Shown here: positions 1 through 64,000 of the stretch, piece after piece | Layout of the letters: each line of letters starts with the position of its first letter | Position numbering within the stretch: the stretch's first letter is position 1 | NCBI RefSeq assembly: GCF_000424385.1 | Contig: NZ_AUJU01000001.1 | Location: 304,725 to 368,724, forward strand | Direction: 5' to 3' | DNA: 64,000 nucleotides | DNA from: Butyrivibrio sp. LC3010 | Lineage (GTDB): Bacteria > Bacillota > Clostridia > Lachnospirales > Lachnospiraceae | Position numbers and translations under genes: made by a program | The notes under the pieces: model-generated | What the model was told of the DNA's origin: nothing | What the model saw: the letters and a program-made list of their open reading frames with translations, nothing else | The model's database searches: none

Positions 1-584
1 ATAAGGATATAAATCTGGCAGATCTTTCTCAGGCTGAAATACGCAAGCTAAATGGTCAGGAACTGGGGATGATATTCCAAAACTCAGGAAGTGCTTTTTG
101 CCCAATCAGAACAGTAGGAGCTCAGTTGTATGAGAGTATGACTGAACACAAGAGCATAACTAAGGAAGAATTCAGGAAAAGAGCTATCAATGTATTCAGC
201 AAGATAGGATTTGAGGATGGAGACAGGATACTGGAAAGTTATCCTTTTGAATTGTCGGGTGGTATGCAGCAGCGTGTCGGGATCGCAGTTGCCCTGCTTT
301 CAAATCCCGGTATTATTTTTGCTGACGAGCCAACCTCTGCTCTTGACGTGTCTGTTCAGAAGCAGGTTGTTGACGAAATGCTTATGGCTCGGAATAACTT
401 TGGAACAACGATTGTGCTGGTGACACATAATATCGGTGTTATAGGAGCTATGGCCGACAAGGTTCTTGTTATGAAGGATGGAAAAATGGTGGAATACGGA
501 GATACCTCACAGGTCATCACAGATCCAAAGGAAGAATATACAAGAAAATTGATGGATGCAGTACCCAGGTTGAGGAGAGCATAG
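1..584 (+). CDS. ABC transporter ATP-binding protein, OppD/DppD/NikD type (5' end outside window)
   Basis: The reading frame is open from base 3, so the gene begins before the window and only about the last 193 residues are visible. The ABC signature LSGGMQQR, the Walker B region IIFADEPTSALD and the H-loop histidine in VLVTHN are present; Walker A lies upstream. It hydrolyses ATP on the cytoplasmic face of a peptide- or nickel-type importer. Its stop codon abuts the ATG of the next ATPase gene (no gap), the usual paired OppD-OppF arrangement, so the two should act as a heterodimer. Substrate cannot be told from this part alone. Confidence 0.93.
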   Translation, partial: KDINLADLSQAEIRKLNGQELGMIFQNSGSAFCPIRTVGAQLYESMTEHKSITKEEFRKRAINVFSKIGFEDGDRILESYPFELSGGMQQRVGIAVALLSNPGIIFADEPTSALDVSVQKQVVDEMLMARNNFGTTIVLVTHNIGVIGAMADKVLVMKDGKMVEYGDTSQVITDPKEEYTRKLMDAVPRLRRA

Positions 585-1349
585 ATGGATCCTATTCTAA
601 AGGTTGATAATCTCACCAAAGTTTTTTCCGGCAATGGGAAAGACGATTTTGTGGCAGTTGATCATGCCAGCTTTGAGCTCATGAGAGGCGAGTGCCTTGG
701 AATAATCGGTGAGAGTGGTAGCGGAAAGACAACTATCGTAAATATGATATCAAGACTTCTCGATCCGACGGAGGGCACCATTATTCTTGATAACGAGGAT
801 ATTACAAAGGCGTCAGGAAGAGAGCTGCGGAAGGTTTATAAAAAGATGCAGATGGTTTTTCAGACCCCGCAAGAGTCCTTCGACCCAAGATGCAGACTTG
901 GTGATGGCATAGGTGAGAGCCTCAGAAATAACGACTTTTCCAAAAGGGATGCCAGAAAAAGAGTTATTGAACTACTTTCTGAGTGTGGCCTGTCCGAGGA
1001 GTTTGCGGACCGTTATCCACATCAGGTCAGCGGTGGACAGTGTCAGAGGGCTGCAATAGCAAGAGCTCTTGCAATAAAGCCGAGTCTGCTTATATGCGAT
1101 GAAGCTACATCAGCTCTTGATGTAACTATACAAAAAGAAATACTTGAGCTTTTGAATAAGCTCAGAATGGAGCACGGGGAGGAGCTTTCTATTTTATTTA
1201 TCTGTCATGATATTGCGCTGGTTCAGCAATTCTGCGACAGGGTACTTGTTTTTTACAAGGGAAGGTTAGTAGAGCAGGGAACGCCGGATGAGATAATCCG
1301 GAACCCGAAGGATGCGTATACAAGACGACTTATTGATAGCGTTTTGTAA
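585..1349 (+). CDS. ABC transporter ATP-binding protein, OppF/DppF/NikE type
   Basis: A complete 254-residue ATPase with Walker A GESGSGKT near residues 41-48, the Q-loop region MVFQTPQESFDPR, signature VSGGQCQR, Walker B LLICDEATSALD and the H-loop FICHD. The C-terminal segment PDEIIRNPKDAYTRRLI is the oligopeptide/nickel-type extension, though short. It follows the upstream ATPase directly and precedes the binding-protein gene by about 30 bases, so it is part of one importer operon. It should pair with the upstream ATPase. Confidence 0.93.
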   Translation: MDPILKVDNLTKVFSGNGKDDFVAVDHASFELMRGECLGIIGESGSGKTTIVNMISRLLDPTEGTIILDNEDITKASGRELRKVYKKMQMVFQTPQESFDPRCRLGDGIGESLRNNDFSKRDARKRVIELLSECGLSEEFADRYPHQVSGGQCQRAAIARALAIKPSLLICDEATSALDVTIQKEILELLNKLRMEHGEELSILFICHDIALVQQFCDRVLVFYKGRLVEQGTPDEIIRNPKDAYTRRLIDSVL

Positions 1350-1381
1350 ATATTATGAAAAAGTGAAGAAAGGAAGAAAGG

Positions 1382-3013
1382 ATGAAAAAAACTTTATCTG
1401 TGTTTTTGACACTGACACTGACTATGACAATGCTCATTGGCTGTGGCAAGAGCACCCCAACGGCTGTGGAGAGCACTACTTCCACTGACACAAATGCTCA
1501 GACAGAGGTGGCAGCAGATACCTCTGCAAACACTTCAGAGACGACATCTGATGTTGCCAAGACTATGGTCATAGGTGACACAACATTTAACGCTGAGAAC
1601 TGGGAGGAGACGATAGATCCTCACAGGACCTACAATGGATGGCCATGCATTCGTTATGGTGTAGGCGAGACACTGGTACACTATACCGATACCATGGAGC
1701 TTGAGCCCTGGCTTGCTACTGCATGGGAAAACGATGGAAATCTCACCTGGACCATCACACTCAGGGATGGAGTAAAGTTTTCCAGTGGACGTGATATGGA
1801 TGCAGAAGCTGTAAAGCAGTGCTTTGAACACCTTCTTGAGAACCACGATCGTGCACCCAGTGATACAAAGATCGCTGACATTAAGGCAGAGGGACAGATT
1901 CTTACAATCACAACATCAGAACCTAATCCTGCACTTATGAACTATCTTGGTGATCCTTACGGATGTATCATTGATGTTGATGCTTCTGATTTTGATGCCG
2001 GAGTGGCTGTTGGAACCGGCCCTTATGTTGCTGTGGATATGGTAACAGATGATCACCTCACACTTGAACCCAACCAGTATTATTGGAATGGAACGCCTAA
2101 GCTCAGTCAGCTTACCATCCGTACTCTTTCAGATGGTGACACACTTTCTGCAGCTCTTCAGGCAGGTGATATTGATGCTGCTTATGGTATGGCTTATGAG
2201 GCATATCCTAATTTCGAAAATGGTAATTATCAGTTCTCAAGTATCCAGACATCAAGAGCTTTCTTTGGCTCAATGAACATGACAAGTGACATTATAAAGG
2301 ATGATGCGGTAAGAAAAGCAATCGCAATGGGCATCAACAAGCAGGGCTTTGTTGACAATCTGCTTGACGGACACGGTGTTGTAGGCCATGGTGCTTTCCC
2401 TGATGGTTTCTCAACCTTCGGTGGTGATAAGATCACAACAGAAGATTATGATCCAGAAGGAGCAAAAGCTGTGCTTGAGAAAGCCGGCTGGGTTGATTCT
2501 GACGGAGATGGCATTCGTGAAAAGAATGGTACAAAGCTTACTATTAGATGGCTCACATATCCTAGCCGCCAGGAGCTTCCGCTTCTTGCAGAGTCAGCAC
2601 AGGCTTCTCTTAAGGATATTGGAATAGAGGTTGATATCAACTGTACAGCGAACAGGCGTGAATTCCTTGCAGATATGACAAGCTGGGATATCTACGCATC
2701 TGCACTTGTAACAGCACCTTCAGGAGATCCTCAGTACTTCTTTACAACAAGCTGCCTGCCGGAAATGAGCTATAATTTCGGTGCATATGAGAATAAAGAA
2801 GTAAGTGCTATGATCGAAGAGCTTTCAACAGAGTTTGATACTGCGAAGCGTGCTCAGCTTGCAATTGATCTTCAGCAGGCAATTCTTGACGAAAATGCTT
2901 ATGTATTCTGCTCATTCCTTCAGATGAACATGATATCCAAGTCAAACGTTACAGGATGGACAGCACATGCATGTGACTACTATGAAGTAACAGCAGACCT
3001 TGATATTAACTAA
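1382..3013 (+). CDS. ABC transporter substrate-binding lipoprotein, NikA/DppA family
   Basis: The 543-residue protein starts with a lipoprotein signal and a lipobox LIGC (Cys21), followed by a Ser/Thr-rich linker typical of surface lipoproteins. The mature part is a family 5 extracellular solute-binding protein: the stretch around residues 75-105 (DPHRTYNGWPCIRYGVGETL...LEPWLA) and the later SRAFFGSMNM segment are closest, from memory, to nickel-binding NikA/CntA-like members rather than classical OppA. It captures the substrate outside the membrane for the two ATPases upstream. The permease genes must lie before the window. The adjoining methyltransferase and DUF4198 genes are compatible with a metal or metallophore substrate, but this is inference. 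Confidence 0.9.
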   Translation: MKKTLSVFLTLTLTMTMLIGCGKSTPTAVESTTSTDTNAQTEVAADTSANTSETTSDVAKTMVIGDTTFNAENWEETIDPHRTYNGWPCIRYGVGETLVHYTDTMELEPWLATAWENDGNLTWTITLRDGVKFSSGRDMDAEAVKQCFEHLLENHDRAPSDTKIADIKAEGQILTITTSEPNPALMNYLGDPYGCIIDVDASDFDAGVAVGTGPYVAVDMVTDDHLTLEPNQYYWNGTPKLSQLTIRTLSDGDTLSAALQAGDIDAAYGMAYEAYPNFENGNYQFSSIQTSRAFFGSMNMTSDIIKDDAVRKAIAMGINKQGFVDNLLDGHGVVGHGAFPDGFSTFGGDKITTEDYDPEGAKAVLEKAGWVDSDGDGIREKNGTKLTIRWLTYPSRQELPLLAESAQASLKDIGIEVDINCTANRREFLADMTSWDIYASALVTAPSGDPQYFFTTSCLPEMSYNFGAYENKEVSAMIEELSTEFDTAKRAQLAIDLQQAILDENAYVFCSFLQMNMISKSNVTGWTAHACDYYEVTADLDIN

Positions 3014-3023
3014 TGATGGTTTG

Positions 3024-3061
3024 AAAAACAGGGGATAGCATTTGCCATCCTCTGTTTTTTC
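3024..3061 (+). terminator. Intrinsic terminator after the binding-protein gene
   Basis: Hairpin with arms AACAGGGGAT and ATCCTCTGTT-like, followed by a run of T. It overlaps the earliest possible start of the next ORF, which supports the later ATG at 3114 for that gene. Confidence 0.8.
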
Positions 3062-3113
3062 TATTAAAATTTGCAATGTTTATGCGATTTGTGATAGACA
3101 GGAAACTGTATAT

Positions 3114-3878
3114 ATGAGTGAATTAGAAAAAATCTCTTTTGAAGAAGAATCAGAGGAGATCAAGGATAAAGTAATATCATATTGGACAAAAAGGTCTGAG
3201 AGCTTTTCGGAGCAGAGGCATGACGAGATCCACAGCTATAAGAGGCAGCTCTGGCAGGCGGAGTTTTTGAGATACTTTTCTAAAGAGGACAAGCTTTCTG
3301 TCTTGGATGTGGGTTGCGGAACAGGATATTTTGAAATGGTTCTGTCTGATTTTGCCTGCCAGGTGACAGGGATTGACCTTACTCCGGACATGATAGAACG
3401 GGGCAGGGATCTTTTGAAAAGGCATGACTCTAGCGCTAAACTCATGGTCATGGACGCGGAACACCCTGATTTTCCGGATGAGAGCTTTGACGTAGTAGTC
3501 AGCAGGAATCTCACCTGGACTCTGCCACATCCGATAGAAGCTTATAAGGAATGGCAGAGGGTTCTAAAGCCCGGGGGAATTTTGCTGATTTATGACGCGG
3601 AATATGCCAAGGGGTTCCATCATTACAATCAGGAGGATAACCTGGCCCACAAAAAGGTCAGCGAATCAATGGACAGAGAGTGCCATGAGATCTATCACAT
3701 GCTCACTATCAGTTCACTGGACAGACCACAGTGGGATAAGGAAGTTCTTGCAGGGCTTGGTTTCGAGAATATAGAAACTGACCTTGGCGCAGGGGACAGG
3801 CTCTACGGCGAGAAGGATGAGTTCTATATGCCGGATCGGATGTTCCTTATAAAGGCACAGAAGTCTGGGGAGAATTGA
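3114..3878 (+). CDS. Class I SAM-dependent methyltransferase
   Basis: The start at 3114 is chosen because an earlier in-frame ATG at 3042 lies inside the terminator hairpin. The 254-residue protein has motif I VLDVGCGTGYFEMVL (about residue 64), the acidic end of beta 2 in TGIDLTP, and motif IV FDVVVSRNLTWTLPHP with the post-motif LKPGGILLIYD. This is the Methyltransf_11 fold of small-molecule methyltransferases; the substrate is unknown. It stands between a NikA-like binding protein and a DUF4198 protein, a context in which such methyltransferases are often found with metal uptake genes. Confidence 0.85.
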   Translation: MSELEKISFEEESEEIKDKVISYWTKRSESFSEQRHDEIHSYKRQLWQAEFLRYFSKEDKLSVLDVGCGTGYFEMVLSDFACQVTGIDLTPDMIERGRDLLKRHDSSAKLMVMDAEHPDFPDESFDVVVSRNLTWTLPHPIEAYKEWQRVLKPGGILLIYDAEYAKGFHHYNQEDNLAHKKVSESMDRECHEIYHMLTISSLDRPQWDKEVLAGLGFENIETDLGAGDRLYGEKDEFYMPDRMFLIKAQKSGEN

Positions 3879-3934
3879 TATTGCCTGTGCTAAATGGCAT
3901 GGATGAATATTAAAATCGGAAGAGGTATATAGAT

Positions 3935-4675
3935 ATGAGACGCGGAATAGATACAACAGATATGATGGTATACGGGCATGAGGCCTGGATCGTAACAGAT
4001 AAATCAGTATATGAGCTGGGAGAAGAAGTCTGCGGAATAATGAGGTGGGGCCACAATATGAGACCTGACGGGTTCTTCCGCCTTGATGAGATAAGGGCCT
4101 TTGCCACAGATGAAAAGGGCAACAGGATTGCTATCACCCCTGTAAAGGGCCCGGTTGATGAGCAGGGAGATTACTATGAGCTTCGTTTTACTCCCACATC
4201 TACGGGGATTTATACTCTGATGTGCATCTACGACAACAACTATGTAAGGAATGAGAAGGACGAGTATTTTGAAGGCGACAGGCGAACATACCCTGACATC
4301 CTTGAAGCCAAGAACTATCCACAGATTTACGAGACCTGCATCACTGTAGGAGAGAAGAGCGGCACAATAGATTTCATCCACGAGTCCAGAGTGAGCTTCA
4401 TTCCTGACCCCTGGGAGAGCGACACAGATGTGCTTCATCTCACACTGATCTTTGACAAGTTCCCTGTTAAGAGTGCTTCCTGCATCGTAGTCCACTACGA
4501 TGGAAAAGAGTATTTTGAAAGATTTTTGAATACTGATGAGAATGGAAAGATCTTCTTTAACGTTGAGAAAAAGGGAATCTACATGGCAGTAACAAGAAAA
4601 GATCTTGATGAAGGTATCGAAGGTATTTACGAGGGCAAGGGAGTTGCCTCAACCTTCACTTATGTAAAAAGGTAA
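3935..4675 (+). CDS. DUF4198-type protein, probably metal-associated
   Basis: A 246-residue protein with the N-terminal GHEAW motif, a following MRWGH segment and a beta-rich body ending in FDKFPVKSASCIVVHYDGKEY, which matches my memory of the DUF4198 family (annotated as associated with nickel/cobalt transport). Most relatives are exported, but no signal peptide is visible here, so this copy may be cytoplasmic. RBS AGAGG lies upstream of the ATG. It closes the metal-type gene group and is followed by a bidirectional terminator. Confidence 0.7.
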   Translation: MRRGIDTTDMMVYGHEAWIVTDKSVYELGEEVCGIMRWGHNMRPDGFFRLDEIRAFATDEKGNRIAITPVKGPVDEQGDYYELRFTPTSTGIYTLMCIYDNNYVRNEKDEYFEGDRRTYPDILEAKNYPQIYETCITVGEKSGTIDFIHESRVSFIPDPWESDTDVLHLTLIFDKFPVKSASCIVVHYDGKEYFERFLNTDENGKIFFNVEKKGIYMAVTRKDLDEGIEGIYEGKGVASTFTYVKR

Positions 4676-4681
4676 AAATCT

Positions 4682-4711
4682 AAAAGGATGCAGTCAGCCT
4701 GCATCCTTTTG
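4682..4711. terminator. Bidirectional terminator between convergent genes
   Basis: Near-perfect hairpin AAAAGGATGCAG / CTGCATCCTTTT with A and T tracts on both sides. The minus-strand gene uses the hairpin for its last codons and stop. Confidence 0.85.
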
Positions 4712-5647
4712 TATTACACCGTATGTTACCATCGGACCATCCTTGATGATGCTTAAGGATGCTGTCTGATAGGTAAGAACACCGTCGTTTTCCGCGATGG
4801 CAGTGTGGATCGTCTTTCCAAAATAGTCCCGGATTTCTCCGAGCTTTTCTCCCTTTTTAAACTTATCGCCAACTTTTTTGTAAGGATACCAGCAGCCGGT
4901 ACATGGGGCGATGTCGCTTAATTCCCGAAGCTCTGTCTTTGGGTATGTCTTATATTCTCCTTCAAGTAATCCTAAGCATCTCAGAATATTGTAAACATCC
5001 TCTTTGTCGGCCTGGACTTCTTCGGGAGGGCAAAGACTGAGCTGCCCACGCTCTATAAGCACGCTGGGGATTCCTGCCATGGAAGCCAGGTTGTAGGCAC
5101 CACCGGTAGTACAGGTGGATCTTACATAGTAGGAAGTGTTGATACAGTCTATCATCTCTTTTGACACTTTATGTGCAGGAGCTTCTCCGACATAGTATGC
5201 GTAGGGGATGAGAGCCTCGTATCCGTCTCCGCTGTGGAGGTCAATGTAGGCATCCACATTCTTGATAAAAGTCTCAAACAGAAGATGAGCAAGGCGATCT
5301 GCTTCAGTACCTTCCTTGTCTCCCGGGAAAACCCTGTTCAGGTTCTTGCCATCTTCAAATACTAAAGACATGGTTCTGTTCTCGAACCCGGACCTGTTGG
5401 CCAGGGGGATTATGATCACATTGCCGGTAAGGTCAGCAGGAGCTATCTCATTGGAGAGCTCTATGGCTGCCTGTATCCCTACGTATTCAGCATTGTGTAT
5501 CCCGGCGGTAATAAGGACCGTCTTACCCGGTTTTTCACCGCAGATTATGACGTGGGGGATATGTATCTCTGTCCCGACAACGTGAATGTGGTCCTTTATG
5601 GTTTTGCCCGGCTCAAGAGTATGGCCGGCGATGGTAATGTTATTCAT
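4694..5647 (-). CDS. Succinylglutamate desuccinylase/aspartoacylase (M14-like) family zinc hydrolase
   Basis: Start set at 5647 because AGAGGT lies six bases before this ATG; the longer frame to 5680 lacks an RBS. The product (317 residues) shows the zinc-binding pattern GIHNAEYVG (His and Glu) and the later DLHSGDGYE (His), with the family's C-terminal beta domain (residues about 230-317). It should deacylate an N-acyl amino acid or related amide; the substrate cannot be deduced. It is a single-gene unit converging on the DUF4198 gene. Confidence 0.85.
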   Translation of the reverse strand: MNNITIAGHTLEPGKTIKDHIHVVGTEIHIPHVIICGEKPGKTVLITAGIHNAEYVGIQAAIELSNEIAPADLTGNVIIIPLANRSGFENRTMSLVFEDGKNLNRVFPGDKEGTEADRLAHLLFETFIKNVDAYIDLHSGDGYEALIPYAYYVGEAPAHKVSKEMIDCINTSYYVRSTCTTGGAYNLASMAGIPSVLIERGQLSLCPPEEVQADKEDVYNILRCLGLLEGEYKTYPKTELRELSDIAPCTGCWYPYKKVGDKFKKGEKLGEIRDYFGKTIHTAIAENDGVLTYQTASLSIIKDGPMVTYGVIQKDAG

Positions 5648-5733
5648 GCTGATACCTCTTTTCATTGGCAAGGTTAGCATGACAAAGACCTCTTCACAAG
5701 CCCCTAGGGGGGATATTTGAGTGCGGAAACTAT

Positions 5734-6318
5734 TTATGGCAGCCTGTTCATGTTGTTCTCAAAGAAATCCACACAGATATCAGCCATTTGTTTTTCATCC
5801 TCCTTCATCCCATCCCTGAACCAGCTGATTAGTATTTGGAAAAATGCAGCTTCGGAGGCGATTCTGATATAATTGATCTCCGTATCCGCTGTAGGATAAA
5901 GAAGCTTTGAAATTGATTTGCCGGAAAAAAGCTCACTCTGCAGGATTCCGGCCTGGTCAAACAGGGCGAGTATATCCTTATCCTCGCGGACAGTACGGAA
6001 TACATCTTCAAACCACTGGTGTGGGTTCGCATGCAATTCCGGTTTTGAACTAATGTCTGCTATGCGCCTTATCATTTTATCGCCAAGCTCATGTAAAATA
6101 TCTTGTTTATCAGTATAGTTGCGATAGAATGCCGTTCTGGATACTCCGGCACGGCGCACGATATCACTGACTGTAATCTTTTCGTACGGATGCTCACTCA
6201 TGAGATGCATAAGTGAAAGCTGCAGACACTCTCTTGTCAGCTGATTGGACTCTTTGTTATTCATTCTCAGAACTTCTTTTTTCTGCATTTCTGTTAATAA
6301 ATCTTTTGAATTTTTCAC
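5734..6318 (-). CDS. TetR/AcrR family transcriptional regulator
   Basis: A GTG start at 6318 with AAGGGGG just upstream is preferred over a longer ATG frame that runs back through the promoter region. The N-terminal third holds the TetR helix-turn-helix (KITVSDIVRRAGVSRTAFYRNYTDKQDIL) and the rest is a helical ligand domain of the DUF (TetR_C_8-like) kind. It is divergent from the radical SAM-GtrA pair and the intergenic region carries palindromes suited to TetR binding, so it probably represses that pair and itself. Confidence 0.88.
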   Translation of the reverse strand: MKNSKDLLTEMQKKEVLRMNNKESNQLTRECLQLSLMHLMSEHPYEKITVSDIVRRAGVSRTAFYRNYTDKQDILHELGDKMIRRIADISSKPELHANPHQWFEDVFRTVREDKDILALFDQAGILQSELFSGKSISKLLYPTADTEINYIRIASEAAFFQILISWFRDGMKEDEKQMADICVDFFENNMNRLP

Positions 6319-6333
6319 TTTTCCCCCTTTGAC

Positions 6334-6440
6334 GTTACAAAAAAAACAAGTATGTAACATCATTTCACGTAAACGTATTATTGTAATGTCCGATGCTATG
6401 GGCATTGTAGCTTTTATACTGTGGTGTTACACTTGTAACA
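6334..6440. promoter_or_regulatory. Divergent promoter region with TetR-like operator palindromes
   Basis: A perfect inverted repeat TGTTACA-CT-TGTAACA spans 6425-6440, close to the radical SAM start. The same half-sites recur as GTTACA (6334-6339) and TGTAAC (6353-6358) next to the TetR gene. Two related sites flanking the divergent promoters suggest autoregulation plus control of 6481-8398. Confidence 0.65.
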
Positions 6441-6480
6441 ACAGAACAATTATAACATCACATGAGGAGGTATAACAAGT

Positions 6481-7968
6481 ATGGAATTGGCAAAAAACAT
6501 TTCTCACAAAGTACAAAGGCAGGCGTTCAGTATGCTTATAGACAAGTTTCTTGCAAACCTCGATAAATCAGAGAACAGAACAGCAACTTATCTAAAACTG
6601 GTAGATCAGGCAGAAAAATTCTGGGGAAAAGATGGAGCCAGGAAAGAAAGCCTTGATAAGGTAAGGAATGCATTTAAGAATCCTGATAACAGATGGGTGA
6701 AATTCCTGAACCAAGTAATAGATGAGACAGATCCTCATGTTGCAAAGATGATGATGCTCAATCTCGGCTATGAGGCATTTTTCAGAGGTACAAAAATGAT
6801 CAGAGCGAATAGGGAAAAGTACGGATGTAATATCCCCTGGCTTATTCTCTTTGACCCTACAAGTGCTTGTAACATGCACTGTGCCGGATGTTGGTCAGGT
6901 ACTTATGGCCCTAAGCACAATCTGTCTTTTGAAGATATGGACAAGATCGTTACTCAGGGAAAAGAGTTGGGAATATATCTTTACATGATGACAGGAGGAG
7001 AGCCTCTTGTAAGGAAGAAAGATATATTGAAACTGGCTGAAAAGCACAATGATGTTGAGTTTTCTATCTATACCAACTCAACACTTGTTGACGAGGATTT
7101 CTGTAAAGAAGTTGTAAGACTTGGAAATCTCACATTCCAGCTTTCTATTGAGGGAACTCCTGAGACTAATGACGCAAGGCGTGGTCTGGGACATTATGAT
7201 GCTGTAATGAATGCCATGGATCTGTTCAAGAAGTATGGAATTGTCTATGGAACTTCTATCTGCTACACAAGACAGAATATTGAAGCAGTCACAGATCCTG
7301 AGTTTATAAAGTTTATATCCGAAAAAGGTGCAAGATTCGGATTCTTCTTCCACTATATGCCGGTTGGAAATAACGCTGTTCCTGAGCTTATGCCTACTGT
7401 AGAACAGAGAAGGAAAATGGTGGATCAGATACGATTCCTTAGAAGCGATAAGTGTGACATTGGCTTCTTCCCTATGGACTTCCAGAACGATGGGGAAGCT
7501 GTTGGCGGCTGCATAGCCGGAGGAAGAAACTACTTCCATATCAATTCAAATGGAGATGCTGAGCCTTGCGTATTTATCCACTTCTCCAATGCAAATATAC
7601 ATACTCATTCAATACTTGGGATACTTCAAAGCCCTCTTTTCATGGAGTATCACAAAGGTCAGCCGTTTAATAAGAACCATTTAAGACCTTGCCCTATGCT
7701 TGAAAACCCTAAGCTTTTAAGGGAGATGGTTGAAAGATCCGGTGCCCATGGCACAAACGAAGAATCAGAGGAAACCGTTGAACATCTTTGTGCTAAATGC
7801 GATAATTACGCTAAAGAGTGGGGGGCTGTTGCAGATGATATCTGGGCTGGTCAGAAACACTATAAGAAGGCGTATGAGAATTATGCTAAAAAGGACGAAA
7901 AGCCTCTAAATATCGTTGCGTTTAGGCACAGACCCAGACATCAATGGTCTATACATAAAAGAGCGTAA
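6481..7968 (+). CDS. Radical SAM protein
   Basis: The 495-residue protein carries the radical SAM cluster motif CNMHCAGC (C-x3-C-x2-C) around residues 131-138, the GGEP motif (MTGGEPL), and later cysteines (GGCIAGG, EPCVF, RPCPM, CAKCDNY) that could bind auxiliary iron-sulfur clusters as in SPASM-like members. About 110 helical residues precede the catalytic domain. Start is supported by GAGGAGG nine bases upstream. It sits behind TetR-like operators and is followed after seven bases by a GtrA gene, so both are probably one operon. The reaction is unknown. Confidence 0.88.
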   Translation: MELAKNISHKVQRQAFSMLIDKFLANLDKSENRTATYLKLVDQAEKFWGKDGARKESLDKVRNAFKNPDNRWVKFLNQVIDETDPHVAKMMMLNLGYEAFFRGTKMIRANREKYGCNIPWLILFDPTSACNMHCAGCWSGTYGPKHNLSFEDMDKIVTQGKELGIYLYMMTGGEPLVRKKDILKLAEKHNDVEFSIYTNSTLVDEDFCKEVVRLGNLTFQLSIEGTPETNDARRGLGHYDAVMNAMDLFKKYGIVYGTSICYTRQNIEAVTDPEFIKFISEKGARFGFFFHYMPVGNNAVPELMPTVEQRRKMVDQIRFLRSDKCDIGFFPMDFQNDGEAVGGCIAGGRNYFHINSNGDAEPCVFIHFSNANIHTHSILGILQSPLFMEYHKGQPFNKNHLRPCPMLENPKLLREMVERSGAHGTNEESEETVEHLCAKCDNYAKEWGAVADDIWAGQKHYKKAYENYAKKDEKPLNIVAFRHRPRHQWSIHKRA

Positions 7969-7975
7969 AAATATC

Positions 7976-8398
7976 ATGTATTTGGTAAATAATAAAACCT
8001 TACACAAAAAGAGTAGCAAAACTTTATATGGAATAATGCGATACAGTATCGCAGGCATGAGCGGAACGGCTGTTGAATGGGGACTCTTTTTCTTATTGAA
8101 TCAATTGCTGAAGATATATTATCCAATCGCCGCAATAATTGCACTCCTGTTTTCGACCCTTGTGAATTGGTGTGTTGGCAGGATGATACTCTTTAAGGCA
8201 TCTGGAAACAATAAGCGTGAGATACTGCTTGTTTACCTTGCATGTTTCAGCGGGCTTTTTCTTAACCTTATCATTATGTGGCTGCTGATAAACAAATTTT
8301 CAATCGGAGAAATGCTAGCAAAGATGATGGCATCAGTCATAGTATTTGGGTGGAATTATCTGTTTCGTACAAGGATTATTTATAGACATCATCCTTGA
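7976..8398 (+). CDS. GtrA family membrane protein
   Basis: From the ATG at 7976 the protein has 140 residues and four predicted membrane helices, with the family pattern MRYSIAGMSGTAVEWGLFFLL and a later LFSTLVNWCVGR...LF segment. GtrA proteins are thought to move lipid-linked sugars or similar groups across the membrane. An in-frame start at 7916 would overlap the upstream gene, so the shorter form is preferred. Co-transcribed with the radical SAM gene. Confidence 0.85.
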   Translation: MYLVNNKTLHKKSSKTLYGIMRYSIAGMSGTAVEWGLFFLLNQLLKIYYPIAAIIALLFSTLVNWCVGRMILFKASGNNKREILLVYLACFSGLFLNLIIMWLLINKFSIGEMLAKMMASVIVFGWNYLFRTRIIYRHHP

Positions 8399-8544
8399 GA
8401 TGTGACCTAATAAGAGGCAGCCATTGCCCCCCACAAAAATATATACTTCTGGCAACACTCATAAGTTCTCAATGCACAAAGATGGAAAGAAGATAGATCT
8501 TTTTGGTTTTCATGTAAATCATGATAGACCTGTCCAGGAATCCT

Positions 8545-8593
8545 TGATATAATAGTTGTTGGGTTACGTTAGTTAATTAACAAACAATATAAT
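8545..8593 (+). promoter_or_regulatory. Promoter region of the alcohol dehydrogenase gene with AT-rich palindrome
   Basis: TATAAT boxes occur at 8548-8553 and 8588-8593; between them is the palindrome GTTAATTAAC (8572-8581) flanked by TTA and AAAC, loosely like a Rex (NADH-sensing) operator but without the standard spacing. AAAGGAGG precedes the start at 8611. Upstream (8420-8550) is a short open stretch with no recognisable gene. Confidence 0.45.
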
Positions 8594-8610
8594 AAAGGAG
8601 GTTTTTTCTT

Positions 8611-9588
8611 ATGGCACGTTTCACACTACCGAGGGATATCTACCACGGAAAGGGCGCTCTTGAGGCGCTTAAGACACTTGAGGGAAAAAGGGCTATCGTA
8701 TGCGTTGGCGGAAGCTCAATGAAAAAGGGCGGATTCCTTCAGAAGGTAGAAGATTACCTTAAGGAAGCTGGTATGGAAGTTGAGTTGTTTGAGGGTATCG
8801 AGCCAGACCCTTCAGTTGAGACAGTTATGAAGGGCGCCGAGGCTATGCAGAAGTTCCAGCCTGACTGGATTGTAGCAATCGGCGGCGGATCACCTATCGA
8901 CGCAGCTAAGGCTATGTGGATCAAGTACGAGTATCCTGAGACAACCTTCGAAGACATGTGCAAGGTATTTGGCCTGCCTAAGCTTCGCACAAAGGCTCAT
9001 TTCTGCGCTATTCCTTCAACATCAGGAACAGCTACAGAGGTTACAGCTTTCTCAATCATCACAGATTACAGCAAGGGAATCAAATATCCTATAGCTGATT
9101 TTGAGATCACACCTGATGTTGCTATCGTTGATCCTGAGCTTACACATACAATGCCTGTTAAGCTTGTTGCTCACACTGGTATGGATGCCATCACACATGC
9201 TATCGAGGCATATGTTTCAACAGCTAACTGCAATTACACCGATGGCCTTGCAATCCACGCTATCGAGATGATTCAGGCTAATCTTGTTAAGTCTTATAAC
9301 GGTGATATGGATTCAAGAGATGCTATGCACGATGCGCAGTGTCTTGCAGGAATGGCTTTTTCAAATGCTCTTCTTGGAATCGTTCATTCAATGGCACACA
9401 AGACCGGTGCTGCATTTGCAGATAAGGGTGCACACATCATCCACGGCGCAGCTAATGCTATGTACCTTCCTAAGGTTATTGCATTTAATGCTAAGGATCC
9501 TACAGCCAAGAAGCGCTACGGCGTGATCGCTGATTACATGAATCTTGGTGGATCAAGTGACGACGAGAAGCCAGCAGTGGAAGGATGA
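8611..9588 (+). pseudogene. Iron-containing alcohol dehydrogenase, 3' end lost by deletion
   Basis: The first 320 residues are a typical iron-dependent (butanol-type) dehydrogenase: GGSS and GGGSPIDAAK nucleotide-binding loops, and metal ligands in DAITHAIEAYVS, HSMAHKTGAAF and GAHIIHGAANA. Family members are about 380-390 residues. Here the frame ends 325 residues in because, from about 9572, the DNA becomes the 3' end of an unrelated DUF4298 gene read out of frame. The nucleotide and metal sites are intact but the terminal helices are missing, so activity is doubtful. Confidence 0.85.
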
Positions 9589-9721
9589 CTTTGCCATGGA
9601 TGAAGAGGGCAAGTTCCCTAAGAGACTGAAAAAGGGTGTGCTTTCGGAGGATGGCATTTACAATATGCTTGAAAGAAACAAGGAGTTAATGAATATACTG
9701 GATGGATTTGATATGCCATAG
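9572..9721 (+). pseudogene. 3' fragment of a DUF4298 gene
   Basis: Forty-nine codons (QQWKDDFAMDEEGKFPKRLKKG...) closely match the C-terminus of the complete gene at 32077-32628, in a frame different from the dehydrogenase. No start codon or 5' part is present. It is a deletion or recombination scar. Confidence 0.85.
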
Positions 9722-9810
9722 GCTATTACGCAAAAGAGGGCTTTGAAGTAGTGTCAGAGCCATTTATGGAGGATAGGATTCCGCATGTTAAGATGGAGAG
9801 AGAATTGTGA
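9719..9810 (+). pseudogene. C-terminal fragment of a GNAT acetyltransferase (ElaA-like)
   Basis: The frame from about 9719 reads GYYAKEGFEVVSEPFMEDRI followed by PHVKMEREL, the standard end of a small GNAT protein (YxxxGFE...F.E.GIPH..M). The acetyl-CoA-binding part is missing. Its TGA overlaps the GTG start of the next gene, so translational coupling may be inherited from the intact gene. Confidence 0.75.
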
Positions 9811-10463
9811 TAAGAAGATTTAAAGAGCCAGCTGGACGATACCTGACAAAGATAATTGGGCAGGACAGATTTGCTTTTGCAATGACAGATACTTCGGATT
9901 TATATGATTTGATAGAATGGGCAAAAAGGGGAGGATATCAAGGCTCTAACATACAGTTTTACGACTTTACAAATGGTAATGTATATAGACCATTTGAGAA
10001 GAAACGAGATGTCATCTACGCAGATCCGGCATATTTTGATGGCTTTTATTATATATTACAGGGTGATTATGCAGACAAAAAAGTAAGACTTTATAAATAC
10101 ATGCCAGAAGAAGTTCTAGAATTGATTACTGAGTTGAACCTGGATGAAGTAGATCTTTTTAATATGAGGCTTGCAGGAGACAAAATTCATATTATAAGTC
10201 AAGGACGGGGAATGTTTAACTGTTACTATCCAGAAAAGTTTAGTTTTTCTATTGAACCTAACGAAACTGTAACACTTGTAGAAGAAGGTAAGGTTTATAT
10301 TGATGCTTGGATAGAAGAGGGCTGGGATGATGAAAATGATTGTGCAACTGATGATTATAAGTATTATGGAAAAGTAATTGTCAAAGATTTTCAGGGAAAT
10401 GTCATTTCAGAAGAAATAGGGTCGTTATATCAAGGGCAGGATGGAACCTGGTGGATAGCATAA
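9807..10463 (+). CDS. Hypothetical protein, 218 residues
   Basis: A GTG start overlaps the stop of the GNAT remnant (GTGA) and has GGAGAG upstream. The protein is acidic and rich in aromatic residues (several YY, FYY and WW pairs), without signal peptide or membrane helix. I do not recognise the family. The C-terminal third alternates beta strands (GKVIVKDFQGNVISEEIG). It ends just before a hairpin shared with the convergent regulator gene. Confidence 0.7.
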   Translation: MIRRFKEPAGRYLTKIIGQDRFAFAMTDTSDLYDLIEWAKRGGYQGSNIQFYDFTNGNVYRPFEKKRDVIYADPAYFDGFYYILQGDYADKKVRLYKYMPEEVLELITELNLDEVDLFNMRLAGDKIHIISQGRGMFNCYYPEKFSFSIEPNETVTLVEEGKVYIDAWIEEGWDDENDCATDDYKYYGKVIVKDFQGNVISEEIGSLYQGQDGTWWIA

Positions 10464-10468
10464 AAAAT

Positions 10469-10487
10469 GCCCGCTCATCCAGCGGGC
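10469..10487 (-). terminator. Terminator for the minus-strand XRE gene
   Basis: Perfect hairpin GCCCGCT-CATCC-AGCGGGC; the T tract follows only on the minus strand. Confidence 0.8.
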
Positions 10488-10502
10488 TGATGTACAAAGC
10501 GA

Positions 10503-10739
10503 TTATTCAGTTTTAGTTGCTTCAGCTTCTTCCGTCGCCACTGGAAATACTTCCTGTACCAGCAGATTGAAGTAGGCTGAGATCCTATAAGCATAGTCCA
10601 AGGAAACGTTCTGCTCGCCATTTTCTATCATGCTGATAGTACGCCTGCTGATTCCAAGTTCGTCTGCCAGTTTATTCTGGCTGAGCTTATTCTTTTTACG
10701 AAGGTCATAGAGTTTGTTGGAATAAGACAAATCTTTCAA
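10503..10739 (-). CDS. Small XRE-family HTH regulator
   Basis: Seventy-eight residues from a TTG start with GAGGAG nine bases upstream. The whole protein is one XRE helix-turn-helix (LRKKNKLSQNKLADELGISRRTISMIENGEQ) of the type used by small chromosomal or mobile-element repressors. It lies beside the S24 repressor and ends at its own terminator. Confidence 0.88.
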   Translation of the reverse strand: MKDLSYSNKLYDLRKKNKLSQNKLADELGISRRTISMIENGEQNVSLDYAYRISAYFNLLVQEVFPVATEEAEATKTE

Positions 10740-10820
10740 AACATCATCTCCTCTCGGTAATAGTTAAAGCCTTTCTGACAAGTACCATGATACCAAAAGG
10801 AGTGTCCTATATTGCGGACA

Positions 10821-11525
10821 CTAATCGATAGCAAGCTTGCCAAATATTTTGAATGTACTGTATTCGCCTATGGGAAGTGGCTTATACTTTGTGTTTAATG
10901 ATTGAAGGAAGCTACCAGCTGCTTTCACAATATATTTTTTGAAATAAGTTTTTCCATCCAGGTAAAAGAGTCCGATATCTCCGGAATCAAGACATTCTGT
11001 CTGTTCAAACCAAACCAGTTGTCCGTCTTTGAAAGTGGGTTCCATACTATCCCCGTCAAGGTAAACACCAAAGCTGGCTTTTCTTGGAACATAATCATGG
11101 ATTTCAACTTCTTCAAAGTTATCATCATCAATAAAGTTGCCGGTTCCGGCAGATGCTGTAAACAGTGAGACTTTCATAATGCGGGACTGAAAATCGATAA
11201 TGTCAGTAGTCTGCTTCTGGTAATCTCCGGACTTTTTCAAAAGCTCAATGTAATCAAGAGCTTTCTTCACACCTTCATCGTTCAGATCCTTGAAGGGATC
11301 ATTCGGATTTTTTCCGATAAACTCTGTATAAATGTCATTGATGCCAAGTATTTCGCATAGTGCAAGTAGGGTATCAGCAGACGGTATACTGTTTCTCTTT
11401 TCCCAGGCGCTGACAGCTGCATTTTTGATATGGATATCATACTTTTCTAATGCGGATGCAATGTCTATCTGGGACATCTTTCTGTTTTTTCTGTGTAATG
11501 CAATTACTTCACCGATATTCTTCAT
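10821..11525 (-). CDS. XRE-S24 repressor, LexA/CI-like
   Basis: Start placed at 11525, where AGAGG precedes the ATG; the longer frame adds residues without a motif. The N-terminus is an XRE domain (HRKNRKMSQIDIASALEKYDI). The C-terminal half is an S24 peptidase-like domain with the nucleophile serine in GDSMEPTF, the general-base lysine in the KTYFKKY region, and an Ala-Gly bond in TASAGTG between the domains that fits self-cleavage. This is the layout of phage and mobile-element repressors that break down after DNA damage. It marks the left part of an acquired region. Confidence 0.87.
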   Translation of the reverse strand: MKNIGEVIALHRKNRKMSQIDIASALEKYDIHIKNAAVSAWEKRNSIPSADTLLALCEILGINDIYTEFIGKNPNDPFKDLNDEGVKKALDYIELLKKSGDYQKQTTDIIDFQSRIMKVSLFTASAGTGNFIDDDNFEEVEIHDYVPRKASFGVYLDGDSMEPTFKDGQLVWFEQTECLDSGDIGLFYLDGKTYFKKYIVKAAGSFLQSLNTKYKPLPIGEYSTFKIFGKLAID

Positions 11526-11795
11526 GGTCTGCCTCTTTTCTGTCATTGGTGGTATCAAATCTCTGTATAAGAATATACCATGTGAAGCTGCTTGTTTCAA
11601 TGAAAATCAAATATAATTACAAAAGTGTGATATATAGTAGCCTTGAATTGTAATCAAAATAGAATTATATTTATCTATGTCGGGAGGCGAAACGCAGACA
11701 GCACGGCCTGGTGCATTCGGAACTTGTCTGCAGCATTTGGGGAATTTTGGAGGAAATGAACATATGGTAAAGGATGTTTATATGCGTAGGGGGAC

Positions 11796-11993
11796 ATGAA
11801 GCATCCACCTTCTGCGCATGGATTAGAGGACCTATTTAAGCTGCTCGGACCTCGGAGGATTATAGTCAGCTTAACGAGACAACTTAATAATCAGAAATTC
11901 TCAATAACTTGTAAAGGTGACTTTCCCTTTCCTTTTCAAGCTGTTATTCAAAACATTGAATTGGAGGTGACAGGTCTATATGCAGGAAGTTGA
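11796..11993 (+). CDS. Small hypothetical protein, 65 residues
   Basis: An AGGGGG motif precedes the ATG. An 11-codon ORF with its own GGAGG (11764-11799) ends with TGA overlapping this ATG, as in translational coupling, and the 3' end overlaps the next start by 14 bases. No domain is recognised. It could be non-coding; the support is only the signal layout. Confidence 0.35.
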   Translation: MKHPPSAHGLEDLFKLLGPRRIIVSLTRQLNNQKFSITCKGDFPFPFQAVIQNIELEVTGLYAGS

Positions 11994-12186
11994 GTTTTAT
12001 TGCAAGAAGTGTCGTAAGAGCATGAAGATGTCTTACACACTTACAGGAGATAAGGATGCTCCGGCCATGAATGGGATCAGCATCCGGTGCCATACACATA
12101 AGTGCACCAGAGTATTAACCCTCAAGAATTTTACAGAGGGAAAAATAATACAGAGAGCGGAAGCTTCAGGCAGATGCTATCTGTGA
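11980..12186 (+). CDS. Small zinc-ribbon-like protein
   Basis: Sixty-eight residues with paired cysteines CKKC near the N-terminus and CHTHKC in the middle, a likely zinc-binding fold. GGAGGTG lies upstream. Function unknown; small cysteine-pair proteins of this kind are common next to mobile-element regulators. Confidence 0.55.
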   Translation: MQEVEFYCKKCRKSMKMSYTLTGDKDAPAMNGISIRCHTHKCTRVLTLKNFTEGKIIQRAEASGRCYL

Positions 12187-12364
12187 ATTGACTTAGAATA
12201 CAGGCGCGGACTTCCGTGCATAACATGACAATTAAATTAGGGCATCATGATATGGGGGCATGACCCACCGCGGACGCATGATAAGAAATCAGTTAAAGGC
12301 TGAGTCTTATTATGTGTCCTTTTCTTTTACCTTTTTCTGGTCTCAGCCCGGAAAGAGGGAGAAG

Positions 12365-12697
12365 ATGAATACAACACTTAAAGAGGAAACACTTGGACAG
12401 AGACTTAAGGCAGCAAGGATCAGGAAGAACATGACACAGGAAGAGCTTGCTGAAGCAATGCTCACAACAAAGAGTATGATTTCTTATTATGAGAATGACC
12501 ATGGCGATATGAAACAGAGCATGATTGCAGAGTTCGCTGATGTTCTTGGGACTACAGTTGAATACCTTATCTGTGGAGTTATCAAGGCCCCGGAGCTGGA
12601 TGCGGATTCTGTTGAGCTTCTTAAGCTGTTTGGGGCTATGGATGAAAAGACCAAGCAGATTATGCTGGTTCAGATGAGGGCTGTTGCAAAGATCTGA
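12365..12697 (+). CDS. XRE-family HTH regulator
   Basis: The ATG at 12365 is preceded by AGAGGGAGAAG, better than the longer frame from 12260. The 110-residue protein has a clear XRE domain (LGQRLKAARIRKNMTQEELAEAML...SYYEN) and a short helical tail. It is the last gene before the first tRNA module and could control it, but no direct evidence shows this. Confidence 0.85.
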   Translation: MNTTLKEETLGQRLKAARIRKNMTQEELAEAMLTTKSMISYYENDHGDMKQSMIAEFADVLGTTVEYLICGVIKAPELDADSVELLKLFGAMDEKTKQIMLVQMRAVAKI

Positions 12698-12718
12698 CCG
12701 ATTATTTTATACTACAAA

Positions 12719-12724
12719 TATAAT
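12719..12724 (+). promoter_or_regulatory. Candidate -10 box of tRNA module 1
   Basis: TATAAT at 12719-12724, about 90 bases before the module 1 leader ORF. The -35 match is poor (CTGACC-like at 12694), so the assignment is tentative. Confidence 0.4.
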
Positions 12725-12812
12725 GACAACTAATCTTACCGGTGTTATCATTCGATATATAAGAGAGATAAGCGGAGCAGATAAGAGCTCCCGGAAAGGA
12801 AAAGAAAGAGAC

Positions 12813-12965
12813 ATGACAACAGTGAATCGCAATTATTGCCTCTATAGCGAAAGTTATGAATCATCACTCCAGAGCAAATCAGAGTGGATGTTTAATTTCA
12901 TGCGCTCATTTAAGGATAGGCAAATGCGAGAAAATGTTGTTTTGGCTAAGAACCGGATAGTATAG
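12813..12965 (+). CDS. Putative leader peptide of tRNA module 1 (S/Y/E/L/W-rich)
   Basis: A 50-codon ORF with a purine-rich AAAGAG just upstream of the ATG. Residues 8-25 contain 15 Ser, Tyr, Glu, Leu or Trp out of 18, the same five amino acids whose tRNAs follow in this block. The codons include TCA and AGC/AGT (both Ser isoacceptors encoded downstream), GAA and GAG (both Glu isoacceptors), CTC, TAT and TGG. The 3' part of the ORF can pair with the terminator that follows: TTTAAGG 12909-12915 with CCTTAGA 13012-13018, and GCAAATG 12920-12926 with TGTTTGC 12995-13001. This is the geometry of a transcription-attenuation leader. The peptide itself probably has no other role. Confidence 0.6.
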   Translation: MTTVNRNYCLYSESYESSLQSKSEWMFNFMRSFKDRQMRENVVLAKNRIV

Positions 12966-13004
12966 AGACCGGATCGGAAGCTTATAGATAAACATGTTTG
13001 CGTA

Positions 13005-13039
13005 CCGCTTACCTTAGATGAAAAGGCAAGCGGTTTTTC
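13005..13039 (+). terminator. Intrinsic terminator (attenuator) of tRNA module 1
   Basis: Hairpin CCGCTTaCCTT / AAGGcAAGCGG followed by TTTTT. It lies between the leader ORF and the first tRNA, leaving only 16 bases for a separate promoter, so the tRNAs are probably reached by read-through. Confidence 0.85.
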
Positions 13040-13055
13040 TTTTGCCTCAAAATAT

Positions 13056-13139
13056 GCAGAGTTGGCTCAATTGGTACAGCATCGGTCTTGAAAACCGACA
13101 TTCCTCACGGATATCTGGGTTCGAATCCCAGGCTCTGCG
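13056..13139 (+). tRNA. tRNA-Ser(TGA)
   Basis: Class II cloverleaf with acceptor GCAGAGT / GCTCTGC, anticodon loop CTTGAAA, a long variable arm and T-loop TTCGAAT. No encoded CCA. Confidence 0.93.
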
Positions 13140-13143
13140 CTAT

Positions 13144-13215
13144 AGATTCGTGGTGTAATTGGCAGCACAGCAGTCTCCAAAACTGTTAGTCCGGGTTCAA
13201 GTCCTGGCGGGTCTG
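13144..13215 (+). tRNA. tRNA-Trp(CCA)
   Basis: Acceptor AGATTCG / CGGGTCT with G-U pairs, anticodon loop CTCCAAA, discriminator G as expected for Trp. No encoded CCA; five bases after the Ser tRNA. Confidence 0.9.
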
Positions 13216-13219
13216 TTTT

Positions 13220-13398
13220 GCACGAGTGGCGAAGTTGGTAGACGCACCTGATTTAGGGCTCAAAGCGTCCGGGGGACGCTTGTTCTGAGCCGACCGAAAC
13301 GGAGTGGAGACAGGCGCGGCATGTGGGTTCGATCTACGTTCTACTTCGGTCGGTGCTAAGCGCACATCCCCTGGATGTGCAGCACCCCACCTCGTGTA
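13220..13398 (+). tRNA. Interrupted tRNA-Leu(TAG)-like gene with two structured insertions
   Basis: The outer parts are a Leu tRNA: acceptor GCACGAG (13220-13226) / CTCGTGT (13391-13397), a Leu-type D-arm, and anticodon 5' strand plus loop CCTGATTTAGG with TAG at 13254-13256. The total of 179 bases is twice normal. Two insertions are visible: a hairpin at 13257-13291 starting in the anticodon loop, and a hairpin at 13352-13386 between T-loop TTCGATC and the 3' T-stem CCAC. Adjacent segments GACCGAA (13292-13298) and TTCGGTC (13345-13351) can pair with each other. The 3' anticodon strand is uncertain (CAGG at 13311). It could be an intron-bearing tRNA or a tRNA broken by palindromic inserts. 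Confidence 0.6.
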
Positions 13399-13427
13399 CT
13401 TGGCCAGAGGCCAGAAAGGAGTCGGAA

Positions 13428-13685
13428 ATGACACAGAATATTCCAGCGATCGATATGGTCGCCACGGGACAGAGAATTACAGATTTAAGAGTGGCAGCCG
13501 GTATGTCTGTGAGGGATTTACAGGATGTGTTCGGTTTTGCTACTCCACAGGCGATTTACAAGTGGCAGCACGGAACTGCCATGCCAACACTGGACAATTT
13601 AGTCGTATTAGCAGCTGTTTTAGGTGTTGCTATGGATGACATTATCGTAGTCGAAGGGGAATGGCTTTATTCAATAAGCGCATGA
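13428..13685 (+). CDS. Very small XRE-like HTH protein within tRNA module 1
   Basis: AAAGGAG precedes the ATG at 13428. The 85-residue protein consists of an N-terminal leader and one HTH (GQRITDLRVAAGMSVRDLQDVFGF...AIYKWQHG) followed by LDNLVVLAAVLGVAMDDIIV. It is clearly related to the genes at 14490 and 15439. It is embedded between tRNA-Leu and tRNA-Glu with short gaps, so its mRNA and the tRNAs are probably one transcript cut by tRNA-processing enzymes. Its target is unknown; the tRNA operons themselves are the obvious candidate. Confidence 0.85.
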   Translation: MTQNIPAIDMVATGQRITDLRVAAGMSVRDLQDVFGFATPQAIYKWQHGTAMPTLDNLVVLAAVLGVAMDDIIVVEGEWLYSISA

Positions 13686-13723
13686 ACTGAATATAGATTG
13701 CAGGCGTTAAAGTGCCTGCGTAT

Positions 13724-13797
13724 GGTCCCATAGTCTAATGGTTTAGGACGCTGGCCTTTCACGTCAGAGATACCGGGTTCAAGTCCCGTTGGGATCA
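13724..13797 (+). tRNA. tRNA-Glu(TTC)
   Basis: Acceptor GGTCCCA / TGGGATC, anticodon loop CTTTCAC, T-loop TTCAAGT. No CCA. Confidence 0.93.
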
Positions 13798-13801
13798 CTG
13801 T

Positions 13802-13875
13802 GGCTTCTTGGTCTAATTGGTAAGGACGTCAGCCTCTCAAGCTGGAAATGTCGGGTTCGAGTCCCGCAGGAGCTA
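13802..13875 (+). tRNA. tRNA-Glu(CTC)
   Basis: Acceptor GGCTTCT / AGGAGCT with wobble pairs, anticodon loop CTCTCAA, T-loop TTCGAGT. Starts four bases after the previous tRNA. Reads GAG only; no CCA. Confidence 0.88.
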
Positions 13876-13879
13876 TTAT

Positions 13880-13963
13880 GGGTGGGTATGCCTAGCAGCG
13901 AGGGCAAGGGTCTGTAAAACCCCCACATCAGAAACATCGCAGGTGCAACTCCTGCTCCCCCCA
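13880..13963 (+). tRNA. tRNA-Tyr(GTA), copy 1
   Basis: Class II form with anticodon loop CTGTAAA and a medium-long variable arm. The acceptor GGGTGGG / TCCCCCC has one T-C mismatch, and the T-loop TGCAACT is slightly unusual. No CCA. Confidence 0.85.
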
Positions 13964-13967
13964 CTAT

Positions 13968-14056
13968 GTTTGCGTGACCGAGATGGCTTATGGTATCGCT
14001 CTGCTAAAGCGAAGCACGGCTAAACTGTGCCGAAGGTTCGAATCCTTCCGCAAACG
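13968..14056 (+). tRNA. tRNA-Ser(GCT)
   Basis: Perfect acceptor GTTTGCG / CGCAAAC, anticodon loop CTGCTAA, long variable arm, T-loop TTCGAAT. No CCA. Confidence 0.93.
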
Positions 14057-14060
14057 CTCC

Positions 14061-14143
14061 GGGTAGGTATGCCTAGTGGCGAAGGCAGGGGTCTGTAAAA
14101 CCCTGACAAGGAAACACCGTGAGTTCGAGTCTCACCCTGCCCA
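14061..14143 (+). tRNA. tRNA-Tyr(GTA), copy 2
   Basis: Acceptor GGGTAGG / CCTGCCC, anticodon loop CTGTAAA, class II variable arm, T-loop TTCGAGT. A diverged second Tyr gene in the same block, better paired than copy 1. No CCA. Confidence 0.92.
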
Positions 14144-14147
14144 CTTA

Positions 14148-14166
14148 AGTGTCATCTGATGACACT
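14148..14166. repeat. Perfect 19-base palindrome between tRNA modules 1 and 2
   Basis: AGTGTCATC-T-GATGACACT just after the last tRNA of module 1 and about 110 bases before the module 2 leader. It has no T tract, so it may be an operator or a processing hairpin. The likely module 2 promoter lies just downstream (GATAAT at 14189). Confidence 0.5.
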
Positions 14167-14256
14167 ATACAAATAGGTCCGACAGGGCGATAATACTAAC
14201 AGAACAAAGATATGGAGCTGCGAGGAGCAGTAGAAAGTTAAGAGGATTTATTGTAA

Positions 14257-14385
14257 ATGTACTACGTAACTATCAACAAGCAATTTAATAACAAACAGTT
14301 TATGCAGTTCTGCAAAAATCAGAAGTGCTTTGTTAGTTATGCAAATTGCAAGTTGGTGGAAAGTGGTCCAGGATATGCCAAATGA
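14257..14385 (+). CDS. Putative leader peptide of tRNA module 2 (N/K/Q/F/M/C only)
   Basis: A 42-codon ORF with AGAGGA about ten bases before the ATG. Residues 7-25 read NKQFNNKQFMQFCKNQKCF: all 19 are amino acids whose tRNAs make up the block that follows (Gln, Cys, Phe, Lys, Asn, Met). Codons CAA and CAG, and AAA and AAG, are all used, matching the two Gln and two Lys isoacceptors downstream. Past these codons, TTGCAAG 14346-14352 and AAGTGGT 14361-14367 can pair with CTTGCAA 14442-14448 and GCCACTT 14433-14439 of the terminator. A ribosome held on the N/K/Q/F codons would leave these free; one at the stop codon would cover the second. Confidence 0.65.
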   Translation: MYYVTINKQFNNKQFMQFCKNQKCFVSYANCKLVESGPGYAK

Positions 14386-14433
14386 TGGATGATCCGGAGC
14401 ATTAAGAATAAATGAGGTCATTGAGATCTGTAG

Positions 14434-14465
14434 CCACTTAGCTTGCAAGAGTTAAGTGGTTTTTT
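14434..14465 (+). terminator. Intrinsic terminator (attenuator) of tRNA module 2
   Basis: Hairpin CCACTTA / TAAGTGG with a 12-base loop, then TTTTTT. Located 48 bases after the leader stop and 24 bases before the HTH gene. Confidence 0.85.
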
Positions 14466-14489
14466 AATGCGAAAAAGGAGAATGGAAGA

Positions 14490-14711
14490 ATGGATTATCC
14501 AGTAATTGATATTGAAGGAACAGGAATTAGGATTAGGAAACTGATCAGAGAGAGCGGACATACAGTGCCAGAGGTTTCTGAGTACCTGGGAGCAAGCACA
14601 TCCCTTGTATATAGATATCTGCGAGGGGAAGTGCTTCCAAGCATAGATAGGATTGTAGCGCTTTCAGTTTATCTGGAAGTTCCGATTGATGACATAATTG
14701 CAGTCGATTAA
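14490..14711 (+). CDS. Very small XRE-like HTH protein within tRNA module 2
   Basis: Seventy-three residues with AAGGAG upstream. Same fold and end as the module 1 gene: GTGIRIRKLIRESGHTVPEV, then SLVYRYLRGEVLPSIDRIVALSVYLEVPIDDIIAVD. The stop is ten bases before tRNA-Gln, so gene and tRNAs must share a transcript. The shared terminal motif (PxxDxxVxLxxxLxVxxDDIIxV) marks one family. Confidence 0.85.
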   Translation: MDYPVIDIEGTGIRIRKLIRESGHTVPEVSEYLGASTSLVYRYLRGEVLPSIDRIVALSVYLEVPIDDIIAVD

Positions 14712-14721
14712 GACTGCGCGT

Positions 14722-14792
14722 TGCGGCATGGGGTAATGGTAGCCCACAGGATTTTGGTTCCGGTAATCTTGGTTCGATTCCAAGTGCCGTAG
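14722..14792 (+). tRNA. tRNA-Gln(TTG)
   Basis: Acceptor TGCGGCA / TGCCGTA, anticodon loop TTTTGGT, T-loop TTCGATT. One mismatch in the anticodon stem. No CCA. Confidence 0.9.
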
Positions 14793-14796
14793 TTAA

Positions 14797-14868
14797 GACA
14801 TGGTAGCCAAGCTGGAAAGGCAGCGGACTGCAACTCCGCCAACGTGGGTTCGAATCCCACCTATGTCT
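14797..14868 (+). tRNA. tRNA-Cys(GCA)
   Basis: Acceptor GACATGG / CTATGTC, anticodon loop CTGCAAC, T-arm GTGGG/CCCAC. No CCA. Confidence 0.92.
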
Positions 14869-14872
14869 CTTA

Positions 14873-14944
14873 GGGCTTGTAGCTCAACTGGTAGAGCTGG
14901 GGACTGAAAATCCCTGCGAGGTGGTTCGACCCCACCCGGGCCCA
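14873..14944 (+). tRNA. tRNA-Phe(GAA)
   Basis: Acceptor GGGCTTG / CGGGCCC with G-U pairs, anticodon loop CTGAAAA, T-loop TTCGACC. No CCA. Confidence 0.92.
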
Positions 14945-14948
14945 TTAT

Positions 14949-15020
14949 GCTTCCTTGGCAGAGCGGATATGCACCGGCCTTTTAAGCCGAGAGATGCGGG
15001 TTCAACCCCCGTGGGGAGCA
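14949..15020 (+). tRNA. tRNA-Lys(TTT)
   Basis: Acceptor GCTTCCT / GGGGAGC, anticodon loop CTTTTAA, T-loop TTCAACC. No CCA. Confidence 0.88.
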
Positions 15021-15024
15021 CTAA

Positions 15025-15097
15025 GCTGTTGTAGCTCAGTTGGAAGAGCAGTAGACTCTTAATCTGAAGGTCGTGGGTTCGAGCCCCACTAACAGCA
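15025..15097 (+). tRNA. tRNA-Lys(CTT)
   Basis: Acceptor GCTGTTG / TAACAGC, anticodon loop CTCTTAA, T-arm GTGGG/CCCAC. No CCA. Confidence 0.92.
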
Positions 15098-15101
15098 TTA
15101 T

Positions 15102-15174
15102 TGCGGTATAGCTCAATTGGTAGAGCACCTGACTCTGACTCAGGGCGTTGCAGGTTCGAGTCCTGCTACCGTAG
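15102..15174 (+). tRNA. tRNA-Gln(CTG)
   Basis: Acceptor TGCGGTA / TACCGTA, anticodon stem CCTGA/TCAGG with loop CTCTGAC, T-loop TTCGAGT. No CCA. Confidence 0.92.
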
Positions 15175-15178
15175 TTCT

Positions 15179-15251
15179 GGACACATAGCTCAATCGGCAG
15201 AGCGCCCGGCTGTTAACCGGGAGGTTGTGGGTTCGATTCCCTCTGTGTCCG
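15179..15251 (+). tRNA. tRNA-Asn(GTT)
   Basis: Acceptor GGACACA / TGTGTCC, anticodon stem CCCGG/CCGGG with loop CTGTTAA. One mismatch in the T-stem. No CCA. Confidence 0.92.
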
Positions 15252-15255
15252 CTAT

Positions 15256-15328
15256 TCCAGGATAGCGTGGGAGGTAGAGCATCCGCTTCATACGCGGAAG
15301 GTTATGGGATCATGGCCCATTCCTGGGA
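15256..15328 (+). tRNA. tRNA-Met(CAT)-like, degenerate T-loop
   Basis: Acceptor TCCAGGA / TCCTGGG and anticodon stem TCCGC/GCGGA with loop TTCATAC. The T-loop is ATCATGG instead of TTCRANY, and the D-arm is weak, so this copy may be decayed or specialised. No CCA. Confidence 0.75.
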
Positions 15329-15368
15329 CTCTTTTCCTATAGAGGTGCTTTGTAGATTAGCTATCCAA

Positions 15369-15385
15369 TTTATCAACCACGAGTT
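15369..15385 (+). repeat. 17-base direct repeat, copy 1
   Basis: TTTATCAACCACGAGTT occurs 41 bases after the last tRNA of module 2. An exact second copy is at 17483-17499, 38 bases after the last tRNA of module 3. Confidence 0.8.
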
Positions 15386-15438
15386 TATATACAATGAGAT
15401 AAATCTCCAATAAAATAAAAATAGAGGAGGCAATATCG

Positions 15439-15795
15439 ATGGATGATGGATATAGAAAAGTAATGGAGATCCTAGAAGCAAATAGATTTAGACACATGTT
15501 GGAGCCTTTGGATTACACTGTGTCTTGGGAAGAACCTGACAGGGTAAAAGGACTTGACCTTGAAGCTACAAAGAATAGAGTGTGCAATCTGATTAAAACA
15601 AAGGGATTAAAAGATAAGACCATTGCTGATAAATTGGGTATTACTCCGCAGGCTGTTAATAAATGGCGACATAAAGGATCTTTTTTTGTGATTGAAAACC
15701 TTTATATTCTCAGTGGCCTTCTGGGTGTAAGTGTTGATAATCTTTTAGTCCCTGTAGCCGTAAAGAAATGGGAAGTTTTGATTGAGAAAAGATGA
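15439..15795 (+). CDS. Small HTH protein with N-terminal extension, end of tRNA module 2
   Basis: GAGGAGG precedes the ATG. Of 118 residues, the last 75 form the same HTH family as the two genes inside the tRNA blocks (KNRVCNLIKTKGLKDKTIADKLGI...AVNKWRHKGSFFVIENLYILSGLLGVSVDNLLV). The first 45 residues are an extra segment of unknown role. The gene lies between the module 2 tRNAs and the phosphoesterase gene, on the same strand. Confidence 0.85.
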   Translation: MDDGYRKVMEILEANRFRHMLEPLDYTVSWEEPDRVKGLDLEATKNRVCNLIKTKGLKDKTIADKLGITPQAVNKWRHKGSFFVIENLYILSGLLGVSVDNLLVPVAVKKWEVLIEKR

Positions 15796-15849
15796 GAGCC
15801 CTAATGTTAGTGAAGCAATGAATCAGTTTGGAATAATCGGAGTTTTGAA

Positions 15850-16548
15850 ATGAGCAGAGTACTTGTGATTCCTGATGTACATTTAAAGCCATGGATTTTT
15901 GATATGGCTGATAGAGTTGATGAGAACAGCTACGATGACATTGTAATTCTCGGAGATTTGGTAGATGATTGGGGAAAGGGAAATGATTTAGACGCATATA
16001 ACGAGACTTTGGACAGGGCTGCTGAATTTGGAAAAGAGCATGACCATTCATTGTGGTGCTATGGCAACCACGATGTATCCTATTTTTGGGATGCCATGGA
16101 ATCGGGGTATTCTGTCCAGGCAAGGATAACTGCTATTGAAGGTATTACCAGACTGGAGCGTGTTATTGAAGAACGTTATAGATTTGTCCATAAAATTGAT
16201 GATGTGCTGTTCAGTCATGCCGGTCTTACGGAGAGTTTTGTCTTTCAGACGTGTGGATATCATATGAAAGAGATTGATGATATCCTTGCAAGGATTAACC
16301 GTATGGGTAAGCAGGAACTGTGGAGGGATAATTCACCGATTTGGGCAAGACCTCAGGCTGATTTCTACCGAATGTTCAGGGATGATCTCTTTTACCAGGT
16401 TGTGGGACATACACCTGTAGAGGAACCACTTGACCTTGGAGGCGTACTGACGCTGGATCTTTTTTCAACATACTCAAATGGGGATCCGTATGGTAACCAG
16501 AAGTTGTATATTGTGGATACTGCAACCCGGAAATATGAAGAAGCATAA
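15850..16548 (+). CDS. Calcineurin-like metallophosphoesterase, copy A
   Basis: A 232-residue enzyme with all metal motifs: IPDVHLKPW (D-x-H), ILGDLVDDW (GDxxD), YGNHDVS (GNHD), SHAGLTE and VVGHTPVE (GHT). These bind two metal ions for phosphate ester hydrolysis. It is about three quarters identical by eye to the protein at 26649-27356, the two copies bracketing the RNA-repair region. In RNA-repair systems such a domain (for example bacterial Pnkp) removes 2',3'-cyclic or 3' phosphate from broken RNA; that role here is inferred from context. Confidence 0.85.
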   Translation: MSRVLVIPDVHLKPWIFDMADRVDENSYDDIVILGDLVDDWGKGNDLDAYNETLDRAAEFGKEHDHSLWCYGNHDVSYFWDAMESGYSVQARITAIEGITRLERVIEERYRFVHKIDDVLFSHAGLTESFVFQTCGYHMKEIDDILARINRMGKQELWRDNSPIWARPQADFYRMFRDDLFYQVVGHTPVEEPLDLGGVLTLDLFSTYSNGDPYGNQKLYIVDTATRKYEEA

Positions 16549-16610
16549 TTTTTTTGCAGATTTAGAAAAGTGCTTTACAAGTCATAATACAGGTGCTAAT
16601 GTAAATACAT

Positions 16611-16676
16611 AGGAAGTGCCTGTCCTATTTATTTTGATGCAATCATCAACATAAATATGCGGTCGCTTCCTTTTTT
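16611..16676 (+). terminator. Terminator after phosphoesterase copy A
   Basis: Long stem: AGGAAGTG / CGCTTCCT outside, ATTTAT / ATAAAT and GATG / CATC inside, then TTTTTT. Confidence 0.75.
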
Positions 16677-16724
16677 GTTAAATTAAAACAGAAATACTAC
16701 GAAAGGTAAGGTTTTAAGCTTTCA

Positions 16725-16883
16725 ATGAGAAATATGATGTTTACAAATTTCACAGCCATAGAAACTACAGCATATGATTGCACGATCGATATGCTTAGTA
16801 CTCGTGCGCTCGATTTGGCGACATCACGCGGCAAAAAAGGTATAGAAAGAAATAGAAGGATAGATTATAAAGTCCGATGTTAG
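16725..16883 (+). CDS. Putative leader peptide of tRNA module 3 (T/A/I/D/M-rich)
   Basis: A 52-codon ORF; AAAGGTAAGG lies upstream at a longer than usual distance. In residues 4-33, 19 of 30 are Thr, Ala, Ile, Asp or Met, exactly the five amino acids of the tRNA block that follows. The rare codon ATA, read by the downstream tRNA-Ile(TAT), is at residue 12. Near the 3' end GGATAGAT (16858-16865) is perfectly complementary to ATCTATCC (16925-16932), the 5' arm of the terminator. As in modules 1 and 2, a ribosome stalled early would free this antiterminator. Confidence 0.6.
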   Translation: MRNMMFTNFTAIETTAYDCTIDMLSTRALDLATSRGKKGIERNRRIDYKVRC

Positions 16884-16921
16884 ACTGATACCAGGCACAT
16901 TGGAATAATAATCAGGGTTTT

Positions 16922-16957
16922 AGGATCTATCCGTGAAAGTGGGTAGGTCCTTTTTTA
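16922..16957 (+). terminator. Intrinsic terminator (attenuator) of tRNA module 3
   Basis: Ten-pair hairpin AGGATCTATCC / GGTAGGTCCT followed by TTTTTT, 38 bases after the leader stop and 13 bases before tRNA-Ile. Confidence 0.87.
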
Positions 16958-16970
16958 ATATAAAAAATGA

Positions 16971-17042
16971 TGGGCGGTAGTTCAATGGTGAGAACCGGTG
17001 TCTTATATGCATCTAACCTGAGTTCGATTCTCAGTCGCCCTA
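16971..17042 (+). tRNA. tRNA-Ile(TAT)
   Basis: Anticodon loop CTTATAT gives TAT, which reads ATA. Acceptor TGGGCGG / TCGCCCT has six pairs and a T-T mismatch at the end; D-stem GTTC/GAAC and T-arm CTGAG/CTCAG are perfect. Bacteria usually read ATA with lysidine-modified tRNA-Ile(CAT), so a UAU isoacceptor is notable. No CCA. Confidence 0.85.
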
Positions 17043-17093
17043 TTAGGGAATAGTTAGCAGGCACTTCTTATTCCTGAAAAACTTAATACTTTA

Positions 17094-17121
17094 GCAGAAG
17101 TCTACAGGCACGGACTTCTGC
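17094..17121 (+). repeat. Strong hairpin between tRNA-Ile and tRNA-Ala
   Basis: GCAGAAGTC / GACTTCTGC with a 10-base loop, not followed by T. A related string (TACAGGCGCGGACTTC) occurs near 12198. Possibly a processing signal within the tRNA transcript. Confidence 0.45.
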
Positions 17122-17126
17122 ACCGC

Positions 17127-17203
17127 GGGTCTTGGGACTGCATGGGGTGGTCGCCTGCTTTGCAAGCAGGATATTCAGGTGGGTTCAATTCCCACAAGAT
17201 CCA
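17127..17203 (+). tRNA. tRNA-Ala(TGC)
   Basis: Anticodon stem CCTGC/GCAGG with loop TTTGCAA. Acceptor GGGTCTT / AAGATCC contains the G3-U70 wobble pair that identifies alanine tRNAs. No CCA. Confidence 0.93.
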
Positions 17204-17214
17204 TTTAAGCTTTC

Positions 17215-17288
17215 GCCTTCCTAGCTCAACTGGCTAGAGCATCTGCCTTGTAAGCAGAGGGTTCAGGGTTCGAGTCCCTGGGTAGGCT
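17215..17288 (+). tRNA. tRNA-Thr(TGT)
   Basis: Acceptor GCCTTCC / GGTAGGC with one mismatch, anticodon loop CTTGTAA, T-arm CAGGG/CCCTG. No CCA. Confidence 0.9.
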
Positions 17289-17291
17289 TTT

Positions 17292-17363
17292 GGCTCTATA
17301 GTATAAAGGCTATTATGCCGGACTGTCTATCCGGAGATCAGAGTTCGATTCTCTGTAGAGTCG
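17292..17363 (+). tRNA. tRNA-Asp(GTC)
   Basis: Acceptor GGCTCTA / TAGAGTC, anticodon stem CCGGA/TCCGG with loop CTGTCTA, discriminator G. No CCA. Confidence 0.93.
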
Positions 17364-17370
17364 TTTATAT

Positions 17371-17445
17371 TGCGGGATAGTCTGGAGATGGTTCCAGCCC
17401 AGCCTCATAAGCTGTGCAACGCAGGTTCGAATCCTGCTCCCGCGA
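17371..17445 (+). tRNA. tRNA-Met(CAT), elongator type
   Basis: Acceptor TGCGGGA / TCCCGCG, anticodon loop CTCATAA, T-arm GCAGG/CCTGC. It lacks the three G-C pairs of an initiator anticodon stem. A lysidine Ile(CAT) identity cannot be excluded. No CCA. Confidence 0.85.
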
Positions 17446-17482
17446 CTAAGCTATAGAAAATTTGCAGGTTTCAGCTTCATGT

Positions 17483-17499
17483 TTTATCAACCACGAGTT
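17483..17499 (+). repeat. 17-base direct repeat, copy 2
   Basis: Exact copy of TTTATCAACCACGAGTT (see 15369), followed by the small palindrome ACTGACAGTCAGT. Both copies directly trail a tRNA block. Confidence 0.8.
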
Positions 17500-17669
17500 A
17501 ACTGACAGTCAGTATGTATAGGGATATCATTTAATTAAATGGATTGTGCGCCGTCACATTAATCCGGTGGTGGTGTGAAAATCAGATGGTGTCCACCTAT
17601 CGGGCGTCGCCGTAACAGTCGGATTTACAAGATTTGGGAAAATAAGTATAGCAGGGAGAGATGATAGAA

Positions 17670-18422
17670 ATGCGTTTTGATGAGATGGACAAAAAGATGC
17701 GTGTTTACGAGCAGTCCTTAGATCAGGTATTGCTTCCGGATATTTATATGGTGGCAAGGCTTGATGGCAGAGGCTTTACAAGACTTACTAAGGAAGTCTG
17801 TCATTTTGAAGCACCATTTGATGAAAAGTTTAGAGATATGATGGTGAAAACAACAAAAACTCTCATGGATTGCGGATTCAGAGTAGTATACGCCTATACA
17901 GAAAGCGATGAGATTTCATTATTGTTTGCGGCAGATGAAGATGCATTCGGCAGAAAAGTGCGCAAGTATAATTCAACACTTGCTGCTGAAGCAAGCGCAG
18001 TCTTTTCGCTTGAACTTGGGATGGCGGCAACATTTGACTGTAGAATGGTGCCTCTTCCAAATGCTGAGAGAGTTGAGGATTACTTCAGATGGCGTCAGGA
18101 AGATGCTAACAGGAATGCGCTAAATTCACATTGTTACTGGATGCTCCGAAAGGAGGGCACATCAGTTCATAAAGCTACGTTAGAGTTGAAAGGAAAAGGT
18201 GTTGCGTATAAAAATGAGCTGCTTTTCAGCAGAGGAATCAATTATGATAAGTTGCCCTCATGGCAGAAACGAGGCGTAGGCATGTGGATAGAAGAGTATG
18301 GAAAAGAAGGATTTAATCCGCTTACTGGTGAAACAAAGATGACAACACGTAAAAGAATACATGTAGATTACGAACTGCCGTTAGGTGATGAATATGGCAG
18401 CTTTATTCGGAAATTTACTTAA
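17670..18422 (+). CDS. Thg1-like 3'-5' RNA polymerase (tRNA-His guanylyltransferase family)
   Basis: GGGAGAG lies upstream; the ATG at 17670 has better spacing than that at 17661. The 250-residue protein has the family's catalytic carboxylates in ARLDGRGFTRLT and TESDEISLLF and the following SxxAAxxS-type region. Eukaryotic Thg1 adds G-1 to tRNA-His; bacterial Thg1-like proteins instead add nucleotides in the 3'-5' direction to repair 5'-shortened tRNAs. No tRNA-His is encoded nearby, which favours a repair role. It is the first gene after tRNA module 3 and heads the RNA-repair genes. Confidence 0.9.
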   Translation: MRFDEMDKKMRVYEQSLDQVLLPDIYMVARLDGRGFTRLTKEVCHFEAPFDEKFRDMMVKTTKTLMDCGFRVVYAYTESDEISLLFAADEDAFGRKVRKYNSTLAAEASAVFSLELGMAATFDCRMVPLPNAERVEDYFRWRQEDANRNALNSHCYWMLRKEGTSVHKATLELKGKGVAYKNELLFSRGINYDKLPSWQKRGVGMWIEEYGKEGFNPLTGETKMTTRKRIHVDYELPLGDEYGSFIRKFT

Positions 18423-18439
18423 GGAGGATGAAAAGAAAA

Positions 18440-19486
18440 ATGAGAAAATTAGCATCAATACAGAAGATAAAGGAAGTCTTTCCAATACCCGATGCAGACA
18501 GACTGGAACTTGTTCAGGTTCTTGGATGGAAGTGTGTCGGAGGAAAGGGAGAATTTCATGTGGGAGATCTGGTGGTCTATTTCGAGATAGATTCCTTTCT
18601 CCCTGTATGTGAGGAGTTTGAATTCCTGAGAAAGAGTTCCTACAGAAGTAATGATTTTATGGGTGAAGGATTCAGATTAAAGACTATGAAGTTCAGGGGA
18701 GAGATATCCCAGGGATTATGCCTTGGGATTGATAAGCTCTCAAAGCTTCAGGGGATGAGTCTTGAAGAAGGAATGGATGTGACGGAAATCCTTGGAGTTC
18801 GCGAGTGGGAAATGCCAGAAAGGGCAGGATCAGGAGGAACCATGATAGGTGATCGGCCCGGATATATACCTAAGACTGATGAGACAAGGATACAGTCAGC
18901 GCCGGAGCTGCTTAATGAGTTTAAGGGGCTGCCTTATTACATAACAACCAAGATGGATGGTTCAAGCCATTCCATAGGTGTAAGGGACGGAGAAATTTCT
19001 TTTACCGGCCATAACTTCACTTATAAGGATGACGGAAAGTCAGCGTTTGTGGAGCATGTAAAAACAGCAGGTATTCCAGAAAAGATGAAGGTATATGCAG
19101 AGGAACATGGACTGAGCTCTTTGGTTCTCCAGGGAGAATGGTGCGGGGAAGGAATACAGAAGAACAGACTTAGGCTTAAGAAGCCAGAGTGGTTTGCATT
19201 TACGGCAAGAGCTGATGATAAGAGAACTGACCTGGCAACGCTTAAGGAAATCTGCAGATATGTCGGATGTCAGATGGTTCCGGTGGAAGAGGAAGGCGAT
19301 GATCTCTTAGCAAAGTATCCTGATGAGGCGGCTCTATTAGCAAGGGCAGAAGGTGTTGGATACAATGGGACAATACGAGAGGGAATAGTAATAAGGCCTG
19401 TTACGCCTGTTCACTCTTATACACTTAGCGGGCCTTTATCAATGAAAGTGATAAACAACAAGTATCTAATGAAAAATGATGAGTGA
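18440..19486 (+). CDS. RNA ligase, DraRnl (DRB0094) family
   Basis: An AAGGAGG lies just before ATG 18428, too close for that codon; the ATG at 18440 (MRKLASI) is chosen but the earlier one is possible. Residues 1-100 are the N-terminal OB-like module of this family (KIKEVFPIPDADRLELVQVLGW...). The nucleotidyltransferase domain follows, with motif I KMDGS (lysine about residue 171), motif IV EGIVIRP and motif V LSMKVINNKYL. The family seals 3'-OH/5'-phosphate nicks, with an RNA 3' end, in duplexes. It starts within 20 bases of the Thg1-like gene's stop. Confidence 0.9.
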   Translation: MRKLASIQKIKEVFPIPDADRLELVQVLGWKCVGGKGEFHVGDLVVYFEIDSFLPVCEEFEFLRKSSYRSNDFMGEGFRLKTMKFRGEISQGLCLGIDKLSKLQGMSLEEGMDVTEILGVREWEMPERAGSGGTMIGDRPGYIPKTDETRIQSAPELLNEFKGLPYYITTKMDGSSHSIGVRDGEISFTGHNFTYKDDGKSAFVEHVKTAGIPEKMKVYAEEHGLSSLVLQGEWCGEGIQKNRLRLKKPEWFAFTARADDKRTDLATLKEICRYVGCQMVPVEEEGDDLLAKYPDEAALLARAEGVGYNGTIREGIVIRPVTPVHSYTLSGPLSMKVINNKYLMKNDE

Positions 19487-19504
19487 TCATAGACGGGAGG
19501 CAGC

Positions 19505-20092
19505 ATGATATCAACTTTATATGAACCATTCAGGCACTGGTCAGAAAATGGATCTGTTTATATCCTGTCTGATACGCATTTTAAAGATTCTGATTGTAAA
19601 CTCATGGACCCTGACTGGATAGAACCAGATGAACAGGTTAATATCCTGAATTCTGTGATCATGAAAAATGACACATTTGTCTGCCTGGGAGATGTTGGAA
19701 GTCCTGAATATATAAAAAAGCTCAGGGTCAGAAAGAAGATACTGCTTCTTGGAAACCATGACAGAAGGGGAGATTACAAGGACCTTTTCAATGAGATATA
19801 TTCCGGTCCACTATTTATAGCAGACAAGATTCTTTTGTCACATGAGCCGGTATACGGACTTCCGTGGTGTCTTAACATCCATGGACATGACCATAGTAAC
19901 ATGGAGATGTACAAGGAAGGCTGCAAGCATTTAAACCTTGCAGCCAATGTATGCGGATATACTCCGGTCAATCTTGGAAAACTGATAAAAGACGGGATTC
20001 TATCTGATATCGACAGTATACACAGGATCACGATTGATCATGCAGTGGAGAAGAAAGAAAAGAAGTGGATTAGTAAAGAGACACAGCAATGA
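19505..20092 (+). CDS. Calcineurin-like phosphoesterase, RNA-repair operon
   Basis: GGGAGG upstream of the ATG; 195 residues. Metal motifs are SDTHFKD, CLGDVG, LGNHDRR, LLSHEP and NIHGHDHS. It is shorter and clearly different from the copies at 15850 and 26649. The stop overlaps the next RNA ligase start (ATGA), so the two are translated together. A role in trimming RNA 3' ends before ligation is a fair inference. Confidence 0.85.
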   Translation: MISTLYEPFRHWSENGSVYILSDTHFKDSDCKLMDPDWIEPDEQVNILNSVIMKNDTFVCLGDVGSPEYIKKLRVRKKILLLGNHDRRGDYKDLFNEIYSGPLFIADKILLSHEPVYGLPWCLNIHGHDHSNMEMYKEGCKHLNLAANVCGYTPVNLGKLIKDGILSDIDSIHRITIDHAVEKKEKKWISKETQQ

Positions 20093-21195
20093 AATCGAAG
20101 ATATTAGAGTTTATAGAAAATAATACAGATAGCTGGGAAGAAAAGCTGAATGCAATGCTCATTAGGATAAGCCGTAATGGTGATTTGGCTTGCTTTAAGT
20201 ATATGGCAGAAGCTGATTTCTCAGATCCACTGGTATGCGAAGCAAGAGGAATTATAATTGACGTGGTTCAGCGCGTAGTGGTCTGCTGGCCGTTTGATAA
20301 GTTTTTTAATGTACAGGAACAGTATGCTGCAGATATTGACTGGAATAGCGCCATGGTGCTGGAAAAAATAGATGGCTCTATGATAAAGCTTTTCTGGTAC
20401 AAAGGTGCTTGGAGATTTGCGACAAGTTCTACCTGTGATGCTAAGGATGCTGCTATTCCAGGGTATAACGAACTGACTTATGCGGACATAATTGCCCGTG
20501 CTGAAAACGTAAATGAGATTCCTTTTGAGGAACTGAATAAAGACTATACCTACATTTTTGAGCTTGTTTCTCCACTTAGTCAGATTGTTGTCAGATATGA
20601 AATGACTGAGCTGTTCTTCCTGACCGCAAGAAATAATCTTACAGGTGAAGAGTTGGATACAGAGCTTCTGCAATTTAGGAGACCCAGGAGCTTTGCACTA
20701 ATATCTTTGAATGAGTGTCTTGTTGCTGCTCTTGCGCTAAATAAGGGTGGCGAGATAGAGTATGAGGGTTTTGTCGTGGTTGATGAGAAACATAACAGGG
20801 TCAAGATAAAGTCTCCGGCATACGTGGCTATGCACAGATTATCTACGAATAAAGTGTTCACCGTAAAGAGAATGGCTGAGTTTTTCTGTAATGGTGAGGA
20901 TCTTTCAAAGCTGGCAAAAGATTTTCCGGCTAATGCCCATATCATTAAGTACTATGATTGGCAGTTTGCTGAGATGAAGCATAAAGCAGAAGACATGATG
21001 CTTTATTCCAGGCGCCTTTATGAAGAATACGACCACGACAGGAAAGCAGTAGCCATGACCATAAAGGATTCTCCATACGCATGGGCTGGATTTAAGGCAA
21101 TTGGGAACGAAAAGGACATCAGTGATATCATGGCAGTGCTTGCACCGGCAAATGTTGAAAAACTGATTGTGGAGTATCCTGAGATAAGTAATTGA
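20089..21195 (+). CDS. T4 Rnl1-like RNA ligase
   Basis: The 368-residue protein has motif I EKIDGSM (lysine about 93), the preceding ARGIIID segment, motif III-like YTYIFELVSP, motif IV EYEGFVV and motif V RVKIKSPAYV, plus a helical C-terminal domain of the Rnl1 type. T4 Rnl1 reseals tRNA cut in the anticodon loop by PrrC. Having this ligase, a phosphatase and a kinase in one operon beside a tRNA array strongly suggests tRNA repair. Four-base overlap with the upstream gene. Confidence 0.88.
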   Translation: MKSKILEFIENNTDSWEEKLNAMLIRISRNGDLACFKYMAEADFSDPLVCEARGIIIDVVQRVVVCWPFDKFFNVQEQYAADIDWNSAMVLEKIDGSMIKLFWYKGAWRFATSSTCDAKDAAIPGYNELTYADIIARAENVNEIPFEELNKDYTYIFELVSPLSQIVVRYEMTELFFLTARNNLTGEELDTELLQFRRPRSFALISLNECLVAALALNKGGEIEYEGFVVVDEKHNRVKIKSPAYVAMHRLSTNKVFTVKRMAEFFCNGEDLSKLAKDFPANAHIIKYYDWQFAEMKHKAEDMMLYSRRLYEEYDHDRKAVAMTIKDSPYAWAGFKAIGNEKDISDIMAVLAPANVEKLIVEYPEISN

Positions 21196-21235
21196 AAGCT
21201 GAGAAATTATTATTGACGTTATAGGGAGGGACTTA

Positions 21236-22147
21236 ATGAGTTCTATAACTTTTGTGATCGGAGCAACTGCTTCTGGAAAATCATTTTATATAAATGAAAT
21301 GTTTTCGCAGGAAGACGTAGACATTTTAAATGCATATGATTATCAACAAAGAGCATATGATGAGGCAGGGTATGAAGACGCAATTCCAATTTCTGTGCAG
21401 AAAAAATGTGTTATGAAGGCTAATAGTATGCTTCTCGAAGATATTTTGAGAGACGTTAAGGCAGGCAAGAAAGTTGTTGTAGAGCAGACCTTCTATAAGG
21501 CCAAGCGACGTATTGCATATATTGATGAAATCAGGAAGTGCGGTGATGTGACTATAGATGTCCATGTAATGTGCCCTGATGATGATCAGTGGAAGATGAA
21601 TATCCAAAAGCGTGGATTAGATGATCGGTTTGAATATTATAAAGCTATTGAAACAGAAATAGAGTTTCCAAACCCAAGTGAAGGCTTTGACAATATCTTT
21701 GCTGTAAAAAATGGCAAACCTGTCCTAAGAATGGATGATCCTAAGCCTGAAATAGTTGATATAGCAAGAAAAGAGCTACAGAAAGAAGCAGAGATGATTA
21801 AGGCTGAAGATGCTAGGAGAGAAGAAAAGGAAAAACTCATAGAGTCTATGAAAAAAAGACCTTTTTGGCATTATTGTGAGGTCTGTGGAAAAAAAGAATA
21901 TATAACTGCTGAGCAGGCATATATGAGTGGATGGGATTATCCTCCTCACATTGGGATGTTTGGAGTGCTTAGTCCAAGAACATGTGGTAATTGCTCTGAC
22001 ATGGATACTCTATGGGCAAAGTTTATTGCAAAAGATGAATCGAATTGTTTTACTACATCAGAATTAAATGAGTCAGAACGGAAGACATTGCAAAGAATTA
22101 AGGGAGAACCTGAAAGCTTGCTGACAGAAGATGCGTGGGATTTATGA
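21236..22147 (+). CDS. P-loop kinase with C-terminal zinc-binding domain (polynucleotide-kinase-like)
   Basis: GGGAGGG precedes the ATG. Walker A GATASGKS is at residues 9-16, followed by a lid region and VEQTFYKAKRR, as in small-molecule, zeta and polynucleotide kinases. The C-terminal third carries CEVCGKKEY and CGNC, a zinc-ribbon pair. In this operon the expected job is to phosphorylate a 5'-OH RNA end for the neighbouring ligases, which is the missing activity in the set. It has not been shown; an ADP-ribose or toxin-type kinase is an alternative. Confidence 0.75.
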   Translation: MSSITFVIGATASGKSFYINEMFSQEDVDILNAYDYQQRAYDEAGYEDAIPISVQKKCVMKANSMLLEDILRDVKAGKKVVVEQTFYKAKRRIAYIDEIRKCGDVTIDVHVMCPDDDQWKMNIQKRGLDDRFEYYKAIETEIEFPNPSEGFDNIFAVKNGKPVLRMDDPKPEIVDIARKELQKEAEMIKAEDARREEKEKLIESMKKRPFWHYCEVCGKKEYITAEQAYMSGWDYPPHIGMFGVLSPRTCGNCSDMDTLWAKFIAKDESNCFTTSELNESERKTLQRIKGEPESLLTEDAWDL

Positions 22148-22171
22148 ATATCAGTTAAAAGAATGTAGCTT

Positions 22172-22546
22172 ATGAATTCGGGAATCGAAAACAATAATAG
22201 AAATAGTATTAAATATCGCCCTATTACATTTGATTCAGCTAAGAAAATGTTCACATACTTGCAGGATGTTGGGGATTTATATAGTCCTGATGAACGTATC
22301 TATGTATTTAACTATAGTGAATCTGGAGCGCTTGCGGTGTATAGGATTTGTGAGCTAAGAGCCAAAGAGCTTAGTAGGGACAGTGAGAAAGCTGATGAAT
22401 ACTGGGGTGCATTCCTCGGACCAGGAGGAAGTATCTATGACGTTCCTGGCGAACAATGTGGCGTTGATTATACAATGAAGTTCTGTGAGGACTGGTACAA
22501 ATCAGAATGGTACGACACCAGAGATTATGCTGATTTAGTTTTATGA
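22172..22546 (+). CDS. Hypothetical protein, 124 residues
   Basis: No domain recognised. Starts 24 bases after the kinase gene without a strong RBS. The C-terminal half has aromatic and acidic residues (CEDWYKSEWYDTRDYAD). Position implies co-transcription with the RNA-repair genes. Confidence 0.65.
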   Translation: MNSGIENNNRNSIKYRPITFDSAKKMFTYLQDVGDLYSPDERIYVFNYSESGALAVYRICELRAKELSRDSEKADEYWGAFLGPGGSIYDVPGEQCGVDYTMKFCEDWYKSEWYDTRDYADLVL

Positions 22547-22588
22547 GAGAAGATGAGGCACTAGAAGGATGGAAACAGGAGAATATAG

Positions 22589-23173
22589 ATGCAAACTGAG
22601 GACATCACATTTAAAATAACAGGCAGAGATGCGAAAAAACTAAATGAATTCCAAAAGCTTCATGATGGCTGTCTTGAGGGACTGGCTGGAGACAGGTTTT
22701 CCTATTCTTTTTCACCAACATCTCTTGGCATGGCAATAACAGTCAGCTGTTCTTGCGGGCAGAAACTATTTCTTGGTAACTTTATGGACCATGATGAGAA
22801 AGAGGTTGATATGAGTAAATACGGACCTCTTTCACAAACTGATATTGAGAACAAGAAGTTCGAAGAAGATGCGTTCAGAATTCTGCAGATGGAGAGTCCA
22901 CGTATATGTATGATAGCATCTGCAAGAAAACAGACATTTACTATGATATATTTCTTTGCTGTGGGAGTTGCATGTAATGCTGACCCGAGAATCTCAAAGT
23001 CTATTCTCTATATCTACAGTTTGGATAAGTACCATCATCAGACGAATAACTACACAGGTTCTGAACGGGAGAACATAGAATTATTCTTCAGACACTTTAA
23101 GCAGAAGATTTGTGATGAGATTGAAAAATATGATTGTGACAATAAAGCTCTTTTAGAGAAATTGTATTCATGA
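22589..23173 (+). CDS. Hypothetical protein, 194 residues
   Basis: AGGAG upstream. No recognised domain; a CSCGQK pair and scattered cysteines occur, without membrane segments. Lies between the kinase and the PARG-like gene in the same orientation. Confidence 0.65.
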   Translation: MQTEDITFKITGRDAKKLNEFQKLHDGCLEGLAGDRFSYSFSPTSLGMAITVSCSCGQKLFLGNFMDHDEKEVDMSKYGPLSQTDIENKKFEEDAFRILQMESPRICMIASARKQTFTMIYFFAVGVACNADPRISKSILYIYSLDKYHHQTNNYTGSERENIELFFRHFKQKICDEIEKYDCDNKALLEKLYS

Positions 23174-23204
23174 TACGAATTGACAGAATAAGAAGGTGAG
23201 AATA

Positions 23205-24047
23205 ATGGGACGAGATGAAAATGTAGCAATATTCCAGGATACGGAAAAAATGTGCAAAGAGAACGGTCGATTAAGGGAGTCTATAAAACTGGCATCTGAG
23301 AATCAGAAGCTTATTCTGGAGGGCGATTCAACATTTGCATATGACAATGATAAATATGATGAGGCGGCTAAGATTATAGTCTCAAAGAAAAGAGCATTAG
23401 AAGCTGCAAGTGCATACAAAGGGATGAGAGTTGCTGTTCATAATTTTGCTTCAGCAACAAATCCGGGCGGTGGAGTAGTTAAGGGATCTACAGCCCAGGA
23501 AGAATGTCTGTGCAGATGCTCGACTTTGTACAGCATGCTTAATACCAAGGAGATGTGGAATGGATTTTATGCTCCCCACAGGAATGCAGCTGATCCAATT
23601 CACAATGATGACATTATATATACTCCGGGAGTTGTAGTGTTTAAAACAGACACAGCAGCTCCTGTTGCCATGCCAGAAACTCAGTGGTATGAGGTTGACG
23701 TTATTACCTGTGCTGCTCCTAATCTACGGGAAAATCCAAGTAATCCATATAATAAGAGCGATGGAACGAAAAAAGTGAAAATATCAGATAAAGATCTGCT
23801 TGAGCTTCATGAAAAGAGGCTAAGGAGAATATTGGATGTTGCCGTGGCTAATGCTGATGAAGTAGTTATATTGGGGGCATTTGGATGTGGAGCATTTCAG
23901 AATAAACCAGATATTGTTGCCAAAGCTGCATCAAATGTGATAGGCGACTTCCTACACCTGTTCAAAAATATAGAGTTCGCCGTATATTGCAGTCCAAGAG
24001 ATAGCCGAAATTATGACGTGTTTAAGAGGTTATTAGCTAACAGATAG
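23205..24047 (+). CDS. TIGR02452 family protein, PARG-like macrodomain
   Basis: From the ATG at 23205 (AAGGTG upstream) the protein has 280 residues. The PARG signature is clear: NFASATNPGGGVVKGSTAQEECLCR, with the GGG-x6-QEE catalytic loop, and a later VILGAFGCGAFQNKP ADP-ribose phosphate loop. The family removes ADP-ribose or binds related nucleotides. Next to RNA ligases and a kinase it may undo ADP-ribosylation of nucleic acid or handle ADP-ribose 1''-2''-cyclic phosphate, a product of tRNA 2'-phosphate removal. That link is inference. Confidence 0.85.
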   Translation: MGRDENVAIFQDTEKMCKENGRLRESIKLASENQKLILEGDSTFAYDNDKYDEAAKIIVSKKRALEAASAYKGMRVAVHNFASATNPGGGVVKGSTAQEECLCRCSTLYSMLNTKEMWNGFYAPHRNAADPIHNDDIIYTPGVVVFKTDTAAPVAMPETQWYEVDVITCAAPNLRENPSNPYNKSDGTKKVKISDKDLLELHEKRLRRILDVAVANADEVVILGAFGCGAFQNKPDIVAKAASNVIGDFLHLFKNIEFAVYCSPRDSRNYDVFKRLLANR

Positions 24048-24058
24048 GAATAGGGATA

Positions 24059-24298
24059 ATGAAATTTGGCGATTTAAGGCAAATGATAGATAGAACAGCA
24101 AGGATACAGATTTGTGATCACTTCTCTGGAGATTATATGGATTACAGATTTGTTGAGGATGTCCCACATGAAAATGATAGCAGGACGGTCTTTGGTATCG
24201 GGCTTGTGAGAAGCGAATACAGAGAAGAGGGAGTGTTAAGCTATGGGCGAAATTGCTATGCAATAGAGATAAGACTATTGGAACCAAAACAATTCTGA
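24059..24298 (+). CDS. Hypothetical protein, 79 residues
   Basis: Starts 11 bases after the PARG-like gene. Mainly beta-type sequence without motifs. Appears to be the last gene of the RNA-repair transcript. Confidence 0.55.
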   Translation: MKFGDLRQMIDRTARIQICDHFSGDYMDYRFVEDVPHENDSRTVFGIGLVRSEYREEGVLSYGRNCYAIEIRLLEPKQF

Positions 24299-24361
24299 GT
24301 AGCAAGGTATTAGAATATGAGGCAAACCACTTATTTTTCAATATTTTCTCACATAATCGTA

Positions 24362-24510
24362 TCTCACCATTATCTTACATTAAAAATATATAAAAATGCA
24401 TTAAAACCTTTAAAAACCATTAAAAAACATTAAAATCCATTAAATATACAATAAAGTCATTAAAAGCCTTTAAAAAGTGATATAATACCATTAACAGGAG
24501 GTATCACTTT
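24362..24510 (+). promoter_or_regulatory. Phased A-tract promoter with inverted repeat over -10 and RBS
   Basis: From about 24390 to 24478, units such as CATTAAAACC, TTTAAAAACC and ATTAAAAAAC repeat in an almost exact 10-base register, as in intrinsically curved DNA or a long UP element. TATAAT is at 24481-24486. AAAGTGATA (24474-24482) and TATCACTTT (24502-24510) are a perfect 9-base inverted repeat that flanks the -10 and the AGGAGG site, a probable operator for the following genes. Confidence 0.6.
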
Positions 24511-24511
24511 C

Positions 24512-25678
24512 ATGAACAAATCAGCTGAAATTTTTAAGCCAGGGGCATTACCTGTGACTACTTATATTTCCAGAGAAGCTGCGCTAGGTTTTACTTATGA
24601 GGAGAGACTTGAGCAGGCGTTAAATATGTCTGGGTATATAACACTTATTTCCGGTCCATCCAAAATAGGAAAAACGGTACTGTGTGAAAGAGTTGTGGGA
24701 ATCGACAACCTTGTAGAAGTATTGGGTTCAGACTTTTTGAATAAAGAAAATGTATGGAAGACAATCGGTGCAAAGGCAGGGATGCCTTTATCGGGAATGG
24801 TTACTACAGGAAATACTGATAATTCTATATCTGAGGAGTACATTGTAACACGAGAAAATGTTATAGCTTATTATCAGGAGCATGAACTTGTGCTGCTTAT
24901 TGATGATTTTCATTACGCAAGCGAAGAAATACAGCGATTTTTATCGCAACAGCTGAAAGACGCTATCAGGAAAGGACTAAAGGTAATAATATCTTCGCTT
25001 CCTCACAGATGTGACGATGCAATCAGAACCAATCCTGATCTGCAGGGACGTATAAGTATAATCGATATTAAGCCCTGGTCTAAGGATGAATTGAGACAGA
25101 TTCCAAGAAAAGGATTTGCGCAGCTTGGAATATATGTTGATGATAAGTATATTGAAAGCTTAGTCGGCGAGAGCCTTGCATCACCTCAATTGATGCAATT
25201 GTTATGCCTGAATCTGTGTGTGCTTATAAAGGCAGATTCTGGTAATGCAGTTGATGTTAGCGAAGAGATTATAAAAAAAGCTTATAAGTTTTCAACTCTG
25301 AACCTGGACTTTAAAAACGTCACTGCTGTTATCAGTAATGGAAAGACAAAACGTGGTAGAGAACGAAAAAAATATTGTACAAGCAAGGGAGAGTTGGATT
25401 TATATTCGCTTATACTTGAAGCTATTGCTCAGGATCCGCCTATAGAGGAGATTGGATTCGATGACCTGTTGACGAGAATCAATAAAACAATTGTTGGAGA
25501 TGATAAGGTTACACCTAAATCATTAAAAGAATATCTGGGCAACATACAGGAAGTCCTAAACGATAAAAACAGAACTTTTGAGGTTCTTGAGTGGAGAGAT
25601 AACGTACTGTATGTTATAGAAGCATTATTCTTATTCTATTTACGTTGGGGGCGCAATGAACAGGGAACAGAGTATTGA
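24512..25678 (+). CDS. AAA/STAND-like ATPase, candidate defence gene
   Basis: The 388-residue protein has Walker A GPSKIGKTVL (about residues 48-57) and Walker B ELVLLIDDFHYAS (about 128-140), then a region QGRISIIDIKPWSKDELRQI as in ORC/Cdc6-like or NACHT-related ATPases, and a winged-helix-like C-terminus. Its 3' end overlaps the nuclease gene by 23 bases. Such ATPase plus nuclease pairs are common in anti-phage systems; this exact pair is not one I can name. Confidence 0.75.
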   Translation: MNKSAEIFKPGALPVTTYISREAALGFTYEERLEQALNMSGYITLISGPSKIGKTVLCERVVGIDNLVEVLGSDFLNKENVWKTIGAKAGMPLSGMVTTGNTDNSISEEYIVTRENVIAYYQEHELVLLIDDFHYASEEIQRFLSQQLKDAIRKGLKVIISSLPHRCDDAIRTNPDLQGRISIIDIKPWSKDELRQIPRKGFAQLGIYVDDKYIESLVGESLASPQLMQLLCLNLCVLIKADSGNAVDVSEEIIKKAYKFSTLNLDFKNVTAVISNGKTKRGRERKKYCTSKGELDLYSLILEAIAQDPPIEEIGFDDLLTRINKTIVGDDKVTPKSLKEYLGNIQEVLNDKNRTFEVLEWRDNVLYVIEALFLFYLRWGRNEQGTEY

Positions 25679-26378
25679 GTTTATTCAGGCTATAGAAGAC
25701 ACTAAAGCGTTAGAAAGAGCAATTTTAGATATCATAGATGAATTGAAATCAGAGGGATCCAAAGAAATCGCAGATGGCTTAGAGCAGCTTATACCGATAT
25801 CAAATAATAGATTTTCTGTAATTGGCCAGAAGGAACTATTACAGGAATCCAAAAGAAGAGCTATCAGCATACTTAAGAGTGAACCCCAATTTAATCACGT
25901 CAGCGAGAAAGAAGCATGTTGCATCGTTGAGAGAGTATTAGGAAAGGTGCAGCTTTATCTGCAGGATATGTTTAAGCGACAGCCACATACTAAATGCACT
26001 GACAGTATTTTGAGTATGCAAAAGTGTTTTGATATTGGTAATGAATATGATCTGCAACATATAGTATATGCTCTGCTAAGAGCAGTGTTTCCGCTTGCCA
26101 GAATAGAAGAGTATCAGGATGCAGGAGCGTGTGCTGTTAGAAAAGACATATGTATTGATGAGTTTGACATTGCGATAGAGTTAAAATGTACAAGAGATAG
26201 CCTTTCCGCTAAAAAGCTTTCAGAGGAAGTAGCATCTGACATTGTTCACTATGATAATAAAAACATTTTCTTTTTAATATATGATAAAGCCAGAATAATA
26301 GACAATATCGATGTATTTAGGGATACCTATGAGAAAACTGACATGAGTAAAAACGTGAAGGTGTTTGTGATGCTATAG
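25656..26378 (+). CDS. PD-(D/E)XK nuclease domain protein (DpnII/MboI-like)
   Basis: A 240-residue protein whose C-terminal half fits the restriction-endonuclease-like fold: YDLQHIVYALLRAVFP, then IEEYQDAG, then the catalytic core IDEFDIAIELKCTR with D and the E-x-K triad, then DIVHYDNKNIFFLIYDKARIIDN. The N-terminal half is helical. Overlap with the ATPase gene implies a two-protein system in which the ATPase controls the nuclease. Confidence 0.78.
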   Translation: MNREQSIEFIQAIEDTKALERAILDIIDELKSEGSKEIADGLEQLIPISNNRFSVIGQKELLQESKRRAISILKSEPQFNHVSEKEACCIVERVLGKVQLYLQDMFKRQPHTKCTDSILSMQKCFDIGNEYDLQHIVYALLRAVFPLARIEEYQDAGACAVRKDICIDEFDIAIELKCTRDSLSAKKLSEEVASDIVHYDNKNIFFLIYDKARIIDNIDVFRDTYEKTDMSKNVKVFVML

Positions 26379-26512
26379 AAACCGATAAACATTCCTCGGC
26401 ATCTTTTTTTGGCCAAGGGAATTGCACAAATAGCCAGTATGGATGTTTTTAAATACAAAAAATAATAGTTAGCTGTCTGGCTGAGATGGATGAAATATAG
26501 TCGTAATACTGA

Positions 26513-26560
26513 GCATCAGCTCATGAGTGCGCTGCACTTGTGGCTGGTGCTTTTTCTTTT
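26513..26560 (+). terminator. Terminator downstream of the ATPase-nuclease pair
   Basis: Hairpin GCATCAGC / GCTGGTGC with inner AGTGC / GCACT, then TTTTT. Confidence 0.78.
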
Positions 26561-26648
26561 GTCCTTTTGTTCGAAATTCTCGAACCTAAAGTTCTATTTC
26601 TAAGAGAACGTATTATTCCGTCACGTTCCGTAGAATTACATATTAGAA

Positions 26649-27356
26649 ATGAGCAGAGTGTTGGTTATTCCAGATGTGCATTTAAAGCCCTGGATTTTTG
26701 ATAAAGCAGATAAAGTAACTAGGGATTCTTTTGATGACATTGTAATTCTTGGAGACCTTGTAGACGATTGGAACAGGGGAAATGACCTCGATGTTTATAG
26801 GGAGACATTGGACAGGGCTGCAGAGTTTGGGAAAACTCATGACAAATCCCTATGGTGTTATGGAAATCATGATGTTTCATATCTTTGGGATGCTATGGAA
26901 TCAGGTTATTCAATACAAGCAAGGGAAACGGTTATTGAAGGGATTACCAAGCTAGAGCGTGTGCTGGAGGATCGCTACAGATTCGTGCATAAGATTGAAA
27001 ATACTCTTTTCAGTCATGCGGGACTTACTGAGACTTTTGTACTTCATGCATGTGGATATCATATCAAAGACATAGATGAGATTATCACAAAAATTAATCA
27101 TATGAAAAAGGATCAGTTATGGAGAAACAGTTCGCCAATCTGGGCAAGACCTCAAAATGATTTTTACAGGATGTTCAGGGATGACGTTTTTTACCAGGTA
27201 GTTGGGCACACTCCAGTGGAGGAACCACTCAACCTGGGTGGAGTATTGTCTTTGGATCTTTTCTCGACATACTCTGACGGTAGTGCTTATGGTAATCAGA
27301 AACTATATATTGTAGATACTGAAGGAAGGTCTTATTCAGAAGCTGAGGAGCAGTGA
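26649..27356 (+). CDS. Calcineurin-like metallophosphoesterase, copy B
   Basis: A 235-residue paralogue of the gene at 15850, about three quarters identical, with the same motifs IPDVHLKPW, ILGDLVDDW, YGNHDVSY, SHAGLTE and VVGHTPVE. The first bases (ATGAGCAGAGT) are shared too. Followed by a hypothetical gene after six bases. Likely the same activity as copy A; the pair suggests duplication around the RNA-repair region. Confidence 0.85.
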   Translation: MSRVLVIPDVHLKPWIFDKADKVTRDSFDDIVILGDLVDDWNRGNDLDVYRETLDRAAEFGKTHDKSLWCYGNHDVSYLWDAMESGYSIQARETVIEGITKLERVLEDRYRFVHKIENTLFSHAGLTETFVLHACGYHIKDIDEIITKINHMKKDQLWRNSSPIWARPQNDFYRMFRDDVFYQVVGHTPVEEPLNLGGVLSLDLFSTYSDGSAYGNQKLYIVDTEGRSYSEAEEQ

Positions 27357-27362
27357 AGAATT

Positions 27363-28757
27363 ATGTTTTTTGAGGATGATGATAAACAATACAAACTGGT
27401 GGCACCGGACGTTGACAGTCTTATTCGTTATTTTGACAGCAGGGATTTGATCAATGCCAGAAAGTCAACGCCGGAATTGTTTGCTGCCATGAAACCAATA
27501 TTTGAAATACTAAAGCCGCTGGCACCAATCAGGAAGAATAGTGATGTAAAGGCGCTGTGGATTAGGATTCCGCGAGGTACGATTGATGACTACGACAGCT
27601 TTGAAGATATGAAGCTTTATGGTGATGTAGAAACCTATGAGGAATATGAGCAGCGCTGGAATCATGATTATCCGGATGAGTATATCTGGTATGAACTTGT
27701 AGTTGCTTGGTGCCTCGATAGAAATGGTGAACTTAGTTATTATGGCATGGATCTGGGAAATGAGAGAATAATCGCTGCATCCATGGATGACGTAGTGTTT
27801 GAAGGAAGAGGATATTACGCTGAAGAGGCAGCAATAAAGCTTTGTGAACTTATAATACCGGCAGTAAAGGAGGCCATGTGCCTTCTTAAGGAAGGAAAAT
27901 ATAATGATCTTGTCGAAAAAGAGCTTCCATATGAATTCCGTACAGGCGTGGTAAAGCGTTCTGATATTTGGAACACTGATCCAGAAACTAAGGAATATGC
28001 TTATGATGGATTATCTGAAGAAGCTGTGAGTCGGTTTAGGGAAATGATCGGTTCCGGTGTAAATGATCTGGATAAAATCGGACGGATCAAAGATTTTACT
28101 GCAAATGATTTCTTCAAGGCATGCAAACTGGGATATGATGCAATAGGAAAAGACACCAGTAGATTCTCATTATCAGAGATGTATATGCGTTTTTCGGATG
28201 GAAGGGACGAAGGTCTGACGGGTAAGGGCCATGGTCTTAATGAGGGTCCGGGTATAGATTTTGAAGATCCTAAAGCCTGGGATGAGTGGTATTACAACAG
28301 AGAGCAGCAAGGTGGTCATCCCTGGGAAGTTGTCCCCGGTGGAAACAGCACACATATGGAGCTGTATGTCTGCAATGATAAACGTGATCTTGTATGGGAT
28401 TTACGAGGAGGCGAGATTACAGAGGAAGAGTATCAGGAAAAGATCAAGAAGGCAGGATATTACTTTTATATAGTCGGCGTTCACAGACAGTTTGAGTCAA
28501 TAAGCTTTTATCTTGCGCTATCAGATGCAGGCCTTCCGGTAATAATTGGAAGTGCTGAAGAAATGGTGGCAAGTTTTGATGGATCAGATTATGTAGGAGT
28601 CGTTCCGCACCATATGTACACCAGATATTGTTCGGATCTTTTTCCGGATGAATATGGTGATATCATAGATTTTACGCATGTCTATAAAGATGAGGATGCC
28701 TGGTTTAACAAGATCACATGGCTTCCAGAGGAACCTGCAGTATTGGTGCAGGACTGA
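27363..28757 (+). CDS. Hypothetical protein, 464 residues
   Basis: GAGGAG precedes the ATG. The protein is acidic, cytoplasmic by appearance, and rich in Trp and Tyr. Residues about 205-340 include GRDEGLTGKGHGLNEGPGI and WEVVPGGNSTHMELYV, the latter a likely conserved core. I do not recognise it. Its tight linkage to phosphoesterase copy B points to a joint role. Confidence 0.7.
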   Translation: MFFEDDDKQYKLVAPDVDSLIRYFDSRDLINARKSTPELFAAMKPIFEILKPLAPIRKNSDVKALWIRIPRGTIDDYDSFEDMKLYGDVETYEEYEQRWNHDYPDEYIWYELVVAWCLDRNGELSYYGMDLGNERIIAASMDDVVFEGRGYYAEEAAIKLCELIIPAVKEAMCLLKEGKYNDLVEKELPYEFRTGVVKRSDIWNTDPETKEYAYDGLSEEAVSRFREMIGSGVNDLDKIGRIKDFTANDFFKACKLGYDAIGKDTSRFSLSEMYMRFSDGRDEGLTGKGHGLNEGPGIDFEDPKAWDEWYYNREQQGGHPWEVVPGGNSTHMELYVCNDKRDLVWDLRGGEITEEEYQEKIKKAGYYFYIVGVHRQFESISFYLALSDAGLPVIIGSAEEMVASFDGSDYVGVVPHHMYTRYCSDLFPDEYGDIIDFTHVYKDEDAWFNKITWLPEEPAVLVQD

Positions 28758-28777
28758 TATAAAAACATGGATGCAAT

Positions 28778-29191
28778 TTATAGCAGGAAGTTTTCAGCGT
28801 AATACTCATTTGTAAGCTCTTTAATGAAGCCCTCAGGCGCTCTGACAACGGTACTTTCGCGTATGTTCCGGATGATGAGCGGATACTTGGGGGCTTTTGT
28901 ATTAAATCCGAGAAGGGCATATTTGTTGCCGTCAAGACCAACGAAGATCCTCTTATACATACCTTTTCCAAGACCAAGGTGGGCATACTTCCACACATCG
29001 CGGTCAAATTCCCTCTGGGCGATATCATCCTTGTCATGACCGTTGTTTACGGTAAGCTTGCTGGTGAAGTCATTCTCGGAATATGAGATGCTGCCAAGAG
29101 AGATGGTCACACCATATTTCTCTTCAAGACTTGCAACAGCTTCCTTAAAATCTCTTCGGAATTCAGTTAGGGTATTCTTGTTTATTTCCAT
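28778..29191 (-). CDS. Hypothetical protein, 137 residues
   Basis: An ATG at 29191 with GGAG seven bases upstream is chosen over a TTG at 29203. Helical N-terminus, then a short alpha/beta region (VTISLGSISYSENDFTSKL). Resembles small proteins common in phage and plasmid regions of Lachnospiraceae, with no assigned function. It directly follows the HAD gene. Confidence 0.65.
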   Translation of the reverse strand: MEINKNTLTEFRRDFKEAVASLEEKYGVTISLGSISYSENDFTSKLTVNNGHDKDDIAQREFDRDVWKYAHLGLGKGMYKRIFVGLDGNKYALLGFNTKAPKYPLIIRNIRESTVVRAPEGFIKELTNEYYAENFLL

Positions 29192-29203
29192 TGTTATCTC
29201 CAA

Positions 29204-30058
29204 TTAAAAATCAAAATAATCTCTGATAGCAAAGCCAACACCGTTATGGTCGCTGTCTTTTGTAATATAGTTTGCAAGCTTCTTTATATCACTGCGTGCA
29301 TTCATCATGACGATAGAAATTCCTGCGGTGGTTAACATATCGCGATCATTGTCGGCATCTCCGATAGCCATTGTTTCTTCTATGGAGATATCAAGGAGAG
29401 AAGACAGAGTCTTAAGGGCGGTACCTTTTGATACTCCCTCAGCATTCATTTCAAGGCTTGCTTCTTCTGCAAGTGCAAATGTAAGGGGGAGGTCTTTTAA
29501 TTCCTCATAACCGTGGTGACGGTCTTCCTGATTCCGGAAGTATATGTTTATCTTGGTGATGGAATTGTGCTTTCGACTTTCAGCAGCCATGTCATCAACT
29601 TGTCTGGTTACTTTAAGGTACATTGGCTGGTAAACTCCCATATGGAAATCGTCCATGTGGTTGATATCAGCTGAAGATACAATGGATTCATTTTCTGTGA
29701 GGAAAGTGAGCATTCCGTCGTATTTATCTGCGACTTCAATTATTCTTTCAAAGCAGGAAGAAGGTACTTCTTTTCTGTAAATGACCTTCATGTCCATGCA
29801 GTCATATATTATTGCGCCACTGTAGCAGATGGCATAGCGGATCATGGGAGTTATCTCAAAGTACTCCTTCATTTCAACAAGTGCTCTGCCGGTTGCGTAG
29901 GATAGGTGTACTCCTTTATCAGCTACCAATGAAAGATCATCAAGCGTCTCAGGTAGAATTTTTTTATCCGATGTAAGAAGGGTGCCATCCATATCCATTG
30001 CAATCAGCCTGTAGGGTAGGAAGCCTTCTTTGTTGTTAGCTTTATTTGAAATAGGCAT
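29204..30058 (-). CDS. HAD superfamily hydrolase, Cof/YidA type
   Basis: ATG at 30058 has AGAGGAC eight bases upstream and is chosen over an earlier in-frame ATG. The 284-residue protein has motif I AMDMDGTLLTSD, motif II SYATGR, and motifs III-IV around KGTALK and AIGDADNDRDML, with a type IIB cap. These enzymes dephosphorylate sugar phosphates or flavin-type metabolites. Forms a short operon with the downstream hypothetical gene. Confidence 0.9.
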   Translation of the reverse strand: MPISNKANNKEGFLPYRLIAMDMDGTLLTSDKKILPETLDDLSLVADKGVHLSYATGRALVEMKEYFEITPMIRYAICYSGAIIYDCMDMKVIYRKEVPSSCFERIIEVADKYDGMLTFLTENESIVSSADINHMDDFHMGVYQPMYLKVTRQVDDMAAESRKHNSITKINIYFRNQEDRHHGYEELKDLPLTFALAEEASLEMNAEGVSKGTALKTLSSLLDISIEETMAIGDADNDRDMLTTAGISIVMMNARSDIKKLANYITKDSDHNGVGFAIRDYFDF

Positions 30059-30518
30059 AATAACGTCCTCTTGTATATCTGTGTTCATCCTTGCAAATTA
30101 TACATGATTTTGAAGAAATGCCAAGGTGCGGCATATAATTTCAGACTGACTACTTGAATTCCATAACTGTCTTATGAAAGTCTATTTCTGTCATAATTGG
30201 TACATCAACTGTCTATTTAGATTCCATTAAATCCTGAAATCTTGATAAATACTCCCTTATTCTTTTTTAGTCATCCTTAGTAACAACGAGCCAATCAAAA
30301 AATACATGATAATAATTATAAAAATCCAATGAAATTGATATGGGGATATTGCTGGGTGATGTATAACATAATTACAGAGAGGGCACACAATGAATAGATA
30401 GAAAAAACGATGAATATTGTGTTTTAAAAACCCGGGAAATAATATTATAAGCTCAGAAAGAAAAAAGCAACAGCCAACTGGCTAACATATACCATAACCA
30501 AGAAAGGGGTAAAATACT
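30059..30518. other. 460-base AT-rich intergenic stretch
   Basis: Holds the promoter side of the minus-strand HAD gene and, near 30505, AAAGGGG for the small plus-strand gene. I see no other gene, repeat or RNA signature. Confidence 0.6.
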
Positions 30519-30680
30519 ATGAGATTTAACGATGTTCAGGATACAAGAAAAGCAGAAGTTAAGAGAGAGCAGAGAAACGAAGCATTCCATAAAATGTATG
30601 ATGAATGCCTTGAGAAGCTTTCAGCATTCTATAACAGAGAGAAGATGACAGTAGCTTTTGGAGCAACATTTACACTCTGA
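30519..30680 (+). CDS. Small protein, 53 residues
   Basis: AAAGGGG precedes the ATG. The peptide is charged and helical (DTRKAEVKREQRNEAFHKM) and ends in FGATFTL. A strong terminator follows at 30727. A remnant with the same ending (FGATFTI) is at about 54276, so the family occurs twice. Function unknown. Confidence 0.6.
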   Translation: MRFNDVQDTRKAEVKREQRNEAFHKMYDECLEKLSAFYNREKMTVAFGATFTL

Positions 30681-30726
30681 TTCTTCAAAGGATAGATTAA
30701 GTTGAAATGAAACCAAATAGGATTAT

Positions 30727-30774
30727 ATCCCCGGAGATGTTGACTAATTTTGGGTCAATGCTCCGGGGATTTTT
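30727..30774 (+). terminator. Terminator after the 53-residue gene
   Basis: Ten-pair stem ATCCCCGGAG / CTCCGGGGAT with an inner TTGAC / GTCAA stem, then TTTT. Confidence 0.85.
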
Positions 30775-30820
30775 ACGTTATAATATTGATACATTATGAT
30801 GAAGTGAGGGGGATAGTTTT

Positions 30821-31246
30821 TTGGAAGAGATTTTTGATGTAACAGATGATAATGGCTTTCCTGTGGGCAGGACAGTTACAAGGTCAGAGGCTCATGATAA
30901 GGGAATACCGCACAGGACTGCACATATATGGATAGTGCGAAAGGCTGGTGATTCATATCAGGTGCTGCTGCAGAAGAGAAGTGCTAATAAGGAATCGTTT
31001 CCTTCAATGTATGACACTTCTTCAGCTGGGCACATCCAGGCTGGTGATGATCCGCTGGAATCAGCTCAGCGAGAATTGTTCGAGGAGCTTGGAATAAAAG
31101 CCTATGAGGGAGATTTTACTTTCGCGGGTAAGTTCCATATAAAATATGAGATGGAGTTCCATGGCAAGATGTTCAAGGACAACGAGGTTGCTTGTAGGCT
31201 TGGTGACAATATTTGTCGTATCGATAATGGCAGCTGCATTTTGTGA
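30821..31246 (+). pseudogene. Nudix hydrolase (IDI/YfcD type), 3' end replaced
   Basis: TTG start with GAGGGGG upstream. Residues 1-122 are a regular Nudix protein with an N-terminal extension and the box GHIQAGDDPLESAQRELFEELGI, which fits GX5EX7REUXEEXGU except that the first glutamate is Asp. After FKDNEVA, at about 31188, the sequence becomes another gene in a different frame, and the product ends early at 141 residues instead of about 180. Confidence 0.75.
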
Positions 31247-31751
31247 CCTGAAATTTGATAATAAGGCTACATCAATATTAGTTTATCTGATATATGGGGT
31301 AGCTGTTCTGATAATAACTACAATTATAAATGTTGTCTGGGCTATGGGACTTCTGAAAAAGATAGAGTCACTGAATCCGCTTTTGGAGAAGGATCCGGAC
31401 ATGTACATGGCAGAGCTCACGGATATGATTGGAAATCCCAAATCGGCAATCCTTAAGCAGATACTGCATCTGAACAGGGGAAGAGCCTATGTCTGCAAGC
31501 AGGAATATCAGGCTGCTCTTTCGGAGTTTGAAAATATGGGTGACAAGATTGTCCTTGATCCGAGAAGGAAGATCATGTACAGGATTATGCTTGCACTGTG
31601 TTATCTGAACCTTGATAGAAAGCAGGAAGCTTTGTCTATAATAGAGGAACAGCAGGGAGTCCTGACAGAGTTAAGAGAAAAAGGGGATTCGCTTGCGACG
31701 TCTCTTCTGTCGGTGCTTGAGGAGGAAAAGGGGCAGGAAGAAGATGAGTAA
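31190..31751 (+). pseudogene. 3' part of a membrane protein with TPR-like tail
   Basis: The frame shows two hydrophobic segments (LVTIFVVSIMAAAF and ILVYLIYGVAVLIITTI) and a helical tail of TPR type (LNRGRAYVCKQEYQAALSEF, ALCYLNLDRKQEAL). The frame extends back into the Nudix remnant without a credible start, so the original 5' end was lost at the junction near 31188. Translation from an internal ATG is possible. Confidence 0.6.
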
Positions 31752-31791
31752 AAATACGGTGATCGTAAGCCTTATGTGATTAATATATAAA

Positions 31792-31865
31792 AGCTGCATT
31801 TCTGCAGCTGAGTTTTTGAGGGTTAGCTGCCAGATTGTCATGTTTCTGGCAGCTTGTGTTTTATG
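31792..31865 (+). terminator. Two consecutive terminator hairpins in a 325-base gap
   Basis: AGCTGCA / TGCAGCT plus TTTTT at 31792-31816, and GCTGCCAGA / TCTGGCAGC plus a T-rich tail at 31826-31865. The rest of 31866-32076 holds only a promoter-like TATAAT near 32033. Confidence 0.75.
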
Positions 31866-32076
31866 AAGAAAAGTGTTCTTATGAGGGGTTACAAGAGGTT
31901 TTGTGTTCCTCTTGATGTTCTTATGATAACTAATCTTACTTAAGCCAAACTAAAATTCTGTGTGGAAAGTGTGAAGATTCGGTGAAAACGTGATCTGCCT
32001 AAAATGGGTGCTTGTGGTGCCGGAATGCGAGTATAATATTTCATAAGATAAGATGCGATGAGATGGGAACGGACAT

Positions 32077-32628
32077 ATGAGTAAACACAAAATGGTAAAT
32101 GGCAAACTCCTTCAGATGAACAAGGGCTATGGCCAGCTTAAGAATAAACAGAAATCAAAGATAGCGGAGTGGATGTACCAGGCATACAAGAAGCAGGTAA
32201 ATGAAGGTATTAGCGATGAAGAAGCTATTTCGCTTGTTTTGGATAAGATAAATGAGGCACAGATATGGGTACCTGATTATGAGGTGGAGAAAAAGTACAA
32301 CGGGAGTAAGAATAAATTCAAAAGAAGGCTTGCCAGTGAAAACATACCACAGCATATATATCAGATGGAAGCACTCCTGGATAAAGCGACGGCAAGGCTT
32401 GATGTTTTGGAAGCAAAAATAGAAGAGTATAAAGAATTCCAGTCCGATATCAAAAGACTTGAGGAATACTATACAAGTCAGCAGTGGAAGGACGATTTCG
32501 CCATGGATGAGAAAGGGACTTTTCCTAAGAGACTGAAGCGTGGTGTTTTGTCAGAGGACGGAATCTATAACCTGTTGGAACGCAATAAGGAAATGATGGA
32601 CTGGATAAATACAGGGAGTGAGGATTGA
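32077..32628 (+). CDS. DUF4298 domain protein
   Basis: 183 residues. The C-terminal 90 residues are DUF4298 (IYQMEALLDKATARLDVLEAKI...YYTSQQWKDDFAMDEKGTFP and GVLSEDGIYNLLERN). The N-terminal half is an extra basic, helical segment. The 3' end of a second DUF4298 gene survives at 9572-9721. Function unknown. Confidence 0.8.
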   Translation: MSKHKMVNGKLLQMNKGYGQLKNKQKSKIAEWMYQAYKKQVNEGISDEEAISLVLDKINEAQIWVPDYEVEKKYNGSKNKFKRRLASENIPQHIYQMEALLDKATARLDVLEAKIEEYKEFQSDIKRLEEYYTSQQWKDDFAMDEKGTFPKRLKRGVLSEDGIYNLLERNKEMMDWINTGSED

Positions 32629-32632
32629 AGAC

Positions 32633-33046
32633 ATGTGGCTGTTATTTGCAATTCTTTCAGCAGTGTTTGCTGCGTTGACATCTATCCTGGCAAAGGTGGG
32701 TATAGATGGAGTTAATTCGAATCTTGCCACAGCAATAAGGACATGCGTTGTGGTGGTAATGGCCTGGGGTATGGTTTTTGTCACCAATGCTCAGGGTGGT
32801 ATCAATACCATAAGCAGAAAGAGCTGGATATTTCTTATCCTTTCGGGACTGGCTACAGGAGCATCATGGCTATGTTATTACAAGGCTTTGCAGATGGGAG
32901 AGGCATCTAAGGTGGTTCCGATAGACAAACTCAGTGTTGTCATTACACTTGTACTGGCGTTTGTTTTTCTGCATGAGGAGTTTACAACGAAATCTCTTAT
33001 AGGATGTGTGCTTATTGGTGCAGGCACTCTGATTATGGTGATGTAA
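32633..33046 (+). CDS. Single-domain EamA-family membrane protein
   Basis: The ATG at 32633 follows GAGG. 137 residues with five predicted membrane helices, one EamA unit (LLFAILSAVFAALTSILAKVG ... ALQMGEASKVVPIDKLS ... LIGAGTLIM). Such half-size transporters work as dimers on small metabolites or drugs. Starts just after the DUF4298 gene. Confidence 0.85.
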   Translation: MWLLFAILSAVFAALTSILAKVGIDGVNSNLATAIRTCVVVVMAWGMVFVTNAQGGINTISRKSWIFLILSGLATGASWLCYYKALQMGEASKVVPIDKLSVVITLVLAFVFLHEEFTTKSLIGCVLIGAGTLIMVM

Positions 33047-33053
33047 CGGAGGC

Positions 33054-33374
33054 ATGATGAAGAAAGTTAGGATCACAGTAAAAAAGATTACTCAGTATTC
33101 TGATCTGATGGAAAAGTATGAAAATCCGATAGAGCATGCGTGTAGCATGAAGCTTGAACAGAGCTTCATATGCAATGGATGGGAAAGACCGGAGGGCTTC
33201 TGTGAGAGTGCATGGGAAACCGTGTCGCCTTTTGTAATGACACTGGCTCATGGTGGTGAGAATTTCTATGACGGATGGATGAAGAACCCAAAGTCAGCAA
33301 TGATTTCCTGTAACGATGGATTCAGACCGGTAAGTTTTCTGTTGGAAACAATGGATGAGGATATGATCATGTGA
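33054..33374 (+). CDS. TIGR04076 family protein
   Basis: 106 residues; the pattern KKITQYSDLMEKYENP, ACSMKLEQSFICNG and later MISCNDGFRPVSF is that of TIGR04076, a small conserved family of anaerobes with unknown function. Located eight bases after the EamA gene. Confidence 0.8.
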   Translation: MMKKVRITVKKITQYSDLMEKYENPIEHACSMKLEQSFICNGWERPEGFCESAWETVSPFVMTLAHGGENFYDGWMKNPKSAMISCNDGFRPVSFLLETMDEDMIM

Positions 33375-33527
33375 CGTGCCGCAAAGATGAGGTCTTTAGA
33401 AAAGAACTCGAGGGCAATAGAGAAAAAGAGGATAGTTATGAAAAAGCTGACACTAGAATTGTGGCAGCTTTTTCTCTTAATACTATACTAGAGATGGCGA
33501 CACATCTTCTTTCCGTATTTGATATAT

Positions 33528-34211
33528 TCAATTTTTGTTGTATCCAAATTCACGAGTCATGAATCTATCTTTGAATCTGGACTCCGCTTCAATTATCTCT
33601 CTATCTGAAATGGATTTTGGAAATATCTGTAATATGATATACTTAAACTTCTCGAAGTACTCCGCACCATTTTTTTCGTACAGCTCTTTAAGCATGACAT
33701 TATTTCCATGATACGTGTTTGCGTATATACTCCACCTGCTCCACAAGCTATTAGTGCTTTCATAGGCACTTCCAACATACTGTCTACCTGTATTTCCATC
33801 AATGATCATATATACAGCCTTAACACAAGAAAGATGCTCATAATAATCCACATATTCATTATCAACAATCTCTTTCAATTGTGGGAATGTAAGCTCTACG
33901 CTGTCATAGTCTCTAAACTGATCAACAGACCGCATTCCTTCTGGTGGAAGAATAGCTTCGACATCAAAATCCGGCGCACCTTTACTGCTATTATAAAATG
34001 TAAATCTGTGTTTACACCTTAATATGAGTCTGTCTCTATACTGATCTAAGTTTAGAGAAACTTTTTCCCAGCGATAATAATCAGCATCTACTTTTTCTGT
34101 AAGCCTTACCGCAAATTTATATCTTGATCTATAAGCATCAATACCATGGATAATAATGTAAATCCTATTAACCTCAGCACCCCGGGTGACGTGCAAGAGC
34201 TCTCTATCCAC
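33528..34211 (-). CDS. GIY-YIG nuclease domain protein
   Basis: 227 residues. The C-terminal part has the GIY-YIG core (KAVYMIIDGNTGRQYVGSA) followed by the conserved Arg and later Glu region (LWSRWSIYA ... LKELYEKNGAEYFEKFKYIIL). The N-terminal part is a separate domain of unknown role. Stand-alone proteins of this layout are found in phage-exclusion and mobile gene sets. Confidence 0.82.
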   Translation of the reverse strand: MDRELLHVTRGAEVNRIYIIIHGIDAYRSRYKFAVRLTEKVDADYYRWEKVSLNLDQYRDRLILRCKHRFTFYNSSKGAPDFDVEAILPPEGMRSVDQFRDYDSVELTFPQLKEIVDNEYVDYYEHLSCVKAVYMIIDGNTGRQYVGSAYESTNSLWSRWSIYANTYHGNNVMLKELYEKNGAEYFEKFKYIILQIFPKSISDREIIEAESRFKDRFMTREFGYNKN

Positions 34212-34231
34212 ATATCCATGGAGGATTTACC

Positions 34232-34426
34232 ATGAATAATACAGAAATGATACCGAATGATAATCAGAGCCAATACCCGGAGAAGGATCGTCTACGCGAT
34301 GCAGAAAGAGTATTAAACTATTTGGAAGATCATCCGGGAACAGGATTTATCTTGGGAGGAACATTTACAGCAGGGGGAATAGGCGCAATGATTTACTATG
34401 GGAGTAAGCTTATTACAAAGTCATAA
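34232..34426 (+). CDS. Small membrane protein, 64 residues
   Basis: GGAGG upstream; a charged N-terminus and one glycine-rich membrane helix (GTGFILGGTFTAGGIGAMIYYG). Divergent from the GIY-YIG gene and followed by its own terminator. Confidence 0.65.
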   Translation: MNNTEMIPNDNQSQYPEKDRLRDAERVLNYLEDHPGTGFILGGTFTAGGIGAMIYYGSKLITKS

Positions 34427-34443
34427 TCAGAATAGAGTTAGTA

Positions 34444-34476
34444 TTAAGACCGGTTAAATAATCGGTCTTAATTTTT
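34444..34476 (+). terminator. Terminator after the small membrane protein gene
   Basis: TTAAGACCG / CGGTCTTAA hairpin with a following T tract. Confidence 0.85.
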
Positions 34477-34482
34477 GCGTTG

Positions 34483-34539
34483 ACAACTTTGGCCAGACTT
34501 ATTACCATATAATCATGAAGCAAGTTTGGCCAAAGTTGT
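34483..34539 (+). promoter_or_regulatory. Promoter flanked by an 18-base inverted repeat
   Basis: ACAACTTTGGCCAGACTT (34483-34500) and AAGTTTGGCCAAAGTTGT (34522-34539) are inverted copies with one mismatch, enclosing TATAAT at 34508-34513. Each arm contains a TTGGCCA core. This is a strong candidate double operator for the gene at 34558. Confidence 0.7.
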
Positions 34540-34557
34540 GATTGAGGGGGGAACATT

Positions 34558-34944
34558 ATGACTATATTTGAATTAAAAGCAATAATGGAAACAAAGGAAG
34601 AGCATTACCCAATATCGGATGAGTATAATGCTACACATGGGCAAAAGCACAATGTACATTGGTCCTCACAAAAAGAGCACTTACTTACATGGCTTGATGC
34701 ACAGGCTACTAATGGGAAAGGGGGATTCACAAGAAAGAAGCCTAACTATGATGCAAAAATCATGTATGCAAATCTTTCATGCCCTGAGTGTTTATTATGG
34801 ATTGCAGAAGCGGCGGGGCTGTCAAAGGATATAATTTTATCTGCTGCAAAGAATGCAAAAACAAATGATGGAGCTGTCACAAGGGCTGCGATCATTAGAC
34901 ATGACATCCCTTGGAATTGTATAGAAGCAGCGTTATTGGCTTAA
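34558..34944 (+). CDS. Hypothetical protein, 128 residues
   Basis: GAGGGGGG precedes the ATG. The central WSSQKEHLLTWLDAQAT segment and the C-terminal helical part (LLWIAEAAGLSKDIILSAAKNAK) are recognisable as a small conserved accessory family, function unknown. Transcribed from the palindrome-flanked promoter and probably with the next gene. Confidence 0.65.
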   Translation: MTIFELKAIMETKEEHYPISDEYNATHGQKHNVHWSSQKEHLLTWLDAQATNGKGGFTRKKPNYDAKIMYANLSCPECLLWIAEAAGLSKDIILSAAKNAKTNDGAVTRAAIIRHDIPWNCIEAALLA

Positions 34945-34957
34945 GGAGGTAAAGAAA

Positions 34958-35320
34958 ATGCCTGTTGTAAGGTTTTCAGTCACGGATGAGGAACTAAAAG
35001 AATTAGAAAGAAAAGCAAAAGAAGAGGGAACAACTGTTAAGCTTTATTCAAAAAATAAGTCCCTGGGAGTAGAATCCAGCATTTTTACTCCAAAAGAAGC
35101 GTTGAGACGTGCGCTAATTAAATACACTAAGGATGATGAACCCTTCTGTTTGCCTTCTCTTTACACAGATGAGGAGTGGCTAGAAATGTCAAAATCGATA
35201 GGAACTGCTGGTCAATTTGGAAAAGCATTTTTTGTGTATGTAAAAGATGTAGATCCGGGTAAAGTGGAATATGTCGATGGTGGCAGCAGAGGAAAAAGGG
35301 CACGATATAAGGTGCTATAA
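34958..35320 (+). CDS. DUF1413-like protein with N-terminal RHH-like segment
   Basis: AAGGAGG upstream; 120 residues. The start VRFSVTDEELKELERKAKEEG resembles a ribbon-helix-helix domain; the C-terminal ILDTAGQFGKAF-type region (GTAGQFGKAFFVYVKD) resembles DUF1413. Accessory-type protein, probably DNA-binding. Confidence 0.55.
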   Translation: MPVVRFSVTDEELKELERKAKEEGTTVKLYSKNKSLGVESSIFTPKEALRRALIKYTKDDEPFCLPSLYTDEEWLEMSKSIGTAGQFGKAFFVYVKDVDPGKVEYVDGGSRGKRARYKVL

Positions 35321-35376
35321 CAATTAAGAGGACATAACATGCCAAAAAGAGATGACAGTAATGGAAGGGAATAATA

Positions 35377-35520
35377 ATGGGTAAGAAAAAGGTGGAACAT
35401 GTTGTTTTTGACGGCATGCGGGAGATAAAAAAGAAATATAATATCAGTGAATACAACAAAAAATCTCATACTGATAAAAGGAAACAGACAGTGATAATAC
35501 ATACTAACCTGCCCAAATAA
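35377..35520 (+). CDS. Small basic protein, 47 residues
   Basis: GGAAGGGA lies just before the ATG. The peptide is highly basic (KKKVEHVVF, EIKKKYNI, DKRKQTVII). No homologue recognised. The placement after the DUF1413-like gene supports it only moderately. Confidence 0.45.
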   Translation: MGKKKVEHVVFDGMREIKKKYNISEYNKKSHTDKRKQTVIIHTNLPK

Positions 35521-35631
35521 CATTTGGACAGATTATGAGTTTCTATTTCACCACTTCTCCCATGCTACCTTGATTGGGGCAGGATTATAATATATCTTGT
35601 TAGGAGAACTTAAAAGAGGAGACTTGAAAAT

Positions 35632-35973
35632 ATGACACCTAAAATCTGGTTATTCATCGTATTGATCGGAGTACTTGCACCGGTTTATCTTTTGTTTGGA
35701 TTAGCAACTTCCAAAAACGTTAAGGAGATGTCAGAAAAGAATAAAGAAGAGATTGAAAAGAACAGAGCCAAGCACAGATATATGATACTTGGTCAAAGTT
35801 GGGGAATGGGCATAGGAGTTGCAGTTGGATGTATAGCAAGTTATCTCATATTTGGCAAAGTATCGACAGGTATGTGCCTTGGAATAGGACTTGGAATGTT
35901 TGCAGGTATGATGATCGGAGCAATGATCGATAGGAAAAAGGCATCGGAACAGAATTCAGATGCACTCAATTGA
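35632..35973 (+). CDS. Small membrane protein, 113 residues
   Basis: GAGGAG upstream. One N-terminal membrane helix, a charged coiled-coil stretch (EMSEKNKEEIEKNRAKH), then two glycine-rich helices. Function unknown. Confidence 0.7.
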   Translation: MTPKIWLFIVLIGVLAPVYLLFGLATSKNVKEMSEKNKEEIEKNRAKHRYMILGQSWGMGIGVAVGCIASYLIFGKVSTGMCLGIGLGMFAGMMIGAMIDRKKASEQNSDALN

Positions 35974-36086
35974 TGATAATGCCATGAGGCAGGATGCAGT
36001 TTTATTTGAATTGTTCCCTGCCTTTTTCATGGGCATAATTATCCATGGAAATACCAGGAGAATATTGAAAAAGGGAATATCAGACC

Positions 36087-36809
36087 ATGATAATGTTGGG
36101 GACAATAATAAACAGTGCTGCTATAATCGTTGCTGGCTTCTTTGGGAATATAACCGGGAAGCTATTTAAAGAAGATCAGCAGGATGCGCTTTGCAAGGTA
36201 TGTGGTATAAGTACACTTTTCATAGCAATTTCAGGTGCTATGGAGGGTATGATGAAAGTTGAGAACAATGCACTCGTGGGTGGCAGATCCATGCTTGTGG
36301 TTCTAAGTCTTGCTATTGGAACGGTTATAGGAGAACTGATCGGAATAGAAAGAGCTTTTGAGCGTTTTGGAGAATGGCTTAAGATAAAAAGTGGTAATGG
36401 CAAGGATTCGGAATTTGTAAATGCGTTTGTGACTGCATCGCTTACGGTATGTATAGGAGCGATGGCTATTGTAGGTTCAATACAGGATGGAATCAACGGA
36501 GACTATTCGACACTTGCTGTAAAAGCTGTCTTAGATTTTATAATTGTTGCAATCATGACAGCTTCTATGGGAAAAGGCTGTGTCTTTTCAGTAATACCGG
36601 TATTTTTGCTTGAGGGATCAATAACGCTGCTTGCCAGACTGGTATCACCTATTATGACTGATATGGCTGTTTCGTATCTGTCACTTATCGGAAGCATACT
36701 GATCTTCTGCGTTGGTGTTAACCTTGTTTGGGGCAAGAAAGTGCGAGTGGCTAATATGCTGCCTGCCTTAGTGATAGCGGTTAGTGCAGCATACATACCG
36801 GCTATGTGA
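36087..36809 (+). CDS. DUF554 family membrane protein (YdfK-like)
   Basis: 240 residues with about six membrane helices; the start MIMLGTIINSAAIIVAGFFG and the IGMxxGELIGIE-type segment (AIGTVIGELIGIERAFERFG) are those of DUF554. Role unknown, probably transport. Confidence 0.88.
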   Translation: MIMLGTIINSAAIIVAGFFGNITGKLFKEDQQDALCKVCGISTLFIAISGAMEGMMKVENNALVGGRSMLVVLSLAIGTVIGELIGIERAFERFGEWLKIKSGNGKDSEFVNAFVTASLTVCIGAMAIVGSIQDGINGDYSTLAVKAVLDFIIVAIMTASMGKGCVFSVIPVFLLEGSITLLARLVSPIMTDMAVSYLSLIGSILIFCVGVNLVWGKKVRVANMLPALVIAVSAAYIPAM

Positions 36810-36865
36810 TGCTAAGCACAAAGTGAAATCGGGAGAGGATCCTGAAAGAAGCATGGAGAACTGTG

Positions 36866-37612
36866 ATGAGGATTATTCTTTCACCTGCAAAGAAAATGAA
36901 TGTGGATACGGATAAACTTGAGTGTCAGGGACTTCCGGTATTTATTGACCAGACGGAGAAAATACTTGAGTGGCTCTGCAATAAGTCACATTCTGAATTA
37001 CAAGAACTGTGGGGATGTAATGATAAGATTGCTGAGCAGAATTATAAAAGTATTAAAGAGATGGATCTCCGTAACAGGCTGACACCGGCAATACTTTCAT
37101 ATGAAGGAATCGCGTTTCAGTATATGGCACCTGCGGTGTTTGAAGACAGAAGCTTTGATTATGTGCAGGAGCATCTTCGCATCCTTTCTGGCTTTTATGG
37201 TGTGCTGAAACCGATGGACGGAGTAACGCCATACAGGCTTGAGATGCAGGCTAAAGCATCGGTTAATGGACATAAGGATTTATATGATCTGTGGGGTTCC
37301 AGGCTCTATGAGGAAGTAAGTGATGGCACCGGTGTTATAATAAACCTTGCATTAAAGGAGTATTCCAAGTGCATTGAAAAATACCTCGAACCGGATGACT
37401 GTTACATCACCATTACATTTGGCGAGATGGTAAATGGGAAGCTGGTGACAAAGGGGACATATGCCAAGATGGCTAGGGGTGAGATGGTTAAGTACATGGC
37501 TGAAAACCAGATAGAAGATCCGCAGGAGATAAAGAAGTTTGACCGGCTTGGATATGTTTACAGGGATGATCTTTCATGTGATACAGAGACTGTTTTTGAA
37601 AAGAGAAAGTGA
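36866..37612 (+). CDS. yaaA: Peroxide stress protein YaaA (DUF328)
   Basis: 248 residues from the ATG at 36866 with GGAG upstream. Family marks: MRIILSPAKKM at the start, PAILSYEGIAFQYM, ILSGFYGVLKPMDGVTPYRLEMQ and ARGEMVKYM. YaaA limits free iron and protects DNA during peroxide stress. The last codons run close to the next ORF. Confidence 0.95.
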   Translation: MRIILSPAKKMNVDTDKLECQGLPVFIDQTEKILEWLCNKSHSELQELWGCNDKIAEQNYKSIKEMDLRNRLTPAILSYEGIAFQYMAPAVFEDRSFDYVQEHLRILSGFYGVLKPMDGVTPYRLEMQAKASVNGHKDLYDLWGSRLYEEVSDGTGVIINLALKEYSKCIEKYLEPDDCYITITFGEMVNGKLVTKGTYAKMARGEMVKYMAENQIEDPQEIKKFDRLGYVYRDDLSCDTETVFEKRK

Positions 37613-37622
37613 CGGGATATAT

Positions 37623-37976
37623 ATGAATGAAATGGAAAAGATAGCCAGAGAGAATCACCATAACGGAAATAACTGTTCAGTGTCGCTTGCTATGGCGTTT
37701 GCTGAAAAACTAGGTGTGACACATGAAGAGGCAAAAAAGATTGTACCAGCTCCGAGAAGCATTGACGGTAAATGCGGCGGGTATCTCAGTGTCGTGGCAA
37801 TGCTTGAGAAGCTGGGAATAGATAAAGCCGGTGAATATGAGAGGATGTTCCTTGAGAAAAATGGCAGCCTTTACTGTAAGGAACTGATCGCATCAAGGGC
37901 AGGAACAGGGAGAACCTGCAACGATATTGTTGGAGAAGCGGCAGCAATGTTTGATGAACTGATTCGGAATTCCTAA
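37623..37976 (+). CDS. C_GCAxxG_C_C-like small redox protein, variant
   Basis: 117 residues from ATG 37623, nine bases after yaaA. The N-terminal NNCSVSLAMAFAEKLGV and the later CGGYLSVVAML and CNDIVGEAA resemble the C_GCAxxG_C_C family, but the central cysteine pattern is incomplete. The family is linked to electron transfer in anaerobes; function here uncertain. Confidence 0.65.
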   Translation: MNEMEKIARENHHNGNNCSVSLAMAFAEKLGVTHEEAKKIVPAPRSIDGKCGGYLSVVAMLEKLGIDKAGEYERMFLEKNGSLYCKELIASRAGTGRTCNDIVGEAAAMFDELIRNS

Positions 37977-38149
37977 TGGATCCATGTTTCAAATGTCTGA
38001 CAAACTAAAAAATGGATAACTCTGGAAATTGAATAATAGGCATATTGTAAAGAGTTTATGGCAGCAGATCATGAGTTTTTGTGGTCTGCTGTTTTTGCAT
38101 TAATTTATTATAGAAGAAATAGCCTCAGAAAAACTTTTAAAAAAATTTT

Positions 38150-38480
38150 CATTTTGGAGGTTGTGGAATGGCCTCTCCCAGTGGGAATAAGTGAAGGGGT
38201 AAATAATCCTTTCGTCGGACATTGAAAACTGAATAGTCATTCATCAGGTACAGTCCTGTACTGTGGAGCCGCAAGGGTACGCCTTGAGCGAGATAGCCCC
38301 TCTGGAATGCCGGTAGCACCGGCATGGCGAAGATAAGTACAGGGATAATGAGACTTCCGCTTAGCCACAACTAAACGTAATGGGAGCGGCCCGGCGAGAC
38401 CCGCGAGAGGAGAGAACCTATGCTCCTTCAACCATGAGCAGTTACTACCAGGCAGAGGTTAACCACAACATGTACGGCAC
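38150..38480. ncRNA. GC-rich, strongly structured non-coding block (unidentified)
   Basis: A 330-base block markedly more GC-rich than its surroundings, with no plausible coding frame. It contains compact hairpins (TGCCGGT-AGC-ACCGGCA at about 38307, GTACAG-TC-CTGTAC at about 38257, AAGG/CCTT at about 38273). It lies between yaaA-region genes and a well-defined promoter. A mobile-element-associated RNA such as HEARO/omegaRNA or another Firmicute structured RNA is possible, but I cannot match a consensus. The part 37977-38149 before it shows nothing clear. Confidence 0.45.
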
Positions 38481-38492
38481 ATGATCGTTATA

Positions 38493-38521
38493 TTGACAAC
38501 GTTGTACAACACTCATATAAT
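38493..38521 (+). promoter_or_regulatory. Consensus sigma-A promoter with palindrome in the spacer
   Basis: TTGACA (38493-38498), exactly 17 bases, TATAAT (38516-38521). The spacer carries the palindrome GTTGTACAAC, a possible operator. ACAACACTCAT is repeated at 38507 and 38543. Confidence 0.8.
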
Positions 38522-38566
38522 TTAACTGTAAGTGAACATAAAACAACACTCATGGAGGGAAAAGAT

Positions 38567-39007
38567 ATGCCAAGAGTTAATTTAGCAATCACACAGGAAT
38601 TATATGATCAGATTGAGAAAGCAGCCAAGAAGGAGAACGTAACCGTCAACTACTACATCTGCGATATGTTGGAGGAGAAGTTCGGCAAAAGAACTGTCTA
38701 CGACTATACACTTGCCATCAACAACATGATCGCTGAGGCCAAAACAATGAAAGCAGAATTCGTCCTGGCAGATCTTCCGACTTTCGCAGGTGTAAACGAT
38801 GTTCTTATTGAATACGACATAAAAGAGTCACCGGCCCAGGTCAGGTCCCGTCTTGGCAAGATGTTTACAGAAGCAGTCAAGAAAGGGAATGCCAAAGGCA
38901 TCGAGAGGGCTGTGATTGAAAGAAACGGTGTAGAAGAGTTTAAATCTGCTTCAAGAGCTGCTGTCTACTGTAACAAACTGTATAAACAAAAGAAAAACAG
39001 CAAGTGA
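38567..39007 (+). CDS. RHH-type DNA-binding protein with DUF1413-like C-terminus
   Basis: GGAGG precedes the ATG at 38567. The N-terminus MPRVNLAITQELYDQIEKAA is a ribbon-helix-helix, and the rest (SRLGKMFTEAVKKGN ... KSASRAAVY) resembles the DUF1413 group also seen at 34958. Probably binds the palindrome in its own promoter. Confidence 0.65.
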   Translation: MPRVNLAITQELYDQIEKAAKKENVTVNYYICDMLEEKFGKRTVYDYTLAINNMIAEAKTMKAEFVLADLPTFAGVNDVLIEYDIKESPAQVRSRLGKMFTEAVKKGNAKGIERAVIERNGVEEFKSASRAAVYCNKLYKQKKNSK

Positions 39008-39047
39008 GTGACCTGAGCTTTAGCCACTCTACGCTGGAGGAGGGGCT

Positions 39048-39353
39048 ATGTTCATATTAAAGATTTTGATGAAGTTGGTGTTGTTCCCACTGGTTCTGAT
39101 ACTTTTCTTTCTGAGAATCTGGGTAGAACTACTATACAAAATTGGAGAGGTTGCATTCGGACTGTTCTGCATAGTAATGCTGGTTATATTTGCTGTTAAT
39201 GTTTGGGTAATGTTCAAATGGCAGATGTGGGAGCCACTTGTAATTGATATTGGGATTGCTTTTGTAATATATCTGGGGGCACTAGGTACAACCGGAATAG
39301 TAATGGCATTTCAGGCGCTTACTGATAAGCTTATGGAGTTATTAGTATCATGA
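39048..39353 (+). CDS. Small membrane protein, 101 residues
   Basis: GGAGGAGGGG upstream; three hydrophobic helices covering most of the protein. Shares a transcript with the RHH gene. Typical of conjugative or plasmid accessory loci; function unknown. Confidence 0.7.
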   Translation: MFILKILMKLVLFPLVLILFFLRIWVELLYKIGEVAFGLFCIVMLVIFAVNVWVMFKWQMWEPLVIDIGIAFVIYLGALGTTGIVMAFQALTDKLMELLVS

Positions 39354-39370
39354 TTTAAAAATGAGAGTTG

Positions 39371-39399
39371 TTGACACCCTATCAGATAGGGTATATTAT
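39371..39399 (+). promoter_or_regulatory. Toxin-antitoxin promoter with operator in the spacer
   Basis: TTGACA (39371-39376), 17-base spacer, TATTAT (39394-39399). The spacer is almost entirely the perfect palindrome CCCTATC-A-GATAGGG (39377-39391), expected for autorepression by the antitoxin. Confidence 0.85.
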
Positions 39400-39419
39400 T
39401 AATGGTAGTAGGAGAATAT

Positions 39420-39767
39420 ATGACAAGAACATTTATTCAGACGACAGAGTTCTCTCGGAAGTGGGATGAATTAGGATTTGATGATGACGATCTTTGGTTG
39501 ATGGAACAGGATATCCTGAAGGATCCCAAGAAATATCCTGTTATGAAAGGTACTGGCAAGCTACGAAAAGCTAGAATAGCTTTCGAAGGTAGAGGGAAAA
39601 GTGGAAGTGCCAGGGTGTGCTATGTTGATTTTGTTGTAGCAGAGACAATTTATCTGATTACTGTCTATGGCAAGAAAGAAAAAGATAATCTATCTAAAGA
39701 GGAAAGAAATAATATCAAGAAGGCAATAGGTATTCTTGAAAAGAGCCTCGGAGGTGGCAAGAAATGA
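39420..39767 (+). CDS. RelE/HigB-type toxin
   Basis: Start at 39420 (AGGAGA upstream); an ATG at 39402 would lie at or before the transcription start. 115 residues of the RelE/HigB fold: TEFSRKWDELGFDDDDLWLMEQ, then GTGKLRKARIAFEGRGKSGSARVCYVDF and LITVYGKKEKDNLS. Such toxins cut mRNA on the ribosome. Four-base overlap with the antitoxin gene. Confidence 0.88.
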   Translation: MTRTFIQTTEFSRKWDELGFDDDDLWLMEQDILKDPKKYPVMKGTGKLRKARIAFEGRGKSGSARVCYVDFVVAETIYLITVYGKKEKDNLSKEERNNIKKAIGILEKSLGGGKK

Positions 39768-40108
39768 ATGATAGTGTTTATGAAAGTATTATGACAGGCC
39801 TTAATGAAGCTATTGAAGATGCAACCAGTAAAAAGCCAATACTAAAGAGACAAAAAGTTACTGTGGAACCTGTAAAAGTGTATGAAGCAGAAGATGTAAA
39901 AAGAATTAGAAATACTACAGGAATGTCACAAAAAACCTTTGCAAGTTATATGGGAGTATCAGATAAAACGGTTGAAGCATGGGAATCTGGTACTAATCAT
40001 CCATCTGGAGCTGCTAGCAGAATACTAAATATGATGGAGATTGACAAGGATTTGGTGATTAAGTTTCCTTTTGTTAGTAATGTGCAAGATAAAAAGGCTC
40101 TTCAGTGA
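39764..40108 (+). CDS. XRE-family antitoxin (HigA/NadS-like)
   Basis: 114 residues with a C-terminal XRE domain (EAEDVKRIRNTTGMSQKTFASYMGVSDKTVEAWESG). The N-terminal part, with a KPILKRQKVTVEPVKVYEAED stretch broken here for length, should bind the toxin. Overlap with the toxin (ATGA) and toxin-first order match HigBA-type modules. Confidence 0.87.
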   Translation: MNDSVYESIMTGLNEAIEDATSKKPILKRQKVTVEPVKVYEAEDVKRIRNTTGMSQKTFASYMGVSDKTVEAWESGTNHPSGAASRILNMMEIDKDLVIKFPFVSNVQDKKALQ

Positions 40109-40153
40109 AAATGATTACTAAAGCCATTTGGATTCAGGTTGACATGCTTCTAA

Positions 40154-40588
40154 ATGGTTTTTGTAATATTCTGGCAAAATTTTAGGAAATTGAATTTTTC
40201 AGCATTTGATACAAGTAAGCTTGATGAATACGCAAAAAAGGCCAAAGAACAGTGGGGAGATACTCCTGCTTATAAAGAATATGCCAAAAAAAGCAAGAAC
40301 TGGACAAAAGAATATGAGAGCGGCCTGATGGCTGACTTTACTAAGCTTTTTGAAGAGTTTGGTACTATGAAGGGAATGGATCCGGCATCCGAAGAGGTCC
40401 AGGCTCAGGTAAAGAAAGTACAGGATTTCATTACGGAGCATATGTACACATGCACTGATGATATTCTTTATGGCCTTGGAACAGGCTATGTAGGCGGCGG
40501 AGAGTTGACCCAGAATATTGAAAAGATGGGCGGTGAAGGAACTTCAGAGTTTATCTTCCAGGCAATTAAGATCTATTGCGGAAAATGA
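40154..40588 (+). pseudogene. TipAS-domain remnant of a MerR regulator
   Basis: Residues about 15-144 form a full TipAS drug-recognition domain (FDTSKLDEYAKKAKEQWGDTPAY, then KLFEEFGTMKGMDP and IKIYCG). MerR-type regulators carry about 110 residues of HTH and coiled coil before it; here they are absent and the start has no good RBS. Either a remnant or a free-standing drug-binding protein. A terminator follows. Confidence 0.75.
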
Positions 40589-40611
40589 TCACAACAAAAC
40601 ACGATTTTGAA

Positions 40612-40648
40612 GTCATCTGGCGGATAAAACTGTCAGATGGCTTTTTTT
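40612..40648 (+). terminator. Terminator after the TipAS remnant
   Basis: GTCATCTG / CAGATGGC hairpin followed by TTTTTTT. Confidence 0.8.
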
Positions 40649-40770
40649 ATTATTTGAAAACGGATATAGTAGAAGATATATATCTGAAAATTGTTGGAGA
40701 CGTAGAAGATATATTTCAGTAGGATCATTGAATATTTGAGCTGCATTGTTATATAGATAGTATATTTAAG

Positions 40771-40932
40771 ATGTTTGGTGGGGATTGGTGGATTACTTAT
40801 TTTTTGCTAAAAAAGATTGCAATCGCATGTTTGGCATTTCATATGCTGCTGTTTCGATTGGAACTAAAGAAACCATTTCCGCGAATACCATATAAACAGG
40901 AAGATTTGTATGATCTGCTGTTTGGGGAGTGA
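40771..40932 (+). CDS. Possible small membrane-anchored protein, 53 residues
   Basis: A single hydrophobic stretch (WWITYFLLKKIAIACLAFHM) followed by a basic, proline-containing tail. RBS is weak. It is the only plausible ORF in 40589-41031; a preceding direct repeat GTAGAAGATATAT (about 40669 and 40701) has no known role. Confidence 0.3.
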   Translation: MFGGDWWITYFLLKKIAIACLAFHMLLFRLELKKPFPRIPYKQEDLYDLLFGE

Positions 40933-41031
40933 GCACTGAGTTGGTAATACTTATTTAATTATTTTCTGCTCATGGGCGATATATAATAGATTTAGTTTAC
41001 AAATTTAGAAATAGATTGCGATGGTAGAGAT

Positions 41032-42027
41032 ATGGCAGCAGGATACTTGTTAAAAGAAGCAGAATATGAAGACAGGCCGCTTTCAGATGATGAGATGTGG
41101 TCTGCCTTCGCATACCTTTTTTCAAGTAAATCCGTAAATGATACAAGTTATAAATTTGGATTTCTGAAGTCCATTCTGGACAATTTATATAATACTGATA
41201 GTAAGTTGGTACTTAATTTTGATCAGCTCTTTTCCAAGTTTGCAGAGATTTATTGGAACCTGGTTTTGAAGCATCATATCAGACAGAAGAAGCCTGGTAA
41301 GCTGAATCGCCGGTCTGAGCTTGAGAATGCACTTTTATATGGCAAGGAGAAATATGACATTCTTGAAGATATTCCCTTTGAGAGTTTATCCGAAGATATG
41401 CGTATTGATATCTGTCATAAGGTCAAAATGAAGTGTAAAGAAAATGTAGTTGGTGCATTGTATGCAGATCTTGGTGGGCTGTTTTATTCATTTTCCAAGA
41501 AGGGCGAGTGGATCAGGATTAATCCAAGGATGTACGAGTTCGTTTGTAAGCACAAGGTGGCTATAGAGAAGCTTAACTATTATGAATGGGCGAAGTTTCT
41601 TGAGAGAGTTAATGAGGATAGCGCTGTAGATCATCTTCTTAGCAAAATTGATGAGAGCACCCTCCGCACCCGTAGTAGTCTTGCGTACTACAGGGATATT
41701 CTATTCCAAGAATTCGAAAATAAATGCTTCTATTGTGGCAAGCCTGTCACGAAACATAGCGTAGAGGTGGATCATTTTATTCCGTGGTCGTTTATAAAAG
41801 ATGATCAGATTTGGAACTTTGTCCTGGCTTGTCCTGAGTGTAATAACAAGAAAAGAGATAAGCTAGCCCAGGTTGATTTCCTTACTAAGATATCTGAGCG
41901 GAATGAGATCATGATTGAGAGGGATCAGAGTAATAAGGAATCAGCAAGGCGTATAAAAATGATTTACACTTGGGCTCAGAAAAATGGCTATAACGAAATT
42001 TGGACGCCCAAGAAAATGAGTGTTTAA
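41032..42027 (+). CDS. HNH endonuclease
   Basis: 331 residues. The C-terminal third has the zinc-bound HNH fold: CFYCGKPV, then SVEVDHFIPWSF (catalytic His) and ACPECNNKKRDK (second CxxC, Asn and Lys). The N-terminal two thirds are helical and unfamiliar. It is 36 bases upstream of a DUF3427-type gene remnant, an arrangement suited to a restriction-like defence locus. Confidence 0.85.
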   Translation: MAAGYLLKEAEYEDRPLSDDEMWSAFAYLFSSKSVNDTSYKFGFLKSILDNLYNTDSKLVLNFDQLFSKFAEIYWNLVLKHHIRQKKPGKLNRRSELENALLYGKEKYDILEDIPFESLSEDMRIDICHKVKMKCKENVVGALYADLGGLFYSFSKKGEWIRINPRMYEFVCKHKVAIEKLNYYEWAKFLERVNEDSAVDHLLSKIDESTLRTRSSLAYYRDILFQEFENKCFYCGKPVTKHSVEVDHFIPWSFIKDDQIWNFVLACPECNNKKRDKLAQVDFLTKISERNEIMIERDQSNKESARRIKMIYTWAQKNGYNEIWTPKKMSV

Positions 42028-42063
42028 TGTAAATGTCAGAAAACTGACTTGAGGAATATATAT

Positions 42064-43228
42064 ATGTTGGAACCAGGATTATACGAACAGGTCATTAATA
42101 AACAGATACAGTCAGAGCTTACAGGATCTTCAGATGATCTAAAGCGAGTTGAGAAGATTGATGGAGCTGAAGCATCAGAGATCCTTTCTAAGTATGTTTC
42201 GGAAGTTCTTCATAAGGCTCTGGATCGTATTTCTGATGATGAAAATCTTGAGGCGAAGATTGATCTGGTTAATAAGGTCGTTGGTCTGATATCAGAAGAA
42301 AATGATTTAAATGATCTGAAGGAATTGGCAGTAGCTGATAGTGCTGAGCAGCTGCTGGCGCTGCTTTCAGAAAATGATCCTATGTACAAAATTGGTCAGC
42401 GTAAGGCCAAGGATATAGTGCGTCCAGAAACATCAGTTGCGCAGAGTAGCCTGTTTACCGGGGCTATTCATGAACCGCAGATGTATTCTGAGCTTCGGAA
42501 GGAAATGGAAACTGCGGATAGAATCGATATGTTGGTTTCCTTTATAAAATGGAGCGGATTACGGCTTTTGTTCAAAGAACTAAAAGACTTTGTAGATCGT
42601 GGCGGGAAGCTTCGGATAATCACAACTTCTTATATGGGAGCTACGGATGTTAAAGCTATCGAAGAGCTTAGCAAGCTTCCTGGCACCGAAGTGCGCATAT
42701 CCTATGATACTAAGCGAACCAGGCTTCATGCTAAGGCATATATTTTTTATAGAAAGACAGGTTTTACTACTGCATATGTAGGTTCATCCAACATGTCTAA
42801 CGTAGCTATGTCCAGCGGTCTGGAGTGGAATATTAAAGTGACTACAAAGGATATGGCTCCGACAATACAGAAGATAGAGGCTACGTTTGACAGTTATTGG
42901 AATTCTACGACTTTTGAAAAATATACCCATGATAGCTATGACAAATTGAAAAAGGCGTTACGAGCGGAGAGGCATGGGGAAAAGACAGAGGGTTATGGCT
43001 TTATCGTAGACATCAATCCATATAAATCATGTGAAGTATGGAAGCAAGATTCTGCTATTTGTCAGAGAGTTTAAGAAGGATATCGCAGGTGCAGCTCCGT
43101 ATACATATCTTGGAACTGCAAAATATGTGAGTCATTATGGAAGCAGGCCAATGAGTATCACATGGCACCTTGATAATCCGATACCTGCAAAATATATCAA
43201 GAAGACAAGCAAACTGGAAGTAGGATGA
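42064..43228 (+). pseudogene. DUF3427 helicase with the helicase core deleted
   Basis: The ATG at 42064 (GAGGA upstream, MLEPGLYEQVINKQ) is the family's normal start. Residues 1-320 are the N-terminal region and the phospholipase D-like nuclease domain (HAKAYIFYRKTG, with YVGSSNMS). Soon after IVDINPY, near 43028, the sequence jumps out of frame to the last 60 residues of the C-terminal DUF3427 domain (LFVREFKKDIAGAAPYTYLG), ending at 43228. Complete proteins have about 1,000 residues; the DEAD-box motor is gone. Confidence 0.82.
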
Positions 43229-43230
43229 TT

Positions 43231-44217
43231 ATGAAAACTGTCAACGTAGTCGCAGCAATAATCTGCGATGATTACAAGAGAAAAACTAAGATATTCGCAA
43301 CCCAGCGTGGATATGGGGATTATAAGGATGGCTGGGAATTTCCCGGAGGAAAGATTGAAGAAGGTGAAACTCCTGAAGAGGCGTTGGTAAGAGAGATTAG
43401 AGAAGAACTTGGTGCGGAGATTGAGGTTCATGATCTGATAGATGTCATCGATTATGATTATGAGACTTTTCAACTAAATATGAATTGCTATTGGGCAACT
43501 GTTGCTGAAGGTAAGCTCCAGCTTTTGGAGCACGAAGCGGCCAAGTGGCTAGAGGTTAATGATCTTAGAAGTGTGGACTGGCTTCCTGCAGATCTGGCGC
43601 TACTTCCTAAGATTGCTGAGGCTATGGTTGATAAGAATGTTGAGTATTACGATATGAATGCTGATTCGTTCTTTGCTGGAAGTGTTAACGCAGATATGTC
43701 ATACGAGAGGGACAGGTTCATCGCACTTCTTCCTGAACATGGCCGTGTTTTAGATGCAGGCTGTGGAAGTGGACGAGACAGTAAGGCATTTATGGATGTG
43801 GGTTTTGATGTAATAGCTTTTGATGCATCTAAGGAAATGCGTAAGAGAGCTTCTGAATATCTGGGGCAGGAAGTTCTGAATATGAGGTTTGAAGATATCG
43901 ATTTTCATAATGAGTTTGATGGAGTCTGGGCATGCGCTTCGCTTCTACATGTGCCGGGGGATCAGCTACCGGAGACGATGAAGAAGCTGAATACTTCCCT
44001 TAAGAGTGGCGGTGTTATATATGCTTCTTTCAAATATGGCGATGGCACTAAGATGCGTGGAGATCGCAGATTTAGCGATTTTGATGAGAAAAGTATAGTT
44101 CTGTTGTTTGAGAATGCAGGATTTGAGATTGTTTACAATGAGGTTGGTACAGATAACAGACCCGGTAGAGAAGATGAGATGTGGGTCAATGCTATAGGTA
44201 AGAAGAAACTCATCTAA
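43231..44217 (+). CDS. Nudix hydrolase-methyltransferase fusion
   Basis: Residues 1-130 are a MutT-like Nudix domain with the full box GGKIEEGETPEEALVREIREELG. Residues about 150-325 are a class I methyltransferase with motif I VLDAGCGSGRDSKAF and FDGVWACASLLHVP. MutT-type Nudix proteins are commonly next to DUF3427 helicases, as here; the added methyltransferase is unusual. The first domain may clean oxidised nucleotides; the substrate of the second is unknown. Confidence 0.85.
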   Translation: MKTVNVVAAIICDDYKRKTKIFATQRGYGDYKDGWEFPGGKIEEGETPEEALVREIREELGAEIEVHDLIDVIDYDYETFQLNMNCYWATVAEGKLQLLEHEAAKWLEVNDLRSVDWLPADLALLPKIAEAMVDKNVEYYDMNADSFFAGSVNADMSYERDRFIALLPEHGRVLDAGCGSGRDSKAFMDVGFDVIAFDASKEMRKRASEYLGQEVLNMRFEDIDFHNEFDGVWACASLLHVPGDQLPETMKKLNTSLKSGGVIYASFKYGDGTKMRGDRRFSDFDEKSIVLLFENAGFEIVYNEVGTDNRPGREDEMWVNAIGKKKLI

Positions 44218-44228
44218 AAAGAGGCGAT

Positions 44229-46504
44229 ATGACAGAATTTGGAAATACTGCACTGGCAAATCTAAAGCAATACTTTGGTTATGATTCGTTTAAACCTGGC
44301 CAGGGCAAAATTATAAATACAATATTAGATGAGAAAAGGGATGTGCTGGCAATAATGCCGACCGGTGCAGGTAAGTCCATCTGCTATCAGATTCCGGCTA
44401 TAATGCTGCCTGGGATCACGATTGTCATATCTCCGCTTATTTCACTGATGCAGGATCAAGTAAAATCTCTGAATGCAGCGGGAATTCATGCTGCTTATAT
44501 CAATTCATCCCTTACGGATTCACAGATAACAAAGGCCCTTGAGATGGCAAAGTCAGGGACATACAAGATTATTTATGTTGCGCCGGAGCGTCTGGACAAC
44601 TGGGAGTTTACGAATTTTGCAGACAGTGCTGAGATATCAATGGTTACAGTTGATGAGGCACACTGCATTTCCCAATGGGGACAAGATTTCAGACCGAGTT
44701 ACCTGAATATAGTGAAATTTGTTGAAAGGCTTCCAAAAAGACCTATCGTTAGTGCATTTACTGCAACCGCTACGGAAGAGGTAAAACGTGACATAGAATG
44801 CGTATTAAAACTCCAGAATCCCGGTGTTTTTGTTACAGGGTTTGACAGAGAGAATCTGTATTTTTCTGTTGAGCATATAAAAAACAAGGATGACTATATA
44901 AGAAAATATGTCAAAGACCATAGTAACGAGAGCGGAATAATATACTGTGCAACCAGGAAGAATGTTGATGCAGTTTTTGAAATGCTGACTTTGGATGGTG
45001 TTCCCGTGGTCAGATATCATGCAGGCCTTGATAACGAGTATAGAAAGAACAGTCAGAATGATTTCATATTTGACCGTAAACCTGTTATCGTTGCCACAAA
45101 TGCTTTTGGTATGGGAATAGACAAATCTAATGTCAGGTACGTGATCCATTACAATATGCCTCAAAGCATGGAGAACTATTACCAGGAAGCAGGAAGAGCT
45201 GGACGAGATGGTGAGAATTCACAGTGCATTCTGCTGTTTTCGGCCCAGGATATTATGATCAATAAGTTCCTCCTGGAAAAAAGGATTTCAGCGAGGTGGA
45301 TCCTGAGGATGAAGATCTCATCAGACAGCGGGATATTAAGCGCCTTAAGGTAATGGAAGGCTACTGTAGGACAACCGGGTGTCTGAGGAATTATATACTT
45401 GAATACTTTGGCGAAGAAGTAAGCGCTCCATGCGATAACTGCGGGAACTGCCATCGTGAATATAAAGAGATTGATATGACTGATGCTGCTAAACAGGTCA
45501 TCAACTGTGTATATGAGACCAAAGGCAGATACGGGATGAATATTGTTCTTGGTACGCTTGTGGGTGCAAACAGAGCAAGGCTTCGCGAGCTTGGAACTGA
45601 TAACTATAAGACATATGGTGCCCTTAAAGATCACAGTGAAGCAGATATACGTCTTTTAATGAATCAGATGATCATGGACGGATACATAATTCAGACTGAT
45701 GATAGATACAGTGTGGTGAAACTTGGGAATATAGCAGCATTGAAGGAACCAGATGCGAAAGTGCTACTTCGGACTTATGAAGAAAAAGAAGTCAGTGCCA
45801 GGGCAGGAAAATCCAAGACGAGAAGTACGGATTCACTTACCAAAGCAGGATATGAACTGTTTGAGGCACTCAGGTTACTCAGGATGGAAATTGCAAGAAG
45901 GGAAGGAATGCCTCCTTATATTGTTTTCAGTGACAAGACTCTGATTGATATGTGCGCCAAACTTCCTTCAAACGAGCAGGAAATGCTGGGAGTTTCCGGA
46001 GTTGGTACCAATAAATTTGATAAATATGGCAAGGAATTCCTGGAAAAAATAGCTGAGTTCATGAGTGTAAATCCTGATGCTGTTATCAGTATGCCTGTTT
46101 CTGGCGGTGAAGACGATGATGAATTCGTGCATAGGAGAGGTATTACAAAGAAGAGAAAAGTTGATTTTTATCTCCCCAAGGAAGATATGGAGAAGTTTGA
46201 ATATAAGGATCTTTATTACATAACCGAGATCAAGGATGAACTGAACCGCATATGCTCCGCTGATGATGTAAAGAAGATAGTGGGGACGAGAATCTGGGAT
46301 GTGTTGGCAGAAAAAGGTCTGGTGGGTGAGAAGTTTCTTGGTGGTATTAGCCAGAAATATCCAACAGCAGAAGGCAAGGAGCTGGGAATTGTCTCTGTGG
46401 ACAAGGAGAGTGTGAAGGGTAATCATTATACCGTTTTGATGTATCCGCCTTCAGTACAGAAAATGATTGTTGAATACTACGCTAATATCCATAACGAAGG
46501 CTGA
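44229..46504 (+). pseudogene. recQ: RecQ-family DNA helicase, split by a frameshift at an A6 run
   Basis: The first frame (44229-45353) has helicase motifs IMPTGAGKSICYQ, VDEAHCISQWGQDF, SAFTATA, YHAGL, ATNAFGMGIDKSNVRYVIHYN and QEAGRAGRDG. The second (ending 46504) has the RQC zinc cysteines (CDNCGNC), an HRDC domain and an extra C-terminal region. They join if one more A is read at AAAAAA 45277-45282, giving EKKDFSEVDPEDED. The site (A AAA AGG) is a possible -1 slip; a sequencing error or true mutation are the alternatives. Confidence 0.88.
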
Positions 46505-46514
46505 GCAAGAATAT

Positions 46515-47042
46515 ATGGAATATATTGAGATTTTTACAAGAGAAGGTAAGCCCACCGGGAAGATAATCGAAAAACATGAAAAGAAACAGCCCGGAGATTA
46601 TATAAAGCACGTTCTTATCATTATGAAAACAAGTGACAGCCCTGCACCGGGAAATGGCGAGGGAAAGTACGTTGTGCAGCAGAGATCTCTTCGGGCAAGA
46701 TACTATCCAGGCAAATGGGATATGACAGGCGGCGGAGTACGATCCGATGAAACACCCAAGGAGGCTGCAGTGAGAGAATTGGCGGAAGAGCTTGGAATAA
46801 AAGTATCGCCTGACGATCTGAAACTAGCCTTTGAATATATCAAAGACTGGGATGATGGAACCGGGCTTTTGGCATCAATTTTCATGCTGCGAGTTGATGT
46901 TCCTGAAGGCGGCTTTGATTTCGATTGCTACGAAGTTAACAATGTCAGGGTTATGCCTTTTAGTGAGTTCTATGGGCATATCATGGATCATAATGATGAA
47001 GAGATGGGCAGAGTAATCAGGGATATAGAAGCAAGGCTGTAA
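46515..47042 (+). CDS. Nudix hydrolase
   Basis: 175 residues from the ATG at 46515. Nudix box GGVRSDETPKEAAVRELAEELGI is complete. The N-terminal MEYIEIFTREGKPTGKIIEK resembles isopentenyl-diphosphate-isomerase-like Nudix proteins. Starts ten bases after recQ. Confidence 0.87.
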   Translation: MEYIEIFTREGKPTGKIIEKHEKKQPGDYIKHVLIIMKTSDSPAPGNGEGKYVVQQRSLRARYYPGKWDMTGGGVRSDETPKEAAVRELAEELGIKVSPDDLKLAFEYIKDWDDGTGLLASIFMLRVDVPEGGFDFDCYEVNNVRVMPFSEFYGHIMDHNDEEMGRVIRDIEARL

Positions 47043-47083
47043 CAGATATAAACAGGAGAAGCATTGCCTGAGGGGAGAATGTA

Positions 47084-48364
47084 ATGCCGTTTTCAATTAT
47101 CAGAAATGATATTACAAAAGTAAAAGCAGATGCCATTGTTGATACTGCAAATCCTGATGTTGCTATAGGGGATGGTGTCGATGCCGCAATATATAAAGCT
47201 GCCGGTGAGGAGAGTCTTTTTGCAGCCCGAAGGGAGATAGGAGTACTTGAGCCGGGAGAAGTGGGCATTACTCCGGCTTTTGATCTTGACGCGAAATACA
47301 TTATTCATGCCAGCGGCCCCTGGTGGGAAGGTGGGGATAAAGGCGAAGCAGAGCTTTTGAGAAAATGCTATGACAGGTCGCTTATTCTTGCTGTTGAGCA
47401 TGGATGCGAGTCTATAGCCTTTCCGCTTCTTGCGACAGGTACCTATGGTTTCCCCAAGGAGCTTGGAATTCAGATAGCTGTTGACGCATTTACAGAGTTT
47501 TTGCTTGATCATGAAATGCAGATTACTCTGGTTGTTTTTGGGGAGTATGCCTATCATGTTTCTGGTAAAATATTTGATGATGTAAAGAGTTTTATCGATG
47601 AAGAGTATGTGAACGGAGTGCTGGAGGATGAATATAGTCATGATGGCATTCCGGAAGACTCAATGGTATATCTACAAAGCGTGTCTGCTTTTTTCGATGA
47701 GGAACCGGATTCTGATACTGCTTCTGAAGAGAGTGATGAAGAAGAGGAATTCAATGAAGACTGGGAAGAGGAACCGTCGGATCTTTCTGATAAAATAGGA
47801 TTGCCAGAGCCAGATTACATTGAAACGCAGGGCAGTCCAAGAGAAAAGAGTAAGAGTAAACGCGGCATTTTTGCGGATGCTATGAAAGCTATGTCAGCCG
47901 CAAGGATTGGTAAAGCCAAAGAATCTGCTCCCATGGCGGCTGCGTATGATGAGTGCCAGGCTGAGATGATGTTTGGTGCAGCCAAAGATTCACAGTCCCT
48001 AGATGATGCCATTAAGGAGATGTATACGGATTCCTTTGAGAAGCATCTGCAGCAGCTGATAAATAAGAAAGGACTGAAGAATTCTGAGATTTATGCGGCT
48101 GCCAATATTTCCAAGCAGTACTTTTCAAAGCTACTGAAAGGTCAGGTTAAGCCTTCCAAGGAAAAGGTGCTTTCCCTGGCTATTGGGCTGAGATTAAACC
48201 TGGATGAGACGGTGGATTTCTTAAGGCTCGCGGGATATGCGTTGTCTCCAATTTCCCAGACTGATGTTGTGGTCAAGTATTTCATTATCCATGAGGACTA
48301 CAACGTTATGAAAATAGATATAACACTCTTCGATTACGGACTGGATCCGCTGTCGAAGGGATGA
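47084..48364 (+). CDS. Macrodomain-HTH fusion protein
   Basis: 426 residues. Residues 1-150 are a macrodomain (IVDTANPDVAIGDGVDAAIYKAAGE and SIAFPLLATGTYGFPKE), which binds ADP-ribose. A very acidic linker (about 205-255) follows. The C-terminal 100 residues have a DNA-binding HTH (NKKGLKNSEIYAAANISKQYFSKLLKGQ). The fusion suggests a regulator that reads ADP-ribose or its derivatives. It heads a group with a vWA protein and an ADP-ribosylglycohydrolase. Confidence 0.87.
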   Translation: MPFSIIRNDITKVKADAIVDTANPDVAIGDGVDAAIYKAAGEESLFAARREIGVLEPGEVGITPAFDLDAKYIIHASGPWWEGGDKGEAELLRKCYDRSLILAVEHGCESIAFPLLATGTYGFPKELGIQIAVDAFTEFLLDHEMQITLVVFGEYAYHVSGKIFDDVKSFIDEEYVNGVLEDEYSHDGIPEDSMVYLQSVSAFFDEEPDSDTASEESDEEEEFNEDWEEEPSDLSDKIGLPEPDYIETQGSPREKSKSKRGIFADAMKAMSAARIGKAKESAPMAAAYDECQAEMMFGAAKDSQSLDDAIKEMYTDSFEKHLQQLINKKGLKNSEIYAAANISKQYFSKLLKGQVKPSKEKVLSLAIGLRLNLDETVDFLRLAGYALSPISQTDVVVKYFIIHEDYNVMKIDITLFDYGLDPLSKG

Positions 48365-48369
48365 TAAGT

Positions 48370-48399
48370 ATGGTCGCCTGCGGGTTGACCATTTTTATT
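48370..48399 (+). terminator. Terminator after the macrodomain gene
   Basis: ATGGTC / GACCAT hairpin with TTTTTATTT. The 150 bases that follow can also fold (ATACTAGTC / GACTGTAT around 48448 and 48483), possibly a leader RNA of the vWA gene. Confidence 0.65.
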
Positions 48400-48551
48400 T
48401 GCCACCATAGTAACATGACATTATCAGATAGAGCTCCGCTGCAGATACTAGTCGAACTTAGCTGGCATGCAAGCTTAGTGAGACTGTATCCGAAGCAAAG
48501 CGTAGGTGGGGCCGGTAGAAAACAAATGATTGTTACGATGGAGGTATCAAG

Positions 48552-49235
48552 ATGAGTAAAGGTTATACAGAGATTGTTTATATACTGGACAGAAGCGGAT
48601 CAATGGGCGGACTGGAGCTGGATACAATAGGCGGTTTTAATTCCATGATAAAGAAGCAGCGCGAGACAGGAGAAAAGGCATACGTATCAACGATTCTTTT
48701 CGATGATGTGACAGAGGTCCTTCATAACAGAGTTGATATCAGAGATGTTAAGGATATAACTCCTGATGAATACTACGTCAGAGGATGCACGGCGTTACTG
48801 GATGCAGTTGGCGGAGCAATAAAGCATACAGTAAATGCACACAAGAATGCTTCCAAGGATAAGAGACCGGAGAAGACTATTTTCGTGATAACAACTGATG
48901 GAATGGAAAATGCCAGCTGCAGATATTCCTACGGTCAGATCAAGAAGATGATCCAGCATGAGCAGAAGAAGTATGGTTGGCAGTTCATTTTCATAGGCGC
49001 GAATATTGATTCCTATGCTGAGGCACAGCGATTTGGCATAAAAAAAGAAAGGGCGGTTAACTATATGCACGATTCAGTAGGTACTACAAATCTTTATGCA
49101 GGTGTTTCAAAGGCTGTTTGTTCAGTAATGATGGCAGGAAGTGCAATGGATGCTGAAGAGGAGCTTAACTGCTGCGAATGGGATGCTGAGATTCGTGAGG
49201 ATTATGCAAAGCGTAGTGGTCAGCGCAGGAGATGA
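48552..49235 (+). CDS. von Willebrand factor A domain protein
   Basis: GGAGG upstream; 227 residues. MIDAS motif DRSGSM at residues 13-18, the later threonine in GCTALLDA and aspartate in ITTDGMEN complete the metal site. Cytoplasmic, TerY-like in size. Probably scaffolds or senses within the macrodomain-ADP-ribosylglycohydrolase group. Confidence 0.88.
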   Translation: MSKGYTEIVYILDRSGSMGGLELDTIGGFNSMIKKQRETGEKAYVSTILFDDVTEVLHNRVDIRDVKDITPDEYYVRGCTALLDAVGGAIKHTVNAHKNASKDKRPEKTIFVITTDGMENASCRYSYGQIKKMIQHEQKKYGWQFIFIGANIDSYAEAQRFGIKKERAVNYMHDSVGTTNLYAGVSKAVCSVMMAGSAMDAEEELNCCEWDAEIREDYAKRSGQRRR

Positions 49236-49295
49236 TACGATGCGATGAGATTGGAAGAGAGAGGCAAGAGTCATAAAGGGAGTGTGTATTTGGTG

Positions 49296-50258
49296 ATGAA
49301 ATTTAATGCGGGCAGAGAGAATACCGATAATATATGGCTATCTGGAATAATGGGAGTTGTTGTGGGTGATGCTCTGGGCTGTCCTGTGCAGTTCATGTCC
49401 AGGGAAGATGTTCAGGCAAATCCTGTGACAACTATGATCGGACATGGCACTTATGATATGCCGGTAGGGACATGGACTGATGACAGCAGTATGACTTTGG
49501 CGCTTCTTGACAGTATCAGGGATAAAGGTGGTATTGACCTTCAGGATATCATGAACAGGTTTGTAAGGTGGATTAGGAACGGCGAATATGCGCCATTTGG
49601 TGAAGCCTTTGATGTGGGACATGGTACGATGGCTGCTATTGTCCGCTACATGAAGGGTGGCGATTTGAAAAGCTGCGGCGGTACCACTGAACGTGATAAC
49701 GGAAACGGCTCTCTGATGAGGATTCTCCCGGCATGCCTGTATGCATATGAGAATAAACTTACGGACGAAGATGCTGTTTCCATGATTCATCAGGTAGCCG
49801 GGCTGACCCATAACCATATAAGAGGACAGATCGCTTGTGGACTTTATTATTTCTGTGTGAAGAGTGTGCTGGATGAGAATGAGCCTCTTGTGGAAAGACT
49901 GCAGATAGGCTTTGATAAAGGATTTGAGTTTTATGCGGAGTTTTTGCAGGATACATCAGAACTTTCGCATTATGACAGACTACGGGATATTAAGAAGTTT
50001 TCAGAAGTTCCGGAGTCTCAGATTCAGAGCAGCGGCTATGTGGTTGATACCATTGAAGCGGCTGTCTGGTCACTTATTACTACGGACTCTTTTAAAAACT
50101 GCGAGTTGAAAGCGGCTAATCTTGGAGATGACACCGATACTATAGGAGCCATTGCTGGTGGTTTGGCGGGACTTTTTTACGGATATGACGGGATTCCCAA
50201 GGAATGGCTTGAGGTTATTCAGAGGAGGGAATGGATCGAGGATCTTTGTAAATTATAA
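49296..50258 (+). CDS. ADP-ribosylglycohydrolase (DraG family)
   Basis: From ATG 49296, 320 residues. Signature elements: GVVVGDALGCPVQFM, TWTDDSSMTLALLDS (catalytic metal aspartates), NGSLMRILP and the second metal site in NLGDDTDTIGAI. It removes ADP-ribose from modified arginine or other targets. Located right after the vWA gene, likely one operon. Confidence 0.9.
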   Translation: MKFNAGRENTDNIWLSGIMGVVVGDALGCPVQFMSREDVQANPVTTMIGHGTYDMPVGTWTDDSSMTLALLDSIRDKGGIDLQDIMNRFVRWIRNGEYAPFGEAFDVGHGTMAAIVRYMKGGDLKSCGGTTERDNGNGSLMRILPACLYAYENKLTDEDAVSMIHQVAGLTHNHIRGQIACGLYYFCVKSVLDENEPLVERLQIGFDKGFEFYAEFLQDTSELSHYDRLRDIKKFSEVPESQIQSSGYVVDTIEAAVWSLITTDSFKNCELKAANLGDDTDTIGAIAGGLAGLFYGYDGIPKEWLEVIQRREWIEDLCKL

Positions 50259-50276
50259 CTTCATATGAGCCTGCGT

Positions 50277-50304
50277 AAGGGAGACACTATGCCTCCCTTT
50301 TTAC
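50277..50304 (+). terminator. Terminator after the ADP-ribosylglycohydrolase gene
   Basis: AAGGGAG / CTCCCTT hairpin followed by TTT. Confidence 0.75.
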
Positions 50305-50441
50305 CTGCTCAAAAGGGACTTTCTCCGAGGTTTGTCACCTGATTAACAGCTGTCATTTTTATAGGACATGTAAAGCGGGATAATTGTATTATCAAAAGAA
50401 GACACGTAGATATGCAGCTGAAGAGAAGGGAGAATTCCAGT

Positions 50442-50531
50442 ATGGGAAAGGCTTTTGGGTTTGTGACAATTGGTATACCGGCAGCAATCCTGATGACCAT
50501 GTTGCTTATGATGCCGCTGGTTGTCAGGTGA
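50442..50531 (+). CDS. Tiny membrane peptide, 29 residues
   Basis: AAGGGAG precedes the ATG. One hydrophobic helix (FVTIGIPAAILMTMLLMMPL). The next small gene starts 12 bases on with a strong RBS, so the two may be a pair. Confidence 0.45.
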   Translation: MGKAFGFVTIGIPAAILMTMLLMMPLVVR

Positions 50532-50543
50532 AAAGGAGGCTCT

Positions 50544-50663
50544 ATGAAGCGATTTGTGTATTGGGTTAAAAAATGTGTGCGCGGACATAACAAGCATTGC
50601 AAGCACTTTTGCTGCATCTGTGAATATTATGAAATCTGCCACAAAGATGGTGCTTTTAGCTAA
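50544..50663 (+). CDS. Tiny cysteine-rich peptide, 39 residues
   Basis: AAGGAGG lies seven bases before the ATG. Basic and cysteine/histidine-rich (KKCVRGHNKHCKHFCCICEYY), probably metal-binding. Paired with the preceding membrane peptide. Confidence 0.5.
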   Translation: MKRFVYWVKKCVRGHNKHCKHFCCICEYYEICHKDGAFS

Positions 50664-50789
50664 TGTAGCGCAGGGAAAATAAAACGTTATATTTCGCCGA
50701 AACGGGTGTGTATTTGTAGATAAATCAGGTTTATTCTTGTATAAAGAGGAACCACACCGTTTTCAAGTAAGTGAAGGAGGCGGTAAGTT

Positions 50790-51317
50790 ATGAAGAAATC
50801 AATAATTAGTCTTTTAATAGCATTCGCTGTTGCAATTACCATATTTGGAACTACATCTGTGAGCACTTTGGCATACAACAGTCAGTGCGCTAAGTCTGGA
50901 TGTACAAGGAAAAGGAGTACCGGAAGCATTTACTGTTATGAGCATAAGGGCGGATCTTCCAACAGTAGCTCATATTCCAGCAGCAAGAGTTATGCTTCTA
51001 CCACAAGCACAAAGCACTGTGCTAAGGCTGGCTGCACCAGGAAGAGAAGTACGGGAAGCATCTACTGCTACGAGCATAAACCTAAGGATACATCAAGCAG
51101 CAGCTCATATTCCAGCAGTAAGAGTAACACAAAAAAGAAGAGCAGTAGCTCCGATAAATCAAAGAAGAACTATGACTATTACGGAGTTCATGATTATAAA
51201 TCAGCCCAGGATTTTGCTGATGACAAGTATGAAGAGTTCTATGATTACGAGGACGATTACGAAGATGAGGACGAGGCATACGATGCAGCAGAGGACTACT
51301 GGAACGATAACCACTGA
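50790..51317 (+). CDS. Secreted protein with two cysteine-rich repeats
   Basis: AAGGAGG upstream. A signal peptide (residues 1-28) is followed by two near-identical units CAK-x-GCTRKRSTGSIYCYEH, separated and followed by Ser-rich linkers, and an acidic Tyr-rich C-terminus with EEFYDYEDDYEDEDEAY. Each unit has three Cys and one His, a possible zinc site. It is exported; its role is unknown. Confidence 0.8.
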   Translation: MKKSIISLLIAFAVAITIFGTTSVSTLAYNSQCAKSGCTRKRSTGSIYCYEHKGGSSNSSSYSSSKSYASTTSTKHCAKAGCTRKRSTGSIYCYEHKPKDTSSSSSYSSSKSNTKKKSSSSDKSKKNYDYYGVHDYKSAQDFADDKYEEFYDYEDDYEDEDEAYDAAEDYWNDNH

Positions 51318-51359
51318 ATAGTGTTGGGTGTGTTGTGGAGCTATTTAAGGAGGCATGTT

Positions 51360-51569
51360 ATGACAGGACCTTTTGATGATATGTTTGGAAATACACCCTT
51401 TGATCTTAACCATGATGACCATATAGATGGTGGCGAGTGGGCGTTTATAAATGATACACTTTTCTCAGATGATAGCAGTTCAAGCACCAGCGAAGATGAT
51501 GAGATTGATGACGAGCTTGAAATGGCGGGCTTGTCCAGAGATGATCTGGAGATAACTGCTGTTTGGTGA
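51360..51569 (+). CDS. Small acidic EF-hand-like protein
   Basis: AAGGAGG precedes ATG 51360. 69 residues with a standard calcium loop DLNHDDHIDGGE (D1, N3, D5, D9, E12). Lies 42 bases after the secreted protein gene. Confidence 0.7.
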   Translation: MTGPFDDMFGNTPFDLNHDDHIDGGEWAFINDTLFSDDSSSSTSEDDEIDDELEMAGLSRDDLEITAVW

Positions 51570-51599
51570 AGAACCAGACAGCATCCTCCCTAAAACAAT

Positions 51600-51626
51600 A
51601 GCTGCCTTGATGGGCGGCTTTTTCTA
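51600..51626 (+). terminator. Terminator after the EF-hand gene
   Basis: AGCTGCC / GGCGGCT hairpin and TTTTT. Confidence 0.8.
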
Positions 51627-51709
51627 TTTTATGCCTATATTGAAGGCCGCATCTGGGATATAATCTATAGTGGATATAAAAATATTGGAACGTGAGGGTT
51701 CGGAAAATG

Positions 51710-52162
51710 AGTAAAACGGCGATAGTTTATGCTTCAACACATCATGGAAACACAAAGAAAGTGGTGGATGCAATTGCAAGGGAATTTGACGTTGATCTGA
51801 TTGACGCAACAGCTACTACGGAGAAAGATCTGAGTGAATATGAGCTTATAGGCTTCGCTTCAGGTATCTACGCTGCACAATTCCACCAGCAGGTTAAGAA
51901 TTTTGCACAGGCTAATCTTCCTCAGAATAAGAAGATATTTTTCATAATGACAAGTGCCATGAATAAGGATTTTTCAAAATCAATGGCAGAATCCATAAAG
52001 GGTAAGAATGCTGAGATTGTCGGAAAATTCACCTGCCCCGGGTATAATACTTTTGGCCCGTTTAAGCTGATTGGTGGGACTGCGAAAGGTCGTCCTGATG
52101 AGAATGATCTTAAGGATGCAGTGGAGTTTTACAGGACACTTGTGAGAGTAGGAAGGCAATAA
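51710..52162 (+). CDS. Flavodoxin family protein
   Basis: 150 residues from ATG 51710 (GAGGG upstream). FMN phosphate loop STHHGNTKKV near residue 9 and the YELIGFASGIYAAQFH region are flavodoxin-like. A small electron carrier of anaerobic metabolism. First gene of a possible four-gene operon. Confidence 0.88.
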   Translation, partial: SKTAIVYASTHHGNTKKVVDAIAREFDVDLIDATATTEKDLSEYELIGFASGIYAAQFHQQVKNFAQANLPQNKKIFFIMTSAMNKDFSKSMAESIKGKNAEIVGKFTCPGYNTFGPFKLIGGTAKGRPDENDLKDAVEFYRTLVRVGRQ

Positions 52163-52171
52163 GGCAAATAG

Positions 52172-52759
52172 ATGATACAGTGGAAAATCAAGCAGATTTT
52201 TGATGGAGACTATGGATGTGAAGAATTGAAACCTGGAGAAAAGCCAATGGTTTCAGTTACACTTATAGATGATGATGGGAATGAAAAGTATGTCTCTGTA
52301 GAAGATGAGTGGCTAACAGATAATGAACTTGAAGTCGGGGACAGATGGCCTATTATACATGTCAGATATGGTGTAATAGTTGCTAATAAAAGAAGCGAGC
52401 GGTACATTATAGCAGCGTCAGATGTAGCGGAATATCCAATCGTGATCTCGCGTATTGCCGATGAGGATGATTCTTTTGATGATGGCGGTTATTATGGCCT
52501 TTATGATGGTGTTAAGGTTGAGCAGGCTAATGATATTCTGGATCTTCTCAGGGATAATGAGAAAACAAAAGCCAGGACAAAATTGAGAAAGACACTTGAA
52601 CAATTGGTCCCATACGTGGATGGTGTAGGGCCGATAGTGTTGGATGATCTTATTCCGGACGAATGGTACGATGCCTGGAAAGATATGGAAGGTATTGTGA
52701 CAGCAGAAAAGCATATTGATGGATACTGGGACAAAAACATTATGGAGATAGGACTATGA
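52172..52759 (+). CDS. Hypothetical protein, 195 residues
   Basis: Nine bases after the flavodoxin gene. Beta-rich N-terminus (IKQIFDGDYGCEELKPGEKP), acidic throughout, no membrane segment. Not recognised. Overlaps the next gene by four bases. Confidence 0.7.
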   Translation: MIQWKIKQIFDGDYGCEELKPGEKPMVSVTLIDDDGNEKYVSVEDEWLTDNELEVGDRWPIIHVRYGVIVANKRSERYIIAASDVAEYPIVISRIADEDDSFDDGGYYGLYDGVKVEQANDILDLLRDNEKTKARTKLRKTLEQLVPYVDGVGPIVLDDLIPDEWYDAWKDMEGIVTAEKHIDGYWDKNIMEIGL

Positions 52760-53142
52760 AATTTAGTATGTCACTTTCGAAAGCAGAAAAGATTATGGCA
52801 TACGACAAGGAGGGGCTTGATACCCAGAAGGAACGCGAGGATGCAGCCAAGGAAAGAATATTCTCGATTTTACCGGAGGATCAGAAAAAGGAACTGACAG
52901 CTCTTTTTGATGAGTTTGAGGAAAATAATACTCCTGAATCCAAGTTTGCGCATGCAATGGATAACCTCCAGCCACTTATGCTGAACAACAGTAACGGTGG
53001 AGGTGACTGGAGAGAGCATGGGGGTACCAAGGAACAGGTATATGGCAGACAGTCAAAGACAAGAGAAGGTTCGGAAAAGCTATATGAGCTTACAGATCAG
53101 ATAATAAGGGAACATATCAGTAAAGGAAACATAAAGGAATGA
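52756..53142 (+). CDS. Hypothetical protein, 128 residues
   Basis: Starts in the ATGA overlap with the previous gene and ends in another ATGA overlap. Charged, helical. Function unknown. Confidence 0.7.
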   Translation: MKFSMSLSKAEKIMAYDKEGLDTQKEREDAAKERIFSILPEDQKKELTALFDEFEENNTPESKFAHAMDNLQPLMLNNSNGGGDWREHGGTKEQVYGRQSKTREGSEKLYELTDQIIREHISKGNIKE

Positions 53143-54134
53143 GCAACAAAGAAGAATGGAATAGAATACTACAGATAGTCGGGGAGGAGGGATATCCTAC
53201 AGATAGCGAATTTGCAGATAAATGTGTAAAAAAGTTCAGTGTGATGAGGAATCTGTTCTATGTAATTTTATTTGGAGGATCCTTTTACATAATTCAGGGA
53301 GGAAGAATAATTCCTAATAACGATCTGGTATTTCAGGGGGTTATGGCTGCCATCATAATCTCTGCATTCGCATATATAAAGCAGAAAAAGGTACTTCATC
53401 TGGAATTAAACAGATATGCATTCAGAGAATGCTGGCCGGATAAAGGTTTATCAAGATATCTGAGTTTTGTACCAACAGCTCTGAGAAAACAAATGCTCTG
53501 GAGCGTGACACAGTATAATTTTGGATGCATTTTTTTCAGACTGGGCAGGATTGATAAAGCGGCAAAGAGCCTTGCTCTTATGCAGGAGTCATCAACAACT
53601 GCTTATAATATGCTTTTGGCTTTGCATTTAAAACATTACATAGCCTTGTATTATAACGACTATGATACGGTTATATCCTGCGCAAATGAGGCATCTGTGA
53701 TTTATCCCAAGGTGAGACATACAACCTGGAACAATAAAATATTTGGTGATCTGCAAATGTATGGTACATATGCTAATTGCTTCAAAAATAATGCTCCTCA
53801 ACAGGTATATTCTGTTCTTCAGTCGCCACAGGAAAGACCTATGGATGAAGTTGAAAGGCAATACTATCTGTACCGCGCAGCAATAGTGCTGAATGATTTA
53901 GAAAGCGCAGAGAGATTCAAAAGATATGTGATGGATAATGCCGGAACTACATGGTATGGGCAGGCTGTTAGAGAGAACTTTGTCCCAGAAAGCAAACCTG
54001 TAAATTATCCTGGATATATTATTAGAACGGAAATGCTAAACAGCCCAAGTAAAGTGGATAACAGCAGACTGAAATATATGTTACTGGGAGTGCTGATTGT
54101 TCTTTTGTTTTACATTGTACCTAGGTTGTTATAA
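53139..54134 (+). CDS. Membrane protein with TPR-like middle region
   Basis: 331 residues: two membrane helices at about 35-80, a soluble helical region with TPR character (LGRIDKAAKSLALMQESSTT, LNDLESAERFKRYVM) and a C-terminal helix. Translationally coupled to the upstream gene. Confidence 0.75.
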   Translation: MSNKEEWNRILQIVGEEGYPTDSEFADKCVKKFSVMRNLFYVILFGGSFYIIQGGRIIPNNDLVFQGVMAAIIISAFAYIKQKKVLHLELNRYAFRECWPDKGLSRYLSFVPTALRKQMLWSVTQYNFGCIFFRLGRIDKAAKSLALMQESSTTAYNMLLALHLKHYIALYYNDYDTVISCANEASVIYPKVRHTTWNNKIFGDLQMYGTYANCFKNNAPQQVYSVLQSPQERPMDEVERQYYLYRAAIVLNDLESAERFKRYVMDNAGTTWYGQAVRENFVPESKPVNYPGYIIRTEMLNSPSKVDNSRLKYMLLGVLIVLLFYIVPRLL

Positions 54135-54159
54135 GAGGCGGCAAGGATTATAAGATGGG

Positions 54160-54194
54160 CAGCTGTGGAGTTAAAAATCCGCAGCTGTTTTTAT
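54160..54194 (+). terminator. Terminator of the flavodoxin operon
   Basis: CAGCTGTGGA / TCCGCAGCTG, ten pairs, then TTTTT. Confidence 0.85.
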
Positions 54195-54562
54195 ATGGAG
54201 CAAATCGATTGACACTAAAACCATAGCTGTCTACGTATAGTCCACCGCTGTCGTATGTGGGAAGACCCCGGTTATAGATTTTGGAGCAACATTCACTATC
54301 TGATAAATGCCGATAAAGATGGCATGAAGCTGAAATAATAAGTGGACATCGCTGAAGTGACTGTCCACCTTTTTAACGGCATATCTTTGTGTTTTATGAA
54401 AATCTATACGGACGCAAAGGTCAGAATAGTTTCTCTCATGTCATCAATGAGGATAGTAGCATATCTACTCGTCAAATCCACAATCCATGGCATTAAAAAA
54501 GGGCTTCGCCTAGATGAAAATGAGAAATCATTTCTTCACAACTCCTTTTTTAACAGATTCTA
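54195..54562. other. Gap with small-ORF remnant and terminator
   Basis: At about 54270-54294 the frame reads FGATFTI and stops, matching the end of the small protein at 30519, so a second copy has decayed here. GTGGACA / TGTCCAC plus TTTTT at 54341-54376 is its terminator. No other gene is supported. Confidence 0.6.
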
Positions 54563-55927
54563 TTAGAGAAAGATCATCAGCATGACGATTGCAAAGCCTA
54601 CGGCGAAGGAAAGTGCACCTCTGTCGTTGTCTTGCTTAAGGGCTATCTGAGGAATTTCCTCGATTGTAGTATAAACAAGAGCTCCACCGGAAACTGACAT
54701 TATATAGGGTAGAAGTCCGGGGAATAAAACGACCAGCACAACTGTGATAATGCCCAGAAGCGGTATCGGTGCACCGGATACAACTCCCATAAGGAATGCC
54801 TTACCTGTTTTGGTTCCGGCTTCTCTAAGCCAAAGTGAAACATTGAGCGCTTCCGGTATGTTCTGGAGTGCGATGGCTATAGCCAGGACAAGCGCAACCG
54901 ATGATGATATCCATTCAGTCTTCATGAAATGCGCTGCGTAAATAGTACCAAGTGCTATTCCTTCGGGAACATGATGGATTACTTCCTTCAGAACAGCCTT
55001 TATTTTGGGACTTAATTTACTTTCCGGTCCTTCGGTTATATCGGAATAAACATGTATATGTGGTATGAATTTATCAAGAAGGATCTGGAAGATAACCCCT
55101 ACGCAAAAGCAGATTGTCACAGGTATGATTCCCTTATGTACATCGGTCCCAAAGCCTTCAACTGCAGGCTCTATCATTCCCCAAACTGCTGCTGAAAGCA
55201 TAATTCCCGAACTGAATCCAACCAGTACAGCTCTCATTTTGTCCGAGAGCTGAGCCTTCTGAGCATAGATGATCAGCGAACCAAGAAGTGTTCCGATAAG
55301 AGGAATCAGCATGCCAAAGATTGTCTCAGTGTCAGAGAGAGTATTGGCATTATCCAGATGTGTTATAAGTGCACGGAATCCAATGAACAATAAGATTGTA
55401 CCGCCCATGATCTCGGATCCTGCCTTGTAGCGATCTCCGAAAACGCTGCCTATCTTAACGCCTGCCATTGAAATGATACAAGTAATGACTCCGATAATGA
55501 TTACTGCTATCACAACATTGATAAGACTTCCTGAATCAATGATCTCAACCGGTACAGCTACAAAAGTGATGCCGACCGCCAAAGCATCGATACTTGTAGC
55601 TACAGCCATCATGAACATCGTCTTGACATCAAATCCGGGCGACACTTCCTCATCCGGACCAAGAGCTTCCTTGATCATATTGCCACCAATTAGTGACAGC
55701 AGAATAAAAGCTACCCATGGCGCAATCATGCTGATAAGCTTAACAAAATTCGAACCCACCAGATAACCTATAAGAGGCATAACTCCCTGAAAAGTTCCAA
55801 ACCATATGCCACACAAAAGATACTCTTTCTTTGAGACCTTGCCGACTGCAAGTCCTTTACAAATAGAGACTGCGAACGCATCCATCGCCAAACCTACCGC
55901 CAAAAGCAGTACTTCAAATAAGCCCAT
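54563..55927 (-). CDS. MntP-ZIP fusion, manganese efflux pump joined to a ZIP permease
   Basis: 454 residues. The first 190 are MntP (two repeats with GLAMDAFAVSICKGL and ATSIDALAVGITF), a manganese exporter. The last 245 are a ZIP-family metal permease with the HHVPEGIALG and ALQNIPEALNVS motifs. A fusion of the two families is uncommon. GGAGAT lies before the ATG. The gene is preceded by a yybP-ykoY manganese riboswitch and two terminators, which fits induction by excess Mn(II). Confidence 0.9.
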   Translation of the reverse strand: MGLFEVLLLAVGLAMDAFAVSICKGLAVGKVSKKEYLLCGIWFGTFQGVMPLIGYLVGSNFVKLISMIAPWVAFILLSLIGGNMIKEALGPDEEVSPGFDVKTMFMMAVATSIDALAVGITFVAVPVEIIDSGSLINVVIAVIIIGVITCIISMAGVKIGSVFGDRYKAGSEIMGGTILLFIGFRALITHLDNANTLSDTETIFGMLIPLIGTLLGSLIIYAQKAQLSDKMRAVLVGFSSGIMLSAAVWGMIEPAVEGFGTDVHKGIIPVTICFCVGVIFQILLDKFIPHIHVYSDITEGPESKLSPKIKAVLKEVIHHVPEGIALGTIYAAHFMKTEWISSSVALVLAIAIALQNIPEALNVSLWLREAGTKTGKAFLMGVVSGAPIPLLGIITVVLVVLFPGLLPYIMSVSGGALVYTTIEEIPQIALKQDNDRGALSFAVGFAIVMLMIFL

Positions 55928-55944
55928 AATCCATCTCCTTCAAT

Positions 55945-55985
55945 GAAAAATAAAAAGATCAAGTACAGAAAAACTATACTTGATC
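55945..55985 (-). terminator. Second terminator in the Mn-riboswitch leader
   Basis: GATCAAGTA / TACTTGATC hairpin with T tracts on the minus strand, between riboswitch and ATG. Confidence 0.8.
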
Positions 55986-55992
55986 GTTCATT

Positions 55993-56039
55993 CGAAAAAA
56001 TGACAACATGTATAGTTCTCCCGTAAACAACTATACATG
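55993..56039 (-). terminator. First terminator, riboswitch expression platform
   Basis: CATGTATAGTT / AACTATACATG, 11 pairs, then a T tract on the minus strand. It overlaps the 3' end of the riboswitch (ACTCATG), suitable for Mn-dependent switching. Confidence 0.85.
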
Positions 56040-56125
56040 AGTCTCGCAATTTAAAACAAGCCAGGTCAATGGCCAGTATGTTGACTTGCTACGTAAAAAC
56101 GCTTGCTACTCCCTCATGGGAAATA
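56026..56125 (-). ncRNA. yybP-ykoY manganese riboswitch
   Basis: Read on the minus strand it has the conserved parts of this class: GGGAGTAGC, then AGTCAACATACTGGCC, then CTGGC and AAATTGCGAGACT. Located directly upstream of the mntP-ZIP gene, the classical partner. Confidence 0.92.
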
Positions 56126-56236
56126 TGAAAAATCTTATCATTAAAAATATATGATGTCAATTGTAACGTCCCAGTGACTCTTTCTGATATAATAATTTCA
56201 AACGACTCAAATTTTTTTAGTAAGGGGGATTATAAT

Positions 56237-57226
56237 ATGTCTGACGGATCAAAATATGTACCGTATGAAGAGCGTACCGGAGCTGAATCTATAGTTTATT
56301 TCACCAGGGACTTGTCGCCCGCAGGAATTCAAAAGGTATATGAAAAAGTTAATAATGGCATTACAGGCAAAGTTGCGATAAAGCTTCACACTGGAGAACA
56401 GGGTGGCCCCAATATAGTACCTCCGTCCTGGGTCAAGGAACTGATGGATATGGAAGAGAGCCTAAAAAATGCCACAATAGTTGAAACCAATACTTTCTAT
56501 GATGGAGACCGATATACAACAGAATCCCACAGAAAAACTTTGGCGATAAATGGTTGGAATTTTGCACCTGTCGATATCATGGATGAAGAAGGAACGATCA
56601 CCCTTCCGGTTAAAAACGGAAAATGGTTCAAGGAGATGAGCCATGGTTCCCATATGCTAAATTATGATTCCATGTTTGTTCTAACTCATTTTAAAGGTCA
56701 TACCATGGGCGGCTTTGGAGGAAGCAATAAAAATATAGGCATAGGATGTGCAGACGGTCGCATTGGGAAGGCATGGATACATGCAAAGAATGGAAATGAC
56801 TGGGGCGTAGTGGAAGAGGAGCTCATGGAAAAGATCACTGAATCCACCAAGGCTACTATTGATCATTTTGGAAAAAACATTACCTATGTCAATGTGATGA
56901 GGAACATGAGCGTATCCTGCGACTGTGAAGGTGTTGCAGCTGAGCCGGTTGTTACTCCCAACGTGGGAATACTTGCGTCAACTGATATTCTGGCTGTGGA
57001 TCAGGCTTGCATCGACCTTGTATACGCAATGACTGAGGAAGAGCACAGAGCACTTGTTGAGAGAATTGAAACGAGGCATGGACACAGGCAGTTATCTTAT
57101 ATGAAAGAACTGGGAATGGGAAATGACCGTTATAAGCTCATAGATGTTGATAATAATGACATGGAGATAGACAGAAAAGAAGCTGTTAAGGGCCTTAAGC
57201 CTTTTGTAAAAATGCAGCCCAAATAA
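56237..57226 (+). CDS. DUF362 domain protein
   Basis: ATG 56237 with AAGGGGG upstream is preferred to the ATG at 56174. 329 residues with DUF362 marks: KVAIKLHTGEQGGPNIVPP, NYDSMFVLTHFKGHTMGGFGG and IGIGCADGR. Family members are linked to iron-sulfur cluster or redox enzyme maturation in anaerobes. TATAAT at 56189 is the likely -10. Confidence 0.87.
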   Translation: MSDGSKYVPYEERTGAESIVYFTRDLSPAGIQKVYEKVNNGITGKVAIKLHTGEQGGPNIVPPSWVKELMDMEESLKNATIVETNTFYDGDRYTTESHRKTLAINGWNFAPVDIMDEEGTITLPVKNGKWFKEMSHGSHMLNYDSMFVLTHFKGHTMGGFGGSNKNIGIGCADGRIGKAWIHAKNGNDWGVVEEELMEKITESTKATIDHFGKNITYVNVMRNMSVSCDCEGVAAEPVVTPNVGILASTDILAVDQACIDLVYAMTEEEHRALVERIETRHGHRQLSYMKELGMGNDRYKLIDVDNNDMEIDRKEAVKGLKPFVKMQPK

Positions 57227-57445
57227 TATCTTAAGTCCATGGAGAATTCTTTTATTATGATACCTGAAGATTATGCAAAAAGAGCATTTTTCGATAACTA
57301 TGATTATTACTGGTTAACACGAACCATCAAATGTAATATCTTTTTCTCAGAATGTAGTAGATGAGGGATAATATCTATTCAAGAATATCGGCATTCATTT
57401 TCCCATCCGGTTGAAAGATTGTAGCCATTATAAACTACTTTGTTT

Positions 57446-57988
57446 TTACTTTTGCAGCATATTCTCTTTTAAAGTTTCAAATATCACCCTTGCTACCAGT
57501 CTCGATCCAGCGGGTGAGGCATGTCTCCTATCCTCAAAATAAAGGTCAACTGACGGGTTCTTATGTATCTCTTCCCACCAGATCTCACCGACCGGAGCTA
57601 CAAGGCAGCCATGCCTCTTCGCAAGTTTTCTGTATCTTGATGACATCTCTTCTTGAAACTGCTCGTTGTTTTCTTCTGTCCATGTCATATAGTAACAAGG
57701 AGTTGCTCCAGTCTGCCTTATCCATGACATGATCTTATCTGCAGCTTCTTCCATTACTTCATACTCTCCCATAGGATGAGCCACATGCTGAAGAATTACA
57801 AAATCATACTCTCCAAACAATATATTGAATCTTGTCTGCTCATTCTCCGCGTGATAATCAAATCCCATGCCGCCTTTAGTTAGCATGGCAACCTGCATGT
57901 CTATGCCATTTTCTTTACATATTTCCTTAAAAATATTTGGCATATCATTGTAAAAGGTATGGCTGTTCCCAATAAATAGTGTTCTCAT
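57446..57988 (-). CDS. SGNH/GDSL-like hydrolase
   Basis: ATG 57988 with AAAGGG upstream. 180 residues: block I FIGNSHTFYND with the nucleophile serine, and the C-terminal DRRHASPAGSRLVA holding the Asp-x-x-His pair. Likely an esterase acting on a small acyl ester. Confidence 0.85.
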   Translation of the reverse strand: MRTLFIGNSHTFYNDMPNIFKEICKENGIDMQVAMLTKGGMGFDYHAENEQTRFNILFGEYDFVILQHVAHPMGEYEVMEEAADKIMSWIRQTGATPCYYMTWTEENNEQFQEEMSSRYRKLAKRHGCLVAPVGEIWWEEIHKNPSVDLYFEDRRHASPAGSRLVARVIFETLKENMLQK

Positions 57989-58036
57989 ATTCCGTTTCCC
58001 TTTTTTCTGTCTTAACAATATAGAAGATAAGACTTT

Positions 58037-59122
58037 TTATCCCTGATCACGAAGCGCCAGGTAAAAGAGCACCGCCTCCCTAAATTTTCTGGGATTTAGC
58101 CCGCTACTCTGGCTAATCCTGTTAAGTCGCTGCTGTACGGTATTTTTATGTAAAAACAGTTCCTCTGCGGTGGCGGCCAACGACATTTCTTTTTCATAAT
58201 AGATCTCAAGAAATTTCCTGTCTTCCCCTGAAAGTGTGGAAAGCACTTTGTCAGAGAATTCCCTAAATTGCTGCTTTGAAATACCGGAAAAGAGTATTTC
58301 CAATGTCAGTGTATCGAAATTGACATAGTAAAGCTCCTTATCTTTGATTGTTTTCAGTGCATGCTCTGCGCTTTGATAGGATTCATTACATTTATAAACT
58401 TCTACAGCCTTCCCGATTGCTGTCTTCAAAATCTCCCCATGCCCTTCGGCGAAACGAATAAACATATACTCCTTTTTATCAAATTCTTCCGCTTCAACCA
58501 AGCCGATAAATAGTTTCGGATAGTTATAGACATAAATACCATTTCTCATTGAGCTGAACAGAGCCTCCACCTGCTGCTCAAGTAAGGAGATATTCACGGG
58601 ATTATAGCGGCTGTTTACTTCGATCTGTACCATTCGGTAGGTTTGTTCCCAAACAATATTAAACTCCCTGAAGCATTCCCGCAGATAGTCCATGTTTTCA
58701 AATTCGCTGTAGATCAGTGAGCGGATCATGTACTGCTTCTTTTCATCTAATGTGCGATGGACAGCATTTAATTCCTGTTCATGAAGGAGCAGGCTCGCGA
58801 TTCGTTCAGCCAGCTTGGCAAAACGTCGAACTTCTGAGGGTTCGCCGGAAATACCGACCACTGCGATCACACGCATATGGTGGAACACCGGAATATTGAT
58901 TCCCTTATGAGTTCCCGGGAATTGCTCATCTGATTCCACTTCAATGATTTCTCCGGTTCGTGCCGACTCCCTTCCGATGTCATGGTATGTGTTCAGACGA
59001 TCCGGGTCGCTGGAGGCATAGATCATCCCATTGGTATTGATGAAGTTGACATGATGACCGCAGACAGCATGGATATTGTCGACAATCTGCTGCGCCAGAT
59101 TCCTGGAAATTGATGTGATCAT
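58037..59122 (-). CDS. cdaR: CdaR-type sugar diacid regulator
   Basis: 361 residues: an N-terminal diacid-recognition domain (residues about 5-130, AQQIVDNIHAVCGHHVNFIN, TGEIIEVESDEQFPGTHKGINIP with the last two broken for length) and a C-terminal PucR-type HTH (LAATAEELFLHKNTVQQRLNRISQ). CdaR proteins activate glycerate and glucarate use when bound to glycerate. It is divergent from the glycerate kinase and permease genes and should activate them. Confidence 0.92.
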   Translation of the reverse strand: MITSISRNLAQQIVDNIHAVCGHHVNFINTNGMIYASSDPDRLNTYHDIGRESARTGEIIEVESDEQFPGTHKGINIPVFHHMRVIAVVGISGEPSEVRRFAKLAERIASLLLHEQELNAVHRTLDEKKQYMIRSLIYSEFENMDYLRECFREFNIVWEQTYRMVQIEVNSRYNPVNISLLEQQVEALFSSMRNGIYVYNYPKLFIGLVEAEEFDKKEYMFIRFAEGHGEILKTAIGKAVEVYKCNESYQSAEHALKTIKDKELYYVNFDTLTLEILFSGISKQQFREFSDKVLSTLSGEDRKFLEIYYEKEMSLAATAEELFLHKNTVQQRLNRISQSSGLNPRKFREAVLFYLALRDQG

Positions 59123-59302
59123 GGTAAAACCTCCGGATTGCAGATGCTGTAATCATAGCTAATGTCATGGATGACATTTTATTTGCTAAACAATATATAT
59201 TTAATATTATGTGTAACATATCATAATGAAATTCTTTTGTCTATAATACATTCATAACGAAGCAGAACTGGAACAGTTAATCAAAAAAAGGAGAAAAGCG
59301 TC

Positions 59303-60460
59303 ATGAAGGTTGTAACAGCAATAGATTCTTTTAAAGGAAGCATGTCCTCCATCGAAGCCGGTTATGCAGTAGCCGAGGGCTTTAAAAGAGCAAACCGCAC
59401 TGTGGAAGTGGCTGTCCGCCCGCTGGCCGACGGAGGTGAGGGAACGGTGGAAGCACTGATCGAGGGAATGAACGGAGAACGACACGAGGTTGTTGTGACA
59501 GGTCCTTTGGGAAGTCCGGTGAGCTGCGCATACGGAATTATACGTGATACCATGACCGCTGTGGTGGAAATGAGCGGCGCGGCAGGCATAACTCTGGTGG
59601 CAAGAAATGAATTAAACCCTCTAAATGCGACAACCTATGGTGTCGGGGAAGTCATAAAAGATGCGATCAATAAAGGATGTAGGCGTTTTATCGTAGGGAT
59701 AGGCGGAAGCGCCACAAATGACGGTGGCGTAGGCATGCTGCAGGCACTGGGTTACGAATTTCTGGATAAGGCCGGAAGGCAGATTCCTTTCGGTGCCAAA
59801 GGCCTTAAGGAGCTTGAGACCATCACCGATACCTATGTAATCCCGGAGCTTAAGGACTGCGAGTTCATGGTAGCCTGTGATGTTACGAATCCGCTCTGCG
59901 GAACCGACGGCTGCAGTGCGGTGTATGGTCCTCAGAAGGGGGCAACTCCTTCCATGATCATGGATATGGATAAATGGCTTGGCTATTATGCTGCGGCTTC
60001 AAGGGAAAAATATCCCCAGGCAGATCCGAAGTATCCCGGCACCGGTGCAGCCGGTGGTCTTGGATTCGCTTTTTTAACCTATACAAACGCAAAATTACAG
60101 TCCGGGATCAATATCGTACTTGAAGAGACTAGTCTGGAGGATTATATCAAGGATGCCGATCTTGTGGTGACCGGGGAAGGTATGCTGGATTTCCAGACAG
60201 CCATGGGTAAGGCACCTGTTGGTGTGGCAAAGCTGGCAAAAAAATACGGCAAGCCCGTGATCGCCTTTGCAGGTGGAGTGACTGAGCAGGCTGTGGAGTG
60301 CAACCGAAACGGTATCGACGCATTCTTTCCCATTGTAAGAGGTGTAACCACACTCGATGAAGCCATGGACAATACAAATGCCAAAAACAATCTGGCTGCT
60401 GCTGCGGAACAGGTAATGCGGCTTATGCTCATAAATATAGGAGGAACAAGTCATGTATGA
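59303..60460 (+). CDS. glxK: Glycerate kinase
   Basis: 385 residues; GGAG upstream of the ATG. Family marks are FKGSMSSIEAGYAVAEGFKR at the start, RPLADGGEGTVEALIEG and VGIGGSATNDGGVGMLQALG. It phosphorylates D-glycerate to 2- or 3-phosphoglycerate with ATP. Overlaps the permease gene by eight bases. Confidence 0.95.
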   Translation: MKVVTAIDSFKGSMSSIEAGYAVAEGFKRANRTVEVAVRPLADGGEGTVEALIEGMNGERHEVVVTGPLGSPVSCAYGIIRDTMTAVVEMSGAAGITLVARNELNPLNATTYGVGEVIKDAINKGCRRFIVGIGGSATNDGGVGMLQALGYEFLDKAGRQIPFGAKGLKELETITDTYVIPELKDCEFMVACDVTNPLCGTDGCSAVYGPQKGATPSMIMDMDKWLGYYAAASREKYPQADPKYPGTGAAGGLGFAFLTYTNAKLQSGINIVLEETSLEDYIKDADLVVTGEGMLDFQTAMGKAPVGVAKLAKKYGKPVIAFAGGVTEQAVECNRNGIDAFFPIVRGVTTLDEAMDNTNAKNNLAAAAEQVMRLMLINIGGTSHV

Positions 60461-61721
60461 TTTTTCAACCATCGGTGCAATCATTGGTATGGCAATTGCC
60501 ATTATACTTATAATTAGAAAATTCCATCCCGCTTACAGTCTGATCCTCGGCGCCCTTGTTGGTGGTATTGTGGGATCTGCGGGAAATCTTGGGTTAACAG
60601 TAAGCACGATGATGACAGGTGCCGGCAGTATGATCACTTCGGTGCTGCGCATCATGACTTCCGGAATCCTTGCCGGTGCTCTGATAAAAACCGGTGCGGC
60701 GGAAAAGATTGCTCAGGGAATCGTCGGAAAGCTTGGCGCAAAAAAAGCCCTCCTCGCCGTTGCCGTTGCAACAATGGTAATCTGCGCTGTTGGTGTGTTT
60801 GTGGATATCTCAGTTATTACAGTAGCGCCTATCGCTCTGGCTATAGGTAAGGAGGCCGGTTACAACAAGCAGTCCCTTCTTCTTGCCATGATCGGAGGAG
60901 GAAAGGCCGGAAACATTATTTCTCCTAATCCCAACACCATCGCAGTCTCAGAATCTTTTGGTGTGGATCTGACATCTCTTATGATGAAAAACGCGATTCC
61001 GGCAATCTGCGCACTAATCGTAACCGTGATTCTTGCCAATCTTCTTTCAAAAAAAGAAGGGCTTAAGGTGCTAGAATCCGATCTTGAAAAAGGTGAAACC
61101 AAGGAGCTGCCTTCATTCCTGACAGCAATTCTGGGACCTTTGGTGGTGATCATCCTTTTAGCGCTTAGGCCTATCGCAAATATTACGGTGGATCCTATGA
61201 TCGCATTACCAATCGGCGGTCTTGTCTGCACCATTGCCACAGGCAATATCAAAAAGTTTGGATCCTTTGCAGAATTCGGTCTCGGAAAGGTAACAGGTGT
61301 TTCCATCCTGCTACTTGGAACCGGAACCATTGCAGGAATCATCAAAGCCTCTGCCCTTCAGCAGGATGTTGTGAATATTCTGAACATCTTTAATATGCCG
61401 GCTTTCCTGCTTGCTCCAATTGCAGGTATCCTGATGGCCGGAGCAACAGCCTCAACCACGGCAGGAGCAACAGTTGCAGCCCAGACCTTCTCTTCGATCC
61501 TTACTGCCGAAGGCGTAAATGCTCTGTCTGCCGGCGCTATGATTCATGCCGGAGCAACAGTGATAGATTCTCTGCCCCACGGTTCCTTCTTCCATGCTAC
61601 AGGCGGTGCAGTAAACATGAACATTTCGGAGCGGATGAAGCTTATAATATTTGAAGCTTTGGTAGGATTAACAAGTACGGTGGTCGCAGTGCTGATATTT
61701 GCGGTGACATCCGCAATTTAG
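60453..61721 (+). CDS. GntP-family permease (glycerate/gluconate)
   Basis: 422 residues with about 12 membrane helices and typical GntP segments (MIGGGKAGNIISPNPNTIAV, FHATGGAVNMN). In this operon it most likely imports glycerate, with the kinase as next step and CdaR as regulator. Confidence 0.93.
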   Translation: MYDFSTIGAIIGMAIAIILIIRKFHPAYSLILGALVGGIVGSAGNLGLTVSTMMTGAGSMITSVLRIMTSGILAGALIKTGAAEKIAQGIVGKLGAKKALLAVAVATMVICAVGVFVDISVITVAPIALAIGKEAGYNKQSLLLAMIGGGKAGNIISPNPNTIAVSESFGVDLTSLMMKNAIPAICALIVTVILANLLSKKEGLKVLESDLEKGETKELPSFLTAILGPLVVIILLALRPIANITVDPMIALPIGGLVCTIATGNIKKFGSFAEFGLGKVTGVSILLLGTGTIAGIIKASALQQDVVNILNIFNMPAFLLAPIAGILMAGATASTTAGATVAAQTFSSILTAEGVNALSAGAMIHAGATVIDSLPHGSFFHATGGAVNMNISERMKLIIFEALVGLTSTVVAVLIFAVTSAI

Positions 61722-61825
61722 CAGGTCATGAATAATCCTTCATACTTACAGATTGACATTAAATAGGTTTCTTAGCTTGTTGAAAAATAGGGGCGGCGCA
61801 TTCTTGTGACTTTAGGATAATATCT

Positions 61826-61858
61826 ATAGCTCTGGAAATTCCAGGGCTATTTTATTTT
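61826..61858 (+). terminator. Terminator downstream of the gntP-like gene
   Basis: ATAGCTCTGGAA / TTCCAGGGCTAT hairpin and TTTATTTTT. It is 105 bases after the stop. Confidence 0.78.
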
Positions 61859-61964
61859 TGTCTGAAACAAGGTATGATTATTCATAAGTTGTCTGAAAAA
61901 GATGTTTGGGCAAGAGGAGTAATAGAGTTCTTTTGCGAGCGATAACTAGGAGAGATCAGAACAG

Positions 61965-62612
61965 ATGCTTATAGGAATCCTTTCAGATACACATGGACTA
62001 TTAAGGCAAGAAGTTATCGATGGCTTAGAAGGAGTTGATCATATCATTCATGCCGGAGATATAGACAATAAACAAGTCATAGATCGGCTTGAGGAGATTG
62101 CTCCGGTAACTGTTGTAAGAGGCAATGCAGACAAAGAATGGGCTGAATATCTTCCAGAGACCGCAACTGTGGAGCTCCTTGGTAATAAGATTTGTGTTAT
62201 TCACAACAAAGGGAAGATTTCTGATGACCTGGCAGGGATATCAATTATCATCTATGGACACAGCCATAAATATAGCCTGGTAGAAAAAAACGGGCAAGCA
62301 TGGTTTAATCCCGGATGTTGCGGAAAAAGAAAACCAGACCAGGAAGTTTCTTTTGCAATCCTTGAGATATCAGGCCCGGGAGAGTTTGAATTTCAGAAAA
62401 GAGTAATCGCCACCGCGGAACAGGACTCAAAGCTTCCAAAGGATATAGATAGAATAATATCCAAGGCAATGGATCTGACTGACAGAGGAAAGACTTACAA
62501 AGAGATTGCAAAGAAACTGAAGATTTCAGAAGAGCTGGCAGAGAGCATCTGCAGAATGTACCTGACTCATCCCAGAGTTGATGTGGCGGGGATTATACAG
62601 CGGATAAGCTGA
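61965..62612 (+). CDS. YfcE/MJ0936-type metallophosphoesterase with C-terminal helical extension
   Basis: 215 residues. Motifs LSDTHGL, HAGDID, VRGNADKE and YGHSHKY define the YfcE phosphodiesterase group, normally about 160 residues. The last 60 residues (TYKEIAKKLKISEELAESICRMYLTHP) look like an added HTH. Unrelated to the phosphoesterases of the RNA-repair region. Confidence 0.87.
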   Translation: MLIGILSDTHGLLRQEVIDGLEGVDHIIHAGDIDNKQVIDRLEEIAPVTVVRGNADKEWAEYLPETATVELLGNKICVIHNKGKISDDLAGISIIIYGHSHKYSLVEKNGQAWFNPGCCGKRKPDQEVSFAILEISGPGEFEFQKRVIATAEQDSKLPKDIDRIISKAMDLTDRGKTYKEIAKKLKISEELAESICRMYLTHPRVDVAGIIQRIS

Positions 62613-62621
62613 GGTGGACAG

Positions 62622-62732
62622 ATGGAACTTAAACGAATAGGAATTGAGCAAAAGGAAGCAATAAAAAAGCTGTTTGTAAGTGTTTTTACAATCGAACTGG
62701 TGATGAACATCTGCATCTTAATTGGATGTTGA
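62622..62732 (+). pseudogene. N-terminal fragment of a GNAT acetyltransferase
   Basis: The first 22 codons (MELKRIGIEQKEAIKKLFVS then VF) are a usual GNAT start, after which the frame is lost and stops at 36 codons. The bases up to 62810 resemble its far 3' end (DFALGVKMF), so the middle has been deleted. Confidence 0.55.
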
Positions 62733-62817
62733 CTTTGCCCTTGGTGTAAAGATGTTTTGAAAAGAACATCGGGACACAAATAAAATTTCAGTAAAACATA
62801 CTATCGTAGGAGTAAAA

Positions 62818-63690
62818 ATGGGGTATAGGATTAGAATAGCAATTCCTCAAGATGAACAGAGAATTCGTGAATTGTTTACAGAGATGCTGCAGACAATTTA
62901 TCATACAGAAGATGTGAAGGGCTACGAATTAGGCTATTTGAATCGTTATTGGACAAATGGCGAAGAACGGATACTGGTAGCAGAGGATGAATCTGTTGTG
63001 GCTTTTTTGTCAATAGAAGTTCATCATGAGCCAGAAGCAGATTATGCATATCTTGATGATTTGTCTGTTACAGAAAGGTATCGCAATATTGGAATCGGAA
63101 GTGCTTTAATCCACGAAGCAGAGGCCTATGCACAAGAAATTGGTATACAGCACATTCTATTTCATGTTGAAAAATCTAATACTGAAGCATTTCGTTTATA
63201 TGAAAGGCTTGGCTATAAGATTTTTCGTGATGACGGCAACAGATATATGATGAAAAAAGATCGGATTCATATTGCGGAAGAACGCATTACTGCTGAGGAA
63301 TATGTTGATTTTTTAAAGAGGACGGATTTGGGGTCACAATATCCAAAAGAGCGTTTTGAAGAACGAATTAGGAAGCTTGTCAAGAATGTTTCCATCAGCC
63401 TGATTGCGCGTAATGATAAAGGTCTAATTGTTGGGGCTTTGTTTGGGCTTACAGATTTCTGCTATTGGTTGTACGTGACAGACCTTGGGGTGGACAGGAA
63501 TTATGAGAGACAAGGTATCGCAAGCAAGCTCATGAAGACTGCACATGAAATTGCCGGTGGAGAAAAGGATATAGCCATATATCTGATTGCCAATGAAGAT
63601 GCTGTAGGCTTTTATGAGAAAATCGGTATGAAAAGGGCTGACGATGTAATGAAATACAACCACATAGAATGGACTGAATGGACAATATGA
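62818..63690 (+). CDS. Tandem GNAT-domain acetyltransferase
   Basis: TAGGAG upstream; 290 residues. Two GNAT units in one chain: residues 1-150 (DLSVTERYRNIGIGSALIHEAEAYA, with the acetyl-CoA loop RNIGIGSAL) and residues 150-290 (DLGVDRNYERQGIASKLMKTA). The acyl acceptor is unknown. Confidence 0.88.
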   Translation: MGYRIRIAIPQDEQRIRELFTEMLQTIYHTEDVKGYELGYLNRYWTNGEERILVAEDESVVAFLSIEVHHEPEADYAYLDDLSVTERYRNIGIGSALIHEAEAYAQEIGIQHILFHVEKSNTEAFRLYERLGYKIFRDDGNRYMMKKDRIHIAEERITAEEYVDFLKRTDLGSQYPKERFEERIRKLVKNVSISLIARNDKGLIVGALFGLTDFCYWLYVTDLGVDRNYERQGIASKLMKTAHEIAGGEKDIAIYLIANEDAVGFYEKIGMKRADDVMKYNHIEWTEWTI

Positions 63691-63752
63691 GTGGCTGGCA
63701 GATTTATATTCAGGATAATGAAATAAGCAAATCGGGATTAGTGGAGTAGAAC

Positions 63753-64000
63753 ATGGATAAAAAAAGGGCTTTGTCTGGCGCCATAACATTTATAACCCTG
63801 ATGGGAATCGTAAGTCTGTTTTCGGACATGACTCATGAAGGCGTCAGAAGCATATTGGGCGAATATCTGAACCTCGCAGGGGCATCCGCTGCAACCATCG
63901 GATTTGTGTCCGGTATAGGAGAATTGTGCGGGTATTCACTAAGGCTCATATCCGGATTTATAGCAGATAAAACGAAGAAATACTGGACATTTGTTATCAC
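63753..64000 (+). CDS. MFS transporter (3' end outside window)
   Basis: GGAG precedes the ATG. The visible 82 residues contain two membrane helices and the loop between helices 2 and 3, LISGFIADKTKKYW, which is the MFS signature (G-x3-D-x2-x-K). The start DMTHEGVRSILGEYL is of the drug-efflux-like MFS group. Confidence 0.85.
   Translation, partial: MDKKRALSGAITFITLMGIVSLFSDMTHEGVRSILGEYLNLAGASAATIGFVSGIGELCGYSLRLISGFIADKTKKYWTFVI

What the first reader, a model, noticed from the sequence alone, without database searches (positions are those of the whole stretch)
12719..17445. Three tRNA modules each controlled by a leader peptide made of the module's own amino acids
Seen in sequence: three times the order is 42-52 codon ORF, intrinsic terminator, tRNA block. 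ORF 12813-12965, residues 8-25: 15 of 18 are S/Y/E/L/W; its block encodes only Ser, Trp, Leu, Glu, Tyr tRNAs. ORF 14257-14385, residues 7-25: 19 of 19 are N/K/Q/F/M/C; its block encodes only Gln, Cys, Phe, Lys, Asn, Met. ORF 16725-16883, residues 4-33: 19 of 30 are T/A/I/D/M; its block encodes only Ile, Ala, Thr, Asp, Met. Isoacceptors match as well (TCA and AGY; GAA and GAG; CAA and CAG; AAA and AAG; ATA). Known: amino-acid operons use such leaders to sense charged tRNA (trp, his attenuation). Inference: here the tRNAs themselves are the regulated product, so that depletion, cleavage or uncharging of a given set of tRNAs stalls the leader ribosome and switches on replacement copies. I know of no described example.
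Basis: partly seen in the sequence, partly recalled or inferred. Interest (0 to 1): 0.97.

Follow-up and report, generated by a model that had tools for sequence, protein, structure and literature searches.

The report
Leader peptides barcode their tRNA arrays
In rumen and gut bacteria related to Butyrivibrio, clusters of extra tRNA genes sit behind a predicted transcription stop and a tiny gene whose codons call for the very tRNAs encoded downstream, which would likely let the cell switch on replacement tRNAs (and often RNA-repair enzymes) only when those particular tRNAs are missing or damaged.

Summary
Composition-blind detection in 150 related loci plus the window gave 102 leader-terminator units followed by typed tRNAs. 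Across 30 leader clusters, residues 2-30 match the unit's own tRNAs far better than permuted tRNA sets (0.353 vs 0.223, z 8.7); residues 31-70 do not (z -0.1). The signal holds without the window and its sister islands (z 7.5), exists only in the ORF's frame (z 8.5 vs 0.0 and -0.2), and fades where a second signal begins: codons 26-50 pair with the 5' arm of their own terminator much better than with other units' arms (z -16 on 107 leaders, z -10 on 43 clusters). This is the architecture of ribosome-mediated attenuation, with tRNA genes as product. A phage-annotated contig outside the statistics fits (16 of 16 residues). Among 100 promoter-bearing leaders 69 have RtcB RNA ligase nearby; the window instead has Thg1, two RNA ligases and a kinase-like ATPase downstream. 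I infer modular sensors that replace or repair lost tRNAs. Expression, stalling and trigger are untested; an equilibrium folding model showed no clear switch.

The parts
12707..12751 (+). Promoter of module 1 with a palindromic operator-like box (TTATAC..TATAA) overlapping the -35
   Evidence: ATGACA-17-TATCAT with TG before the -10; box found with 1 mismatch; a related box stands before 59 of 103 tRNA-bearing leader units (examples)
12813..12965 (+). Leader ORF 1; control codons 8-25 (Tyr, Ser, Glu, Leu, Trp)
   Evidence: close counterparts in sister islands
12905..12928 (+). Antiterminator strand inside leader 1 (codons 31-39), complementary to the terminator 5' arm and loop
   Evidence: duplex -19.2 kcal/mol; own-versus-swapped test
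13004..13035 (+). Intrinsic terminator 1 (predicted)
   Evidence: first tRNA starts 22 nt after it; not listed by the consensus scan
13056..14144 (+). tRNA block 1: Ser(TGA), Trp, interrupted Leu(TAG), Glu(TTC), Glu(CTC), Tyr (Rfam only), Ser(GCT), Tyr(GTA)
13428..13685 (+). HTH_3 (Cro/CI-type) protein, marker gene used to find relatives
   Evidence: matches at E<=0.001, distant ones included, in 329 of 397 family genomes
14148..14194 (+). Module 2 promoter region with palindrome AGTGTCATCTGATGACACT, nearly invariant in 16 aligned loci
14257..14385 (+). Leader ORF 2; control codons 7-25 (Asn, Lys, Gln, Phe, Met, Cys)
14345..14360 (+). Antiterminator strand inside leader 2 (codons 30-35)
   Evidence: duplex -19.0 kcal/mol with the terminator 5' arm
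14432..14461 (+). Intrinsic terminator 2 (predicted)
14490..14711 (+). HTH_3 protein between terminator 2 and its tRNAs
14721..15329 (+). tRNA block 2: Gln(TTG), Cys, Phe, Lys(TTT), Lys(CTT), Gln(CTG), Asn, Met
15370..15385 (+). TTATCAACCACGAGTT box before the HTH-like/phosphoesterase genes; second copy at 17484-17499
   Evidence: 2 exact matches in the window, 0.03 expected with up to 2 mismatches
15439..15795 (+). HTH-like protein (weak, below the Pfam cut-offs)
15850..16548 (+). Calcineurin-like phosphoesterase
   Evidence: Pfam Metallophos
16725..16883 (+). Leader ORF 3 (Thr, Ala, Ile, Asp, Met)
16818..16867 (+). Antiterminator strand inside leader 3; the main stem lies at about 16858-16866
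   Evidence: duplex -12.9 kcal/mol, the weakest of the three; fold without the 3' arm
16922..16951 (+). Intrinsic terminator 3 (predicted)
16971..17446 (+). tRNA block 3: Ile(TAT), Ala, Thr, Asp, Met
17484..17530 (+). Second TTATCAACCACGAGTT box followed by promoter-like CTGACA-17-TATCAT, before the RNA-repair genes
17661..18422 (+). Thg1-family protein (3'-5' nucleotidyl transferase family)
   Evidence: Pfam Thg1 and Thg1C
18428..19486 (+). RNA ligase
   Evidence: Pfam RNA_ligase and PHA02142 OB fold, phrog_968
20089..21195 (+). T4 RNA ligase 1-like protein
   Evidence: Pfam RNA_lig_T4_1, phrog_562
21236..22147 (+). AAA_33 kinase-like protein (weak polynucleotide kinase match)

Best explanation
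Each tRNA block follows a short ORF whose first ~30 codons match the block's own tRNAs and whose later codons are complementary to the 5' arm of the predicted terminator that follows, so a ribosome stalled for lack of one of those tRNAs would likely free an antiterminator and let transcription run into the replacement tRNA genes. Shown by sequence: codon matching (frame-, position- and locus-specific), a hairpin with T-run, the co-varying antiterminator strand, and tRNAs so close to the hairpin in 40 of 102 units that a promoter of their own would have to overlap it. Inferred: translation, stalling, read-through, and that non-stalled ribosomes keep the antiterminator strand occupied so that the terminator forms. 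Also inferred: the natural trigger is loss of tRNA (for instance cutting by anticodon nucleases) rather than amino-acid hunger, because RtcB or other RNA-repair genes sit in or next to many of these units. HTH proteins encoded in the units and palindromic boxes at promoters suggest an additional control of initiation.
For: Permutation of leaders against tRNA sets, 30 clusters: residues 2-30 0.353 vs 0.223, z 8.7, p 5e-5 (the floor); codons 0.330 vs 0.191, z 9.9; residues 31-70 (28 clusters) z -0.1. Without window, L050 and sister islands L110-L128: z 7.5 (26 clusters); within the largest homologous family z 4.6 (26 distinct leaders); 40% clusters z 6.2. Other frames z 0.04 and -0.15; excess lies at codons 6-29 and is near zero at 30-37. 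All 19 testable amino acids have a higher mean frequency in cluster representatives whose unit has that tRNA. The own leader-block assignment ranks uniquely first in all 20 loci with two or more modules (14 of these have only two possible assignments and 16 are the window and sister islands). Tail-arm complementarity, own vs swapped: -18.69 vs -14.38 kcal/mol, z -16.3 (107 leaders); -18.83 vs -14.15, z -10.2 (43 clusters). Phage-annotated contig L220, not in the statistics: residues 7-22 FCKSSYSFKHSSYSKK, 16 of 16 in Phe/Cys/Lys/Ser/Tyr/His; Lys, Phe, Ser, Ser, His, Cys called by ARAGORN, Tyr read by eye. L094 Met-Met block behind a Met-rich leader that the detector had missed. rtcB within 3.5 kb of 69 of 100 promoter-bearing leaders, HTH of 96, tRNAs of 59.
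Against: Equilibrium folding with a masked ribosome gave little switching: mean arm pairing 0.72 free, 0.74 stalled in control codons, 0.67 over the tail; 32 leaders run, control above tail in 22 of the 30 that could be compared, control above free in 21 of 32. A 5'UTR stretch also pairs with the arm (mean shuffle z -0.99, against -0.80 for the tail and +0.18 for control codons; only 21% of tails pass z -1.64), though it co-varies little (swap z -3.2 for all, -0.2 for clusters); control codons show a weak swap signal too (z -1.9, -3.3). At a 35% cluster cut only 4 clusters remain, p 0.04. Met shows no effect in the 74 distinct leaders, and for most amino acids a presence test alone is not significant. 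Synonymous/non-synonymous variant counts give no clear sign of peptide conservation (6/23 and 14/22). 41 of 100 promoter-bearing leaders have no tRNA detected downstream; 10 of 86 loci with a tRNA have no detected leader unit before it; 44 of 103 tRNA-bearing units lack the promoter box. In many leaders the stop codon lies 10-20 codons after the antiterminator strand, so how a non-stalled ribosome blocks it is unclear.
Confidence: 0.82

Rival explanations
1. Shared-target version: leaders and tRNA sets match only because both track the same vulnerable tRNAs (those cut by common toxins); the leader's main job is to induce RtcB or other repair genes, and the tRNA genes are passengers.
For: 41 of 100 promoter-bearing leaders have no detected tRNA and 69 of 100 have rtcB within 3.5 kb; tRNA-less leaders before rtcB have a similar Ser/Leu-rich make-up; units whose first tRNA lies more than 600 nt downstream show a weaker but present match (z 3.5, 11 clusters).
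Against: In 40 of 102 units the first tRNA starts 25 nt or less after the hairpin; modules in one element carry different sets, each best matched by its own leader (20 of 20 multi-module loci); blocks such as Ile/Ala/Thr/Asp/Met, Met-Met or Tyr/Leu/Ser are matched too.
Confidence: 0.25
2. Classical amino-acid-starvation attenuators that happen to control tRNA genes: charging, not tRNA loss, is sensed.
For: The architecture is that of amino-acid operon leaders; uncharged and destroyed tRNA should stall a ribosome alike (recalled).
Against: No amino-acid biosynthesis gene is among the proteins given Pfam names in or beside the units (neighbours further off were only partly examined); one leader mixes up to eight amino acids; the products would not relieve hunger, while RtcB and Thg1/ligase sets fit RNA damage.
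Confidence: 0.2
3. The match is chance or an artefact of ORF choice.
For: The window's module 3 alone is weak (57 of 15,360 stretches as good).
Against: ORFs were chosen by start codon, length, Shine-Dalgarno energy and terminator distance only; tail and other-frame controls are flat while the control region gives z 7-9.
Confidence: 0.01
4. The leader RNA senses tRNA directly (T-box-like) or the ORFs make functional peptides.
For: T-boxes are a common tRNA sensor in Firmicutes (recalled).
Against: No T-box at Rfam gathering score in the window (relatives were not scanned); the match is frame-specific over ~24 codons; peptide sequences differ widely between loci while composition follows the tRNAs.
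Confidence: 0.03

Closest known systems
Ribosome-mediated transcription attenuation of amino-acid operons (trp, his, ilv leaders, recalled); a His leader before hisZ/hisS paralogues in bacilli (PMC2965389, passages read)
   Same: Short ORF with control codons, antiterminator competing with an intrinsic terminator, structural genes behind it
   Different: The product is tRNA genes (and RNA-repair genes), not biosynthetic or aminoacyl-tRNA synthetase genes; one leader carries codons for up to eight amino acids, matched module by module to the tRNAs downstream
Anabaena trn operon and rtcB repressed by TrcR (PMC10272220, abstract and passages read)
   Same: Silent extra tRNA array plus rtcB controlled together; the array is switched on under translational stress; the TrcR motif ATACTACACTTGTATTAC resembles the TTATACYRCRRGTATAA box here
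   Different: TrcR is a ribbon-helix-helix repressor, and the words leader and attenuat- do not occur in the main text; here HTH_3 proteins and, on top, codon-matched leaders
RtcR-controlled rsr-yrlBA-rtcBA RNA repair operon (PMC7790460, passages read)
   Same: RNA repair genes induced by tRNA damage
   Different: RtcR senses 5' tRNA halves with cyclic phosphate through a protein activator; the words leader and attenuat- do not occur; here the sensor would be the ribosome on matched codons
tRNA arrays of mycobacteria and tRNA clusters of viruses (PMC5966550, PMC6409571, passages read)
   Same: Dense tRNA arrays; an XRE regulator gene in ~87% of one group of mycobacterial arrays
   Different: The words leader, attenuat- and terminator do not occur in either text

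Membership tests
Ribosome-mediated transcription attenuator | Short ORF with ribosome-binding site upstream of the regulated genes | tested here: met
   (Shine-Dalgarno energy threshold, ATG start; these were also the selection criteria for relatives)
Ribosome-mediated transcription attenuator | Control codons related to what the operon makes, in the ORF's own frame | tested here: met
Ribosome-mediated transcription attenuator | Intrinsic terminator between ORF and genes | tested here: met
   Sequence prediction only, (a selection criterion for relatives)
Ribosome-mediated transcription attenuator | Mutually exclusive antiterminator | tested here: met
   Co-varying tail-arm pairing; complementarity above shuffles on average
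Ribosome-mediated transcription attenuator | Ribosome position decides between the two folds | tested here: inconclusive
   Masked-ribosome equilibrium folds show little difference
Ribosome-mediated transcription attenuator | Leader translated, read-through rises when a cognate aminoacyl-tRNA is short | not testable with these tools
   Needs RNA-seq, reporters, ribosome profiling
T-box riboswitch | T-box covariance model match | tested here: not met
   No T-box at gathering score in the window; relatives not scanned
RtcR-type RNA repair operon | RtcR activator with CARF domain | not tested
   No search for RtcR was made; none appeared among the proteins scanned
TrcR regulon | RHH repressor TrcR bound at the operator | not tested
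   Only the motif resemblance was noted; a protein with weak Arc-like repressor matches lies at 38552-39007

The most novel reading that the evidence does not exclude
A modular, re-programmable surveillance of the tRNA pool: each leader is a codon barcode of the tRNAs behind it, so mobile islands sense by ribosome stalling which tRNAs an anticodon nuclease (from a rival, a phage or the host's own defence) has destroyed, and transcribe exactly those replacements together with the repair enzymes. Evolution re-writes the barcode whenever a tRNA is gained or lost.
Probability: 0.6. Interest if true: 0.95.

Novelty: new variant of a known kind. Interest (0 to 1): 0.92.

Why it matters
tRNA genes are usually regarded as constitutive, and mobile tRNA arrays lack an agreed regulation or purpose (recalled). 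A leader that lists the tRNAs it controls makes the purpose readable: the sequence says which tRNAs the element expects to lose. It would extend attenuation from metabolism to RNA damage, give a direct ribosomal sensor for anticodon-nuclease attack, and let one predict toxin targets from leader composition in many genomes.

Tried and rejected
Chance or ORF-choice artefact: rejected by permuted-set, tail, frame and leave-out controls. T-box: no match in the window. Promoter between terminator and tRNA: no room without overlapping the hairpin in 40 of 102 units; not excluded in the other 62. Antiterminator in the 5'UTR instead of the ORF tail: complementary above shuffles but hardly co-varying; kept as a possible extra element. 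Ribosome-position simulation: first run timed out, second inconclusive. Selection on the peptide from codon substitutions: inconclusive. Isoacceptor match: modest. The rtcB loci of the window's own genome, two on C41 and one on C29: stretches covering them were fetched and searched for the promoter-leader pattern; only L050 and the window matched, so the canonical unit was not seen at those rtcB genes. Wider spread by promoter pattern: 4 of 391 class genomes, the own one included; of the hits in the other three, L210 carries the leader, L208 has one with a GTG start, L207 was not read; an extra hit in the own genome, L211, showed no leader in the stretch read. Thg1 as anchor: the six close relatives in the family have no tRNA in the stretches fetched (L080-L085). 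DNA relatives in phage and plasmid collections: of the 20 rows listed each, most cover only tRNA-sized pieces; H1, H2 and H4 were the exceptions looked for, H1 and H4 were fetched, H2 was not. First test of leader-block assignment used 7 loci chosen by me; repeated on all 20. Rows dropped: one unit with only an untyped tRNA (L113, 103 to 102); leaders under 33 aa; L196 and leaders under 34 aa; related loci were capped (best 80 of 543). The L094 Met-Met leader was missed by the detector and is not in the statistics.

Full report
WHAT IS THERE. The window lies in a 4.6-Mb bacterial genome. The closest named relatives of the island are in Butyrivibrio and Oribacterium (HTH protein 93-100% identical in L110-L124 and L126), then other Lachnospiraceae. 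Between 12.7 and 17.5 kb three modules repeat: promoter-like region, short ORF, hairpin with T-run, then tRNA genes, with small HTH_3 genes inside modules 1 and 2. Downstream on the same strand come a Thg1-family protein, an RNA ligase, a phosphoesterase, a T4 Rnl1-like ligase, an AAA_33 kinase-like protein and a PARG-type protein.

IS IT CHANCE IN THE WINDOW. Against 15,360 29-residue stretches from stop-to-stop frames of at least 150 aa in the window, leaders 1, 2 and 3 are matched or beaten by 128, 0 and 57 over residues 2-30; for the best 18-residue run by 0, 0 and 146. Module 3 alone would not convince. Assigned to blocks, the three leaders rank first among the 6 possible assignments.

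RELATED LOCI. The HTH protein was the main anchor. It has matches at E<=0.001, distant ones included, in 329 of 397 family genomes. I fetched 60 stretches around the stronger of these and the Thg1 matches, 80 named bacterial loci, the best of 543, and 10 viral contigs. In these 150 loci plus the window, leaders were detected without regard to composition: ATG ORF of 24-70 codons, Shine-Dalgarno energy, stop codon within -12 to +140 nt of a hairpin followed by a T-run. 349 leader-terminator pairs resulted (many outside this family), 103 with tRNAs within 3.2 kb and before the next pair; one had only an untyped tRNA, leaving 102, in 76 of the 86 loci that contain a tRNA.

THE MATCH IS REAL. The 102 leaders form 30 clusters at 50% identity. 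Taking one leader per cluster (the member with most tRNAs), 35.3% of residues 2-30 are cognate to the unit's own tRNAs, against 22.3% (sd 1.5%) after permuting tRNA sets: z 8.7, p at the floor of 20,000 permutations. At codon level z 9.9. Residues 31-70 (28 clusters) give z -0.1. For all 19 amino acids that can be tested the mean frequency in representatives is higher when the unit has the tRNA. Presence tests on 74 distinct leaders are strong for His (13 of 14 leaders with a His tRNA carry His, 19 of 60 without), Glu (38 of 38 against 27 of 36), Trp (5 of 5 against 20 of 69) and Gln (9 of 9 against 35 of 65), weaker for Cys and Lys, and not significant for the other 13, Met and Asn even pointing the other way. 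Leaving out the window, its second copy and the sister islands gives z 7.5; of those, units with the first tRNA within 600 nt z 7.3, further away z 3.5; within the largest homologous family z 4.6; 40% clusters z 6.2; 35% clusters only 4 groups, p 0.04. The other two reading frames give z 0.04 and -0.15. Over 72 distinct leaders the excess lies at codons 6-29, peaks at 14-17, is about zero at 30-37 and at most 0.05 further on. In all 20 loci with two or more modules the true pairing of leaders and blocks scores uniquely best, though 14 have only two possible pairings and 16 are the window and its sister islands. Frame dependence is the best sequence evidence that the ORFs are translated; substitution patterns are not informative.

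TELLING CASES. L058 and L190, Tyr/Leu/Ser block: leader ..NVLSSSYVLYLSLLL... L094, Met-Met block: leader MRSTMMMREMNMRR.. with the promoter box and a terminator read by eye; the detector had missed it. L051, Phe/Ile/Ser/Lys/Cys/Gln..NYCFNQISQQSALFCKSQQ... L220, a record labelled Bacteriophage sp. from human faeces, examined after the main statistics and not part of them: leader MLTAIKFCKSSYSFKHSSYSKKNS.. (picked by eye among the short ORFs before the tRNAs), tRNAs Lys, Phe, Ser, Ser, His, Cys (ARAGORN) and a Tyr read by eye; residues 7-22 are 16 of 16 cognate. L219, a second such record, carries a leader matching that of L144, an RtcB-like ORF, the HTH and three tRNAs.

THE ANTITERMINATOR. In window and relatives the ORF tail can pair with the 5' arm and loop of the terminator. 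Compared with shuffled tails the complementarity is moderately high (mean z -0.80 over 100 leaders, 21% below -1.64; 5'UTR -0.99 and 33%; control codons +0.18 and 11%). The stronger test swaps partners: own tail-arm energy averages -18.69 kcal/mol against -14.38 with other leaders' arms (107 leaders, z -16.3); with one leader per 50% cluster -18.83 against -14.15 (43 clusters, z -10.2, p at the floor). Control codons give z -1.9 and -3.3, the 5'UTR -3.2 and -0.2. Terminators of different sequence (modules 2 and 3, L108, L149, L193) carry correspondingly different tails. Where printed, the pairing tail begins at codons 26-40, about where the cognate excess ends.

WHAT DOES NOT FIT YET. An equilibrium model with a masked ribosome showed little dependence on ribosome position. 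Where the stop codon lies well behind the tail, a terminated ribosome would not cover it; queues of translating ribosomes or close coupling to polymerase may keep it occupied, but that is conjecture. The 5'UTR of many leaders carries an AAGCGG-type stretch that can also pair with the arm; its role is open.

WHAT IS REGULATED. In 40 of 102 units the first tRNA starts 25 nt or less after the hairpin, leaving no room for a separate promoter unless it overlaps the hairpin. Of 100 leaders with the promoter box, 69 have an rtcB match within 3.5 kb, 96 the HTH gene and 59 tRNAs; 44 of the 103 tRNA-bearing units, among them modules 2 and 3 of the window, lack that box. RtcB was confirmed by Pfam in 5 of 5 such proteins tested, and L060 also encodes an RlaP-type RNA-repair nucleotidyl transferase. 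So a common theme is RNA repair plus tRNA replacement. In the window the repair genes follow module 3 behind a 16-nt box that also precedes the HTH-like/phosphoesterase genes, so they may have their own promoter; whether leader 3 read-through reaches them is unknown.

MECHANISM. The best reading is ribosome-mediated attenuation in which the ribosome samples the very tRNAs that the operon makes. A shortage of any of them would stall the ribosome within codons 6-29, leave the tail free to pair with the terminator arm, and allow read-through. Because many units carry RNA-repair genes and no biosynthetic gene was recognised among the proteins scanned, I favour tRNA destruction as trigger; uncharging would act alike. 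A second layer at initiation is likely: palindromic boxes at promoters 1 and 2 and HTH genes in the modules.

NOVELTY. Ten full-text searches showed, in the listings seen (5 to 20 papers each, of up to 952 found), no description of leader peptides before tRNA genes or rtcB; the library lacks most subscription journals. The nearest are the TrcR-repressed trn operon and rtcB of Anabaena (abstract and passages), the RtcR operon (passages) and leader peptides of amino-acid genes, which PMC2965389 reported in 2010 as newly found in Firmicutes (passages). A review on viral RNA regulation (PMC9693318, passages) was not relevant. Attenuation is known; its use on tRNA arrays with matched multi-codon leaders is, as far as I could see, new.

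Noticed in passing
window 13220-13399; L210 about 1855-2790; L057, L178, L050: tRNA genes of these arrays are interrupted by structured, mutually complementary inserts (for example ..GACCGAARCGGAGYGGAGAC.. and ..CTTCGGTCGGTGCT..): tRNA-Leu in the window, and by reading a tRNA-Lys and a Tyr-like gene in L210; right-end pieces occur in L057, L178 and L050, and partial matches elsewhere in the genome. Possibly a small mobile element or decay of tRNA genes; no non-tRNA Rfam family matched there at gathering score.
   Followed up: partly
window 15370-15385 and 17484-17499: Exact 16-nt repeat TTATCAACCACGAGTT shortly after tRNA blocks 2 and 3, before the HTH-like/phosphoesterase and the Thg1/ligase genes (0.03 expected); it shares ACCACGAGT with the leader promoter box of some relatives such as L154.
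   Followed up: partly
window 12707-12723 and 14148-14166: Two different palindromic boxes at promoters 1 and 2, both conserved in relatives; likely operators, perhaps for the HTH proteins. The first resembles the TrcR footprint motif of Anabaena.
   Followed up: partly
L050 (G000:C30): A second, partly degraded copy of module 1 in the same genome (HTH 98% identical, near-identical leader), with one tRNA-Glu called in the 20-kb stretch.
   Followed up: partly
L190 6348-7850, L058 7384-8853 (coordinates on the - strand): Two large arrays (29 and 18 tRNAs called) carry a DUF2828/DUF7788/VWA-like protein among the tRNA modules (Pfam on L190 only; L058 by its similar start); I recall a resemblance to Ro60/TROVE proteins but did not test it.
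   Followed up: no
5'UTR of the leaders, e.g. window 12765-12800: Hairpin-like AAGCGG..CCGG element before the Shine-Dalgarno sequence with apparently covarying stems across loci (read by eye).
   Followed up: partly
window 24512-28757: ATPase with PDC-S59 match, DpnII/MboI-type nuclease and a weak PtuB match: a possible defence locus on the same island.
   Followed up: no
window 38345-38423: Rfam pemK RNA motif above gathering score.
   Followed up: no
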